From Siderastrea siderea (Eukaryota; Cnidaria; Anthozoa; Scleractinia; Rhizangiidae): a DNA stretch of 64,000 nucleotides. The notes under the pieces are model-generated. The model ran no database searches and had not been told where the DNA came from. It saw only the letters and a list, made by a program, of their open reading frames with translations. Of the stretch, positions 1-64,000 are shown one piece after another. The stretch spans positions 28,558,652 through 28,622,651 of the forward strand of contig OZ034977.1 in assembly GCA_964030785.1 (NCBI GenBank), read 5' to 3'. The position numbers and the translations under genes are program-made. Each line of letters opens with the position of its first letter. The stretch's first letter is position 1.

Positions 1-1049
1 AAACATTTTTCTTTCACAACAAAGTCGGTTTTCTGCCTTCAGTTTTTTCCAAAAGAATGGTAAAGAGGACCAATAAAGTGTGACCCAACTATTTATAAAG
101 CAAATCTTACCTTAATGACTCTTTTCTGATGAAGAAAGGTCGAGATTTCTTCTGGCTGCGTGAGACAACCGTCGAACACTTTTGGGTGGTCGTGAAAACG
201 TTGCTGTCACGCAATATACACAGGTCTTAAATTACGAACCAGAGAGGTCCCATCCTGGCTTTTACCGTGTTATTTTTGAGCCACACATACGATCCTCAAT
301 TTAAAAGTGTAGGCAGTTCACAGAAAGACAAGGCAGCAAAAAAAGCTCAGATGATATTGAAAGTATTCAACAACTTGCAACGTAGAGAGCCGGAGAGGGG
401 AGGGAATGAGGGGAAGGGCATATAAAAGCGACGGGATTGATCATCGGACATATTAAAAGGACCTCATACGATAAAATGCCTGGATTTAAAATTTTTTTTT
501 ATTGCTAGCCTGCGGCAGAATCTGTTCGATATTTTTTCCTGCTCTTGTCTCCTGGAATGCTGTCTGGCTACCATCTCTGGGCATGACGTGTTTTTAGTTT
601 GTTTGTTGGGGTTGCCACTTTTTCTAAATAGAAGTGCCTGTGATAAATTTAATGCTGATGGTTTTACTTTTAACCATTCTAAACAGAAAAAATATCAATC
701 ATAGGGGTATGCTGGGCGCCCCTTGCCCTAAAAACATAACTTGATCAAACGTAGATATTCTGGTCCACCCTAAGCCTTTTTTTTTGAAAACCTCCGTTTT
801 TCGTGTTGCGAACACTAGGTAATGAAAAACTGTCTTGCGGGTGTGCTTCAATGGCTTCCACGATCCTACCGAAGACTACATATATATAAACGGCTGCTAT
901 ATAAATAGTCAGCCAAGAACACTGGCGTATGGTTTGAAAGTGCCTTTTCTATGAACAAGCAAGTGAACTAACTGTGCAAAACAGCTTTCTATCATCTACG
1001 TAATCTAGTTACCACCAGAAAGTTCCTGTCACACAAAAACTGCGAAATA
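1..1049. other. Non-coding, nothing recognised
   Basis: AT-rich sequence with short homopolymer runs. I see no exon with good splice sites, no RNA gene and no clear terminal repeat. It could be intergenic DNA or the intron of a gene starting outside the window. Confidence 0.4.
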
Positions 1050-1140
1050 CCAAGACACACCTTTGCAACTTCTCGGATCGATTACTGTAATTCTCTACGA
1101 TCTGGCCTACCACATAATTTGCTGCAAATTGGACCTAAAT
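1050..1140 (+). pseudogene. CR1/L2-like reverse transcriptase scrap
   Basis: One frame reads HTFATSRIDYCNSL, then GLPHNLLQ, the signature that follows the palm domain in CR1/L2-type non-LTR reverse transcriptases (SRIDYCNSLL...GLP..LLQKLQ in the family). Only about 30 codons are recognisable; the following frame decays and neither YADD nor the 3-prime tail is nearby. It is a dead fragment. The motif is visible; the clade assignment is from family knowledge. Confidence 0.6.
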
Positions 1141-2328
1141 ATTTAACGGACACTTCACTTGGACAGCTGCAGTTTTTCTTGTAGGATCTCCAGCGGATTC
1201 CAAACCTTTCCCGGTGTCGCGGGCATATTGTTAAACCCAAACGAACTTCATTGAATTCAAAAATTCCTTTAAAAATTAGGAAAAAAACAGTTCTGAGTAT
1301 CGCCAAACGTCAGAATCTGTACCAAGGTACTTTGAGAGGGTTTTCCTGTCATTTAGGTCAAAAGGAATATATCCCGTGGAAGTATTGACCCACCCTAGCT
1401 GCCAAATATGTCTCATTGTAAAAGGCGGGTATCTTAACAGAGTTTTTTAATTTGGGCAGTGCAGAACTTCGTTTACCCCTCACTTATCTATGGATGTACC
1501 CCAAGATGGAGAGAGGGGTGTTGCGCCCCAGGTGATAACAAATGTGGATACCAGGAGTAAATTCATTATTTCGCTTCAGTAATACCGGCAAGATTTTCGT
1601 GCAACGTGTTGCGCAACAAATCTTTATTTTTCGAAAAGTAGAAGCCACTAACTTCCTGCAACCTGAAGACGCGACGCGGAGGTGATAATAAACGCAACAT
1701 CGTTGCGCGAATAGTTGCACGAATGTTTTCCGTGTTATTTGGCCTTTAGGCAAGATTTTACAACTCCTGGTGGCGGCATGTACAGTTGTATCCAAGCTAA
1801 AGACCGAGCGCAAAACATTACATATTTCTCGGTGCATCATACGAACGCGCGGGACGTGTGTAGATTCGTGCCCCCTCGAGTTTTCTTTTTCTTGTCTTTC
1901 CTTTTCTTATTTTGAGGCAGAGAAAGAGAGCGAACAGCAAAAAGCATTTTGCAGTCTACAGCAATAAGTACCCAAATTTTTGAACAGTACAGTTACCTGC
2001 TCTTGCCAGCAAAAGCTTTGCTTCTGAATCTAGTGACGCATTCGACACCTTGTAACTTCTCAGATGTCCTTTGATGTCTTTACTGCATTCCCCAATTTTA
2101 TTATATGGCTAGAGCTTGTAAATATATAACGCGCGCTGTGATTAGCCAATACTCGGGGCCAGATTTTCCCGTAATGCCCAGGGGCATTATGAGCAATGTT
2201 AATGCCCGGCTAGTAAAGTGGAAATATAGAAAATATAAAAGTACATTTGATTCAAATAGTTGGGGTGATTTGAAGCTAAATGAAAAGAGACAGTTTCTTT
2301 GAAAGTTTTTACTTTTTCTTGTGCGATA
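1141..2328. other. Non-coding, nothing recognised
   Basis: No exon, terminal repeat or RNA gene was identified. Open frames here are short, overlap on both strands and have no family signature. Confidence 0.4.
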
Positions 2329-2860
2329 TCCCGGGGGGTTCTTCCCGAAGATTTGGGTGGCGGTGTGCGCCGCGCTTCTGGAAACCCTTACCCTACTTCA
2401 GACCAAGATATGTGATTTTCCCTACCCTATGGAGGGTAGTGAAAATCACATATCAGCCCCTGATGAAGGTGAGTTTTGTCTCACCGAAATATTGGGCAAT
2501 AAAATTATTACCCTTCTTAGCAGTCCGATCAGCCTTGCAATTGGTTTTTTGTTAATATTTGATACCCTATTTTAGACGAGACCCTAACCCTATTTCGTTT
2601 GCGTAAACAGTTGAGAAGGGCTTCAAATTCCCAAAATTAATCAAACCTCAGTTCTTTGGAGAAGAAAATTAATAAAAAGATAGCTTCTTGTAAGAACCTT
2701 ACCAGATCCCATATCAGAGTGTACAAACCTTACGCTATTTCAGACCAAAATGGTCAAAATCTATACCCTATTTCAGACCATAAAGGCTAAAAAACCATAC
2801 CCTTTGGAGCCTCACATACCTATATAGCTTATATAAGGGAGTACCCCCCTCCCCCAGGTG
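2329..2860. mobile_element. Degenerate TIR element, CCCGGGGGG family
   Basis: The left end (CCCGGGGGGTTCTT, then a TTTGGGTGG...GTGCGCCGC stretch) and the right end (ACATACC...GGGAGTACCCCCCT) are imperfect inverted repeats. Both resemble the better-preserved copy at 33508-34280, which has the same ends and the same repeated phrases around 'accctatttcagacc'. About 2445-2560 contains a foreign segment ending with a Penelope-type phrase (CTGATGAAGGTGAG...CCGAAATATTGGG) followed by sequence that recurs at about 25995-26060. No coding capacity. Target duplication not resolved. Confidence 0.5.
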
Positions 2861-3000
2861 CGCTATAAATTTTTTGTGTGGAATAAAACTGCTGAGTTTT
2901 GTATGCATTCCGGTAAACTGTTTCATTCATCCCAATCCGCTACGGCTCACTTTTCAAGTGATAAAGTGTCAGGCATAGCAATATAATAAACTTCTTATTA

Positions 3001-3194
3001 CAGGGTCGTAACGAGGTATGTGGGATCAGGGATCAAAGGGGTGGGATCGGGGATCAGAAGGGTGGGATCTAGGACCACAGCCCTGGGATCAGGAATCACA
3101 GACCATGGGATCGGGATCAGCAGTTTCTTATAGGGATCAGGGACCGTACAAAAATGGGATCAGCGATGAAAAAACATACCTCGTTACCACCCTG
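3001..3194. mobile_element. MITE with GGGATCAGG minisatellite core
   Basis: The 194-bp element has 21-bp terminal inverted repeats starting CAGGGTCGTAACGAGG on the left and CAGGGTGGTAACGAGG on the right (one mismatch). It is flanked by TTATTA at 2995-3000 and 3195-3200, which fits a target duplication. The interior is an irregular minisatellite of GGGATCAGGGATC-like units. The open frame across it is a by-product of the repeat. Confidence 0.7.
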
Positions 3195-3306
3195 TTATTA
3201 ACTCTCGCTAGCTCGGGACCGTACTAGGAGAATATTGCCCTCAGTCTTTCTTGTACGACCTCGGGCAATATTCTCCCAGTACGGCCCTCGCGTTCAGTTA
3301 ATAAGA
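3195..3306. repeat. Palindromic hairpin element
   Basis: Two arms of about 46 bp are inverted copies: TTATTAACTCTCGC...AATATTGCCCTC and GGGCAATATTCTC...AGTTAATAAG, with a short loop near 3245-3260. It abuts the preceding MITE. Probably a tiny fold-back MITE. Confidence 0.6.
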
Positions 3307-4988
3307 ATTAAGTAACACACTGGACATTCGCTGGGTTGTCTGAACTAGCCCCACAACTTCCTCCAACTATTTCCGAATACCCACACAAAGCCATGGTAGT
3401 TTATGAGGTTTGACAGACTGGTGGCGTTCCAAACAGTTCAGCCCACGTGCAAAATTTGTGTCGGGATTTTTTGTCACGAGGCATGTTTGTTACATCAGGA
3501 TTGTGGAAGTATTTCGCAACTTCAGGTATAATGACCGGTAACTTTATTTGGCTCTTATTTTTCGTTGGTTAAGAACTTTGAGATAATTTTACATTCTACA
3601 GTACTAATGCTATAAGGACGGGTTTGAATTTTAAAACAATTCATTGCACTAGCAGCAAAGTTTTAGACATCTCTTTTGTTTCTCGTCCATTCCTGTGCAT
3701 TGGAGAGTCGCTGCTGACAGCTGTTCGCATTTACCTGGCCATGTGGTTTTGTAATCTAAGACCACTGTGTATTGCGTGACAGTATATCCATCACTTACCC
3801 AAAAATGTTCGACGGTTGTCATCAGTTGTCATGGGCGGCTAGTAGAAATCTCGTCATTTCTTCACAGAAAATGGTTATTAAGGTACGATTTGCTACATAG
3901 ATGGTTAGGTAATGCTTTACTGGTTCTCGTTGGTATTTTTACTTTAGAAACAAGGAAGGTAAAACAAGTTTCTTGTGAAAAACAAATGTTTTAAATTTAT
4001 GCAAATTTGCCGCTATTAATCACTAACAACCATAGTTTCCCTTGGCCAAAAAAACGTATTTGCGAGCGAAAACCTGTCCTGTTTTCGGCTGATGACTTTA
4101 TTTGAGGTTCTATTAATTAGTAAGTACCAAACATTGTGAAACTTTTCTTTAAAAAATGGAATTAGCGCGTGTTATTTGAAAACGCTGGTCATTACTTCCC
4201 CGCCTGTCAAGGTCAAAAGGTCCTCTTCGCCTGAAAAATAGGGTGTAGATAAAGCGCTCCCAAAATTTACCATTTCATTTACCCAAAAATTTATTTCATC
4301 AAATCGTAGAGGAAAGATTGCTTATTCCAACAAGTGTAGCCTCGGCAGCGAAAGCCATATACCAGAGTGCCTTTTTTGGTCCTGAATTTCGCCATTTTTT
4401 AGCGTGCGACTATGCCGCTCGAAACGGTTAAATTTTAAAAACTGTTAAAAATTCTGCTCTCGATCGAATTCAAATTTGACAAAACAATCATGACAAGGGA
4501 ATATCCTACTTATACTACATGGCTTTGATATTGATATTTCTGTCTTCACAATTCAAGACGAGCGGTTGATTTAAGTGACACTTTCAAGTCGTTTTTACTC
4601 GCTCCCGAGCCATCGGAATGATAAAGTCGTCGTAACGGTAAAATACCTACCGAAATAAACTGAAACTTAGATTTTTATAAATGGTTTGGGAAGACCTTTA
4701 TTGTGACAAAGTTTGGCAATTTTCGATTTTTCTATCTTGCATGGTCCTAGGTGAAAGTTACGGATAGCCGTCTTAAATACTTTAAATTAAAAGACAAGAA
4801 CACACGAAGGTAACATTCATCAGACTAATATGCGCATGCGTCTTATATAAGACAGTACCGCTCTTAAGTACACGTACCACAAGCTTTACAGCACTAAAAA
4901 GAAAACCACGTCCAACAAAACATGTCTCAACAACTCGCCGACGACAACAACCCAAATTTCTTGGCTTGATAGATAGCCATTTTTTAAC
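3307..4988. other. Non-coding, nothing recognised
   Basis: No recognised exon, repeat end or RNA. It may be upstream sequence or the first intron of the CUB/Ig gene; I searched for a signal-peptide exon with a phase-1 donor and found none convincing. Confidence 0.35.
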
Positions 4989-5036
4989 CATGGTGCTCCG
5001 CAGGCGCGGCTTCGCCCACGCGGAGCTCCGCTAAAA
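4989..5036. repeat. GC-rich palindromic repeat end (GCGGAGCTCCGC)
   Basis: A GC-rich island in AT-rich DNA: GGTGCTCCGCAGGCGCGG, then CGCGGAGCTCCGCTAAAA. In reverse complement it resembles the start of the 2.1-kb repeat family at 13350 and 45967 (TAGCGGAGCCTGCGGGC). Probably a solo end or a relative of that family. Confidence 0.5.
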
Positions 5037-5429
5037 ATTGTGCCAAGCAAAAATCTTGGTGATTTGGGTGGTTCGGTTTCCTCTTGTTAACCTACCAACG
5101 AGAAGCCGAGTTTTGGACGCTGCACGTGTAGTGCGTGAACAGCTACATGACCTAATTTGCCAGCGGCGCCCACGTGTGGAATGCTGAGGCTTACTTACTG
5201 CACGTTTTATTTTGTGTATCGAAAATTCTTTACGTGTCTGGAAATGCAACAGACCAAGGATCTCGCATCCTATCCATTGGAGCCGTTTCCTCATATCATC
5301 TTGTTATCTTCTCCATAAAGGAAAACAACTGCCTTAAACGTCAATGTTTTCTCCTGGTAGTTACCCAACTAGAAAATTTTCCCCTTGAATTCCCAGGGTA
5401 CATGTAACCATTATGAAAGGATAAGGATA

Positions 5430-5710
5430 GAGTCGCACTCGGGCCAAGGAGGTTCACACGGCCGAAGCTTATCCTGGTTTCCGTAGCATGAAGCAACTGA
5501 GAGAATTGCTCCTCCCCCCCTGGATTGGTAGTCCATCGCAGGGTTACCAGCTCCCAGCATTATGTCGCCGGTACCCATTCATATACCTGGGTGAAGAGAG
5601 ACAATGTGGGGCAAAGTACCTTTATCTAAGGAAACAACACGATGGTAGGGACTGGGCGTCGAACCACCGACCACCACTACACAACCGCGCCCTTAGAAGG
5701 TTAATGAAAA
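5430..5710 (-). mobile_element. Coral-type SINE (tRNA-derived)
   Basis: The block containing GCTTATCCTGGTTTCCGTAG, CTAGTCCATCGCAGGGTTAC-like sequence and CGCCGGTACCCATTCATA matches from memory a dispersed SINE of stony corals. The right end (GGGCGTCGAACCACCGACC) looks like the reverse complement of a B-box-bearing tRNA-like head, so the element reads on the minus strand. No coding capacity. The family name is not asserted. Confidence 0.6.
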
Positions 5711-6036
5711 CCCACCTATGCTTACATAGGGTGGTATAACCACGGCTAATGAAACAGTTCTGTTTGTAGCGGAGAGGATTGTGGTTACACCTAAATAACC
5801 TTTGCTGAAAATTAAGCCCACAGATCACACAAGAAGAAAAAAAAGGACAAAAGAATAACTCAAGCAAACCAACCAATACTATCAACAAGAATAATACTTC
5901 TTGATTTTTGAAAATAAATTGGGAAAGAAGATAGCTAGTTTGACTGAAGTTTAGAAATTGTACTTTGCAGTTACATTGATACATTTACACTGTTGCACGC
6001 AGAAGAAATTAAGGTCATGCATTTATATATTGATAG

Positions 6037-6184
6037 ATTGTGGCTCAGTGGTAAACGATACACTGAAAAGTCCTGGATACCCATTTGCCTACTACGGAAG
6101 TATCAACTGCAATTACTCAGTTCCAATTCCACAAGGCATGGCGATGAAAATTATCTTCCATAATTTTGTCTTGACGTGCAGCGG
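6037..6184 (+). CDS. CUB-domain exon, first half
   Basis: A 148-bp internal exon. The acceptor (TATATTGATAG) precedes codons reading (D)CGSVVNDTLKSPGYP, then YYGSINCNYSVP, then MKIIFHNFVLTCSG; the donor is GG|GTAAGT. The pattern of a cysteine followed by SPGYP, NC-Y and an aliphatic strand is the N-terminal half of a CUB domain, an extracellular beta-sandwich used for protein or carbohydrate binding. It splices in frame (phase 2) to 7515, and the two exons give 106 codons, the usual CUB size. Entry phase is 1, so at least one upstream exon, probably the signal peptide, is missing. The domain and splice sites are visible; secretion is inferred. Confidence 0.8.
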
Positions 6185-7514
6185 GTAAGTGAAGTAATAA
6201 ATCCATGAGATTGCACTTTGGTCAAGAGGATATGAGTAATTCTCAATAGTAGACGTTACAGACGCCGGTAGACGCCAAAGCAAAGGGAAATATGACAGCA
6301 GATATCCGCACGACGCTGTCAATACATTCTGGTTACCAATGCATCTCTTATGAGACGAGTGTTGCTCCTTTTGCTGAGTAGATTTATCAAAATTCTTTAC
6401 CTGTTCTAGTCTTGCAATAAAAAGCAAAATTGCTGGAAAACTCTTAATTCTCAGCCACGGTAGCGTAACGTCGTGTCTTAAAATTACGTTCTTGACAAAA
6501 CTTTGGCTATGGGTTTGAGGCCGGATATTTCCAACACCAACACATTATTGACTTTATAGATTTTTCATTCGAATTTGCAAAAGTGAAGAGAATCTCCCAT
6601 ATACTGGGTGGTTTACGTCTTGTCATATACATTAACCGAACTGTGTAGCAGCAATATTGGAATATTCGGATAAGCCTTCTATTTCAGGAAAATGCTGTAT
6701 TTCGTCCTGGAACAATTGATTCTTAGCTGTGAGTCCTCAAATTTCCAGTCCGTTTGAGTCCAGGTTTCCCCTTTGATTGGTATTAAATGCCCAAAACCCT
6801 TTTGAAAATTGTTGCGTAAAATAATCGGTCGGGCCACCATTTCAAAGGGTCCCGTAGAACCTCCAAATAAGCGTGATGGAGGCATTGCAATAACCTAGCC
6901 CTGTCCCCAAGAAAACGACGGTCAAAGCATACCGTATTTACTCGATTAAACGCCGCGGCGTTTATTAAATTTTTAGCCTTTCCGATGCGGCGTTTATTCA
7001 AGGGCGGCGGCGTTTATTTCAAAATCATATTTCTTAAATTACTGGCAACAAGTACAGTAAATCATTTGTAAATGTTATGTAAAACAGAGACATGTTAGAA
7101 GTTCCAATGTCTCGCTTTTTTGCTGAGATAGAATCCTAATTGTCTGGCTTGATAGATTACCGAGTTGTACCATACTTTTTATTTTAATTTTTTCTTATAA
7201 TCCTCGAATAAACGCCGCATTCTCTGATTGGGTGCGGCGTTTATTGCTGATTTTGCTTCCATCTGCGGCGTTTAATCGATGGCGGCGTTTATTTGAGAGC
7301 GGCGCTTAATCGAGCAAATACAGTAGGACCTCTTCCGTTCCCATCCCTATAGGATATTATTAAGCAACCAATCAATCATTGTGACTTTAAACAATCTACT
7401 ATGAAGAAAATTTTCGTAGAACTATGAGAAGCCGTTCTACAGGCCAGTCTTTTTGTTAAAACAACCTTAGGTTAACGCCGATAGGACTGAAGGTCAGCTT
7501 TCTTTTAATTATAG
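6185..7514 (+). other. Intron of CUB/Ig gene, carrying a MITE
   Basis: GTAAGT...TTTTAATTATAG intron between the two CUB exons. It contains the MITE at 6932-7323; the rest shows no recognised feature. Confidence 0.7.
6932..7323. mobile_element. MITE, CCGTATTTACTCGATTAA family
   Basis: This 392-bp element is flanked by TA on both sides (6930-6931, 7324-7325). The left end (CCGTATTTACTCGATTAAAC) is inverted at the right end (CGCTTAATCGAGCAAATACAG). Several GCGGCGTTTAT motifs are repeated in both orientations inside. Non-coding; the TA target suggests Tc1/mariner-type mobilisation. Confidence 0.7.
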
Positions 7515-7684
7515 GGCGTATTTAAACATTTCCAACGACTACAATGAGGTATTTGGTGTGTACTGTGGCTGGCTCTATGACAAAGAAGCTTTATATGTAT
7601 CTGGGAACTACACAGTTTTAACATTCCAATCATACTCCTATGTATGGAGCATTTTCTATTTCACTTTTGCTACTGTTCCACTTG
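7515..7684 (+). CDS. CUB-domain exon, second half
   Basis: A 170-bp exon with acceptor TTTTAATTATAG and donor CTTG|GTAAGT. Entered in phase 2 from 6184 it reads GAYLNISNDYNEVFGVYCG, then LYVSGNYTVLTFQSYSYV and FYFTFATVPL. YCG, SGNYTVLTF and the terminal FYFTF strand are typical of the C-terminal half of a CUB domain. NDY and NYT are possible N-glycosylation contexts. It ends in phase 1 and splices in frame to 8308. Confidence 0.8.
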
Positions 7685-8307
7685 GTAAGTATTAGTGAAA
7701 ATGTACTACTCGGGAGATAACTGCTTTTTCTCCGTGGCGATACTGGGTGGGGGAAGGGCGGGGGGTTGTTGAAATTGTGTAGGTTTTAATTTCTGCCCCG
7801 TATTTTTGAAATAGTTAAGATTTTGCCATTGATAATTTTTGGTTTGCCCATTAATATATAATGCTTTCCCAGGGCCCACGAAGCCGATTGCGAATTGAGG
7901 GGCTAAAGCGATCGCGGAAGTTTGAGTCAACTTGAGGCGGCCAGGGCGGATGGAAGGATGGGGATGGCTAGGGGACTGTTAAGAAAATGTAATATGCATG
8001 TGTGTGGAAATACATCCAAAACCTGATGAAAATCGTGGCAAAAGATATCCGGCAACTGTAACTCACTGACTGCGTGACTAAGGCTTTGCCTTTATCCATG
8101 ATACTCTGTCAAACCCTGATTGTCAACAGGCGCCAAAATTACAGAGCATTCAACCATTTGTACGTGAAGTATCTCATAATGAGCGCACGTGTTCTCGTGT
8201 TTAGAGTATCCATGTATCAGTATGTAACACTAACCAAACAGACTCATTTTAAAGCAAAATCTATTTGTTTCTTGTAAAGGTGTCCCTCAGACAATTTTTT
8301 CCTATAG

Positions 8308-8547
8308 AACCCAAGCTAAATGTGTTGAAGCTATCTCCTGCCGTGCGCTCATGTCCTGGTTATGAAACTTCATGGTCAGTCACTGGGCCTCTTCCCATAT
8401 ATACAGCGGTAACACACAACTCCAAAGTATTGTTTAATACAACAGATACCACTGGAAGATTCACGTTAGATAATGACGGAAACTACACTTTCGTGGCCAC
8501 CAACAGGTTTGGAACTGACGTCAAAAGGTTTTCAGCCGTTGTCACTG
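8308..8547 (+). CDS. Ig-like domain exon
   Basis: A 240-bp phase-1/phase-1 exon with a strong acceptor (ACAATTTTTTCCTATAG) and donor CACTG|GTAAGA. The product reads EPKLNVLKLSPAVRSCPGYE, then SWSVTGPLPIYTAV, NSKVLFNTTDTTGRF and DNDGNYTFVATNRFGTD. The Cys-Trp spacing and GNYTFVATNRFGTD follow the Ig fold, but the second canonical cysteine is replaced by Phe, so no standard disulfide forms. Symmetric phase 1 is typical of shuffled extracellular modules. Next to a CUB domain this suggests an adhesion or recognition protein. I recall similar multi-copy CUB-Ig proteins in corals but cannot verify it here. Confidence 0.75.
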
Positions 8548-10207
8548 GTAAGACTTTGTTCTGAAGAGGAAGACTGTCGGGTGTGGGGGGGGGGGGGGGG
8601 GGCTGTCGTTTTCTTTTAAATGTTACCGCTATTTATCAAATATCCTGCGTGAAGAAGCTAAAAGCTCAGATAAAGGGTTTCATATTGCACGCAATGTTGG
8701 GATCATAAAGCATCTAATTGCGGTCATCCTGCTAGTTATCGAGAGCTAACGAAATCATAATAAAGCTGGGAGGCCGTTGTTAAATTTCCATTTTCAGATG
8801 CCCTAAAACGTTGCGAAATATTTTGATCCACTAAAGCGTTTTCGTATCGTTTTCGCCTGTCTACACTGTTGTTTAAAAGCGGATATCGTGATATGCCTTT
8901 CCTTATTGTCCACGAAAGATTTTGAAAGTCTCTGTTTTCACCCGTTCACACAACATAGTGTTTTCGTCTCCGTTTTTTTTGTAGTGCGGAGGACTTGGTA
9001 ACTAGTGTCGTTTATAGCAAAATTTGAGAGAAAGAAGCCATAACTTACAAGCATATTTGTACAATGGGATGCGCTGTTAGAAAAGTTTAAAATATGGTGA
9101 GCTGTTACAATATAAGTTTAAGTTTTAGGCGTTTGCATGAGCACCCTGAGATCCTGAGTGTGTGTGTGTGTGTGTGTGTGTGAACCAGAAAGATAAAAAA
9201 AAAATCATGATAATGACAGTAACAATGATATTAATAAGGCGTTTAAGTAATATATACAGAATGAGGGGCCGTGTTGTATCCGAATTTACGAATGCCTCTA
9301 AATGTTCATGTTTATCTACTATCTTGGCAATATCAATCATTTTAGGCGAGTAATTATAAGTCGAAGGAAAAATTTGTCGGTAAATCAGGGTGAAATAATT
9401 TCTTTTGTATTTTCTTTATGAATTATTAATGAGTGTGATAATGTATGTAAAGCGGTATGGCGTACGAGAAGTAATTCTTATACTTGTGTTCATTGACATG
9501 CATACACAGTCCGAGAGCAGTCTAATGTTTTGTTGAGTTATGGCAGACGTGCCAGTTTCGGTTATGATTACATATTATTCGTAACTGGGCCTCGCACCAA
9601 AGGAATTAGTTAGTAGCTTAATAGTTCTCAGTTTCCCAACGCGCTCTCGTAGCACGGATACTGTTTTTGCCTTCGTGGTTTTCTTTCCTTTGACCCGCCC
9701 ATCCAATTACAGGATATTTATAGCCTGAGCTAGAAGAGAGGTTTCTTTTTTCTCTTGAAGCAAGCTGTTCTCATTTATTCAGGTCTAGAAACAAACATTT
9801 CTCATAGGCAAAACAAGCTGCGTTATATTGTTGTGTTGCTAGCTGGGGGAATTGCCAACGTGACATACCAAAATCGTCGTAGATAAGTTTCTGGAGAAGT
9901 GATAACTTTTGATGGACTTTGATTGGATATTGGAAAAGTTGCAACTGTTTAAAGTCCGTGAGAGGGAATTCGTCCCTGCAGCCCGTTTGAATATAATTTT
10001 GAGCCTTGTGAGGCGTCATGAGCACAAAAAATTGTCCTTTTTTTTTCTGTAACAAGGACCCAGTAGCTGGTGTCGGGCATCTGTGATCGTGGGAACGAAC
10101 TCAATAGTCACATAATAATTTTGCAAAATACGCGTAACTGGAATTTCTCTCTGTGGAAAATTTTATTTATCTTTGGATTGTTTTCTTCATTCGTGTTTAC
10201 TTTTTAG
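8548..10207 (+). other. Intron of CUB/Ig gene
   Basis: GTAAGA...TACTTTTTAG intron of 1.66 kb. It holds a poly-G run at about 8585-8602, a (TG)n tract at 9157-9182 and degenerate GTTTTCG-rich sequence at about 8840-8980. No exon recognised. Confidence 0.65.
9157..9182. repeat. (TG)n microsatellite
   Basis: About 13 uninterrupted TG dinucleotides inside the last intron of the CUB/Ig gene. Confidence 0.95.
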
Positions 10208-10335
10208 AGTGTCAATCTCAATGTACTTATCAACGGTCAGATCGTTTTGGGGAGAGGAACATGCTTTCCTGCTGGAATGTAACGTCAATAGTAGACGTTA
10301 CTACATGTGCTCTGGTGTATACAACAGCTATGTAA
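10208..10335 (+). CDS. Probable last exon, Cys-containing module
   Basis: An acceptor TTTACTTTTTAG is followed in the phase set by the preceding exon by (E)CQSQCTYQRSD, then NMLSCWNVTSIVDVTTCAL and YTTAM, with a TAA stop at 10333-10335. Four cysteines and an N-V-T glycosylation site suit an extracellular module. The same TAA lies in a good donor context (CTAT|GTAAGA), so the exon might instead continue to exons beyond; none is recognisable downstream. An AATAAA at 10760-10765 could serve as a poly(A) signal if this is terminal. Confidence 0.55.
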
Positions 10336-10935
10336 GATTATTTAACAAGGCATTTAAAAATTGGTTGTCTAATAGAATATCAACTTGAGAAACAAACTAA
10401 ACTATTAGTTTCCTGTACTTCTGTTATTATTGTATAGAAAATCGTACTACATCGGGTACAGTTCGTGATTTGATGTATAATTTATCATTTGATGACGAAT
10501 TGTACAAAGTCGCAAGAGCTTTAGTTTGTCTGCTTTATGAAAAACACGAGTAGGATTTGCGTACTGAAATCTCACCGGTGTTGTTACTTATCATATGCAT
10601 CATTCCCAAACCATACGGGAGGCCTGAGTACCCGTCAACACGGAAGAGCAACGAACCCAAGGTAGTAGTAAACCTTGTTAATTAATTTTTTCCCTTGTTT
10701 TTGTATTTCCTTTGCACTCCCCCGCATTCCTCTTCCCCTTGGTAAACCACTGATATGTAAATAAATGTATTCCGCATCGTTTTTTGATACCATTGAAAGG
10801 TAAATAACTGTTTTCTAAAACTCAGTCAGTCTAACACTGTAGGAACAATAGGAACTATAGACTTGTCCAAACTTGCCTACTCTTAACGAAAACTGCTGCT
10901 TATTGGATAAGAATCTTACATTACCGACACTTGGG
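10336..10935 (+). other. Possible 3-prime UTR of the CUB/Ig gene, then intergenic
   Basis: No further exon seen. AATAAA at 10760-10765 is the only good poly(A) signal within the next 500 bp. Confidence 0.35.
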
Positions 10936-12805
10936 TGTCTCTAAAACCTGGAACACCCCGGAACACCCCGGAACATCCCCGGAACACCCCCGGAACACCC
11001 CGGAACACCCCGGAACAACCCCGGAACACCCCTGGAACATCCCATAATACCCTGGAACACCCTCGAAACAGATAGGAACACCCCCAGGACACCAAAATAG
11101 TGGTCAGCGGTCAGACCGCTCACAAATTGACTACGCCGTAAACCTCCGAAGATTCCAAATTCTTCAGAAGACTTTTGCGGATCACCCTGAGTTTTCCAAG
11201 CATTTACAAGAATGCTTCGGAATATTTTTGAAGCTTTTGAGAACAGCGAAAGAACCAATATTTAATGAAACAGTATATTATACACGTGTCCTTCATATTA
11301 ACAAACTTACGATTTTTAGTGATATGAAAAAGGGGACAGTTAAATTATTAATTCTGCATTGATATTTCTCGTGCGAAGTTTGGATTATCACGCTCAGAAA
11401 ACAGGTTTGACCTCAAGGACATAACAAAGCCTAATAATAGAGTGTCACGCAATGTAATTAGGTCATTATTCCGAGGTCACACAATCGTCATCGTTTTATC
11501 ACCACAGGCGCATGGAAAATGTTTGCCCGCCGGTTCGTTACGCTAATATACACCTAATTAAAAAACAAAAAAACAAAAACCATTTCATATAAAAATGAAA
11601 AATAAATAAAAGAGAGAAATAGGAATAGATTAGGCATGCAAACTACATTCAAGGATTCGCTCTGACGAAGAGCAATTTTTTTTGAGCGTTTAAAAAAAGG
11701 CGTTCACGAGCGTTCACATTTTGAGCCTTTAAAAACGCTCAAAATGTGAGCTTTTAGATGGCCAATCACCTTTTATCAACTCAGTTTATATTAGTTTGAA
11801 GTATCATACCGCATTGCATGAGTGCTTCGGGAATATTCAAATCCGAGTTTCTATGTCTAATAAATTCCCACCTCACAGCTTTCTCTTTTTATTTTTAAAT
11901 GACAACGTTTTTGCAATTGGGCCTGTATATATTTTTGGTTAACAAAAGAGCGTAGCTCGAAGATAAATGAGTAGCAGAAATGTGCGCCTGCAAAAAAGTA
12001 CTTACCATAAGTTTGTAGAGGTATGCAAGGGCTTATAATGTGGGATGTCACAATGTAATCCGGGAGCAAAAGGAGTTTACACTCTTATAGCAAGAAAAGA
12101 AACAAGTATTTTATTTACTGTCACAACCCGATCTAGTTAGACTTTAAGAGAAAAAAAAATCAATAAACAAAAAAGGAAAATATCAACGATGAGAGTACAT
12201 ACCACATTTTCCTGAACTTTGCAAAGTTCAAAGTTAGTGGATACATAATGTTTTACATTTTTTTAGTGGTCTTGAACGTGAAAAGCACTTTGCGTGCAAA
12301 ATCTGTCACGCAATGCCCAAGGGTAAGTTATCGCGACCATGACGTGTTGTATGGTGAATTGAATTATTATCCGGGATGCCCACCCCCAGAAATTCACTTA
12401 TATCCATGACATAACATCTGTTTGTCGAGAGTTATAACGCAAATCTCGCATGAGTTACAACAATTTCAATAATTGAATTGAAATATTCAAAATCAAACAC
12501 ACCAAATGAATGTTATTTTAGTCATTAAATTCGATGCTAGATAACAAGCTTCGGAAATCTTCGGGTGATCCGCAAAACTCTTCGAAAATCTTCGTTAAAC
12601 TTTGGAGATCCTCGGGCCAGTCTACACGTGAGCAGTCTGACCGCTGACCACTTCTTTTGGTGTTCAAGGGTGTTCCTGGCTGTATTGAGGGTATTCCGGG
12701 GCATTATGGGATGTTTCAGGGTGTTCCGAGGGTGTTCCAAGGGTGTTCCTGGGGTGTTCCAGGGTGTTCCGGGTGTGTTCCGGGGTGTTCCGGGTTTTAC
12801 AGACA
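10936..12805. mobile_element. 1.9-kb fold-back element with GGAACACCCC arms
   Basis: The ends TGTCTCTAAAACCTGG and (inverted) TGTCTGTAAAACCCGG begin inverted arms of about 270 bp. Each arm starts with about 14 tandem GGAACACCCC-like decamers (10953-11090 and, inverted, 12660-12798). Each then has a unique part including GTGGTCAGCGGTCAGACCGC and GCGGATCACCC. The 1.3-kb interior (about 11225-12540) has no coding sequence that I recognise. No target duplication is evident. Probably a non-autonomous DNA transposon; open frames over the arms only reflect the decamers. Confidence 0.7.
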
Positions 12806-13067
12806 TTCCCGACATTTTTGCTCTACTGCAAAAAACCTATACTTTGCTGTGCGTGTAAATTTTCTGACGATCAAATTCAGTAAAAGCCCTTTGCAGCTCA
12901 GTAAAATACTGACGCAAATTACGTTTTAATCGCAGACAACAAACAATATAGCTTTGCCCGCACGACTTGACAGTCGTTATTCTCATAAAAACAGAGCAGT
13001 CCCTCAATGCGCTCCAGTGAACAATATTTCTCTTCTCTAAAAATTTGTTTTCCCTCCACCTCCAAAA

Positions 13068-13340
13068 TGTTGTTTTCTTCCTCCTCCACAATTCTATGTT
13101 CCCTCCACCTACACGATTTTAGTTTCCTTCCTTCCTCCTCCTCTTCCTTATTCACATTTTCTCCTCCTTCTTCTCCACAATTTTTCCCTCCTCCTTCTCC
13201 TCCTCAATTTTATTTTCACCACCCTTCTACCACACGAGGACGAGGAGGAAATTAAATTGTGGAGAAGGGGGAGGAGAAGGAGGAGGAGGAGAAAGGAAAT
13301 CAAAATTGTGAAGGAGGAAGGAAAATATGATTGTGGAGTG
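13068..13340. repeat. Polypyrimidine-to-polypurine switch
   Basis: About 160 bp of almost pure CT-rich strand (CTCC, TTCCTCC and CTCCACAATT units) is followed by about 105 bp of GA-rich strand with inverted units (AATTGTGGAG, GGAGGAGAAGG). The halves are imperfect inverted repeats, able to form a hairpin or triplex DNA. It lies directly before the 2.1-kb repeat copy. Confidence 0.7.
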
Positions 13341-13349
13341 GAGAAATAT

Positions 13350-15408
13350 TAGCGGAGCCTGCGGGCAAAGCCGGCCAGCGGAGCTCCATTGCTAAGCAAA
13401 TCTCGTAACCTATCGATCCGGATCGATCCGAGAAATTTTGGTTGTGACGTAATAGTCACGTGACCGTCCGTCCGTCCGCACAGACTCTGCGGGAGGGGGA
13501 GGGGAGTCCCAAGACAAACCGACGGGGGGTAGAGAATGCCATCTTTTCTTGGCGGGAAATCGCGCGGTGCTTTTGGGCAACCGGCGTTTTTCTTGGCGGG
13601 AAACCGCACGACCATTGTCGCTTTTGAAAAAGAGGTTTCTTTAAAGGCTTAAGCTTCTTTAGCAAAACGATTGTACGAGAGTACTGAAGTACTTGACAAA
13701 AAAATCTAATATCTATAAATGGAAAGAAAAAGTTCAAAAGAATCCTGGTAGAAGGCGAAAAGTTCAAGTTACAAAGTTTGCCTTCAAAGGACTTCATCGC
13801 TTTGTTTTCTTCACGGCGGAGAGCTTCCCCTGTTCTGAAACATAACCGAGTAAGTGAAGTTTTTAAAGGGTCTAAGGTACGTGAATTTGAGTATTACGGT
13901 CAAAGAAATTAAGTTTTGAAATGGAAATTAATTTATGTCATTAGAAATGTGTCATTTACTTTTGACTTTAAAAAAATTATTAGAAAACGCGCTCAGATTT
14001 GTGACAGATGTAGTCTTTTAAATATTTTGCCATGCTCAGCCGATTTCCCTCTGTTGACGGATCCACGATTTTGGAAGTGTAACGCGAATTGCATTTAAGT
14101 ATAAACTTACGGGTTTTCGAATAAACTTTTTTCAAAAATGATTTCTCTGTCCATTATTTTGTGTTTGTTTTTTCATAACAGTAGGTCTAAGCACAGTCGC
14201 AAGACAACTAGCCGCACAAGCATCACTTCAGTGAGATTACGACGAATAATTGCTTTCAATTTTGACTTTCGGGTACATCTCTTAGTGCAATTATCGATTT
14301 TCTTGTCCTAGAAGTTTCCAATAGTAATAACCTTTTAAGCGAAGCAGTTGTCGGTTTAAAGCTATTTTATCCCAAAAGCTTCCGAAAACAGTTTTGTGCG
14401 TTCCTCAAAGCGGGTAACTTTATATGCTTACTTCGCATTCGCAAAACTTATGCCGGCATGAATTAAAGCGTGTTTGGTGTTTGTTTGTTTGTTTTGAATC
14501 TTGATGGTCTCTACTGAGTTAGAGAACGAAATATAACAGTTATTTAAAAAACTATAAGCGAAGCAGTTGTCGGTTTAAACCTATTATATCCGAAAAGCTT
14601 CCAAAAACAATTGTGCATTTCTAAAAGCGCTCAAATTTCAAACAATTTGCCGCCGCAAAACTTATGCCTTAGAGTTAAGCATGTTTGGTGTTTGTTTGTT
14701 TTCAATCTCGATGGTCTCAAGTTAGAGAACGAAGTATAAGGGCTACTTAAGTAACTATAAGCGAAGCAGTTTTGAGTTTAAAACTATTTATCCGGTAAGT
14801 AATGAGTGTTCTTCAAAGCGCTCGAATTTTTTCTCGGCTGCTATAAAAGCCTACGCGACATTTCTTCGATAAGTTTATTACAAGTGCTTCGAAGCTCCCC
14901 AGATCCTTTCTTTTGGATAATCCCAGTAAAATGCCGGTGAAATGCCTGTAAAAATTTTTGACCAGACTAATAGTGGCAGTTCATCCGAACGCGATGAAGA
15001 TAACCCATTTAAATTTTGTTGTTGTAAATGAACGCCGTTTGAATTTCATTCAAGCGAACAACCAATAAACCAAGGAGGTTTGACAACCCTTGACAGTTAA
15101 TGACAGGATATGGAAACATTGCAAACACCAAGCAAGACGGCTCGTGAGTAAAAGATGTGTTCAGTTTAATGTGCTCAGCCTCTAGAATGACCTTTCGAAC
15201 TTGGTTTTACAGAACAAATCCCCAGAGTATTGGAGGACAATTCGGAACACTTTCGGGCTTTTTGAGAAACACTTTTCGGAAGTGAACGAGCCAAAAAAAG
15301 CCCCGAAATATATTTCAGACCGACAAGTTTCAGGACATATTTTTGAGAAACGAACATCAATTTATTCCTTGGCGGCTCTGCTTTTAGGCTTGACTAAATC
15401 TATATATC
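13350..15408. mobile_element. 2.1-kb non-coding repeat family, copy A
   Basis: Begins TAGCGGAGCCTGCGGGC and ends CTAAATCTATATAT; closely matched over its length by 45967-48107 in the same orientation. It contains a (CCGT)n tract near 13466 and two TTGGCGGGAAA boxes at about 13550-13610. Three diverged tandem blocks begin AAGCGAAGCAGTT at about 14339, 14558 and 14760. The ends are not obvious inverted repeats, so the class is unclear. Short frames are disrupted in one or other copy. No transposase. Confidence 0.7.
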
Positions 15409-15814
15409 ATTGTTCACCCGACTGCATTGAGAGACTGCTCTTTAGTATGTGAACAATTACTGTCAACTCGTGCAAACGTGCAATTTGTTTTGTTGTCCGC
15501 TTTTAAAACTTAATTTACTTCAGCGGATTTGCTTAAATTCGTAATTTTGTTGAGCCACAAAAGGCTTTCATCAAGTTTGACAGCAGGAAAATTTATACGC
15601 ATTAGCAAAGTATAGGTTTTTGGCAGTAGACCAAAAGTGTAAGTGATATTAGTTGGGAAAGGTTTTCAGAGAGCGCTCAACTTTTCAGGAGCGATAATAA
15701 ATTATTCAAGAAGGTTCCAGGCTTCAGCAGTATTTCATCGATTTATTGCTACAGTTCTGTTTCGTATGGTCAAAGGATGACCACATTCTTCAGGCAATTT
15801 ACTCGAATTTGAGT

Positions 15815-15818
<4 letters not shown>
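15409..15818. other. Non-coding, nothing recognised
   Basis: Unique-looking sequence between copy A and the AT microsatellite; no exon or repeat end found. Confidence 0.4.

Positions 15819-15890
<72 letters not shown>
15819..15890. repeat. (AT)n microsatellite
   Basis: About 36 AT dinucleotides. Just right of it, GGCCTGACAACACAAAAAGGG resembles sequence next to the other (AT)n tract near 29040-29120, so both tracts may belong to one dispersed repeat. Confidence 0.95.
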
Positions 15891-15893
<3 letters not shown>

Positions 15894-17162
15894 GCCTGAC
15901 AACACAAAAAGGGTCTTAGGCCATTCCACATGAGTGGTGAAAAAATGAAAATTTTTCAATCCAGTGACTAGAGAATAAAATTGAAGCCATTCAACAGTAT
16001 AAACATCCTTCTGTTCAAACTTGTATGTTTGGTTAAAACTGTTGCCATGGTGACTCCACGGGGGGCTCTTGCATTTTGACATTTAAGAAGGTAGATGAGA
16101 CTGGTGACAAAAGCTGAAACTTCACGTTGAATGTATCAAGAGACCAGGAAAAAATCCAGATTGTGAGTGCTAATATTCTAGCAGCCTTTTAGTTTAGTCC
16201 CAGTTTTCACTGGAGAATGAAAATTCCAGCTTTGGATTACTGCTACCAGATTTTTAACTTGTTAAAAATTGCAATGGCATCTGTTGGTAAATTATGGTAA
16301 TCTGTCAGTTATATTACTTCTGCTGCTCTAATAGTTTGTTAACAGCTTCATTTTAGTCTTTCTTATTTTACTTTAATTAACTTCTTTATTTAGAAAAACA
16401 GGATGTAAGGTGTGCAAAAGAAATAATGATTAGTTTCTGTTCTGGAGGGGAAATTTGGTTGCTAAGAGGAATGCTGCTACAGGGAGGAAAAGTGTCTGAG
16501 GAATATTAATTTTAACTTAGATGGCTGGCAAAAGAGATCATTTTCTATCACAATTTTACAGCCTTTTCTTATCTCACATCTGCATGTGCACCGTGATGGT
16601 ACATTTGCACTCATGCAATGCCTTCGCAATACTGTGGAAAGACCCTTGTCTAGCTTAGATTAGGGACTCACCATGCAGTTTTAGATAAGACTTAATGTCT
16701 AAATTTTTTGGCAGGTTGACATGGCCTGCATGAGGAACATTGGCTGGCACCCATTCTGAGCTGTTTTCCATTGGTCTTTCAGGTGAGAATGAAGGAGAAC
16801 TTGCTGCTCAATGAAAATCCTTGTATAAGCTTAGATTTCTTGTCAGACTGAAGGCAACTCAACATGTTCTTGCTGTTGTTAAATGTCACCATTCTCACAA
16901 GTGAAACACTTTCAGGCGTTTTTAACCTTAAAAGGGTATCACCCTCCTATAATTATGGACAGAAATTGTTACATTTGATTTTGTTTCATGGGATTGGGTT
17001 GCAGGTTGGCAGCCTTGGGAAGGGCAGGGGTAGGCATATTTACTGGGCAGAGAGATATATCACAATGATGAACCTACTCATGGCTCCTATTGATTGAGAT
17101 ATGGTTTAAATTCTGGGAGTCACTCAAAGGAAAAGTGACAATTCATTATCTGGTCAATCTTA
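15891..17162. other. Non-coding, nothing recognised
   Basis: 1.27 kb without recognisable exon, RNA gene or element end. Confidence 0.4.
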
Positions 17163-17532
17163 GGGACTTGTCAGAAATTAGCAGGGGGGAGGGGAGTGTA
17201 AATAGGTCCCTGAAAAGGGAGAGCCATGAAAAAATAGGCAGTGAAAGAGCTAGGAGGGTCACATGAATTTATAGTGATGTGATCATAACAGGCATTGTGA
17301 TGTAATGTTATATTATGACAGGAATAGCAAATTAATATACAAAAGATCATCATCATCATCATGATAATTCTCACTCGTGGTAAAGGGCAGATTTTGCTTG
17401 ATAGTGTCCTGTGCTGCCTTGGTAAACAGTCATTTGTCAGTGGCAAGACAGATGCATGGCAATTGTTTCTTTGTTATACCACTTCTTCCTTCATAATGGA
17501 GTTGTGAGTTTGCCAATGGACTCTATACCATC

Positions 17533-17723
17533 TTAGCATAACCCACTGACCATCTATTAGTTAACGCACAATCAGATTATCTACACAGGTGCCGTCTACT
17601 GATCAATAGACGGCTCTCAGAGCGGTTGCTCAGATTTTCACTGAATTTTATCAACCAAAAGCTTCAATAAATCAATTCTAGCGATATTCTGTGTTTAATA
17701 GACCGGTCAGTAGGTTATGCTAA
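17533..17723. mobile_element. Nested MITE, TTAGCATAACC ends
   Basis: Terminal inverted repeats TTAGCATAACCCACTGACC / TTAGCATAACCTACTGACC bound a 191-bp non-coding core, nested in the Harbinger-like element. Confidence 0.6.
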
Positions 17724-17724
17724 A

Positions 17725-17834
17725 ACAATTAGACAGCTCACTCTCGGTTTCTATCCACTTTGATAGTTGGCTCGGGGCTTGGCCCCTTGCCAACTATCAG
17801 CCGATAGAAACCTCGAGCTCGCTGTCTAATTGTT
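17725..17834. repeat. 110-bp near-perfect palindrome
   Basis: AACAATTAGACAGC...GGTTTCTATC, a GGCTCGGGGC/GGCCCCTTGCC centre, then GATAGAAACC...GCTGTCTAATTGTT. Arms are about 50 bp. Directly abuts the nested MITE. Confidence 0.7.
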
Positions 17835-18717
17835 AATTAGTGTGTAGTGGCTGAAGGTTGTCTACAGAATGGTGACATTTTCTTGTTTCCCTGAAGTTTC
17901 AGAGGAAGTTTAGAAATATGGTTGGATAATTCAATTCCCAAGAAGACAAAAACACATGAATATTCACCATCGCACGAGTTTAAAACGTCAAGATTACTGA
18001 ATGAACTGAAGTTTTAAATGACAATTTAGTCTAAGTACGCGATTTGGCTAAGGCGGAAAGTTTAATCTAGTTCACATTGTAGAAAAAAGGTTAAAAATTA
18101 TTGTTTCAAGGAAAATGAGTTAGAGTTCTACTAAAACAATTACATTATTCACTATTGATTTCTATGAAGTGGTTGTAGTTGATTCGGCCAAAATCTTAAG
18201 CTCATAATCTTATTGTTAAATATGACTTTTGTTGAGGTGCAGTGGTTTCAATTAGTAACTTACAGTTTGTCGGCATTCTTGTTTTTTTAGTCATCTTGTT
18301 TTGTTTCTGTTTCTTTTTTTCTTTTACTTGGCTTAGAACTCAGATTTTTTTTATTTGTTTGGCCTTCTCCAATATTACCATCGGGAATCAGGGTATAATT
18401 GCTGACAAGAACAGCTCCTGCTATGGCATTATTGGAGGTATAATCTGTGCACATGCAGGGGGGGGGGGGTCGTGATGTCTGAGGCCAAGCCCAAGGGGTC
18501 AGCAAATTTCATTCCCATCAACAAAGAGGGTACTTCATTTCATTGCTCAATTTTAAATCTCAACCCCCCTCCTCCCCCTGCTAATTTCGAACAAGTCCCT
18601 TAAACATTTTTGTTTTTGTCTCTATAGGTCTCCAAGAAGAGGTTTTCATTGTTTTGTTTTGGTCTTCTGTGTTCATTGTCCTTGTGGAATAGCCTACCAC
18701 CCAACATCAGTTAAATG

Positions 18718-18726
18718 ATAATAATA

Positions 18727-18767
<41 letters not shown>
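18718..18767. repeat. (AAT)n microsatellite
   Basis: About 16 AAT units. Confidence 0.95.
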
Positions 18768-18839
18768 CACTAATACAGGTAGTTAAACACAAGACACATT
18801 ATGTGTGCATTTTTTTGGTTCAATAGCGAAGCGCGCGAG

Positions 18840-18854
18840 TGACGTCATGACTCA
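18840..18854 (+). promoter_or_regulatory. Adjacent CRE and AP-1 consensus sites
   Basis: TGACGTCA directly followed by TGACTCA: perfect consensus CRE and AP-1 boxes with no spacer, about 30 bp upstream of CCGGAATGGCGGACGG, which resembles an animal start-codon context. No long frame follows (stop after about 10 codons), so the site may be fortuitous or part of the old repeat. Confidence 0.3.
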
Positions 18855-19016
18855 GACAAGACTCAGACAAACAAACCGGAATGGCGGACGGTTTTCCTAA
18901 AACACTTTCTTAAACAGGTGGTGTCCGTAAAACATTTCTTTAAAACGAAAACTTCACCTAGATTTTCTCCATTTCTTTTAGAACACGCTCATGTTGTCTG
19001 AGCCTGGGGGGAGTAA

Positions 19017-19778
19017 GGGACCGTTCATTTTTTATGAGGTAGGGGGGGCTGGTGGGATTTGAGGGGGGGCCATGCAAAAAAATATGGCTTCAAAGGGGGG
19101 GTCAGCCAAAAAATACGGTGTGTAAAGGGGGGTCACCAAATAATTGCCTTTAAGTTTAGTAGTGACAGCATCTGTAATAATGCAAACATCAATGCCAGAA
19201 GGCCAAAAATAGCGTTTCTAAGGTTCTGAAAATTCAAATTTTCCCGGGGGAGAATGCCCCCGGACCCCCTACTTTATTATACACCCAACGGCAACTTTAC
19301 CCCACCAACTGTTTCATTACAAAATACAGCCAGGGGAATGTCAACTCTTTTGGCCTTTGCTTGTCTGATTCTTAAACAACTGAACAACTGATAACAATGT
19401 CCAAAATAATGCTTTAAACCGGCATTAATTTTCTGTTTATGTACTTCAGAATGCAGCAAATTGCATTAGAGCATCTCTAGATTTTCAATTTTTTCCAAAG
19501 GAACCTCTACCAGAAAATTACCTTTAGTGCTTGTCAACAAAGACATTTACTTCTGCAGGACTTGAGTGTTAAAATTGACTATTTAATTTAAGCTTGATAA
19601 ATTGTAGATTTACTTTATCTTTTTTTTTTTGGGGGGGGGGGTCATCTCAAATATTTAGGACTATAAGGGTGGGCAAGGTAAAAAAAATTCTAATGTAGAG
19701 GGGGGGTCATTGTATTTTACAGGTACTACCCATCAAATCCCACCAGCCCCCCCTATCCCATAAAAAATGAACGGTCCC
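19017..19778. mobile_element. PIF/Harbinger-like MITE, GGGACCGTTCATTTTTTATG
   Basis: The inverted ends GGGACCGTTCATTTTTTATG match perfectly at both termini and continue imperfectly through GGGGGGCTGGTGGGATTTGA. It is flanked by TAA at 19014-19016 and 19779-19781, the three-base target typical of PIF/Harbinger. The 762-bp interior has several GGGGGGGTCA blocks and no transposase. Confidence 0.75.
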
Positions 19779-20361
19779 TAATCATTTGCATTTTATTTTT
19801 AAACCCTGCGCGCTTTGCTATTAAAAAATGAATTTTACGAGACAACTCTTGTACAGCACGACTCGCTTAAAGGGAAAATTCTTGATTTTTGTTAAAATGG
19901 TTGGTTGAAGACTGCAATTCCTTAATGTCTACCAAAAATATTAGTCTGCGAGCCCGAGTTCTCCGTTAACAATAGTCAACTGGGCTGTGCCTCGTTGACT
20001 ACTCGCTCATGGAAAACGCGGTCTCCAACTTTTTTTATCTATTATTATTATTTTTTTTTTGAGAAAGAAAGCAACATCCAGGATTTTTTGAGCAACTTTT
20101 TGACAAATTTCGAGCAACCTGTTCGTGCAATTCCGAGCAACTTCTCAAACAGCCATACGCTTAAGCCCATACTTTTTTTAGTGCATAGCCTTTCTTAGTC
20201 CTTTATCACTTGGGACAAAAGTTCATCTGCACCAGAATTTTTTTTATTCCATTATCTGATTTTAAAAGCAACATTCAGCACAAAGCTGAGTTTTACATAA
20301 CAATCGCATAAACGCATGTCCCATCTCTGACACTTTAGTACATAGTTGCTGCCTCAGTGGG

Positions 20362-21349
20362 TCACGACTGTTCGTGTCTCCACGTTGGGGGCAGTTTCCA
20401 ATCAAGGCCGTCTCTGTTTTTAACTTGTATTAGGACGTTGAAATCAAAGTAGTTCTCATCGTAGTGGTTTTGAACGTCTTGCCAATGCATTTCTTGAAGA
20501 GTCCTTGTTTCGGCGACTTCTTCTGCGCTGGTAGAATGGTTTATTACCATTTGTATGCTGTCGCATTTTCCACAAGTATCTTTTCTGGGTTTTCGGAAGC
20601 TTAGATTATAACTGAAGAAAATCTTTCTAAAAGAACTTATACTGAGGGGAGGCTTGGCAGCTGTCCCTAAAACATGACCTTTTAGTTTTAAAAAATCGTT
20701 GTAGATCTTGGTCAAATTCAGGGATGGCTCCAGATATCTCTTCTCTGGTGCTTTATGTCGCGTATAATGTGATTGTTCCGGCTCATATGACCAGATGTGT
20801 TCTACAACCTGTGTGAGGAAAGGAAATGGGTACAACAATAAGCTCAATCGATCAAAACACAACAAGAAACGTACTGTCCCTTTACTGTGTGTGTATTGTG
20901 TTTTCCTCATTCTTTTGTTGGTGCTGTAACTAAATTTGAATATGTTTTGTAAACTAAATTTAATTTAAATTATGTTTTACGGCGATCGTGCGTTTTCTGT
21001 AGCTGGCCCGAATTTATGGAATACTTTACCTCTAGAGATTATGAAGTCAGGAAATATATTAAAAAGTTTTAACTAGGCTTTGAAAACGCACCTTTTCAAG
21101 CAGGCGTATAACTTGTAGAATATTTATATTTTTAGTTGAGACCTGCATGTAATTTTTCTTTTCAATTAGTTTTTCCTTCTGTAATGTAATAGTTTTATAA
21201 ATCTTGTAATTTAGTAGTTTTATACCTATTGTAATTTAATTAGTTATGTAGAGCGCCTAGGACAAATCGTGCTTTGGCGCTATGTAAAATATTTGAATTA
21301 AATTAAATTAAATTTTGTTATTGTGAGTCATGTGTTTGACCAATAGAAA

Positions 21350-21405
<56 letters not shown>

Positions 21406-22566
21406 GCTCAATCAAGCCGGCCTCATAAAGAGCAATTTCAATGCGTCCCCCTCATCTGATTCACAGCCATCCTAAAAGTCCAACAAATAACCCCCTCGCC
21501 GCCCTCCCTCGTATTCTCCGTATTCAACTGGAACTAGCGTGCAATGGACGCTAATGCGGAGGAATATCATTAAAAGAGCTTCATGTGCATTGGCTTCAAT
21601 TGCAAGCTAGTTACAGTTCTACAACGAGAATACGAATATGGTCTATCGAGAAGCCGAAAAGGGTGGCCGCTTTTGATTCGCATTCTTTCCTACAGTCACG
21701 GTCCAATCAAAAGTCACCTTCTAATTGGATTATACGAAAGAATGAAAAATTTGTTAATAGTGGTCACATTTTGGGCTCCTTGTTTACAACTGACTCAGAA
21801 CAATCTTCCTGCATGGAGCCCTTACCATTACAGTTTTTACAACAACTGACAGCATTCTCGAGCGCTCATTGGTAGCAAGTTTTAGGGGATGAAAGTGCAG
21901 ACCGTGAAAATTTATAGCGCTATTTCTATCGCTATTCAATAGCGCCTTGCAAAATCGACAACAAGAAAAGATTCTCTTAACAATATCATAGTTAAAAAGA
22001 TCTGTCGGGAGAAGTTAACATACCTCTGCTTTCAGTTGAGGGCTCAAGCGTTTTTGATTACTCTGTAAGACTCGTCTATCTTTTTCTACAGCTCCACTGA
22101 ATGGCCTCCGCTTTTTAAGCAACACTCTAAGTCGTTTCTTTCCGACTCCGTAAATCTTCATAAATGCTCTTTTGCATATTTGTAGTTTCTGATTCGCGTT
22201 TCCAGTGGTGTAATATCGGATCACAGTTCTAGGATTATCCACTCGGTTCTGCCTTCTCGCATTCGTGGTTTCTATACGCGCGGCCAAATGTTCGTTCTGT
22301 GCTTGATAAGCCATGCGGTCGAAATCGTTTCTTATCTGCATTACAACGTCTATTCCAATATTCAACAGACAGGTGGTACTGCAACATTCCAACCGCATTT
22401 CACGAACAAATCGAAATGGTCTGTTTTTCCTTGGTCTTATTTTCTTTTTGATGACTTTAAGAATAGGCTCTCGGCGCCGGCGCGTTGCAAGTTCGTCTGC
22501 TCGTTTTCTCTCCCGGTGGGAAACCACTTTTTGTTTCTCGAACTTATAGTGAAGACCTTGATCCAT
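20362..22566 (-). CDS. DNA-binding/N-terminal half of a split DDE transposase
   Basis: Two exons: 22566-22024 (181 codons from ATG) with donor GCAGAG|GTATGT, and 20808-20362 after acceptor CCTCACACAG, phase 0; spliced length 329 aa. Exon 1 is basic (RKRADELATRRRREP, KKKIRPRKNRPFRF), then CC-x3-CL, MQIRNDFDRMAYQAQNEHLA and GNANQKLQICKRAFMKIYGV. Exon 2 continues VVEHIWSYEPEQSHYTR, then FRKIFFSYNLSFRKPRKDTC and GKCD. I recognise this order (RNDFD...CKRAF...SHYTR...F.KPRKDTCxxC) from the front part of large cnidarian and arthropod transposase-like proteins whose DDE domain normally follows in the same frame. Here the frame stops and the DDE part lies divergently at 22768-23697. The intron holds a CR1-like tail. 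Family recognition is from memory. Confidence 0.65.
20965..21312 (+). pseudogene. CR1/L2-like LINE 3-prime end
   Basis: In the intron of the transposase N-half, one frame reads YGDRAFSVAGPNLWNTLPLE, the conserved C-terminus of CR1/L2 reverse transcriptases, broken by a stop. It is followed by an A/T-rich 3-prime UTR ending in AATTAAATT repeats at about 21290-21312. Only the tail was copied (5-prime truncation). Confidence 0.75.
21350..21405. repeat. (AAT)n microsatellite
   Basis: About 18 AAT units a few tens of bases after the CR1-like tail, in the transposase N-half intron. Confidence 0.95.
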
Positions 22567-22767
22567 AACGACGACGAAAAAAGATTCGACGGACGTACGT
22601 AGCAGAAAAAAGATGACGTTTCAAAACAGCACACGTTGTAATTGCTGTTGTCGTGCGCGCACTATAGTTACAAATGGTTTGTTCACTCGCGCGAGACGCC
22701 TAAAGCTACGCGTGCGACTTAGAAATTAAAGCTTGAACGTTAACAACGTTAACCCGGGGAAGAAAAG
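22567..22767. promoter_or_regulatory. Putative bidirectional promoter of split transposase
   Basis: The 201-bp gap between the two divergent ATGs is the only space for both promoters. It contains a perfect AACGTTAACAACGTTAAC double palindrome at about 22736-22753, just before the plus-strand ATG, and several CGCG-containing stretches. No TATA box is obvious. Role inferred from position. Confidence 0.4.
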
Positions 22768-23697
22768 ATGTCACGGGCGTCAAATGAACCAACTCATGGG
22801 GTGTCAGTGTTTCACATGGATTTCCACAAGAATGTAATGATTCCTAAGCTGCCTGCCCAACAAACGTACTACTTGCGAAAGATTAAATTGTATGCTTTTG
22901 GGATCCACAGTGCAGAAACGAACAAAGGGACGACATATGCTTGGAGCGAATGCACGGCTGAGAAAAATCCAGAAACTCTTGTATCCTGCCTCGATTTACA
23001 TCTACGTCAGACAGAATCCAACAATCGCAAGTGGAACATATTTTGGGCTGATAACACAAGGTCCCAGAACAAGAATCACACGGTCGTTTTTTATTTTGAC
23101 TATCTCGTGGCGAGTGGATTCCGTGAGAGAATCGATTACAAGTTCCTCGAAGCAGGCCATTCCTTTGGCGCCGTAGATCGCGATGGTGGCTTAGCGGAAG
23201 GCTTGTTCAGAAATGCAGAACATCTAGAAACATCTGTGGACTACGCAGAGACAATAAACAACAGTTCTTTGTTTCCAAAACTAACCTGGATTCTCCCACC
23301 GCAATCGGCGTTCAAAAGTTACGCCACGTGGCTTCGTAAAACTTACAGAGTAAGGAGGAAAGACATTTTCAATCAGGCCTACCGATTTAGAGACACCATG
23401 TATTTTAATTTCGGGATAGGCGAGCGTGTTGATCCTACGGACGGGATCGTCAAAACTTTCAGGCACCCCAACTGCGTTTGGCTAAGAAAGACGCTAGATG
23501 ATCGAGAACAACCTATCGAAGTGGACTTTAGAAGACGAACTTTAGAACGAACTCGCTTCCGCGAAGAAGACCTCTCCGCCTTAAGTACCGTTTCCATCAA
23601 ACCAAATGAGAAAACCTGTCAGGACTTAGAAAAAATGTTACCATATCTTAGACCCGCTGGAAAGGCTTACTACAATAGTATTTTGTCTTCAGACTAA
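22768..23697 (+). CDS. DDE catalytic half of a split transposase
   Basis: An uninterrupted 309-codon frame, ATG to TAA, without introns. Near the N-terminus SVFHMDFHKN supplies a candidate first catalytic Asp (D18). IFWADNTRSQNKN around D95 supplies the second. AGHSFGAVDRDGGLAEGLF at about residues 129-146 supplies D/E candidates for the third. RKIKLYAFGIHSAE between the first two is also typical of the RNase-H-like transposase-derived proteins that carry F.KPRKDTC in their front half. The front half is encoded divergently on the other strand. Start chosen as the first ATG, which lies before the catalytic strand. Intact frame suggests recent activity or use. Whether it acts with the other half as a two-subunit transposase is inference. 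Confidence 0.65.
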   Translation: MSRASNEPTHGVSVFHMDFHKNVMIPKLPAQQTYYLRKIKLYAFGIHSAETNKGTTYAWSECTAEKNPETLVSCLDLHLRQTESNNRKWNIFWADNTRSQNKNHTVVFYFDYLVASGFRERIDYKFLEAGHSFGAVDRDGGLAEGLFRNAEHLETSVDYAETINNSSLFPKLTWILPPQSAFKSYATWLRKTYRVRRKDIFNQAYRFRDTMYFNFGIGERVDPTDGIVKTFRHPNCVWLRKTLDDREQPIEVDFRRRTLERTRFREEDLSALSTVSIKPNEKTCQDLEKMLPYLRPAGKAYYNSILSSD

Positions 23698-23803
23698 CCG
23701 GTGATCAGTGACATCAAAAGGTCAGCGCGAATTCTTTTAGTGCAAAGGCGCGTGACGATAATCAACATTCATTTGTTAAGTTCAGTAGTTAATGACAACA
23801 TTA

Positions 23804-23916
23804 CAGTAGAATCCCGATCACGGGGTCGAACCCTCGTTTCCCCCTGTAATTTTACCCCCGATTTCTCGAAGAAATTTCCATTTCCCGTGGAGGTTCGAAA
23901 AATCGGGATTCTACTG
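23804..23916. mobile_element. Tc1/mariner-like MITE, CAGTAGAATCCCGAT ends
   Basis: 113 bp with perfect 15-bp inverted ends CAGTAGAATCCCGAT, flanked by TA on both sides (23802-23803, 23917-23918); a pogo/Tigger-like layout. It contains a CCCGATTTCTCGAAG core and lies about 100 bp after the DDE gene. Confidence 0.8.
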
Positions 23917-23981
23917 TATTTGCGACAACTTCCTTGTGGTTCCATACTGCAAGTTAAGACTGAGTCCCATTTGTATGACTA

Positions 23982-24123
23982 CGGTGATTTTATTTAATCC
24001 GTGAATCGACACCCAACAGATTAATGAGTAATAGTCCAAACTAAACAAAAGAAATCAATGGAATTAGTGTGTAATAGTATTTGAAAGTTTAGTTACTATT
24101 TCACGGGTTAAGTAAAACCAGTC
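23982..24123. mobile_element. MITE family GAGTGATTT, copy 1
   Basis: 142 bp with imperfect inverted ends (CGGTGATTTTATTTAATCCG left; GACTGGTTTTACTTAACCCG inverted right) flanked by TA. The core (GTAATAGTCCAAACTAAA) is shared with copy 2 at 26687-26822. Confidence 0.7.
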
Positions 24124-24251
24124 TATTTTCATGAAATGGAACTGTTACATTAATTGTGTTTGCTTTAACCGACGGACAGAGATCGTGGACTGCGGCTCAG
24201 GTGACGCCTGTCACATCTTTTCTTCCTAGTTATCCAACGTTGCGAATTTCT

Positions 24252-26543
24252 TTTTTTTTTTCGCCTAATAGTTTTTTTTATTGCAAGACACGTACACGTT
24301 ACATTACTTACATAACGGTATGAAACAAAACACTAAATACATTACATTACATTACAAATCCTACACAAGAGCGCTAGTTATAGTATAACACTTGCATTAC
24401 TCCACTTACAATACTCTATTCTAATTGCACTTAATGGATACGATAATAATACTTTTTTTTGTTTGCCCTACACAGTGACACATACAAACCATGCAGATGC
24501 CCAATTAATTTCCTTACAAGATTAAATAGCAATTTCCTAGCACAAAAAAATATTAAAAACTTAATTTACCCGGCGGACTTCCATTTTTTTCCTTGTAGTA
24601 GACTAATATAAGATTACAACAGAAGCTCCCATCTTGTATAAAAATTGCGAAGCTTTCGGTTCTTAATAGCAATTAACTTTTCAACTTCTTGTTTAGCTTC
24701 AACCTTGTGCAGAAACAATCAAAATTTTGGAAGGTACTTATTTTTTCTACTCTCCCAGATAGTTATCTTACCAAGAATTATCAAATAATTTAATAAATCG
24801 TTCCTCTAAAGAAAGCCAATTATGATGTCTTTTAAAGACAAAGATAAATTTTCACAACTTATACCAGACCACCAGACTGTAAAACTATTCCAGAACACCT
24901 GCACAAAGGAGCAGTTAAAGAAGAGGTGGTACAAATCTTCCGTATAGGTTCCACAAAATGAGCACTTATCTGAATCGCTTAAACCTATTTTGAATAATTT
25001 ATCATTTGTAAACAAAATGAAAAGACCAAACATACGTTTCGCTTGCAGCTAGATACGGAATAGAAAAAGCATCTTGTGGATTTGAGAGTTTAAAATCAGC
25101 TATCAACCTTTCAAAGCTATTCGGAGTTTTCGCTTTAGTTGATATCATCATTGAATAGAATTGTTTGCACTTTGCCGTATACACATTAAAATCTTTAGCA
25201 TTATACTCAAAATTCATAGCATCGAATTTTCCCACTGTTAGGAGATTGGAAGAATTTTTTGAATTCATATTTATGATAGCAGACCTCAATGCTGTCCATG
25301 TAAGGAAATTAGTATTAAGACCTTTTTGTTTAAAGGACTCAAAAGAACGTACATTATCAATATTAAACTGTAAATCATTCAAATAAATTATGCCCTTATC
25401 AAAGGACATTTTATAAAACACTGGTCTGTTATTTATCCTTATGTCCTTATTTTTCCAGATAACATTTTGGGAATAATTAACATCGGAAAAGGAACTTCTA
25501 AATTCCACCCACCTGTCCACCTAAGGAGCTCTAAGTAAAAGTTACTAACGCTTAAATCAAGGTCATTGACATCATAATTGCATCTAAGAACCCCTCACCC
25601 TCTTTTTTCCATTCCTCTCAGTAACTTTTCTTTCATCTTAATTTGGACAAAAATTTTATCGGTCGATATCGAAGTATTCATTTTCCAAAACCCTGGGCCT
25701 CGCTTGCATTCCTCAAGTTCCTGCAGGTGTAGAAGAATTGCCGAGTGATCAGTTCTAATTGCAGCAATAATATCAGCGTCTTTAATTAAGTCCTGAAGTG
25801 AGTTTGAGATAAGCCAATAGTCTAATCTACAGAAAACAAAAGGAGACTTTTGTGACCAAGTAAAGCTTTTCGTTTGAGGGTTTTTTTTACACGCCAAACA
25901 TCATGTAAATTAAATATTGTTTGTAATTGTTCAATGCGATCAGTAATTTTTTTCCTTGCTACCAGTATACCGCCTTGTTTGTCAAGAAGTGGATAAAGGG
26001 CAATAAAATTATTACCCTTCTTAGCTGTCCGATCAGCCTTGCAATTGGTTTCTTGTTTTATTCAACATTGCTGATCCTGATCTACACCAAGATCCGGCTT
26101 CACCTCGCTACTGTTCGTCCAAGTGGTCCTTGCATCGAGTTACCTGATTTGGCGTTATAACATACCATTGAATAGCTAATTGCATCGCACTACACAAAGA
26201 TACGCAAACACAAACACAAAAACACATACACAAAGTACATATTTTACGCTGGAAAACAATTTTAAATTTCAAATTTTTCTCCTCTTTCCTGAAGGAGTGC
26301 AGCATTCTTCCTCTCTCCCTCAGCCGTGCCCGCTCCTAGCCGATACACATTAACTTAAATACGTTGAAATTGAAATATATATGGCTTCTTATAAGTCTAT
26401 CTTTGCCAATCTACCTACCAACAAGGTATTTAAGAGCAGCACTCGACTTAAAAAATAAAAGCTAAGTATTTAACAATAAATAAATAAATAACGTGTGCAA
26501 ACCATTATATGGAGTGAAGGTTAAGTTTGCGGCAATAATAAAC
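24252..26543 (-). mobile_element. Tx1/L1-like LINE, internally deleted
   Basis: A minus-strand insertion of 2.29 kb, flanked by the 15-bp duplication ACGTTGCGAATTTCT at 24237-24251 and 26544-26558, with a short poly(A) at the 24252 end. 25897-25595 encodes the end of the endonuclease (CRLDYWLISNSLQD, RTDHSAILLHL). 25520-25002 and 25033-24806 encode the region after the RT domain, ending in a zinc-binding-type motif (CSFCGTYTEDLYHLFFNC). The RT domain expected between them is missing, apparently deleted near 25520-25600; later frames are also shifted. Segment 25997-26060 also occurs at about 2500-2560. Dead copy. Confidence 0.75.
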
Positions 26544-26686
26544 ACGTTGCGAATTTCTGATACCCCGTCTTTATAGGGTAGCGTAGGGTTTGTGGGCGGG
26601 GGGGAGGGAGGGGGGAAGGCGAGTATGGAGTCGTGACCCGACCAAGTCCAGGGACAAATGTTTATAAAATCCGCGTGCCAAGCATA

Positions 26687-26822
26687 GAGTGATTTCATTT
26701 AATCCGTGAAACAATATCTCACAGTGTGTAATAGTCCAAACTAAAGAAAAGAAAACAATGTAATTGGTGTCTAACAGATCTAAAAGTGTAGTACCTATTT
26801 CACAGGTTTAGTAAAATCACTC
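26687..26822. mobile_element. MITE family GAGTGATTT, copy 2
   Basis: 136 bp, ends GAGTGATTTCATTTAATCC and (inverted) GAGTGATTTTACTAAACC, flanked by TA (26685-26686, 26823-26824). Same family as 23982-24123. Confidence 0.75.
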
Positions 26823-27127
26823 TACTTTAACATATTTAGTTTACCTCACGAAACACGTTTCTCTTCTAGCTTATATCTCCACGCGTCACGGTCTATTTTT
26901 CTCTGGGAACTTTTGAGGAGGGAGGGGGTGGGGCTTGCCGGAGCGAGGGACAGGTTTAATTAAAATCGTGTACAGATACAGTCATATCGAGTATCAGAGT
27001 TTTGGCCATCAATCACGTGACTTCTATATTTGCGAAAAACATCGGGTTGTTCCAAACAATTAGTATCAGACAAAACAAACTATAATAAGTAAACGTGGTG
27101 GATGATTGCCTTTAAGCAATTAAGTTG
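26823..27127. other. Non-coding, nothing recognised
   Basis: No exon or element end recognised. Confidence 0.4.
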
Positions 27128-27360
27128 GAGGTGAGCGTGGCCTAGTGGTTAGGGTGCTGGACTTGTAATCTGGAGGTCCCGAGTTCAAATCCTCCTCCCT
27201 GCCACTGGATGAATTTGTCAGTCGGTGGTCCCGAATTTAACTCCTCCACGCTTTGTAGCGGAATGTTGATGTTCACCAGGGAGCTATTAGCCACGTGCAC
27301 ATGGTCTGAAAATTGATAAAGGCGATAATCTGTCAGAATGACTGTGCAATCTCGACAAAA
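27128..27360 (+). mobile_element. tRNA-derived SINE
   Basis: The first ~78 bp are tRNA-like: A-box-like GTGGCCTAGTGG at 27138-27149, anticodon-loop-like CTTGTAA, and B-box-like GAGTTCAAATCC at 27181-27192. The non-tRNA body follows (CAGTCGGTGGTCCCG...). The acceptor stem does not pair well and the body is attached without a tRNA 3-prime end, so I call a SINE, not a tRNA gene. Confidence 0.65.
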
Positions 27361-27381
27361 TTTTAGAATCTTGCCATTTTC

Positions 27382-27460
27382 TAGTCTCCTACGCAGCCGT
27401 TTTTAGATGTTTTGGGAGCGTTGCGTGACGCCACTAAAAACGGCTACGTACAGGAGACTG
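27382..27460. mobile_element. 78-bp hairpin MITE, AGTCTCCTACG ends
   Basis: AGTCTCCTACGCAGCCG / (inverted) AGTCTCCTGTACGTAGCCG arms with a short GC-rich centre, flanked by GCCATTTTC(T) at 27373-27382 and 27461-27470. The 9-10-bp duplication suggests a MULE-like mobiliser. Confidence 0.7.
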
Positions 27461-27470
27461 GCCATTTTCT

Positions 27471-28369
27471 TGTATTTTTAGAATCTCGTCAGTTGAATTT
27501 CTGTAGGAGAATGAAAATTTGAACAATATTTCATTTATTCTTTCTTATCCTTGATATATCTAAGCTGCAGGTCTTGTTGGAAAGTCGTTGTAAGTATAAA
27601 ATAATATGTTTACTTTTCAGACAACAGTCCCTCACACAAGCCCCAAGCGCAGTCGAAAATATTAAATTACAAGACTACAAGCTTATATGTATTCTAGGTA
27701 TACAACTGAAAAGTTAACCGCGTTCACAAACATGTATATAAAGAAGATTTTGAAAATATTCAGCAAAAACAACGGCCGTTTCCATTTATCTAAGGTTTTC
27801 TTTGTCCGCTTCGCGAAATGTAAGTTCTCCAGGGTCATAGGTCGCGCACCAAGGACCCATATGCGAAAATTGTTGATATTTTTCGACAGTCGTTAAAACA
27901 AAAGTTTTAAACTCTGCAGCAAATTCCTTCACAACCACAGAAATTGGTTTATCTGTAAACTTCTTTTTCAAAACAACACGTCCTCCCGTTGCGTTTTATC
28001 TATGCGCAAGCTAAGTAAACATGACCATGCAATTTACGGAGACGCAAAAGTAGAAAGACAAATTGGCCTACTGAAGTGTTCGATAAACCTTCAAGGACAG
28101 TTTCGTCTAAATACATGGTACGACAAACCCAGCAATGGTCGTTGGTTGTTTGTTCTTGCACTGACTGCAAAAATATATAAGCTTACTGGACATGACAGAA
28201 CAATTAATTCGGCCGGGTGAGCAATACAAACTAGAAAGTGCGCCAATCAATGTGCTTGGTCTAACTCGTATGGGAAATGGACGATGCATTTGCGCTAAGA
28301 GAAATGAAACGGAGGGGAATTGAGCGGCATTTCAAACTCCACGTTTGCTGAAGCCACCGGTTGCAGAGG
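27471..28369. other. Unassigned; short frames only
   Basis: Frames of 60-72 codons lie on both strands. One minus frame (27971-27786; KPISVVVKEFAAEFKTF) and one plus frame around 28195-28325 (ending LGLTRMGNGRCICAKRNE) have protein-like composition. I recognise no family and find no consistent splice pair. Confidence 0.3.
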
Positions 28370-28405
28370 CCTGGGTTTTTGCCCCAAACGGGGCAAAAAC
28401 CCAGG
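28370..28405. repeat. Perfect 16-bp hairpin
   Basis: CCTGGGTTTTTGCCCC, loop AAAC, then its exact inverse. Probably the remnant of a tiny palindromic MITE. Confidence 0.8.
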
Positions 28406-29097
28406 CTCTCGCGGCCAGAGCTTAAAATAGGGTATTTTCTGCCAATCCCATAGTCCTTAGCACTGCGGGCATGGAAGTAACTTACCTACCCCAGGAACTT
28501 TTAAAACCTTAATTTCACCAACTTAAAACCACGCGCAGCGCGAAATTTGTCTCCAATACATATATTCCCACAGTTTTTCAAACGGCCACAATAAAACCCC
28601 TCTGAGATATAACGGTTCAAAGTTGTCAAACTCTCTCGTTCCCAATCCCCCTACACCCTACGCGAGCACTGGAGCCCAGGCGCTACACCGCCAAACATAT
28701 GAAGACTGTCATTTTGGAAACACTTCAAATATGGCCATCTTTACGCCATGATTATCTCCAAACTACACGTCCATTTCCGCTTCAAACACCAGTTTCGCTA
28801 CGAAGAAACATTACCCATAGTTTTTCGCCGATCCGGAAGACCTCCAAGGAAAATGACAGCTGTCCAAAGATTACCGCTTGTGACGGTATGAACTGGGTTT
28901 GTTTGTTTTCCATCTCTTGATTCCATTACACAGTTCCATTTCTCCTCAACAAGCTTCCAGCTGCAAGTAGCTACGTGCTTACGTCAGAACAAGCAGGTTT
29001 TCAGGTAAGAAATGGGTCTGGAAGAATGACAACGACGGAACCTGACAACACAAAAGGGGTCCAACAGAATAAGACCCTTTTTGAAAAATGGCGCCTC
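28406..29097. other. Non-coding, nothing recognised
   Basis: No feature recognised. The last 60 bp resemble the sequence beside the AT tract at 15890. Confidence 0.35.
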
Positions 29098-29123
29098 ATA
29101 TATATATATATATATATATATAT
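29098..29123. repeat. (AT)n microsatellite
   Basis: About 13 AT units. Confidence 0.9.
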
Positions 29124-29124
29124 A

Positions 29125-29754
29125 CTCGTTGAAGGAAAGTGAGGACGGACAACTTCTGACGACTAAAAAGTTAAAAAATTTAATAAAAAATAAAAACGTT
29201 TCGGTCTTAGACCTTCCTCAGTTACATGAAAAACTGAACTTATCAAATCTACCTTAAATAAAATTACAGTACAAAACAAGACGCAAAATACAATTCAACG
29301 CTATGAGTTACGTAACCGGCGTGATTATAACAATACTAAAACGAGGATAAGTGACGCTAATCAAAAACATTCAAAAATAAAAACAATATAGTACAACGAT
29401 TATATAACGAAAAAAGGAAACTAAACAATACTAACAATTAATCGTAATTACAAGGTGTAGATACAGGTACAACACTAAATAAATGAACGATACAAGGCAA
29501 AAATTTAACAAAAGACCGGAAATATGCTACTATAAAAATAATTAACAAAAGATGACAGATAAGACTAAAAACTAAAAACTACTAATTCAAAAAAGATGAC
29601 ATTTGCAATGCGGGAAAAGAAAGAGCAGTCAAAAGGAAAGCAACCTACGTTTACGCAAACATGGATCATAACAAAGTCCCAAATCGAGGCCTGTGGAGCC
29701 CCAAAGGGCTGATAGACAACAAAATCCCTGGGGGGGCCCTTAAACAACTTATTA
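29125..29754. other. Possible Penelope-like terminal fragment, then unassigned
   Basis: AACGTTTCGGTCTTAGACC followed by TTCCTCAG near 29200 resembles the terminal phrase of Penelope-like elements in reverse orientation (compare 41215 and 49185). The remaining 500 bp are A-rich and unassigned. Confidence 0.35.
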
Positions 29755-31402
29755 CATTATTTAACCTTTGTACTTCAAAACTACGTAATAAATTTCCCAA
29801 TGTTTGGTTTCGAACATTTTCAAGGGGCGTTTTTATCGAGCCGCTCTTAACCTCGTTTATTACAAGGTAGAATGAAGGTCAACTTCGGCCGCTTAAAACG
29901 GCATCTGGTATGTATCATTCAATGATTAACACTACATAAAAAGAAAGCTCTGTTATTGCACGTTTAACCAGGAAAGTTACAGCTTTGGGAATTAAATACT
30001 TTCCCGTCGGTAAATTTTTACTGTTTAGTGATCTCAGCGGGTAGAATTGTATGCAAATTACAGATTTAATTCCTGAAATACTGCTAACAATTACAAAGGT
30101 CGTTTAAGATAGGCTCACCATTAGTTACACATCCACGCACAATGTTTTTCCTGATCTTTGAAAGAAAGTTCTGCTTTCTTGAGTCGTGTTGAGTCTTATT
30201 ATGTTAAAACAAAGCAGATTTTTAACGGCATTTCAACAAGACAGGAATCCACTCATTTAACTGAACCAAGATAACATCAAAAACACTGTGAAGAGAAGTA
30301 TTAGGCCGCTTACCTTGCCAACCAAAAAAGCAACAATACAACAGAAAACATTCCAAACTGTAAACAAATGAATTTTCAGTTTCCTGATTGAGCGAAGATG
30401 TTTTAAACTCATCGTGTAGAGGAATATAAAGCGGAAAGACAGGTGACCTCTGCACTGACCCGCCAGTGTCACACCACACTAACAGAGGGAGTCACGTATT
30501 TGATTTCTGTCATGTGATTTGAGATAAAAACTTGGTGGAAAGTTAAAAAGAAAAAAATTGCAACAGATAGCCAGTACTTTGTTGGATTACATGTTATCAT
30601 ATTAGCTCCACAAAGGAGTTTTTACGGTCACGACTCTTTCTATAAAGTGCGGTAATTTCGCAATGTAAGTTACGTTCAGAGTGTGTAAGTATTGATGTTA
30701 TTGCATTTTGTTCTGGAGTTACTGTGTTCCATAATTTTGGCCACAGATACTTCATAGCACTTGGCGTCCCTTTATCTAGGTTCTGAAGAGTCGCGCTACT
30801 CCCGTGCATTCCGGCGCCCGGGGCGGGGGGAGGGGGGGGGGGGGAGAAGGGGGTCTTTTGACCAATGATTGAGGGTGACGCTGCGGGTGTGACACCCTGA
30901 CCCGGTTTAGCACAGAAAAACGAAATGGAATGTCGATCGTGCTGACCATACCTGGTTGGGGAAGACGTGCATAAAATTATATACCATGTTTAGGGAAAGA
31001 GACCAAAAACCACATCCTGTTCAGCGGCACACCAAAGTATAGACCACAAAAGGCAGTAACCCTCCCTTCCGGGGGGGGGGGGGGGGGGGTGGGGGCTTAG
31101 CCTTAACTCGCTCAACTGTAGCACAATATTCATCCACGATAGCACGATGTGGTTATTGAACTTCCCCTGATGTAATCTTCCTTGGCAGCAGTTTTGGGCG
31201 AGCGAGACGCGGAAGCCGCGCAGGCCCATGTGAGAACTCGCTTACACGATACCATTTCTCGCTTTGCCTATTTGGTTTTTGCGTCTTGAGGTTGGAAGCT
31301 TAGAGTTCAAAGTATATTTATCTTTGATTTTGTTTATTTAGGCATTTCTTCAGTGGAGGAGTCCCACCAATATGTCCTCGGCACAGAGTGGAGTTTGGTA
31401 TT
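29755..31402. repeat. Large palindrome 1, left arm (outer part)
   Basis: Inverted copy of 32981-37203 after three insertions are removed from the pair. Matching landmarks: TTTAACCTTTG at 29760 with CAAAGGTTAAATAA at 37187; AACTTCGGCCGCTT with AAGCGGCCGAAGTT; AGAGTCGCGCTACTCC with its inverse at 33460; GAGTCCCACC near 31358 with its inverse at 33030. About 85-90% alike by eye, with small indels and a left-arm surplus of about 165 bp near 31025-31190. Confidence 0.75.
30597..30809 (-). CDS. Hypothetical exon or frame in palindrome left arm
   Basis: A 70-codon frame with ordinary protein composition (GTPSAMKYLWPKLWNTVTPE, then CEITALYRKSRDRKNSFVE) ending in TGA. The mirrored sequence in the right arm has been cut by two transposons, one at the SAMK codons and one at the ALYRKS codons, so only this copy is whole. 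I recognise no domain. It may be a terminal exon of a duplicated gene or part of a decayed element; an acceptor-like CTCTTCAG lies just inside its start. Confidence 0.3.
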   Translation of the reverse strand: MHGSSATLQNLDKGTPSAMKYLWPKLWNTVTPEQNAITSILTHSERNLHCEITALYRKSRDRKNSFVELI

Positions 31403-32743
31403 GAGACTGAAGGGGTAAAATGGGAACTGGGATTGGCCTGTTTTTGTCCTGGGAAAATGGGATTTAGGTCACTGGGACTGGGATTTGGTTGCTGGGAATG
31501 GGAAAAAAAATGTAAAAAATGGGAATGGGATAAATGTTTTGTAACCATGACCAGTCGAGACATCACTTAAGTCCTGGGGTTGTGGCGTTAAAAAATTGTT
31601 CAAGCACCTTGTTCATGCCAATTTTTAAAATGTTTAGCCATCATGTTTTATTTTCCCGCGAATGGTCTCGATTTGCGGACAACGATTTTTGTGTACAGTG
31701 GTGCGTGTAAAGCCAAACGTCTACAGGGCATGCGCATTTCTCTGATACAAACAACATGGCGGAAGAAACGGCGCTCTCGTGCAATACTCGCACTGTTGTC
31801 GTGGAAGTTAAGTACTTTTCTCTTCAAAATGTTGTCATACACACCAAGAACTGTAAACTGGAATTGTTCAACGACCCAGATGGAGAATAATATTCGTAGA
31901 ATGTGTGGCATAGAGGAATCGAGTAGACGAAGGTGATTTGCAGATTTTGCTGTCGAAGTGTCAACATCACATGCAGTTTCCTTTCCTCGCATCAAAATTC
32001 CAAGGCCAACCTCACAGGAGATAAGCAGAAACGAGGAAGCTGAAATCAGGGCGTGGGCTAAAATGCATGGTAAATCCGTCAGACAACGAAATGTAAGACA
32101 AGATAACACAATGGACAAGGCGGGCACTTTGCCTCTGAACTTATGTGAAACTGAAACGGTCCTGAAACCAGTCAATTTAAATTCACTGAAAGCTGTAGAA
32201 AGAGTTCCAAGCGAAAGTGATGAGCCGCCTAATTCAAACGAGGATGTCAGTTTACCACCAAAGTCTCCAAACAACGAACAGGTAGACAGCTTTAGTGCCA
32301 ATGACAGTGACTCCAAAGAAGAGGTAGACAGCGCTCTTGAAACAACACTAAGAATGATCCATCCGACCAAGTTTAGAAGAATAAGAACACTTACAAGTCA
32401 AATGACAGTTTTATGCAGGCAGGAATGACAGGAATGTGAAGTGGCATGAACTTGTTACCTAAATAATCACTATAACTTCCCTACTTGCTCGTTTTATCAG
32501 TCTAAAAGGATCCTATCGTCTTCAGAACATCTTCGCAAATCCTCGTGAATTTTTGGGCCTTTGTTGGGTCGTAATTAGAAGCCGTAATTTTGCGGATGCT
32601 AGGGGAAAAGAGCTGGTATGTATGACACTGGTATTTTTTTCTGAATTCTACTAATGGGAATGGGATTTGAATACTGGGAAGTGGGATTTAGAAAAAATTG
32701 GGCTGGGAAATGGGATTGGTACCCCCCCTCCTTCAGGACCCTC
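31403..32743. mobile_element. TIR element carrying a gene fragment
   Basis: 1341 bp inserted in the left arm of palindrome 1. It is flanked by GGTATT at 31397-31402 and 32744-32749; the uninterrupted arm is seen at about 32976-32996. The ends are related inverted repeats (GAGACTGAAGG...GGTA; GAGGGTCCTGAAGGAGGGGG inverted), followed by irregular GGGAATGGGATT repeats. The interior holds a host-like broken gene copy. Confidence 0.55.
31755..32428 (+). pseudogene. Broken gene copy inside a TIR element
   Basis: AACATGGCGGAAG is a good animal start context; the frame runs MAEETALSCNTRTVVVEVKY to about codon 44. A one-base shift near 31880 is then needed to continue ENNIRRMCGIEESSRR. A TGA follows at about 31935. 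The same frame then stays open to TGA at 32428 (PRPTSQEISRNEEAEIRAW, KSPNNEQVDSFSANDSDSKE), an acidic, Ser/Asn-rich tail. The ~220 residues lack introns, suggesting a retrocopy or a fragment captured by the element; TTTGCAG at 31937 could instead be a splice acceptor. I do not recognise the parent protein. Confidence 0.5.
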
Positions 32744-32996
32744 GGTATTCGCTGGAGATGCTCTAAAATGAGAAGTAGTGTTTCTCCTGAAATGGCCGCA
32801 CATAAAACAGCCACAGCTAACTAGGAAAATTGACGTGATCCAATTTGTACCAGCTTCCCTGCAGCTTTCAGTAAGAATGCAGATTGAGCGCTTTCCTGTC
32901 AGTGATCACCCTTAGCTGTGGCTGTTTTATGTGCGGGCATTTCATGAGGAACACTTCATCTCACTGTAGAGCATCTCTAGCGAATACCAAACTCCG
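32744..32996. repeat. Centre of palindrome 1
   Basis: GGTATTCGCTGGAGATGC...GCCACAGCTAA (32744-32820) is inverted at 32911-32996 (TTAGCTGTGGCTGTTTTAT...GCGAATACC) around a ~90-bp unpaired spacer. These are the innermost parts of the two arms. Confidence 0.75.
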
Positions 32997-33507
32997 CTCT
33001 ATGGCGTGGACATATTGTCAATGACAGGTGGGACTCTTCCACTGAAAAAAAAATGCCTAAATAAACAAAATTCAAAGATAAATGTACTTTGAACTCTAAG
33101 CTTTCAACCTCAAAAGGCAACTTTCAAAAGGCAAACTAAAATGGCAAAGCAAGAAAAGGTATCATGTTGGCGAGTTCTCCCATGGGTCCGCGTGGCTTCC
33201 GCGTCTCGCTCGCTCGAACCTGCTACCAAGGAAGATTGCACTGAAGTGCCGCTGGACAGGATACGGTTTTTGGTCTCTGTCCCTAAACATGGTATATAAT
33301 TTTATGCGCGTCTTCCCCAACCGGGTATGGTCAGTACGATCGACATTCCATTTCGTTTTTTTGTTCTAAACAGGGCCAGGGTGTCAAACCCGCAGCGTCA
33401 CCCCTACACCCAAACATTGGTAAGAAGGTCCCCCCCAGGTGCCGGAGGGCACGGGAGTAGCGCGACTCTTCAGAACCTAGATTAAGGGACGCCGAGTGCC
33501 ATAAAGT

Positions 33508-34280
33508 CCCGGGGGGTACTCAAGTATAATTTGGGTGGGTATGTGCCGCCTGGGTCTTCAAAATAGGACCCCGTTTTAGAAAGATTTTGCATTCAAAATG
33601 ATGCCCCGTTATAGAAATAAGTCAATTTTTAATACCCCGTTCTAAAAATGGAGGTAATTGCAATAGCCAGGCTTTTTTACGTTATTTCTTTGTTTTTTCG
33701 ACTTATACATCCAAATACAACAATTCTTCTTCTACACAAATCAGCTTCATCGAGTGAAAACTCCTGGAGATAATTAAGAAAAAAGGCTAAAACGTTTTGG
33801 GAAAAAGGTATCCGCGTGGAATCACCCCTTAAGGCCGTATTGCTAAGTGATCATGCAGGTTTGATTTGACTATGTAATAAATAGATAAAATCTGTTCATC
33901 AGAAGTATGTTTCCTGTGTAGACACAATGCGGTATCTTTTGACGCAATATTACTCCCCGCTCGTCGCGTCGGTACCAAGCGCGCGTTATCGAACGCGTTA
34001 TCACACGATAATTAGTTACAAGACGCCTACTCAGCGCGCAACAAGGGATGCAACAATTTGTTCGTTATGTATTTTTTTTTTAGTTTTATTTAAGAAACCC
34101 CCCAATTAATAATTTCAAATGGCTGCTGACAACTTTAAACATTCTTGCGTTCTAATATTATCCCCCGTTCTAGGAAACGTCTCTAAAATGGATACCCCGT
34201 TCTAGATCAGGAGTCCCAAAATCACGATCCCGTTGGGCGGCACATACCCGTATAGGTATTGTGGGGGAGTACCCCCCGGG
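33508..34280. mobile_element. hAT-like non-autonomous element, CCCGGGGGGTACTC
   Basis: 773 bp with inverted ends CCCGGGGGGTACTC extending imperfectly about 45 bp (GGGTGGGTATGTGCCGCC). It is flanked by CATAAAGT (33500-33507) and CATGAAGT (34281-34288), an 8-bp duplication with one mismatch. The left arm near 30755 (inverted) has the single uninterrupted site. No transposase. Related degenerate copy at 2329-2860. Confidence 0.8.
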
Positions 34281-34827
34281 CATGAAGTAACCGTGGCCAA
34301 AATTATGAACACAGTAATTCCAGAACAAAATGCAATAACATTACCTGCTCGGGCTATTAAAACAACAGCTTGAATTCACTGTCAACCGCTTTATCTGCAC
34401 TTGGTCGCAATTGAAGATGCCGCGAGATGTCTCTTCAACGTGGCCTGGGTAATCACTGGTTAATCCATAGGAAGTAACCCTCTCCAGAAGTGCAGACAAA
34501 CTACTCGCTCCATATATCAGTACAACACACTCTGTACGTAACTTACTGCAATATTTATTTTATTTATGAGCTGTAATTAAATTTGTAGTTAACTTACAAC
34601 AGCACGTGCATTGCGAAATTACCGCACTTTTCTACCATAGAGGGTCCGCCAATCTGGTGAGTTATTTATCGTGAGTTATCACGGTGAGTTAATTACGGGT
34701 GAGTTACCAAATCTTGAAATTTCTGCATGTTCTGGTTAAAGTCAGGTAAAATACTGTGCTGCCAACATTTCCCACGCCCTTTAATTTTGCAACATCCCGG
34801 CGTTAACAGTAGTGTACACTAAGTATA

Positions 34828-34969
34828 CACTCTTTTTTTTATAAGAACGCGTAAATTTTGGCTGAGCCTGAGGATGTTCTTATTTTAGCCCATACATTTT
34901 CTTAAATTTTGGGGCAAATCTCAGCCTCGACGTTCTTATAAAAATGGTTCTTATAAAATGAAAAGAGTG
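34828..34969. mobile_element. Nested MITE, CACTCTTTT ends
   Basis: 142 bp, TA on each side (34826-34827, 34970-34971), inverted ends CACTCTTTT...TTATAAGAAC. It lies within the 1.67-kb element, itself within palindrome 1. Confidence 0.7.
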
Positions 34970-35377
34970 TACGCTCATAAAGTCCACGTGTTAATCAAAA
35001 CTTACCTTTATAGTGTTGGATAATTTTCTCTTGGTAGCCTAGATAATCAAAAAGCGTGAAAAGGTATTTTAAGGGGAATAAAAAAACTGAGCAGATCGCC
35101 ATAAGACTTGTATGGAGAAAGAACACAATAAGCGACCGTGACAGACGAATGTACTCATACTGACCTCTGTTAATCCTTCAGCCATCATCAAGTTTGTCCA
35201 ATCTCATTGATGAAAATCGCTTCTCTAGGCTTCTCTAGCTTTATACAGTGGTACACAAAATGATTCGTTCAAATGGAGTCCCTATGCCGTTTAGTCGACG
35301 CACCCACGTGCCCGAGAACAGACAGATATAGTACACTTGTCATATTAATTTGGACGTCAAATTGACGTGTATGTTTA

Positions 35378-36230
35378 AAATTCAAGATTCTGCATGTCAA
35401 ATCTTGAACTTTCAAGAATCTGCACGTTTAATCTTGAAACTTCAAGATTCTGTGTGACAAATCTTGAAATTTCAAGATTCTGCATGTCAAGTGTTGAAAT
35501 TTCACGATTATGCATGCCAAATCTTGAAATTTCAAGATTCTGTATGTCAAATCTTAAACTTTCAAGATTCTGCATGTCAAATCTTGAAATTTCACGATTC
35601 TGCATGCCAAATCTTGAAATTTCAAGATTCTGTATGTCAAATCTTAAACTTTCAAGATTCTGCATGTCAAATCTTGAAATTTCAATATTTGACATGCAGA
35701 ATATTGAAATTTCAATATTTGACATGCAGAATATTGAAATTTCAATATTCTGCATGTCAAATCTTGAAATTTCAAGATTTGTCATGCAGAATATTGAAAT
35801 TTCAAGATTTGACATGCAGAATCTTGAAATTTCAATATTTGACATGCAGAATATTGAAATTTCAATATTTGACATGCAGAATCTTGAAATTTCAATATTC
35901 TGCATGTCAGATCTTGAAATTTCAATATTCTGCATGACAAATATTGAAATTTCAAGATTTGTCATGCAGAATATTGAAATTTCAAGATTTGACATGCAGA
36001 ATATTGAAATTTCAATATTTGACATGCAGAATATTGAAATTTCAATATTCTGCATGTCAAATCTTGAATTGTCAATATTTGTTATGCAGAATCTTGAAAT
36101 TTCAATATTTGACATGCAGAATATTGAAATTTCAATATTTGACATGCAGAATCTTGAAATTTCAATATTCGGCATGTCAAATCTTGAAATTTCAATATTC
36201 TGCATGAAAAATATTGAAATTTCAAGATTT
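35378..36230. repeat. 30-bp palindromic minisatellite, about 28 units
   Basis: Each unit is an 18-bp palindrome ATCTTGAAATTTCAAGAT (or the ATATT variant of either half) plus a 12-bp linker. The linker is TCTGCATGTCAA in some units and its reverse complement TTGACATGCAGA in others. The left third uses only the first orientation; the right two thirds are mostly the second, with reversals. Because 30 is divisible by 3 and units lack stops, both strands have long frames repeating a 10-residue motif (NLEISRFCMS-like). These are artefacts of the array. Confidence 0.9.
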
Positions 36231-37203
36231 GGCAACTCACCTGTAATTAACTCACCGGATAACTCACCATACGTAACTTACGCCCTTGTTAAACCCCTTT
36301 GTAGAAAGAGTCGTGACCGTAAAAACTCCTTTGTGGAGGCTAACATGTAATCCAACAACTGAAAGTACTGGCTATCTGTTGGAAGTTTTTTTTTTCTTTT
36401 AATTTCCCACCAAGTTTTTATTCCTGTATTTGTATCTCAACTCACATGACCGAAATTGAATACGTGACTCTCTCTGTCAGTGTGGTGTGACACTTGCGGG
36501 TTATTGCAGAGGTCACTTGTCTTTCCGCTTATCCCTCTCCGCGATGAGTTTAAAATATCTTCGCTCAATCAGGAAACTGAAAATTCGTTTGGTTACAGTT
36601 TGGAATGTTTTTCTGTTGTATCGTTGCTTTTTCGGTTGGCAAGGTAAGCGGTATAATACGTCGTATTACAGTGTTTTCGATGTTATCTTGGTTCAGTTGA
36701 ATGAGTGGATTCCTGTCTTGTTGAAATGCCGTTAAAAATCTGCTCTGTTTTAACATAATGAGACTCAGCCAACTCAAGAAAGCAGAACCTGCTTTCAAAG
36801 ATCAGAAAAACATTGTGCGTGTATGTTTAACTAATTGTGAGCTTATCTTAAACGACCTTTGTAATTGTTAGCAGTATTTCAGGAATTAAATCTGTAATTT
36901 GCATATAATTCTACCCGCTCAGATCACTAAACAGTAAAAATTTACTAACGGAGAAATATTTGATTCCCAAAGCTGTAACTTTCCTGGTTAAAAGTACAAT
37001 AACAGAGCTTTCTTTCTGTGTAGCCTTAATTATTGAATGATACATACCAGATGCGGTTTAAAGCGGCCGAAGTTGGCCTTCATTTTACCTTGTGATAAAC
37101 GAGGTTAGGAGCGGCTCGATAAGAACGCCGCTTGAAAATGTTGAAAACCAACGATTGGCAAATTTATTACACAGTTTTGAATTACAAAGGTTAAATAATG
37201 TTC

Positions 37204-37591
37204 GTGCTTTGTTTCGTTTTAAAAGAATCTTTTTTTACGCTGTCACCAGCTTCATAAAGTTGAATGAAAACTTGACCCGTTTAGAAACCCTAAAACCGCC
37301 ATTTTATGCATTTTTGAACTTTTTCAATTTTCGTCCGTTAAATAACTCGTTGGAACATTTGATTATTTTTTCTTGAATTAGCTTACCCAAAGGGATGTTT
37401 TGGCAAAATAAAAAAAAATTGGTTTTTTGTGAGTGTCTTTCGATTCTCGATATTCTCAGAAAATTGCTCTTAAGGCCTGGATTTTTCACGCCTTTTTTGT
37501 AACAGTTGTTGATATGAATAGCAGTTAGAATAAAATAAAACGGCAGACGGTTTTGTTAATATTAGAAAGGTTTTCAATTATGTGTTGAAAT
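37204..37591. other. Non-coding, nothing recognised
   Basis: Short frames only; no family signature. Confidence 0.35.
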
Positions 37592-37825
37592 TGATTCGCG
37601 TTGCTTTTGTTTTTCCTTTTTCATACGCTGTCATTAGTTTGAAAACTCTCGGAACTTTCTCGTTAATTGAGGTTCGTTACTTGATCACATATATATTTTT
37701 TCCGTGATCTGATTGACGTTGTTTGCGCTTGCTGTGATTGGCCAGAGTGATAACCTTGGTTTTAGTTTTACGACAATCAATTGTCAATCGCTCCTTTGCA
37801 TTATAAGAATCCTTCTGGAAGCCCA
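37592..37825 (+). repeat. Orphan copy of the LRR-array intron
   Basis: From GTGTTGAAATTGATTCGCG through CCAGAGTGATAACC and TTTTAGTTTTACGACAATC to AAGAATCCTTCTGGAAGC the sequence is colinear with the introns of the LRR cassette array (57720 onward), about 85% alike by eye. No LRR exon flanks it. Either a decayed cassette left 20 kb from the array, or a dispersed repeat that the array introns also contain. Confidence 0.65.
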
Positions 37826-38809
37826 GACCTCCCCCTAATTAAATTAATGTTGCATGAAAAAGTAGTGTTTTTGGTTAATTTTCAATAATTTTGTTACATA
37901 CATATACATACATGAACTTTATTTTAACACGAATTTTAGAGTAGCCAAAAAAAGCTAATTTTTCGGTGTACTTTGCATCATTTCTCCACCAAACTTGGTA
38001 ATTTAATATGGGACTTTGTGCCACACAATTATGACGTCATATTATTCTCTAAAATAAAAGTTTAGAATTTCTAAATTTGTTTCTAGTATTTTAGAAAGAA
38101 CACATCAAAAGGAGTTGTATGTTGAAAACAGTTTCTCGATGTGACAAATAATGCATGTGTTATGGCATTTTAATTAGATTTTGAAAATTTCGCAGTGTCA
38201 AAATAGGGTTTCCCGCTTGTGTAATACGTTTAAATTTGAGTGTTGTTTAGTCGCGTCACCGACACCATTTAAGTTGCGGATAAGATATTTCAAGAGTCGT
38301 TGTCAGAGAAAACCAGGCAAAATCCAAAAAACCTCAAAGGAAGGGGGTCAGCGAAAGTACTTCATACTCACATTATTTATAGCTTAGGTGGACTTAGAGA
38401 TAGCTCTTTATCTTTTCTGGTGTTGGAGATACAAGCCTCACTTTCTATGACCCCCGTAGGCGCATTTTTACACGTAAATTTGGCCAAGTTTCTCAAGTCG
38501 GTAAAAACCTTAGAATTAATCGATTGAAATTCCAATTTTCTGTGTGGTGCAAACCAGCATAGAAGTATTTGTTTATGCCCGGAAGAGCGGCAAATAACCA
38601 AAGGCCAGTGTAGACTTTACGTTTTGAGACCCATATACTTTGTATCTGTTAAAAAGCACGAAATAGGCCATTTTTCAGTTGATCTAGAACACACAACTAT
38701 AGCTTTAAAAAACCGTGCATAGCAAAAAGATACTCTCCCACCTTCCCTCTTTCAAAACCAATAAAGATCGTTTTGGGTCATTGAAACAGCAAGATCCAGG
38801 AATACTCAC
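37826..38809. other. Non-coding, nothing recognised
   Basis: Could be intron of the candidate minus-strand gene starting at 38928. No second exon identified; AATAAA at about 38759 lies on the plus strand. Confidence 0.3.
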
Positions 38810-38928
38810 ATTTCTCCAAGGTACTCGATTTTGGCCTCAACAACTTTCGAATCGGTCTTGCGTTCCTTTGGAGCGATAAAAACGATGAACCGAACGCTCA
38901 ACTGAGAAAATAAACAGAACGACGCCAT
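38810..38928 (-). CDS. Candidate first coding exon, unknown gene
   Basis: On the minus strand AAGATGGCGTCG is a good start context. It leads 39 codons reading MASFCLFSQLSVRFIVFIAP then KVVEAKIEYLGE, and reaches a strong donor GAAAT|GTGAGTATT (phase 2). The N-terminus is hydrophobic enough for a mitochondrial or secretory leader. I find no partner exon toward lower coordinates and do not recognise the protein. A chance exon is possible. Confidence 0.35.
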
Positions 38929-41159
38929 CTTGGAAATCTTGGACAGGAAGGACTGGGAACTAGATATTCTCTCTTGAGTAGCGCGAGAGAAAATATTCCA
39001 CGGGAATGAAGAATGTTAAAGTTATTGCAACAATTTCAATACTTGAATGTTCTCGGAAGTTTTGTTCTGTTTGTTTGTTTGTTTGTTGTTTTTTTTTTGG
39101 GGGGGGTGGGGATACAAATTTAATCACTAAACGTTAGGTCTTCATTTCATTACGCTTTAAAAAGAAAAAGAAGCTGGAAATTGCCTTCTCGAAGTAAAAA
39201 GGTACCAAAAATCTTTAGAATAAATAAAAGCGGACGTCGTGGTATTGTTTTGGAGATTACACTATGAAAAAAGGTACATGATGTCCCTTAAGCTTTCCTG
39301 ATCAGGTTATCCACATGCACATGCACGTATAAACTCTTCTTTCCGGTATCAGTGTATGGACATCAGTGGCGAGCTCAGGGGGTAGTCTACAGCTTTACAG
39401 GTTAGAAATGATAAAGCAACAGGCGTATGGCCGCTCCTACTCAGCCACTCTCAAAATTGCTCCCCCCCCCCCCTCTCCACACATACTCACACACATACAC
39501 ACACATCTAGAAACCCTCTCAGGCATACACTGGCCTCTTCACTGAACCCCGGCTTACGAAAATTTGCAAATGCTACAAAGTAAATAATAAATAATAACAG
39601 AGAATCCATGTTTGCTTTTGAGTTGCTCTGTTTATCACTTGAAATAGCTTTGGCTCTAGGTTTCTGTGGACAACAGTTTTTTTCCAATTTTTAGATCCAA
39701 TCCCAGACATTCAATTCTTTATCCATTGTCTTTATTAGTCATTACTTGAGGTTGGGTTCCAATAAAATAAACAATATTATATTCTTTATGGCTTGTTGTT
39801 GTTCTGATCTCTTTTGGTTTCTAAAAGTCACTACTGCAATGTAAAACTGTCCTACTCTCTCAGTAGTTATACAGTTGGGGACACAGCCAACCATGCGCGC
39901 ACCTTATTATTAGGGAACCAATCAAAGAGCGTGATTTCTCATTTACACGGGCTGTCTAAATAGCAATGAGGTAAGAATTTGAGAAGTACGTAATGTGTCT
40001 GGGATCTCATGCACACATAACGACTAGTTAAACCCTTTATAAACGGCATACAACCAATTTTCTAATGCTGGCTATGGAAAGGAAAAACGGGCCATTCTAT
40101 TGTGAAACCACCCTCAAGTACGTTGTTGAGTAACAAAGACACTGGATAAAACTTTGAATGTTGTGTGTCATTGAATGTACTTGAACAACCATTTCCGAGT
40201 TGTCTTGCAAATAGAACTCATTTTATATGGAAGGTCGTGCACTTGGCCTCGCTTTGGAAAAGAGGCCAAAAAAAAAACAACTCGGAAATGGCCTTTCCAG
40301 TTTTCATTACAAATAGATGCCTGCAAGGGGGCAAACGGTTTGCTGTACTTGGTTTGATACATCCATGATGCGAATCATAAAATAATCAGGCTTAAACGCG
40401 AGCTTGCAATGCTGTCGAACCGGTAAGAGCAATTATCCGACGAATAAAAATGTAATAACTTGTATTTGAATTTCTCTTACTTTCTGACAAATTTAGCGCA
40501 GTAACGATAGATATAAGAAGAAAGGATTTAATAAGAAACTTTCGATAATGACCGAAGTCAAAAGGCCTGCCCGCTTTGAAATTTTCGCAAGTGCTGACGA
40601 TGAAACCATATGCGTACTGTTCATCAAACTGCAGGCGTGCAGCACATTGATAATCCACAAGCACGCAGCCGTAGTATGCCCAAAAATTCACTAAAATACC
40701 GTCCGCATAAACAATTACCAGCCTGGTCGAAAATTGAATGAATTATTTACGATACCAAAGCAATGGGAAGCAGGATAACTCTAAACAGCACTTTGAAAGT
40801 AACAAATGAAATACTCAGCAAAATAGGGGATCTTGATGGGGAGAGGGGAATAGCTTTAACGATAATGGTTACATTTCTAGGCATACGACCTTACCCCATT
40901 ACGTTGAGCACGTCCAGGTCCAGAGTTGCCTATTAAGGGTAAAAATTCCTTTTTTGTTCATTTGACGTTTAACAATTTATCTTCCTTGGAACATATTTTA
41001 CGAGAGAAAAAGTCTTTGGTACTTCTGTAATAGAGGAAGATAAAATGTCTACGGAAACATCTACTAGTTATGCTCACGTTTTAACCTGTAAGTTTTTTAT
41101 TATAATTATTCAATGAGAAACATCCTGTGAAGTCATTTCTTTCCAGGAAAACATTTAAC
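38929..41159. other. Non-coding with minor repeats
   Basis: A (TTTG)n/poly-T/poly-G tract at about 39070-39105, a poly-C run at about 39464-39474, a (CA)-rich stretch to 39506, and a 15-bp inverted pair ACAACTCGGAAATGG near 40187 and 40277. A minus frame at 40691-40392 (MNFWAYYGCVLVDYQCAARL...) has protein-like composition but no clear splice sites or family. Confidence 0.35.
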
Positions 41160-41945
41160 CGCATGAAATAAACTCAAAACAGGAAACGGAACTGTGCCAA
41201 CATTTCGGTTTTATTTAAAAACCTTCCTCAGGGAAATTGAGCAAAAACAACAGACTCACAGTATAATGAACTACAATCCAACGGTTATAACGGTAATCTT
41301 CACGTGCCATTCTCTCAAATAAATAGAGAGCGCTAGGAATATATAACAATGGAATCACCATTGTCCATAACCATTTTTATAGACAGACTAGAGAGAGAAA
41401 TTGTAAGCAGTAGTCCAGAAAAACCAACAACTGCTTGGTGGCGTTACATCGATGGTATATTTATGATATGGATGGAGGGCAAGGAACGGCTAGTGACTTT
41501 CTTACAATCTATGAACACTGTTCACCCGACCATTAAGTTCACTTCTGAGTGGTCTTCGGCCACAGCGTTAACTTCCTTGATGTCACTGCCATGCTTTAAA
41601 ACGGAATATTCTCTGCGGAACTCTTTACTAAGCCTGAGCAGGACAAAGTACCACGGCTTTTGTAAGAAATGAATCCTTTATAGTCAGGCACTTGCGACGG
41701 ATATCTTCTGAAGAGAGACGGATATCTTCTGAAGAGAGAGATTTTGAACAGCTAGCGTTCGTAGGAAATATGTAACTTCCTTGCATTACGAGGATATGAT
41801 AGGAGTTTTGTGGAGAACGAGATTGGACAAGCTCGCCGCATACTGAGAGAAGACACACTACATACGTGATCATAGTGGGACCCCAAGAGTTAACAGAAGG
41901 GTACCATTTGTGAACCCTGCGATCCAGCACCTATAGGTCACCTAT
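41160..41945 (+). pseudogene. Penelope-like element, 5-prime part and RT fragment
   Basis: 41160-41240 is an inverted copy of the Penelope-type terminus also seen at 49180-49260 (CCTGAGGAAGG...AAATAAAACCGAAATNTTGG). From 41349 a frame reads IDRLEREIVSSSPEKPTTAW, then WRYIDGIFMIW and HPTIKFTSEWS, the Penelope RT palm with YIDD changed to YIDG, losing a catalytic Asp. A frameshift near 41570 precedes FLDVTAML, and later pieces (RGYDRSFVENEI) appear in another frame. A 22-bp tandem duplication is at about 41695-41740. Dead. Order and spacing suggest its C-terminal part lies at 48536. Confidence 0.65.
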
Positions 41946-41954
41946 AGGTGAGAC

Positions 41955-42545
41955 ACAAATGGCTAATTTGCAAAAACTCCAAAACCAGGGCAGCACGCAT
42001 CATAACTGGTGCCTCTTATCTGAAAAGATCTTGTGATCTTCTTGGAGAATTAGGGTGGTTCAATTTGGAGGCGATGAGACAGCGTCAAAAGGCGATCTTG
42101 ATGTTTAAAGTATTAAACGGCCTGACCCCGCGTATTTGTCTGAAATGTTCACACATAACACCTCTTTTCAGAATTCAGTCTGGACTGCGATCTTTCAAAA
42201 TGAACCATGAGCTTCCAAAATGTCGCACAAACTATTACAAAATTAGTTTTGCTTTTTCTGGAGCTAAGCTATGGAATGATTTGCCTCCAAGTGTTAAAGA
42301 TGAAAGTTCCCTTAAAAGGTTTGTGTGTAAACTAGACTCCTACACTACCGGCACCAACAATGCCTTAAAGTAATTTCATATAATACTTATATCGTAGTAT
42401 ATTGTGATTAATTCATTAAATAAATTAATTAGTTAAATGTAATTAGTTTTACTGAGATAATATCGCGTACGGATTTTATATAAAACAAATTTTAATATGT
42501 TGTATAGTTTAATTTGATAAAATTCCGTAGGAAAATAAAAGATTC
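41955..42545 (+). pseudogene. LINE chain member 1: CR1/L2-like C-terminus and tail
   Basis: RAARIITGASYLKRSCDLLG, KAILMFKVLNGLTP, NYYKISFAFSGAKLWNDLPP and a stop at 42373 give the C-terminal end of a CR1/L2-like RT, 5-prime truncated. The 3-prime UTR ends AAATTCCGTAGGAAAATAAAAG then TTCTATCC, leading straight into the (TCCC/TCCA)n array. Confidence 0.75.
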
Positions 42546-42709
42546 TATCCATCTATCCCTCCCTCCCTCCCTCCCTCCCTCCCTCCCTCCATCCATCCAT
42601 CCATCCATCCATCCATCCATCCATCCATCCATCCATCCATCCATCCATCCATCCATCCATCCATCCATCCATCCATCCATCCCTCCCTCCCTCCCTCCCT
42701 CCCTCCCTT
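42546..42709. repeat. (TCCC)n-(TCCA)n-(TCCC)n array
   Basis: About 160 bp of tetranucleotides linking LINE members 1 and 2. Its translation gives the repeated HPSI residues at the start of the plus frame at 42514; they are not part of the protein. Confidence 0.95.
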
Positions 42710-45165
42710 CAACATTAATTGACTTATTCATCGCAAACAATCCGGAGAGTATAGTACATTCTGGTGTATATCCACTCTCTATAAGTGATCATTACCTTAT
42801 TTATGCAGCCAGAAAAGTGGGTATCCCAAGAAAGAATCCTAGATATGTCGAGACCAGAAATTTCAAGCTGTTTAATGCTAATTCCTTTATATCAGACCTC
42901 ACAAATGCGAATTGGCCTCAAACTGACAACTCGATGAATATAAATGAATCCTGGGAAAATTGGAAGCGCGTTTTCTTACACATCGTCGATAAACATGCAC
43001 CAAAACGGGTCATAAGAGTACGCAACAAACCAACACCTTGGTTGGATTCCAACCTTAAACAGCAAATGATGACCAGAAATTCTCTGAAGCGAAGAGCGAT
43101 AAAAACGGGCTCAGAAAACTATTGGAATTGTTACAGAAACATGCGAAACAAAGTTAACTATGCTGTGAAGTGCGCTAAATCGAACTATTATCGCAAAGAA
43201 TTGCACTACAATCTTGGCGACCCCAAGAATACATGGAAAGTATTAAATGATCTAATGGGCAAAAAATCTGCAGTTACTGAAATTAGCGAACTTGTTACTT
43301 CGTCTTCGCAAAACGGCTTAAGCAATGCTAAAGATATCGCAGATCACTTTAATAAACATTTTACCCAGATTGGCCCAGATCTTGCAGCAAACGTTCCTAC
43401 ATCTACGACAAACCCTGAAGACTCGTTGAAGCGTCACTCGACCACTTTTCAGCTGAGTGAAATCAAGTCTTCCAGAGTTTTGAAACTGTTATTAAAACTT
43501 GATGTCTCCAAAGCAACAGGTCTCGATCAAATTTCGAACAAGATTCTTAAATTAGCTGGCCCGGTTATTTGTAATCAACTAACGGACTTGTTTAATCTAT
43601 CCGTTAAAGTGGAGTATTCCCAAATGATTGGAAACTAGCTAAAGTTTCCCCTATCCATAAAACCGGTGAACGTAACGATGCAAATAACTATAGACCAATA
43701 TCAGTCTTACCAATTATAGCTAGAATTTTTGAAAAACTTATTTACGAACAGCTATATGATTATTTATGTAAGAACGATATTTTAGATTCGCGACAATCAG
43801 GTTTTAGATCACTCCACTCGACTGTAACTGCACTACTCGACCTTACAAACCAATGGTGTTTCAATATAGACAGGGGCATGATTAGTGGAGTTGTATTTCT
43901 AGATCTCAAGAAGGCCTTTGATACGGTAAATCAAAGCCTTCTTTTGACAAAATTGAAACATGTTGGAGTGCGTGGACATTCGTTAGAGTGGTTCAATTCA
44001 TATCTAACAAATAGATATCAGTTCGTATACATCAACGGGATTCTCTCTGAACAAGACTTGATCAAATGTGGAGTCCCACAGGGGTCCATACTTGGACCAC
44101 TTCTATTTTTGATATACATTAATGATCTCAGCAACATTACCGATTTTGCTACTACAAGAATGTATGCAGATGACACTAATATGACCTTCACTGCTTGCAG
44201 TGTCGAAGGACTACGACATGAAATGAACGCAGACATCGAAAAACTCAAACAGTGGCTTTGCGCAAACAAACTCACTCTGAACATATTAAAAACCGAATAC
44301 ATGTTAATTGGTTCAAGACAAAGAATTGCGACAGTCACTGAAAGTCTTGATCTCTCTATAAACGGCATATCATTAAAAAAAGTTAATTGCAGTAAATGCC
44401 TAGGTGTAGAACTAGATGAATTTCTTTCATGGGATTCCCACATCACAAGTGTCTGTAAGAAGGTGTCATCGGGCATAGGTGTTATAAAAAAGATCAAGCC
44501 TTTTATTCCATCGCGCAGTTTAATAAACATTTACCAGTCAATCGTTGAACCATATTTCGACTATTGTAGTATTGTTTGGAATGGCATTAGTGAGGGCCTG
44601 GCCGAAAAACTCCAAAAGTTACAACATCGCGCAGCACGAATTATCACAGGCTCACATTACATGGCACCTACAAAAGACATGTTAGAAAAACTCGGATGGT
44701 CAAACCTTAAGGAGAGAAGAAATAAACAGAAAGCTCTGATGATGTTCAAAACTATTAACGGCATGACACCAGTTTACTTAAAGGATATGTTCTCAAAGAA
44801 CATTGGCACGTCATGTTATAACCTTCGAACATCAAGAGAAGACATCGCTTTACCGAGAGCCAGAACCGACTATTACAGAAACAGTTTCGCCTTCACAGGG
44901 GCGAAAATTTGGAATTCGCTTCCAAATGATCTGAAATGTGAACGGTCGCTCGAATCCTTTAAAAACAAGCTCAAATCTCTCAACCTCTGTATCGATTTTT
45001 AAATACATCTATATTTCCTATTTTCAAAAAAAAATTTGTAATACATGATACTTAAAGTTAGTTAGTTTAGAATTTTAAAACACTATTTGTAAATATTGCA
45101 CGGCTTTTGTGTAAACCAAAGATACTATTGTAATTTTGACAAAACCACCGTGGATAAATAAAGTT
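42710..45165 (+). pseudogene. LINE chain member 2: CR1/L2-like element with full RT
   Basis: Begins inside the endonuclease ([21 protein letters not shown]), continues through the linker to 43615, then needs a one-base shift (VKVEYSQ versus [13 protein letters not shown]) to enter the RT. RT blocks: YRPISVLPIIARIFEKLIY, QSGFRSLHST, VVFLDLKKAFDTV, GVPQGSILGPLLFLIYINDL, MYADD and NKLTLNILKTEYMLIGS, then the C-terminal FAFTGAKIWNSLP, stop at 45000-45002. The catalytic Asp residues are present. Tail ATAAATAAAGTTTTCTATC. Inactive as written because of 5-prime truncation and the frameshift, but otherwise young-looking. Confidence 0.85.
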
Positions 45166-45236
45166 TTCTATCTATCTATGTATCTCCCTCCCTCCCTCCA
45201 TCCATCCATCCATCCATCCATCCATCCATCCATCAA
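45166..45236. repeat. (CTAT)n-(CCCT)n-(CCAT)n array
   Basis: Tetranucleotide tail of LINE member 2, directly joined to the 5-prime-truncated member 3. Confidence 0.95.
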
Positions 45237-45890
45237 CCATGAGATTCTCCTGAAAAATTTAGAATATTTTGGTTTTGATTGTACAGCTATAGCGTTTTTT
45301 CATCCATATCTCTCCAATCGTAAACAACAATGCAATGCTGGATATATCTTGTGCAGTACCACAAGGTACAATTTTAGGCCCCCTCCTGCTTCTAATGTAT
45401 ATAAATGATTTGCCTAACTGCCTGGAGTCCTGCACCGCAAGAATTTATGCAGATGACGCTAGCCTAACGATATATGGTGTCCAATTTCATGACATTGAAG
45501 GTGTAATGAACACTGACCTTAGGCAGCTTTAAGCATGTGTTAACGTGGCTAATTGTGAACAAACTATTATTGAACATATTGAAATCCGAATTTATGATCA
45601 TTGGATCCAGGCAAGAAATTGCGTCAATAGAGGGTACTATTGATTTTCCTGTGAACGGAATTTCTTTAAGTAGAGTTGAACACACCAAATGTCTTGGTGT
45701 TCACACAGATGAAAATCTTACATGGGCTGAACATGTCAACAACCTAATAAAAAGGGTTGTGTGCAACATCACTGTTCTTCGGAAAATATCATCCGCCCTA
45801 ACTCTAGATAACAGACTTACTGTTTACAGATCAATCATTGAACCTTTTTTTAATTATTGTTTTCTTGTATGGGATAGGGACTTATAGTTA
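45237..45890 (+). pseudogene. LINE chain member 3: CR1/L2-like RT fragment
   Basis: Starts abruptly within the RT (EILLKNLEYFGFDCTAIAFF, YLSNRKQQCN). After a frameshift near 45330 come VPQGTILGPLL and IYADDAS; a stop at about 45530 is followed by LLLNILKSEFMIIGSRQ, KCLGVHTDENLTW and YRSIIEPFFNYCFLVWD. It ends there; the C-terminal part is missing. Its tail apparently survives at 48130-48210, beyond the inserted 2.1-kb repeat. Confidence 0.75.
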
Positions 45891-45966
45891 TGCATCAAAA
45901 ACAACAATTATGTAAACTATGTAAACAATTCGCTTTTATTCTGTTAACGTGTAGTGTACACTTTTA

Positions 45967-48107
45967 TAGCGGAGCCTGCGGGCAAAGCCCGCCAGCGGAG
46001 CTCCATTGCTAAGGAAATTTGGTAACCTATCAAGCCGAGAAATTTTGGTTGTGACGTAATAGTCACGTGACCGTCCGTCCGTACGTCCGTACATCCGTAC
46101 ATCCGTACGTCCGTCCGTCCGTCCGTCCGCAAGACTCTGGGAGGGGGAGGGGAGTGCCAACTCAACCCGACGGGGATAGAGAATGCCATCTTTTCTTGGC
46201 GGGAAATCGTGCGGTGCTTTTGGGCAACCCGCGTTTCTCTTGGCGGGAAATCGCATGACCATCGTCGCTTTTGAAAAAGAGGTTTTTTTAAGAGCTTAAT
46301 AAGCTTCTTAAGCGGATTTAACGATTGTTCGAGAGTACTGAAGTTTTATACTTGACAAAAAAAACATCTAATATCTATAAATGGAAAGAAAAAGTTCAAA
46401 AGAATACTGGTAGAAGGCGAAAAGTTCAAGTTACGAAAGCTGCCTTCAAAGGACTTCATGGCTTTGTTTTCTTCACGGCGGAGAGTTTGCCCTGTTCTGA
46501 AACACAACCGAGTAAGTGAAGTTTTTAAAGGGTCTAAGGTACATGATTTCGAGTATTACGGTGAAAGAAATTACGTTTTGAAATGGAAATTTGATTTATG
46601 CCATTAGAAATGTGTCATTTACTTTTGACTTTAAACAATTATTAGAAAACGGGCTCAGATTTGTGACAGATTCTTGAATATTTTGCCATGCTCAGCCGAT
46701 TTCACTAGTGTGGACTGACCTACGATTTTGGAACTGTAACGCGAATTGCATTTAAGTATAAACTTGCGGGTTTTCGAATAAATTTTTTTCAAAAATGATT
46801 TCTCTGTCCATTATTGTGTGTTTGTTTATTCATAACAGTAGGTCTAAGCACAGTCGCAAGACAACTGCACAAGCTTTGCTTTCAATTTTGACTGTCCGGT
46901 CCATCTCTTTGTGCAACTGTCGATTTTCTTGTCCTAGAAGTTTTCAATAGTAATAATCTTTTGAGCGAAGCAGTTGTCGGTTTAAAGCTATTTTATTCCA
47001 AAAGCTTGCGAAAACAGTTTTGTGCGTTCCTCAAAGCGCCTAACTTTATATAGGCTTACTTCGCATCCGCAAAACTTATGCCGGCATAATTTAATTAAAG
47101 TGTGTTTGGTGTTTCTTTGTTTTGAATCTTCATGGTCTCTAGTTAGAGAACGAAATATAACAGTTATTTGAAAAACTATAAGCGAAGCAGTTGTCGGTTT
47201 AAACCTATTACATCCGAAAAGCTTCCAAAAACAGTTCTGTGCATTTTTAAAAGCGCTCTAATTTCAGACAATTTGCAACCGCAAAACTTATGCCACAGAG
47301 TTAAGAATGTTTGGACGGTGTTTGTTTGTTTGTTTTCAATCTCGATGGTCTCAAGTTAGAGAACGAAATATAAAGGTTACTTAAATAACTATAAGCGAAG
47401 CAGTTTTGAGTTTAAACCTATTTTATCCGGTAAGTAATGTGTGTTCCTCAAAGTGCTTGAATTTTTTCGCGGCTGCTAAAACCTACGCGACATTTCTTCG
47501 ATAAGTTTATTACAAGTGCTTCGAAGCTCCCCAGATCCTTTCTTTCGGGTAATCCCAGTAAAATGCCGGTGAAATGTCAGTATAAATTTTTGACCAGAGT
47601 AATATTTTTACTTAGTGGCAGTTCATGTTAGTTGTTAACATCCGAACGCGATGAAGATAACCCATTTAAACAGTCGAATAATTTTTATTTTGTTTTTGTA
47701 AATGAGCGCCGTTTCAAGTTCATTCAAGCGAACAGCCAATAATCCAAGGAGAATTGACAAGCCTTGACAGTTAATGACAGGACATGGAAACATTACAAAC
47801 ACCAAGCAACACGGTTCGTGAGTAAAATGTGTTCAGTTTGATGCCCGAAAAAAAAATAATCAAGCTGTGCTCAGCCTCTAGAATGACCTTTCAAGCTTGG
47901 TTTTACAGAACAGATCCCCAAAATATTAGAGGACAATTCGGAACACTTTCAGGCTTTTTGAGAAACACTTTTCGAAAGCGAACGAGCCAAAAAAAGCCCC
48001 CCCGAAATATATTTCAGACCGAAAAGTTTCAGGACTATTTTTGAGAAACGAACACCAGTTTATTCCTTCGCGGCTCCGCTTTTAGGCTTGGCTAAATCTA
48101 TATATTA
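45967..48107. mobile_element. 2.1-kb non-coding repeat family, copy B
   Basis: Same orientation as copy A (13350-15408), about 90% alike by eye, with the same start (TAGCGGAGCCTGCGGGC), end (CTAAATCTATATAT) and three AAGCGAAGCAGTT blocks (about 46964, 47180, 47393). The (CCGT)n tract is longer here (to about 46130). It lies between the body and tail of LINE member 3. AATTATGTAAA occurs at about 45907 and 48167, possibly a target duplication around a slightly larger unit. Confidence 0.7.
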
Positions 48108-48129
48108 ATGACTATTTGTACGCCTCGCG

Positions 48130-48252
48130 GCTTTTAGGCAGAACAGATTTTCTATGTTAATAACATAATTATGTAAATTTGATAAAATTACCGTGATTAA
48201 ATAAAGTTTTCTATCCTATTCTATTCTCTTCTCTTCTATTCTATTCTATTCA
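48130..48252 (+). pseudogene. Tail of LINE member 3 plus pentanucleotide tract
   Basis: TTGATAAAATTACCGTGATT, then AAATAAAGTTTTCTATCC matches the 3-prime ends of LINE members 1 and 2 and is followed by an irregular (CTATT)n/(CTCTT)n tract. Confidence 0.65.
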
Positions 48253-48257
48253 TCCAT

Positions 48258-48299
48258 GTATATTTTAATTTGATAAAATTCCGTGGGAAAATAAAAGAT

Positions 48300-48300
<1 letters not shown>
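48258..48300 (+). pseudogene. LINE chain member 4: tail only
   Basis: ATTTTAATTTGATAAAATTC, then CGTGGGAAAATAAAAG and TTCTATC: just the last ~40 bp of the same 3-prime UTR as member 1, running into the next array. An extreme 5-prime truncation. Confidence 0.65.
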
Positions 48301-48373
<73 letters not shown>

Positions 48374-48448
48374 CGTCCATCTGTCCGTCCGTCTGTCTGT
48401 CTGTCTGTCTGTTTCTATTCAAATAAAAGTGAATCAATCACTCACTCC

Positions 48449-48492
<44 letters not shown>

Positions 48493-48535
48493 ATCCATCT
48501 ATCTATCGATCGATCTATCTATCTATCTTTCTATC
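48298..48535. repeat. (CTAT)n and (CTGT)n arrays
   Basis: CTAT units to about 48372, then CCGT/CTGT units, a 30-bp unique spacer, more CTGT, then CTAT to 48530. Confidence 0.95.
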
Positions 48536-49215
48536 CGAAAAGCCTTGCGGATATACTAGTTTGTGCGGAAATTAAGAACGAAGTAGTTTATAAGGATTGT
48601 CATAATTATATTGTCATGATTATATCACTGAGGACACGAAGTTTAATTCTAAGGGTTATCGGTTAGGAATATGTTATTAATTACGAACTAAATTGTAACT
48701 TTAAAAATGTTGTATATCTCTTGTCATGTAAGCGGTGTGGAATGCAATACGTAGGCTCGACTACTAACAAGTTTAGAACTAGGTTTAAAAACCATAAGAG
48801 CAAAGTTAACTGATGCGATGAGGAATCTTTCTTTGGAGGCCAGATCTAAATAGGATCTTGTGTACCAACACTTTTTTGGCTTGGACAACACAGCGGTTAT
48901 ATAATGTAGAGATTAAAATCAGTGACAAAGGCACAAACGAGGTTTAACTTAAAGAAACGGACGCGCAATGGGTCTGTCCACTAAGATCACGTAGCTCATT
49001 GAGTCTTGTGGACGATATTTTTGTCAGAAGGAAAAGAAGGTGACTCCATTCTCTGATATTTCTTGTGCGCTCTACTGTATTTGAGAGCATGGCACGTGTA
49101 CATGACCGCTAGAACCGTTAGCTTCTTATGCGAGATTGTACGCTATTATTCTGTGACCCTGTTGTTTTTCGTCAGCTGCCCTGAAGAAGGTTTTTTAAAT
49201 AAAACCGAAATATTG
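48536..49215 (+). pseudogene. Penelope-like element, GIY-YIG part and 3-prime end
   Basis: After [11 protein letters not shown] and several stops, a frame at about 48690 reads ELNCNFKNVVYLLSCKRC, then GMQYVGSTTNKFRTRFKNH, the GIY-YIG endonuclease motif at the C-terminus of Penelope-like polyproteins. Stops follow soon after. The terminus CTGAAGAAGG...AAATAAAACCGAAATATTGG is at 49181-49216. This fits as the continuation of the RT fragment that breaks at 41945. Confidence 0.65.
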
Positions 49216-49844
49216 GGACAGTTTTGTTTCCAGTCAGTGTTGAGTGTAAATCATCATTGTTTAGATATATATTTCCGCCCTTTTTTGATACCCGCACCCG
49301 CACCCGCGACAACGACTTTCACTACCTACCAGCGACCCGTGACAGTTAGCTTTAGTCATAGCAGAGAAGCTTAAGGAACAACATGTACTTCTTTTCGTAG
49401 TGTAATCTCCAAAATTTTATCACAAAGTTCGCCTTTGAAGATAGTTCATTGTTACCTAAAGGCAATTCTCAGTTGTCACGTCAAACGAATGAGGAAAAGA
49501 AGGCTTAATGATTAGTGTCCAAATTTCCCCCCCCCCCAAAAAAAAAAAATCTGACAACGTTCAAGGATTGGAATTATCACAAGAACTTTAACAGTCCTCA
49601 TTCCACAGGTAGCCCAAGCTCACTATCTTAGGCTTTCAAACACAGCAATCCAACCCTCTTGTCGACGATTATAAGAGTTTGTATGGGAAATCTTACTCGC
49701 ACTTCTAAAACCGAAACACAAATCGTCTACAAAACTCACCGTCCTCGTTTACTTGTAGTTTCCTAGTATATCCCCCTGCCCCACCTTTTTCATTAAGGGT
49801 ATTTTCCGAGCGGGTCCACTTATCAGCCCCAGCAGTACACGAAT
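49216..49844. other. Non-coding, nothing recognised
   Basis: A poly-C/poly-A run at about 49527-49550; nothing else recognised. Confidence 0.4.
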
Positions 49845-49966
49845 ATTTAACAATTATCCTGCGAAATCGCGCGGAATATCACCTGATACTTAGCCGACGA
49901 GGCCGTAGGCCGAGTTGGCTAAATCAGGGGATATTCCGCAAGATTGAGCAGGATAATTGTTTTATT
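49845..49966. repeat. Palindromic MITE
   Basis: AACAATTATCCTGCG...GGAATATC..CTGAT...TTAGCC, a GAGGCCGTAGGCC centre, then the inverted copy ending GCAGGATAATTGTT. Arms about 55 bp. Confidence 0.7.
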
Positions 49967-49967
49967 A

Positions 49968-50585
49968 TTCAACAAATTCCCATCGACTACCATTTTCAGA
50001 ACGAGAAAAACTACGGCTCTATGATAAAAACGCTAAAAGCTAGCAACACATAAAGCTTAACTTAAAATCAAAACAGAACTTCAAGAAATCGAAGTTTACT
50101 ACCGTTCACTTAAAGACTTATTTACAAACTCATGTTTGGAAATGACAAGGCAAAGTAAAAAAATATTGCTACCTTACCGAGAATAAGTCCTCTCCCTGTG
50201 AATTAAAATCTTTTCAACTTTAGTCTTTACAACTTTCCGTGAGCAAGTGTGCTGCGTCTTTCGCAATAGCATTTTCTTGGTTGAGTTCTCACTATGAAAA
50301 TTCCAAGTCAACCGCTGGATATCTTTGTAAGCTGAAGCACATACTTGTTGACATTTTGAGAGTAGTTAATCGTGGAAAGTTTCTTCCAGAGTTAAAATTT
50401 ACGGAGAACACTGCTAAAACTGCCTCGCTTTTCAAAATGGCCGCCAAACTAGCAATGAAAGAAAATCTGCAGTGCACTTCCAAATATGGTCATTTACGTA
50501 TATCGCAGGATATCTGTCATGTAGGATGACAGATATTGAGGGCTTTCTTACCATATATGGGCATAGTGACAATTTGTTGAATAAT
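49968..50585. mobile_element. Putative TIR element
   Basis: TTATTATTCAACAAATT at the left and, inverted, at the right (AATTTGTTGAATAATAA) enclose 0.6 kb. A 96-codon plus frame at 50239-50529 (MSKCAASFAIAFSWLSSHYE...) lies inside but shows no known domain. The left end abuts the palindromic MITE. Confidence 0.45.
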
Positions 50586-51215
50586 AAAAATGCGCTTAAT
50601 GTAAAATAAAGTTGTCTTTTAACTCACCTTTGGCTCATTCATGCGTTTCCCAGTGTTTTTACAGCGGTTTAGGCCTCGAAGGATCAATAAAATACCTCTC
50701 TCAGCGAGTTGCTTTTCCACCTTGAGAAACCAAGACAGAAGCGAAGGTTGGAAGCCGTCTCCTGACCGTTGACGGTTTGGGGGACGATAAATCCCGTTGA
50801 AAGTGCGCCACGGCGAAAATTCCACCAGCGACAGATTTGTAGATAAACAACGACCTTTCTACGTCGTTTACATTGCCGAATTCCTATTTTGAGAGACGTA
50901 AATAGCCAATTTACTGAGCAGTCCTACTTCATGACTACGCGCGGACCGGGCTGCCCTGTAACGGCCTCCAACCGTCAAGTGGCAAATTCAAACCAACGCG
51001 GGGCAGGCACAGTGAAATTTTACCAACCGACAAACGTCAATTTGAAGCCTAAGTGAACTGGGCACAGTAAGATTTGTCGCTTCTCAAATTGCAGCTCCAG
51101 GAGTTTTAAAATAGAGTCTGTCTTTTTGTCCAGGGTAGAGGGTAGAGGGTTTCATGTCGAGGGCGAGGGTACCATGTAACGAGGGTAACGAAAAATTAAA
51201 CCGAATTTAACTAAC
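50586..51215. other. Non-coding, nothing recognised
   Basis: A short GGTAGAGGGT/GAGGGCGAGGGTA tandem tract near 51130-51190; otherwise nothing recognised. Confidence 0.4.
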
Positions 51216-53450
51216 ATAATTAAGAGCCAGTGTCTGTAAATATCGAAAACCCGGCGCCAGTTGTGAAATTTTCGATTTCTTCATATTTTGCCTAAATAAA
51301 CCCTTTAGTGAGTTATTTTCGAAAATACAATTAAAAGTTCCTAAAGCGCTTTAGTTTTTTCAAAATCGAGGAAAGTCTGAAAATCGCCATTTTGGCTTCC
51401 CGCCGCCATCAAAAAAAGGGTAAAATGGTGCATTTTCTATTCGCTCGTACAGCTAAACGCGGTAATGTTTACCGATGTACTTTAAACAAATCATAACACC
51501 ATTCCTGCTCTTTCCAAAACTGTAGTTTATTTTTGAAAAGCTTTTAAATTTTATATCTTTGTAGCTGTTTAATCTACCCCGCTCTAAGCGCTTCAGCGGA
51601 TAAGCAAATTTTAGCTAATTTGTAAACCATAGAAAGCCCACTGGTACATTGAATTTCAAGCCGAAACTACAATGGTCGTTAAGCTTATACTTCATATTAT
51701 GCTCTGTGAAAATTTCTTCCGCGGCCCGACAAAAGTGTCCCGTTGAGAGACGGAAACGATGAGTCAATTTTGGCAACGCGACCAATTTGTACTGCAAACA
51801 AACGTCACTATAAATAAACCCAACATCAATCAAAAATCAGCTCAGAAAACCTTCTACAGTTCAATATCAGAAATCATACACATTGTAACTTAAAATACTT
51901 TTTATTTTGATGAAAAAACATCCTACCTTTGGGTATTCGTCGTAAAATAGATGCTAAAAGAAGAAGCTTTGATTCTAGCTTTCGTTATCCGACACCGAAT
52001 AAATTACATCTCAACCACAGGTCGAAAAGTCAATGCAATCATCTGTTCGTCACACAAGGGTCGTATTTGAGTATTTCCCTCCTTGTACTGCAAAATAACA
52101 TGTTTTATAGCAAGGAAATTAACTTATTATCTTGAAAAGTTAACATTCGTGGTACTTTAAGCGTTCTTAAAAACAAACATCTGTTTCCACTCGCTTACAT
52201 TTGCGTGACAAGAATTCGCTTGCTGCTAAAGCGGCAAACTGTATCGAAAAGATAAAATGCAGTTTTCAATAGATTAAAACTGCTCATCGCAGGCAATATA
52301 TTGCAGAATTTGCGTTGAATAGTTACTGGCAGCGAGGAGGACTTAAAGTCCTAAAAATAAAACAGTGACAGACTAGTGAAAGCCAGTCATTTGAAATTAA
52401 TTTCCAGCCAGTCTGTCCAACTGAAATACCCTTATTCTGAGAAAACACAACAAAGTCTAACATGGTTAAACTTACCAAGGTGGTTGAAGGATGATCAACT
52501 TGACTGTTAGTATTCTGGTAAAATAATAGGAATGTGTTTCTTGCCGAGCTAGTACTAAAAGCTTTAAGACGGCCATGTCAAAGAGCCTGTCGTGACAAAA
52601 TTTGTTTTAGCGTGATTGCGGATTGGGGCGAACGCCGGGGAGTGGGTGGGGGTAAGGGGAAGGTAGGGCTTTCGGAGAGAAAAATATGCAGGTGTTACAC
52701 TAAAGGCCACATTACTGAAATGATACGAATAAAGAAAGTTACAATGCACATTGATATTTTTGTCTGTATTCCCGTTGTTATTTTTATAATAACGTTAATC
52801 GACAATGATCCCTTAACCTGTCCAGTGATATAAACAAATTCATATTTTAAAAAAGCTATTTGTATACATATACTCTGCGACTAATTGTTTTACTGTAACC
52901 TGAATCGAAAGTAAGAAATAATGTGTATAAAGTCATTTCTCTTTCGTAAAACCCTTCCTGCTTGCGGTAATATTTGTTTTTCGGCCCACGGCACGAGCCA
53001 GTTACAAATCAATCTTGCAGTATTATTGTGTGGTCTTTTTAAATTTACTCCACAGAGCAACTACAACAATCTACTAATTCTTAAAGAAGAGAAATGTAGG
53101 GTACATTCCTCCGTACTGGCGGGGTTGGTACTTGAAGTTCCAAGGCAACCCCACAGTTAACTTTTATATTTCCTTGCTTTTGATTAAGGCACACAGATCG
53201 TACTGATCGACAACAATAGTGTGGGGGATATGACGGAAGGTGTCTCTGGCTGTAGAGTAGTTAACTTGCTCTTCTACCGCGAGCACATCTTGCTCCGTCA
53301 CCTGCACTTCTTGCTGACAACCTTTCGCTGCCAAACGAGAGAAGAAGGATGAAATTTGCTGGGCGGATAGAATTTCCGTTACGGCAAGCAGCTTGTCACC
53401 ATTTGGACCGCGAGCTCGAAGCATTTCTTTGGCGCAACATCGGGGTTTAC
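51216..53450. repeat. Large palindrome 2, left arm
   Basis: Inverted, roughly 95% alike by eye, to 54318-56975. Paired landmarks: GAGCCAGTGTCTGTAAATAT (51221) with its inverse near 56940; AAATCGCCATTTTGGCTTCC (51381) with 56774; CCGGGGAGTGGGTGGG (52634) with 55527. Small frames present in both arms are identical because the DNA is. The inner end contains the 3-prime part of the pseudogene at 53164-54310. Confidence 0.85.
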
Positions 53451-54310
53451 TTTCTTCCCGGTGCCAGTTAAGACTTCTGCGCGTCCCTAAATCTTTCAGC
53501 CTCAGGCCCAGTCGTCCTTGTAGCCTTGGTCGTTGTCGGCTGACACATACGAGGCTGGGACTTGTAACGAAGGCACAAGGCCTGTACCTTCCTGAAGGTG
53601 AGAGGCGTACTCCTGTTTTGCAAGGTCTAAGATGCAATACTTTTCAGGGGACAGCTCGCAGGCTTCCAGGGAAAGGTACCGTTCAATAGTAGAGTCGTTG
53701 GAACACGCGTACACAGCCCTCTTGTGGACACGAGAAGAAATCTCCAGTACTGGGCAAAGCAGGAGCCCTACGAACTTGAGGAACATCGATTGTTTCTGTC
53801 TTGCCTAGGCTGCTGACATTGGATATCGTTTTAAAATGACCGTTTGAAAACGGAGCAGAGAACCAACTTTAGTTTACATCTGAGATAAAATAACAACTTT
53901 GGATTAAATTACTATATCAATGGTAAAGAATAAGTAATTTAAATAACAGAGTGCGAAAATTGAAATGTCATTGGAGTGCCATCCAAGGCCCCTTCCCTTG
54001 TACACCCTAGGGTAAAACGTTGCTTGACTTTGAATTTATAAAGACGTTTCTGTATGAAATTTCACCTCAAAATTCGTTTTCTCGTAAATAAAACAGTTAT
54101 AGAGCCCTTTAATACCAACATACTACCTTTTTAAAATCATAAAATAACAAACATAAAGCGACTGACCTGTATTTTTGTCCACCACAAATCGCTTTCCTGA
54201 AACAATGCCATACGCTCGCCATACCACATTTAGTTCCCCATCGCCAAACTCGAAACTGTGCAATTGATTATTCCAAGGAAGAATAAATTCAAAGTCAGGC
54301 AATGTTTTAC
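53164..54310 (-). pseudogene. Decayed C2H2/FSRLAAK gene fragment
   Basis: On the minus strand, 54310-54170 reads LPDFEFILPWNNQLHSFEFG then VVWRAYGIVSGKRF, with a GTCAGT donor. After an AG at about 53810 comes a zinc-finger-like FFSCPQEGCVRVFQR, then in another frame YLSLEACELSPEKYCILDLA and KQEYASHLQEGTG. A deletion with a frameshift follows near 53480. Then ARGPNGDKLLAVTEILSAQQ, ISSFFSRLAAK and TIVVDQYDLCAL lead to a stop at 53164. I recall this order (single zinc finger, YASxL.EG.G, FxxGxxTGKKxxP, ARGPNG, FFSRLAAK) from a large family of uncharacterised coral proteins; function unknown. At least two frameshifts and missing codons make this copy dead. Confidence 0.65.
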
Positions 54311-54317
54311 CTACGTC

Positions 54318-54628
54318 TTACCTAAAAGCCAAGTTTGACATCGGTCAAGGCACCGGGAAGAAACTAGACCCCGATGTTGTCACCAAAGGCATGCGTCGAG
54401 CTCGAGGGCCCAAATGGTGAGAGGTTGTTTGCCCAGCAAATTTCATCCTTCTTCTCTCGCTTGGCAGCGAAAGCGTGTCAGCAAAAGCTGTAGGAGACGG
54501 AGCAAGATGTGCTTGCCGTAGAAGAGCAAGTGGACTTCTCTACAGCCAGAGACACCGTGCTTTCCTCCCCTCATATCACCCACCTTATTGTTGTCGATCA
54601 GTACGATCTGTGTGCCTTAGTTTAAAGC
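54318..54628 (+). pseudogene. Inverted second copy of the FSRLAAK gene end
   Basis: YLKAKFDIGQGTGKKLDPD and GMRRARGPKW, a stop, then in another frame FAQQISSFFSRLAAKACQQ, a stop, ETEQDVLAVEEQVDFSTARD and VVDQYDLCALV. It mirrors the 3-prime part of 53164-53450 but keeps codons (KAKFDIGQ) that the other copy lost, so the two decayed separately after duplication. Confidence 0.65.
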
Positions 54629-54635
54629 AGGAAAT

Positions 54636-55003
54636 CAAGAGAAAATAGGGGGCAGAGAGGGACACTGTCAGTCTAGGCTTTGGGATTTGTCACGTTCGGT
54701 AAAGTTATTTTTAGATAACAATTCTGGAACGGAAGTCTGTTTTCCGGACGTCCGCATAAAGGCAACCTCGATATGGCGTTTGAAGATCCATTCAAAATTT
54801 TGCTTGTAATGGCGGACCAAGTGGTGTTATGTTTTGTCGATGAAAACGATCGACTTCGGAAAACAAGGGAAATGGTATTTATGCGGACGTTTCGGGAAAA
54901 GCCAGTATATAAATAACCAGCCAGTATATAAATAACTTTTGTAGAATTGACATATCCCAACCAACGCCCTCAGTGTCCCTCTCTGTTTCCTTATTTTCTC
55001 TTG
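54636..55003. mobile_element. 368-bp MITE, CAAGAGAAAATA ends
   Basis: Inverted ends CAAGAGAAAATAGGGGGCAG / CAAGAGAAAATAAGGAAACA continuing CAGAGAGGGACACTG, flanked by AGGAAAT (54629-54635, 55004-55010). The left arm near 53175 shows the empty site. A 7-8-bp duplication suggests hAT-type movement. It contains a duplicated CCAGTATATAAATAAC at about 54902-54937. Confidence 0.8.
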
Positions 55004-56975
55004 AGGAAATATAAAAGTTAAAGGTGGGGTTGCCTTGGAACTTCAAGCACCAACCTCGCCAGTACGGAGGAATGTACCCTACATTTCTCATCTTTAAGAA
55101 TTAGTAGATTGTTGTAGTTGCTCTGTGGAGTAAATTTAAAAAGACCACACAATAACACTGCAAGAATTGATTTGTAAAGCTCATGCCGTGGGCCGAAAAA
55201 CAAATATTACCGCAACAGGAAGGGTTTTACGAAAGAGAAATGACTTTATACACATTATTTCTTACTTTCGATTCAGGTCACAGTAAAACAGTTAGTCTGG
55301 CAGAGTATACCTATACAAATAGATTTTTTAAAATATAAATTTTGTTCATATCACTGGTTAAGGGATCGTTGTCGATTAACGTTATTATAAAAATAACAAC
55401 GGGAATACAGACAAAAATATCAATGTGCATTGTAACTTTCTTTATTCGTATCATTTCAGTAATGTGGCCTTTAGTGTAACACCTGCATATTTTTCTCTCC
55501 GAAAGCCCTACCTTCCCCTTACCCCCACCCACTCCCCGGCGTTCGCCCCAATCCGCAATCACGCTAAAACAAATTTTGTCACGACAGGCTCTTTGACATG
55601 GCCGTCTTAAAAGTTTTAGTACTAGCTAGGCAACAAACACATTCCTATTATTTTACCGGAATACTAACAGTCAAGTTGATCATCCTTCAACCACCTTGGT
55701 AAGTTTAACCATGTTAGACTTTGTTGTGTTTTCTCAGAATAAGGGTATTTCAGTTGGACAGACTGGCTGGAAATTAATTTCAAATGACTGGCTTTCACTA
55801 GTCTGTCACTGTTTTATTTTTAGGACTTTAAGTCCCTCCTAGCTGCCAGTAACTATTCAACGCAAATTCTGCAATATATTCCCTACGATGAGCAGTTTTA
55901 ATCTATTGAAAACTGCAATTTATCTTTTCGATACAGTTTGCCGCTTTAGCAGCAAGCGAATTCTTGTCACGCAAATGTAAGCGAGTGGAAACAGATGTTT
56001 GTTTTTAAGAACGCTTAAAGTACCACGAATGTTAACTTTTCAAGATAATAAGTTAATTTCCTTGCTATAAAACATGTTATTTTGCAGTACAAGGAGGGAA
56101 ATACTCAAATACGACCCTTGTGTGACGAACAGATGATTGCATTGACTTTTCGACCTGTGGTTGAGATGTAATTTATTCGGTGTCGGATAACGAAAGCTAG
56201 AATCAAAGCTTCTTCTTTTAGCATCTATTTTACGACGAATACCCAAAGGTAGGATGTTTTTTCATCAAAATAAAAAAGTATTTTAAGTTACAATGTGTAT
56301 GACGTCTGATATTGAACTGCAGAAGGTTTTCTGAGCTGATTTTTGATTGATGTTGGGTTTATTTATAGTGACGTTTGTTTGCAGTACAAATTGGTCGCGT
56401 TGCCAAAATTGACTCATCGTTTCCGTCTCTCAACGGGACACTTTTGTCGGGCCGCGGAAGAAATTTTCACAGAGCATAATATGAAGTATAAGCTTAACGA
56501 CCATTGTAGTTTCGGCTTGAAATTCAATGTACCAGTGGGCTTTCTATGGTTTACAAATTAGCTAAAATTTGCTTATCCGCTGAAGCGCTTAGAGCGGGGT
56601 AGATAAAACAGCTAGAAAGATATAAAATTTAAAAGCTTTTCAAAAATAAACTACAGTTTTGGAAAGAGCAGGAATGGTGTTATGATTGGTTTAAAGTACA
56701 TCGGTAAACATTACCGCGTTTAGCTGTACGAGCGAATAGAAAATGCACCATTTTACCCTTTTTTTGATGGCGGCGGGAAGCCAAAATGGCGATTTTCAGA
56801 CTTTCCTCGATTTTGAAAAAACTAAAGCGCTTTAGGAACTTTTAATTGTATTTTCGAAAATAACTTACTAAAGGGTTTATCTATGCAAAATATGAAGAAA
56901 TCGAAAATTTCACAACTGGCGCCGAGTTTTCGATATTTACAGACACTGGCTCTTAAATATAATTAAAGAACAAAA

Positions 56976-57612
56976 ACAACAATTTTTTAAGATACAGATT
57001 GCACGTGGACATTAGATCTTTTTATATGTAGACATCGCCCCAAAAAATAGCGAGTGGGGGAGGGGTGAGATAGTGAATAGCATGTGGACTTCCAAGTTCG
57101 TTTTTGAAAACCTGATTAGTTTTCAAAGAATTACATTTAGAACCCACAGAAAGCTCATATTCGATCATAGATCTGGTTAGATTTTCCGTGTTACTGTAAC
57201 ATCACGAAGCGAAGAAATGGGACAAAAAAGGCAAAGAAAAAGCGCCATGTCTTTATAAATGGTTTCACAACATGGGGTGCAATCCAGCTGTCAAGGAAAT
57301 TCTCTTGACATGTCCAAGCTCCAGCAAAAAAAATTTCCCCGGCAGAATCGGTCACATTTCCTAACTTCTACGTTTTGCCGACGGAAAATATCGGCAAGCA
57401 ACAGTAGCCACCATAGTTCCATTTCGTAGGTTTCGTAGGTTTTTACACAAGAAGTGATTGGCAGCGGCAAATTGGAAAACAAACCTAGGGGAGTCGGAAG
57501 GAATACCTGGTCGCGATTTCCGGTGTCGGTGATGAACTCCTTTGTTTGCGAAACAGATAAAATCGATGTTTGCAGGCGCTTTCCCAAAAAAACTTCGGCT
57601 TCGTACGTATTT
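56976..57612. other. Upstream flank of the LRR array
   Basis: No signal-peptide or LRR N-terminal cap exon recognised. Frames on both strands near 57290-57630 lack family signatures. Repeated TTTCGTAGG at about 57423-57440 resembles the acceptor motif used in the array. Confidence 0.35.
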
Positions 57613-57636
57613 GACTTCAAATGCTATCACATCCCT
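57613..57636 (+). pseudogene. Truncated LRR exon (cassette 0)
   Basis: GACTTCAAATGCTATCACAT, then CCCT matches the first third of the array exons (SNAITSL) and stops abruptly 11 bp before the acceptor of cassette 1, suggesting an unequal exchange at the array edge. Confidence 0.6.
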
Positions 57637-57647
57637 TTGTTTTGTAG

Positions 57648-57719
57648 CGCTTTGCCTTCAAATGCTATCATATTCCTACCTCAGGGAGTGTTTGCCAAGC
57701 TGACTAATCTGTTTCACCT
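57648..57719 (+). CDS. LRR exon 1 of tandem cassette array
   Basis: 72 bp, acceptor TTTGTTTTGTAG, donor CT|GTGAGT, phase 2 at both ends, so any number of such exons can be joined in frame. It encodes ALPSNAIIFLPQ then GVFAKLTNLFHL: one 24-residue LRR of the extracellular type (LxxNxIxxLPxxxFxxLTNL). Concave-face pair FH. This is the most diverged cassette (A-L-P-S for D-L-S-S and I-I-F for I-T-S), and its upstream intron is unlike the others. Confidence 0.8.
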
Positions 57720-58062
57720 GTGAGTGTTGAAATTAATTCGCGTTGGTTGTGGTTTTTCTTTGTCATACGATGTCACTAGTTTGAAAACTCGTCGATCTTT
57801 CTCGGTTATTGAGAATCGTTACGTGTCACATGTATTTTCTCTGTGATCTGATTGGCGTTGTTTGTGCTTACTGTGATTGGCCAGAGTAATTATTTTGGTT
57901 TTAGTTTTACGACAGTCAATTGTCAATCGCTCTATTGCATTGTAAGAATCCTTCTGGAAGCTCATGAGACTAAACACATTTCTGTGCAGGGATAAGACCG
58001 TGAAAAGGAAACTGTAATCCAACACTGAAAAATAAGAATTAAAAAAATTATTGTGTTCGTAG

Positions 58063-58134
58063 GGACTTGTCTTCAAATACTATCACATCCCTACCTCAGG
58101 GAGTGTTTGCCAAGCTGACTAATCTGGAGTGGCT
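58063..58134 (+). CDS. LRR exon 2 of tandem cassette array
   Basis: 72-bp phase-2 exon after TTGTGTTCGTAG, donor GTGAGT. Encodes DLSSNTITSLPQ, then GVFAKLTNLEWL. Concave-face pair EW, differing from exon 1 at all six bases, while the intron between exons 2 and 3 (342 bp) differs from that between 1 and 2 at only about 8 places by eye. Confidence 0.85.
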
Positions 58135-58476
58135 GTGAGTGTTGAAATTAATTCGCGTTGGTTGTGGTTTTTCTTTGTCATACGATGTCACTAGTTTGAA
58201 AACTCGCCGATCTTTCTCGGTTACTGAGAATCGTTACGTGTCACATGTATTTTCTCTGTGATCTGATTGGCGTTGTTTGTGCTTACTGTGATTGGCCAGA
58301 GTAATTATTTTGGTTTTAGTTTTACGACACTCAATTGTCAATCGCTCTATTGCATTGTAAGAATCCTTCTGGAAGCTCATGAGACTGAACACATTTCTGT
58401 GCAGGGATAAGACCGTGAAAAGGAAACCGTAATCCAACACTGAAAACTAAGAATTAAAAAATTATTGTGTTCGTAG

Positions 58477-58548
58477 GAACTTGTCTTCAAATGCTATCAC
58501 ATCCCTACCTCAGGAATTGTTTGCCAAGCTGACTAGTCTGCCTGTCCT
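58477..58548 (+). CDS. LRR exon 3 of tandem cassette array
   Basis: Phase-2 72-bp exon encoding NLSSNAITSLPQ, then ELFAKLTSLPVL. Concave pair PV, six of six bases different from exon 2. LTS instead of LTN is a one-base change. Confidence 0.85.
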
Positions 58549-58891
58549 GTGAGTGTTGAAATTAATTCGCGTTAGTTGTGGTTTTTCTTTGTCATACGAT
58601 GTCACTAGTTTGAAAACTCGCCGATCTTTCTCGGTTATTGAGAATCGTTACGTGTCACATGTATTTTCTCTGTGATCTGATTGGCGTTGTTTGTGCTTAC
58701 TGTGATTGGCCAGAGTAATTATTTTGGTTTTAGTTTTACGACACTCAATTGTCAATCGCTCTATTGAATTGTAAGAATCCTTCTGGAAGCTCATGAGACT
58801 GAACACATTTCTGTGCAGGGATAAGACCGTGAAAAGGAAACCGTAATCCAACACTGAAAAATAAGAATTAAAAAAATTATTGTGTTCGTAG

Positions 58892-58963
58892 GAACTTGTC
58901 TTCAAATGCTATCACATCCCTACCTCAGGAATTGTTTGCCAAGCTGACTAATCTGCCTGTCCT
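58892..58963 (+). CDS. LRR exon 4 of tandem cassette array
   Basis: Phase-2 72-bp exon encoding NLSSNAITSLPQ, then ELFAKLTNLPVL. Concave pair PV, identical to exon 3 except LTN. Exons 3 and 4 look like the most recent duplicates. Confidence 0.85.
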
Positions 58964-59305
58964 GTGAGTGTTGAAATTAATTCGCGTTGGTTGTGGTTTT
59001 TCTTTGTCATACGATGTCACTAGTTTGAAAACTCGCCGATCTTTCTCGGTTATTGAGAATCGTTGCTTCATCACATGTATTTTCTCCGTGGTCTGGTTGG
59101 CGTTGTTTGTGCTTACTGTGATTGGCCAGAGTAATTATTTTGGTTTTAGTTTTACGCCCCTCCTTGTCAATCGCTTTATCGCATTATAAGAATCCTTCTG
59201 GAAGCTCATGAGACTGAACACATTTCTGCGTAGGGATAAGACCGTGAAAAGGAAACCGTAATCCAACACTGAAAAATAAGAATTAAAAAATTATTGTGTT
59301 CGTAG

Positions 59306-59377
59306 GGACTTGTCTTCAAATGCTATCACATCCCTACCTGAAGGAATGTTTGCCAAGCTGACTAATCTGTTTCACCT
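59306..59377 (+). CDS. LRR exon 5 of tandem cassette array
   Basis: Phase-2 72-bp exon encoding DLSSNAITSLPE, then GMFAKLTNLFHL. Concave pair FH, as in exon 1, with a unique EGM segment. The following intron is enlarged to 991 bp by a palindromic MITE and belongs to a distinct intron subtype. Confidence 0.85.
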
Positions 59378-60368
59378 GTGAGTGTTGAAATTAATTCGCG
59401 TTGGTTGTGGTTTTTCTTTAACATACGATGTCATTAGTTTGAAAACTCGCGGAACTTTCTCGGTTATTAAGATTGGTTACGTGGTCACTTGACTTTTTTT
59501 CGTGGTCTGATTGGCATTGTTTGCACTAGCGTTTAATTTGGACAGAGTAATTACTTTGGTTTTCGTTTTGCGACACTCAACTGTCAATCGTTCCATTGTA
59601 ATATAAGAATCCTGAAATCCAATTAGACTGAAAAAATTTCTGCGCGGGGATGTGACGGTGAAAAGGAAACCGTAATCCAACAGTTCAAAGCACGCCGGGC
59701 CAGCAGAGGGCACGAAGCTGCACGCTCGGAAAAACCTTTGCGTCTTTTATCCGATAGAGCTCAAACTTTGCACAATGATAGAACTTTTTATTCCAAACAA
59801 TCGTATCGTTTTTGTTTTTTCATTTTAACGGTTTTTGGCGGGAAAATGACGTCACAGTGCTAAAGGCAAATTTTCAATTGTCTCTTATGGCACAAAAAGT
59901 ATATGATTCTGAAAGAACTCATTGAGATAAAGTGAAATGCGAAGAAATTATTGAAAAAGCTCGATCCGTCTTGAAGATATAAAGATCTGAATTTTATAAA
60001 TGTTCTAAAAATAGTAACAAAATGGCGGAAAATTCAAACTTCCGAACTTTATATCTTCAAGACGGATCGAGCTTTTTCAATAATTTCTTCGCATTTCACT
60101 TTATCTCAATGAGTTCTTTCAGAATCATATACTTTTTGTGCCATAAGAGACAATTGAAAATTTGCCTTTAGCACTGTGACGTCATTCCCCGCCAAAAACC
60201 GTTAAAATGAAAAAACAAAAACGATACGATTGTTTGGAATAAAAAGTTCTATCATTGTGCAAAGTTTGAGCTCTATCGGATAAAAGACGCAAAAGTTTTT
60301 CCGAGCGTGCAGCTTCGTGCCCTCTGCTGGCCCGGCGTGAAGTAAGAAAATAATGGTTGTGTTCGTAG
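59378..60368 (+). other. LRR intron 5 (subtype B, enlarged)
   Basis: Compared with other introns it has CATTAGTTTGAAAACTCGCG and a CACTTGAC/TTTTTTTCG block, features shared only with intron 7 (60820-61156). It also holds the 649-bp MITE at 59691-60339. Confidence 0.75.
59691..60339. mobile_element. Near-perfect palindromic MITE in LRR intron 5
   Basis: Inverted arms of about 300 bp, nearly identical (CACGCCGGGCCAGCAGAGGG at each end), around a ~55-bp centre. Flanked by AAG (59688-59690, 60340-60342). Intron 7 near 61127 has the uninterrupted TTCAAAGTAAG. CAC ends and a 3-bp target fit a CACTA-type element. Arm identity implies young age or gene conversion. Confidence 0.85.
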
Positions 60369-60440
60369 GAACTTGTCTTCAAATGCTATCACATCCCTAC
60401 CTCAGGAATTGTTTGCCAAGGTGACTAATCTGGTGGACCT
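60369..60440 (+). CDS. LRR exon 6 of tandem cassette array
   Basis: Phase-2 72-bp exon encoding NLSSNAITSLPQ, then ELFAKVTNLVDL. Concave pair VD. A Leu-to-Val change (KVTN) keeps the hydrophobic core. The following intron is 307 bp, with a deletion near its 3-prime part. Confidence 0.85.
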
Positions 60441-60747
60441 GTGAGTGTTGAAATTAATTCGCGTTGGTTGTGGTTTTTCTTTGTCATACGATGTCACTAG
60501 TTTGAAAACTCGCAAATCTTTTCCGGTTATTGAGAATCGTTACTTTATCACATGTATTTTCTGCGTGATCTGATTGGCGTTGTTTGTGCTTACTGTGATT
60601 GGCCAGAGTAATTATTTTGGTTTTAGTTCTACGACACTCAATTGTCAATCGCTCTATTGCATTATAAGAATCCTTCTGGAAGCTGAAGTGAAAAGGAAAG
60701 CGTAATCCAACACTAAACTAAGAATTAAAAAATTATTGTGTTCGTAG

Positions 60748-60819
60748 GGACTTGTCTTCAAATGCTATCACATCCCTACCTCAGGAATTGTTTGCCAAGC
60801 TGACTAATCTGTTGGACCT
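60748..60819 (+). CDS. LRR exon 7 of tandem cassette array
   Basis: Phase-2 72-bp exon encoding DLSSNAITSLPQ, then ELFAKLTNLLDL. Concave pair LD. Followed by a subtype-B intron of 337 bp. Confidence 0.85.
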
Positions 60820-61156
60820 GTGAGTGTTGAAATTAATTCGCCGTTGGTTGTGGTTTTTCTTTATCATACGATGTCATTAGTTTGAAAACTCGCGGAACTT
60901 TCTCGGTTGTTAAGATTCGTTACTTGGTCACTTGACTTTTTTTCGTAGTCTGATTGGCGTTGTTTCCACTAGCTGTTATTGGACAGAGTAATTACTTTGG
61001 TTTTCGTTTTGCGACACTCAACTGTCAATCGTTCCATTGTTCTATGAGAATCCTGGAATCCCATTAGACTAAAAAATTTCTGCGCGGGGATGTGACGGTG
61101 AAAAGGAAACCGTAATCCAACAGTTCAAAGTAAGAAAATAATGATTGTGTTCGTAG

Positions 61157-61228
61157 GGACTTGTCTTCAAATGCCATCACATCCCTACCTCAGGAATTGT
61201 TTGCCAAGCTCACTAATCTGCATTTCCT
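61157..61228 (+). CDS. LRR exon 8 of tandem cassette array
   Basis: Phase-2 72-bp exon encoding DLSSNAITSLPQ, then ELFAKLTNLHFL. Concave pair HF, five of six bases different from exon 7. Last complete cassette in the window. Confidence 0.85.
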
Positions 61229-61570
61229 GTGAGTGTTGAAATTAATTCGCGTTGGTTGTGGTTTTTCTTTGTCATACGATGTCACTAGTTTGAAAACTCG
61301 CCGATCTTTCTCGGTTATTGAGAATCGTTACTTGATCACATGTATTTTCTCCGTGGTCTGATTGGCGTTGTTTGTGCTTACTGTGATTAGCCAGAGTTAT
61401 TAATTTGGTTTTGTTTTACGAGACTCAATTGTCAATCGCTTTATTGCATTATAAGACTCCTTTTGGAATCCCATGAGACTAAAAACATTTCTGTGCGAGG
61501 ATATGACCGTGGGAAAGAAAACCGAAATGAAACTTTACAACGCAAGAAACACAATTATTGTGTTTTGTAG

Positions 61571-61590
61571 GTACTTGTCTTCAAATGCTA
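61571..61590 (+). pseudogene. LRR exon 9, cut by a retroelement tail
   Basis: After a normal acceptor (TGTTTTGTAG) the exon reads YLSSNA and is then broken by (AGGTA)n of an inserted LINE. The remainder is not found before the window end. Confidence 0.75.
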
Positions 61591-61835
61591 AGGTAAGGTA
61601 AGGTAAGGTAACTTTATTTAAACACGGTATTTCCTTCAGGTATACATTTACATTGAAGTATAGAAAAAAAAAACTAACTAACTTCCTAACTAATGTGAAC
61701 ACTAAGATAAAAGAAACTAAAATAATAAAGATGAAAAGAAAACACCTGCTTTTCAAGGAGACCGTGTGTAAAAACAGAATATCGCTAATTAAATTATTTG
61801 TCAATCGAAATTTACGTCTCTTAATTTTCCCTTAA
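61591..61835 (-). mobile_element. LINE 3-prime end inserted in LRR exon 9
   Basis: (AGGTA)n followed by ACTTTATTTAAACACGG: read on the minus strand this is a LINE 3-prime UTR ending AAATAAAGT and a (TTACC)n tail. No RT part is present (5-prime truncated). The 5-prime boundary is approximate. Confidence 0.65.
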
Positions 61836-62087
61836 ATGTAGGGAAATCGTCTCAACATATTTGATAAGCACATCAGTGAAATTGGACACTGTGCGGTTTT
61901 GTTTGTATATATTCCTGTTTTAACCGGTTTTGATCACGTGCGTTTTTTGTAACACGATGCTGTAATATAGTGTTCGATTAGGGTTTTCGAGTTCTGAGTT
62001 CGAGTTTTCGAGTGAACTGTAACGAGTGTAGTGGTGTACGAATAAACGAGTTAAAATCAATCGAGTTGTCCGAATACGATCATAACA
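61836..62087 (+). repeat. LTR of a BEL/Pao-like retrotransposon
   Basis: The 3-prime boundary is firm: ...CATAACA immediately before the primer-binding site. The 5-prime boundary is uncertain: TGTAACACGATG at 61948 gives 140 bp, TGTAGGGAAATC at about 61837 gives 251 bp. TATATA at about 61905 and AATAAA near 62041 are possible promoter and poly(A) signals. No partner 3-prime LTR in the window. Confidence 0.55.
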
Positions 62088-62105
62088 TGGCGCCCAACGT
62101 GGGGC
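62088..62105 (+). other. tRNA primer-binding site
   Basis: TGGCGCCCAACGTGGGGC directly after the LTR is the standard form of a minus-strand primer site in LTR retroelements. Confidence 0.75.
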
Positions 62106-62130
62106 AACGAGCCTCTTAACGAGTACAAGT

Positions 62131-63663
62131 ATGGCGAGCGAAGAAGCAAAGGAAAAATTGGAGCGATTACGATCGATCCGGGGAGCGCAACGTGGCATTG
62201 TAACTAAAAACGTAAATAAAGCCAACGCCATTTTTGGAGATGAAGCAGCTCAAGCATATATCTCTAGCGAACAAGTTCAACAATTGGAGGTCATAAGTCG
62301 ATTGCTGGAAGCAAAACTGAAGACTCTCGAGGAAATCGATCAACAAGTTCTATCCTTGTGCATCCTAGAAGAAATTACACAGGAGATCGAGGAATCGGAG
62401 AAGTATGTGGAGAAGGCTATCAACTGCCAGAAGAAAATAAGCGATGTTTCTCGGAAGACCACTGGAGAGCCACAAGAAAGTAACCCACTCGCAGAGTTAA
62501 TTCAAGCGCTACCTGGAACTGCTCAACCAGCGCTTCCTACAAATCAAGTCAAGGCAAAATTGCCGAAACTAATCCTGCCTAAATTTCGTGGTGACGTAAC
62601 AACCTGGACAGGATTTTGGGACTCATACAAGTCCGCGGTCCACGACAACGAAAGTCTTTCGAAAATCGACAAGTTTAATTACCTAAAATCGCTATTGGAA
62701 GGTGCCGCAAGCCGAGCCATTCAAGGGCTTACTCTATCAAGCTCTAATTACGATTCAGCGGTGGAGATCCTAGAACAACGATTTGGAAGACCACAGCAGA
62801 TAATTTCCGCGCACATGGACGAAATCCTAAGAATCCAACCCTGTGCAAGTGATCGTCCATCTTCTCTTCGATTTCTCTACGATAAATTGAGCGTGCACGT
62901 ACGAGGATTATCTTCACTTGGTGTGTCATCAGAACAGTATGGCAGTTTGTTAATACCGATTATCATGTCCAAGCTACCGAACGAAATACGACTAGAAATC
63001 GCGCGGAAATCGACCACTGAAGTATGGAAAATCGAACAATTGTTAGAAACGATCAAAGGGGAAATCGAGGCGAGAGAAGCGAGTGAAGTTGTCAAGACTC
63101 AAGAAGTACATGTGCGAAAACAAAACCCTGGTTCAAATTCTTCTCGAACAATCCCAACAGCGAATACACTGATTTCAACGGAAGGCAAGGAGTTCCGAAT
63201 TCGATGCGTTTATTGCAATGGGGAGCATTATTCAGCCTCCTGCACGAAAATCCGACAATCGAAAGATCGAAGGGACATTCTTCAGAGAGATGGTCGTTGT
63301 TTTATTTGTCTCAAAACTGGCCATAATGCGAGGAACTGTTTTCATACGAAGAAATGCCGACACTGTGATGGAAAACATCACCAATCGATTTGCGCAATGT
63401 CTACGCCTGCGGAAGATCAAAGAAACCCGACCCGAAACGACGCCGCTAGAGAAACGCAAACCGAAAGCGCAACTGTAACCACGACGACAACTGCGAATTC
63501 TGTAACCAAAGGTACTGTGCTGCTTCAAACTGCAAGTTGCATGGCAGTCAACGGATCCAATTTAATTCCTGTACGTGTTCTTTTCGACAACGGAAGCCAA
63601 CGATCATATGTCACAACGAGTTTAACTTCACGCCTTAATTTAGGGGCCGACCATTTAACTCTT
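62131..63663 (+). CDS. BEL/Pao-type gag with zinc knuckles and protease start
   Basis: An open frame from ATG 26 bp after the primer site. N-terminal coiled-coil-like helix (about residues 40-105), then a KLPKLILPKFRGD...FWDSY.SAVH region at about 143-240 (the DUF1759-like gag core of BEL/Pao), three knuckles at about 358-420 (CVYCNGEHYSASC, CFICLKTGHNARNC, CRHCDGKHHQSIC), and at about 480-503 VRVLFDNGSQRSYV, the start of a retropepsin-like domain (DNGS in place of DSG). From 63664 the frame continues by chance into an unrelated repeat, so residues after about 511 are not gag. RT and integrase are absent from the window. Confidence 0.85.
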
Positions 63664-64000
63664 GAGGGGGGGGGGGGGGTGGATGATTTCGAAAAAAAAT
63701 TTCCTGCAAGCCCTTGTCGGAAGAAAAAAATTGCATGCAGCAGAAATGAAATAAAAAAAATTCTTGCACTGCTGGAAGCAAGAAAAAAAAATGTTGCAAA
63801 GCTATTTCATCATTCCAGGGGGACTTTACAAAATCCCAGCAAAACTGCAACCATTCTTCTCTTGCTCCCTTTAAACTCTGGAGTTGGTTATGCTTCAGAA
63901 TATGCAATGCATTCTTAGCTTTATAGGGTCCGACAATCTGTGAGCCAGCGAGCCACTCCAGTTAGCCTAAATCACACTCTGGTTTAGCCAAAACAACATT
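63664..64000. repeat. Unrelated repeat interrupting the BEL element
   Basis: A run of 14 G is followed by TGGATGATTTCGAAAAAAAA and A-rich blocks, in frame with gag only by accident. It looks like the end of another dispersed repeat inserted in, or misjoined to, the protease region. Confidence 0.5.

Follow-up and report, generated by a model that had tools for sequence, protein, structure and literature searches.

A tandem array of one-LRR exon cassettes with a hypervariable hexamer in the coral Siderastrea siderea: a candidate part of a CUB-Ig-like-LRR recognition receptor

LGR receptors are built with one-LRR exons of phase 2, and their LRR ectodomain is not known to include CUB or Ig domains. 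In lamprey and hagfish, the germline VLR gene is incomplete and has donor LRR cassettes, whole or fractional, on its flanks in either orientation, in the account of PMC3308329. The fungal HET-D/HET-E (HNWD) NLRs are described as carrying near-identical WD40 repeats that undergo concerted evolution and differ at a few hypervariable codons of the interaction face (PMC1805685, PMC12222747); high-internal-conservation (HIC) repeats are presented as >80% identical within a gene (PMC12222747). For plant hypervariable NLRs, diversity is reported at the x positions of LxxLxLxx (PMC8226289). How diverse recognition receptors arise in animals without lymphocytes, and how corals discriminate self, rival colonies and microbes, are open questions; among the titles and abstract openings listed by our literature searches, none deals with a coral CUB-Ig-LRR family or with one-LRR exon cassettes that have hypervariable codons.

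The window, that is, the whole stretch of 64,000 nucleotides analysed here from a single haplotype, contains at 57648-61228 on the + strand an array of eight complete exons of 72 nt apiece, each of phase 2 at both ends and each encoding one LRR of 24 residues. Coordinates, splice sites and the unit profile bear out the initial annotation's count of eight such exons and two partial copies, and the translation frame agrees with its assignment of one 24-residue LRR to each cassette. All eight complete cassettes have a TAG acceptor and a CT/GTGAGTG donor. The elements of the array, with the hexamer that precedes each donor and its translation, are:

57599..57636, + strand: incomplete cassette at the array's 5' margin (exon profile E 2.1e-6; unit profile 57586-57636, E 1.4e-6)
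57648..57719, + strand: cassette c1, hexamer TTTCAC (FH)
58063..58134, + strand: cassette c2, hexamer GAGTGG (EW)
58477..58548, + strand: cassette c3, hexamer CCTGTC (PV)
58892..58963, + strand: cassette c4, hexamer CCTGTC (PV)
59306..59377, + strand: cassette c5, hexamer TTTCAC (FH)
59691..60339, strand not assigned: foldback (inverted-repeat) insert of 649 nt in the c5 intron, with AAG target duplication
60369..60440, + strand: cassette c6, hexamer GTGGAC (VD)
60748..60819, + strand: cassette c7, hexamer TTGGAC (LD)
61157..61228, + strand: cassette c8, hexamer CATTTC (HF)
61571..61590, + strand: cassette c9, 20 nt, then cut by sequence opening with (AAGGT)n (unit profile match 61548-61590)

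The spacing from c1 to c8 is 415, 414, 415, 414, 1063, 379 and 409 nt, which corrects the approximately 415-nt period first proposed: the step of 1063 is due to the foldback insert, for which the c7 intron holds a matching empty site, and that of 379 to a 34-nt intron gap. The window ends 2.4 kb past the point where c9 is cut. The repeat consensus is xLSSNAITxLPxxxFAxLTxLxxL, with a mean exon DNA identity among the eight cassettes of 88% (81-99%) and a mean protein identity of 78% (62-96%), or 81% for c2-c8; the introns of about 300-340 nt between the cassettes are homogenised as well. At E < 1e-4 the unit profile recovers from the window the eight cassettes, the two partial units, one intron relic (see below) and nothing else. 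No further complete LRR was found outside the array by an LRR profile on both strands of the window, and Rfam gave 0 matches at gathering scores.

The initial annotation had stated that the window lacks cap exons. This is contradicted by four exons, 47-52 kb upstream of the array on the same strand and in phase with it:

6037..6184, + strand: CUB exon a, phase 1 in and 2 out (tblastn with P0182, E 3e-13; splice sites)
7515..7684, + strand: CUB exon b, phase 2 in and 1 out (tblastn with P0141, E 2.6e-6)
8308..8547, + strand: Ig-like exon, phase 1 in and 1 out (tblastn with P0141, E 3.4e-16; labelled by motif)
10208..10331, + strand: LRRNT-like exon with four cysteines, phase 1 in and 2 out (tblastn with P0036, E 4.8e-4; translation)

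Their donor phases (2, 1, 1, 2) chain in frame into the cassettes, and their order and strand reproduce the domain order of the Oculina proteins; when joined, the CUB, Ig-like and LRRNT-like exons and the cassettes give 418 residues without a stop. Against Pfam (E 0.001) the joined protein matches CUB (4.5e-8, 33.8 bits, cut-off 21.4), with no Ig or LRRNT match either in it or in the six relatives scanned. The four LRRNT-like cysteines are invariant across 10 coral rows of the alignment. By eye, the Ig-like exon is without the two cysteines of the corresponding segment of P0182. A signal-peptide exon, looked for in two scans of about 1-6030, did not emerge convincingly and may lie beyond the window. 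The C-terminal flank and the ephrin-receptor-like cysteine segment present in P0150 had no match in the window, and neither did any other C-terminal domain known from the relatives, save one doubtful piece at 54316-54405. This piece, on the + strand, matches the final 30 residues of Oculina P0123 (tblastn E 7.7e-6); we read this tail as a foreign piece fused into the P0123 gene model, though it could also mean a second gene inside the interval.

Among the matches listed, the closest relatives are scleractinian CUB-Ig-LRR proteins, all labelled hypothetical or uncharacterized, namely P0121/P0142, P0141/P0150, P0171 and P0182 of Oculina patagonica and P0243 of Stylophora pistillata. The array is 63% identical to P0121 over 98% coverage (among the best 120 of 1599 matches), and the CUB-Ig-LRRNT part is 39% identical to P0243, also over 98% coverage. 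The search with the latter part gave 8 matches, of which the top two are CUB-only, and only P0243 and P0246 join CUB to LRRs; another search had non-coral LRR proteins on top (best 120 of 414 matches). P0123 and P0124 are similar to the family, with CUB absent from their models. The window shares with the family an N-terminal CUB, an Ig-like and then a four-cysteine segment before the LRRs, this domain order, the four LRRNT cysteines and 24-residue repeats of the xLSSNAITxLPxxxFAxLTxLxxL type; its repeats are more alike than those of the coral relatives.

Variation among the cassettes is by far greatest in the hexamer, which in every cassette occupies the two final complete codons ahead of the donor, with smaller variation at codons 1 and 12-14. 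Pairwise diversity is 0.607 in the hexamer, 0.075 elsewhere in the exon and 0.107 in the intron, and outside the hexamer the cassettes are 92.5% identical on average. When the relatedness of the copies is ignored, an equally diverse 6-nt window arose in 2/100000 shuffles of exon columns and 4/20000 shuffles of the unit. In pairwise comparisons of c1, c2 and c3, 3-5 of 274 intron sites are different, against 6/6, 4/6 and 6/6 hexamer sites. The hexamer pN and pS are 0.670 and 0.321 in one computation and 0.676 and 0.297 in another, the two computations differing in their treatment of mutational paths through stop codons. Because hexamer pS is high, neutral block exchange of old variants, without amino-acid selection, may also be the source of the diversity. 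In the framework pN is not lower than pS (0.079 vs 0.061); without codons 1 and 12-14 the values are 0.041 vs 0.035 for all eight cassettes and 0.024 vs 0.039 for c2-c8, and purifying selection on the framework is at best weakly suggested. DGR-type adenine-targeted mutagenesis was rejected on inspection, as hexamer differences are not limited to A.

The same positions vary in Oculina P0121, where 22, 23 and 1 are the top three of 24 for diversity. The ratio of diversity at positions 1, 22 and 23 to that at the rest is 6.0 in the window, 4.2 in P0121 and 4.3 in P0142 (the same gene as P0121), against a median of 1.38 over 50 proteins in which the regex matched six or more repeats, a convenience sample that includes Oculina proteins and in which homogeneous arrays more easily reach high ratios. 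Other family members show the pattern weakly (Stylophora P0243, 1.4; P0182, 1.6; P0246, 1.5). In the P0121 model the predicted β-strand spans repeat positions 23, 24 and 1, from which we infer that the hexamer residues sit at the LRR β-strand, on the predicted concave binding face; position 14, off the strand, is variable too (0.61). This concentration of diversity in near-constant cassettes supports the earlier suggestion that the pattern would suit a recognition receptor.

The four-gamete test failed for 58/84 exon-intron pairs and 30/378 intron-intron pairs, a contrast that depends on just three exon sites, all within variable codons. Exon and intron histories that disagree in this way are compatible with unequal crossing-over or gene conversion, and lend support to the initial proposal that these phase-symmetric, near-identical cassettes can vary by unequal crossover. 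The Oculina models P0141 and P0150 have the same 257 residues ahead of the repeats and differ by whole repeats: of the P0141 repeats, the initial 48 residues and an inner repeat are missing from P0150, which in turn includes an inner repeat absent from P0141. At the level of gene models at least, whole cassettes can thus be lost without a shift of frame.

Taken together, these observations favour, with a probability of roughly 0.57, the reading of the array as the LRR part of a scleractinian-type CUB-Ig-like-LRRNT-LRR(n) germline recognition receptor shaped by concerted evolution and diversifying selection. Splicing would join the cassettes one after another; exons and introns would be reshuffled and homogenised through unequal crossing-over and through gene conversion over short tracts; and diversifying selection would keep the two pre-donor codons, together with codon 1 of the following exon, distinct between cassettes, since their residues lie at the concave strand predicted to bind ligand. 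Germline changes in cassette number, order and hexamer would create new specificities. A tentative extension, which we consider unlikely as it stands, is a stony-coral family of extracellular receptors whose ligand face changes one cassette at a time: sub-exon conversion would swap the 6-nt binding block beside the donor and leave the remaining exon and intron sequence homogenised, so that each colony would have its own repertoire (possibly even each isoform or soma) for allorecognition or microbe recognition. The locus offers a specific candidate whose code is easy to read, one short variable block per cassette in a near-constant frame, and its repertoire, exchange and selection are directly measurable from long reads of different colonies.

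Points against the receptor reading include the 47-kb interval, the signal exon not found in about 1-6030, the cut c9, the framework pN not below pS, and the lack of Pfam Ig and LRRNT matches. The first four of these also favour a decaying or dead family copy, a former receptor split by insertions in which hexamer diversity would be a fossil of past selection or would serve solely as a donor pool. Between the LRRNT-like exon and the array, the 47 kb include a satellite, a DUF7869 frame and an element with reverse transcriptase; six further frames in the interval gave one weak protein-family match, below its cut-off. The interval also includes the following relic, which, like the Ig-segment cysteines absent by eye, counts in favour of decay, though it could instead be a mobile element common to the cassette intron:

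37582..37826, + strand: duplicate covering most of the cassette intron, with no recognisable exon (nhmmer E 6.8e-66; alignment)

A stretch near 37.38 kb that resembles an exon (LPKGMF, read by eye) was dropped, being absent from the exon profile list even at E 100. Against decay, none of the 12 exons (four upstream and eight cassettes) has lost its splice sites or frame, their phases fit together along the 418 residues, and the coding frame is open in 8/8 cassettes, whereas the other two frames have stops in 8/8 and 7/8. We regard decay as the main rival, at clearly less than even odds.

Regulated alternative splicing, by skipping or mutually exclusive use, would yield many isoforms per colony, and the phase-symmetric cassettes with nearly identical splice sites would permit it; the P0141/P0150 difference points the same way. 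These two models may however reflect the decisions of two annotators at a single locus, or two loci that are almost identical, and P0141 simply ends earlier. Mutually exclusive splicing, which the initial annotation had entertained and which in a Dscam-type exon cluster would put one cassette in each transcript, is not supported: eight Oculina models retain 8-16 regex-matched repeats each, which speaks indirectly against it, and since the 72-nt exons are phase-symmetric, the reading frame does not require that one of them rule out the rest. This account as a whole is doubtful.

VLR-like somatic assembly, with cassettes copied as donors into a receptor in immune cells, is very improbable. One-LRR cassettes hypervariable on the strand face, and a 6/6 hexamer change amid about 1% diverged flanks that resembles block replacement, recall such a system, but VLR donors, as PMC3308329 describes them, flank an incomplete gene in either orientation as one to three modules or fractions, and the splice sites and preceding CUB and Ig-like exons set the present units apart from them, so that kinship with VLRs is not supported. 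The cassettes are complete exon-like units, 8/8 with acceptor and donor, oriented like the gene without exception and downstream of in-phase cap exons; what is common to the two is the LRRNT cap, 24-residue LRR modules, concave-face diversity and the cassette logic. An LGR-type receptor, combining LRRs with a seven-helix GPCR domain, is scarcely credible despite the shared LRR fold, the one-LRR phase-2 exons and Foldseek matches of the Oculina model to LGR4/LGR5, since SHOC2, TLR3 and designed LRR proteins score equal or better, so that the match reflects the general LRR fold, and the window gene has an N-terminus of in-phase CUB and Ig-like exons. No seven-helix exon was seen in the window, beyond which the 3' end of the gene would lie.

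Plant hypervariable NLRs have the same diversity at x positions but are intracellular and are not known to have one-repeat exon cassettes. The HIC NLR architecture (NACHT/NB-ARC) differs as well, as the 418 residues match CUB and LRR families in Pfam and no NACHT. The HNWD proteins resemble the locus in their near-identical tandem repeats with few hypervariable codons on an interaction face, which in the window is predicted from the P0121 model. They are intracellular fungal NLRs with a WD40 propeller, whereas the window encodes an animal extracellular-type LRR solenoid with one repeat per exon, in which the introns are homogenised too. The receptor reading would carry the fungal NLR strategy of concerted evolution with hypervariable binding codons over to extracellular, exon-encoded animal LRRs.

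The array consists of eight complete cassettes (c1 to c8) of 72 nt each, arranged head to tail from 57648 to 61228, and each of them specifies a single 24-residue LRR resembling xLSSNAITSLPQxxFAKLTNLxxL. All eight are open in the coding frame, and the remaining two frames contain stops in eight and seven of them, respectively. Every cassette is preceded by a TAG acceptor and ends in the donor CT/GTGAGTG, which puts the introns at either side in phase 2. A partial copy lies ahead of the array and a further one (c9) is broken off after 20 nt, at 61590; the initial annotation of eight complete 72-bp phase-2 one-LRR exons with two truncated copies is thus confirmed. Its spacing of about 415 describes the first four start-to-start distances (415, 414, 415 and 414) but not the later ones (1063, 379 and 409). 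The step of 1063 contains the following element:

59691-60339: foldback insert of 649 nt whose inverted arms are almost perfect, with a target duplication of 3 nt (AAG)

The c5 and c7 introns group in a class of their own (5% apart, and 14-18% from the other six), and the similar c7 intron keeps the empty site of the insert, which indicates that the insert arrived after these units had been duplicated. Most of the cassette intron also occurs as an isolated copy, without the exon, on the + strand at 37582-37826 (E 6.8e-66); this copy might be either a relic of the array or a shared mobile element.

Alignment of the eight units, each a cassette with its intron, reveals one striking variable block, namely the final two complete codons ahead of the donor:

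Hexamers of c1 to c8, in order: TTTCAC, GAGTGG, CCTGTC, CCTGTC, TTTCAC, GTGGAC, TTGGAC, CATTTC

Pairwise diversity is 0.607 in this hexamer, 0.075 in the remaining exon and 0.107 in the intron, and column shuffles yielded an equally diverse 6-nt window in 2 of 100000 cases for the exon and 4 of 20000 for the whole unit. Weaker variation affects codon 1 (D, N or A) and codons 12-14 (QGV, QEL or EGM). Among c1, c2 and c3, pairwise comparison shows 3-5 differences over 274 intron sites, as against 6, 4 and 6 over the six hexamer sites. Neutrality would not be expected to produce a divergence almost six times that of the intron, so that selection is needed, or an exchange of old variants as blocks, or the two together; the hexamer pS is likewise high (0.321, from few sites), which is compatible with block exchange. 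The histories of exons and introns conflict within the array: the four-gamete test on informative sites failed for 58 of 84 exon-intron pairs, with just three exon sites included, all in variable codons, and for 30 of 378 intron-intron pairs. We take this conflict to reflect recombination inside the array.

The concave face of LRR proteins is described as being formed by the x residues of LxxLxL on the strand; it is the ligand face in VLRs and, according to passages of PMC8226289, in hypervariable plant NLRs too. In the structure model of P0121, an Oculina patagonica protein (mean pLDDT 79, LRR part mostly >90), the strand of the repeats corresponds to positions 23, 24 and 1, and the three most variable of its 24 repeat positions are 22, 23 and 1. 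The positions that vary in the window are thus variable in another coral gene as well. In the window, diversity at these three positions is 6.0 times that at the others, against a median ratio of 1.38 in 50 fetched proteins with at least six such repeats each; the ratio is 4.2-4.3 in P0121 and P0142, which represent one gene, and 1.4-2.1 in other family members.

When the joined cassettes were used as a protein query, 414 matches resulted; general LRR proteins dominated the top ranks, and the 120 listed included proteins from Oculina, Stylophora and Acropora. A second search, targeting longer proteins, retrieved first an Oculina patagonica protein (63% identity, 98% coverage), and the 120 matches listed of 1599 contained a further seven from Oculina. 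Five of these eight (P0121, P0141, P0142, P0150 and P0182) have an N-terminal hydrophobic leader, judged by eye, and a CUB domain; P0171 begins within the CUB, and the models of P0123 and P0124 are without it. All eight continue with an Ig-like segment, a four-cysteine segment and LRRs. Scoring the N-terminal part in a third search recovered eight proteins, all from Scleractinia (four from Oculina, three from Stylophora and one from Desmophyllum), which would put the window within the stony corals or close to them. The two ranked highest are CUB-only, and the CUB is joined to LRRs in two of the eight (P0243 and P0246). In the Desmophyllum pertusum protein P0244 a tyrosine-kinase domain comes after related CUB repeats and a stretch that looks hydrophobic by eye; this may point to the way in which coral receptors of this kind signal, or else reflect a merged gene model.

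When eleven coral proteins were compared with the window by tblastn, four exons with splice-site consensus ends were recovered upstream of the array:

6037-6184 and 7515-7684, + strand: CUB
8308-8547, + strand: Ig-like
10208-10331, + strand: LRRNT-like

Their donor phases are 2, 1, 1 and 2, the last matching the cassettes, so that the earlier statement that the window holds no cap exons has to be withdrawn. Joining all twelve exons gives a stop-free protein of 418 residues, in which Pfam recognizes CUB (4.5e-8) and LRR_8 (4.3e-49). Pfam reports neither an Ig nor an LRRNT family in this protein or in the six relatives scanned, and these two labels therefore derive from motif, position and the beta-rich model of P0121. 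The LRR profile found no further complete LRR elsewhere in the window. The 47-kb interval between the LRRNT-like exon and the array also contains a DUF7869 frame, and the window includes several other elements:

10950-11070: minisatellite of GGAACACCCC-like units, with its reverse complement about 1.6 kb on, at 12659-12795
35377-36231: satellite built from ~30/90-nt units (about 28 copies of the short one), in which both strands carry long open frames
42508-45002, within the 47-kb interval: two overlapping frames, the second with a reverse transcriptase (Pfam RVT_1)
62137-63660, directly after the array: open frame with DUF1759, a BEL/Pao-type region; a longer frame continues through a G-run

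The last 30 residues of P0123 match the + strand at 54316-54405 (tblastn E 7.7e-6), which counts against a clean single-gene reading. Another stretch of the same tail matches the minus strand at 53910-53695 (E 8.7e-5); as adjacent parts of the tail thus match opposite strands, it is probably a foreign piece fused into the gene model, perhaps from a mobile element.

The reading we favor, with a probability of about 0.57, is that of a germline recognition receptor in which the exon cassettes would be homogenized by concerted evolution, with diversifying selection acting on the predicted binding dicodon. The earlier proposal of a recognition receptor varying in repeat number or content gains from the hypervariability of the predicted face, from the exon-intron conflict, and from the phase symmetry of the cassettes, by which any gain, loss or skip preserves the frame. 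Bearing on the splicing part of that proposal, the Oculina models P0141 and P0150 share the same 257 residues ahead of the repeats and differ by whole repeats, either because cassettes are used alternatively or through noise in the annotation. The main rival, a decaying copy, is less likely; it draws on the signal exon and 3' end being absent from view in the window, the broken c9, and framework substitutions (pN 0.079, pS 0.061) that do not show purifying selection. Membership in the VLRs is rejected on the germline layout, and in the LGRs on the N-terminal CUB and Ig-like domains.

The proposed combination of concerted evolution with diversifying selection on binding codons resembles the WD40 repeats of fungal HET-D/HET-E, for which passages of PMC1805685 and PMC12222747 describe near-identical repeats exchanged via unequal crossing-over or conversion, with four interaction-face codons under diversifying selection; the second of these also refers to a reported LRR NLR of the same type in a sea urchin. 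Unlike HET-D/HET-E, the coral array would belong to an extracellular-type CUB-Ig-LRR protein, with one repeat per exon and homogenized introns.
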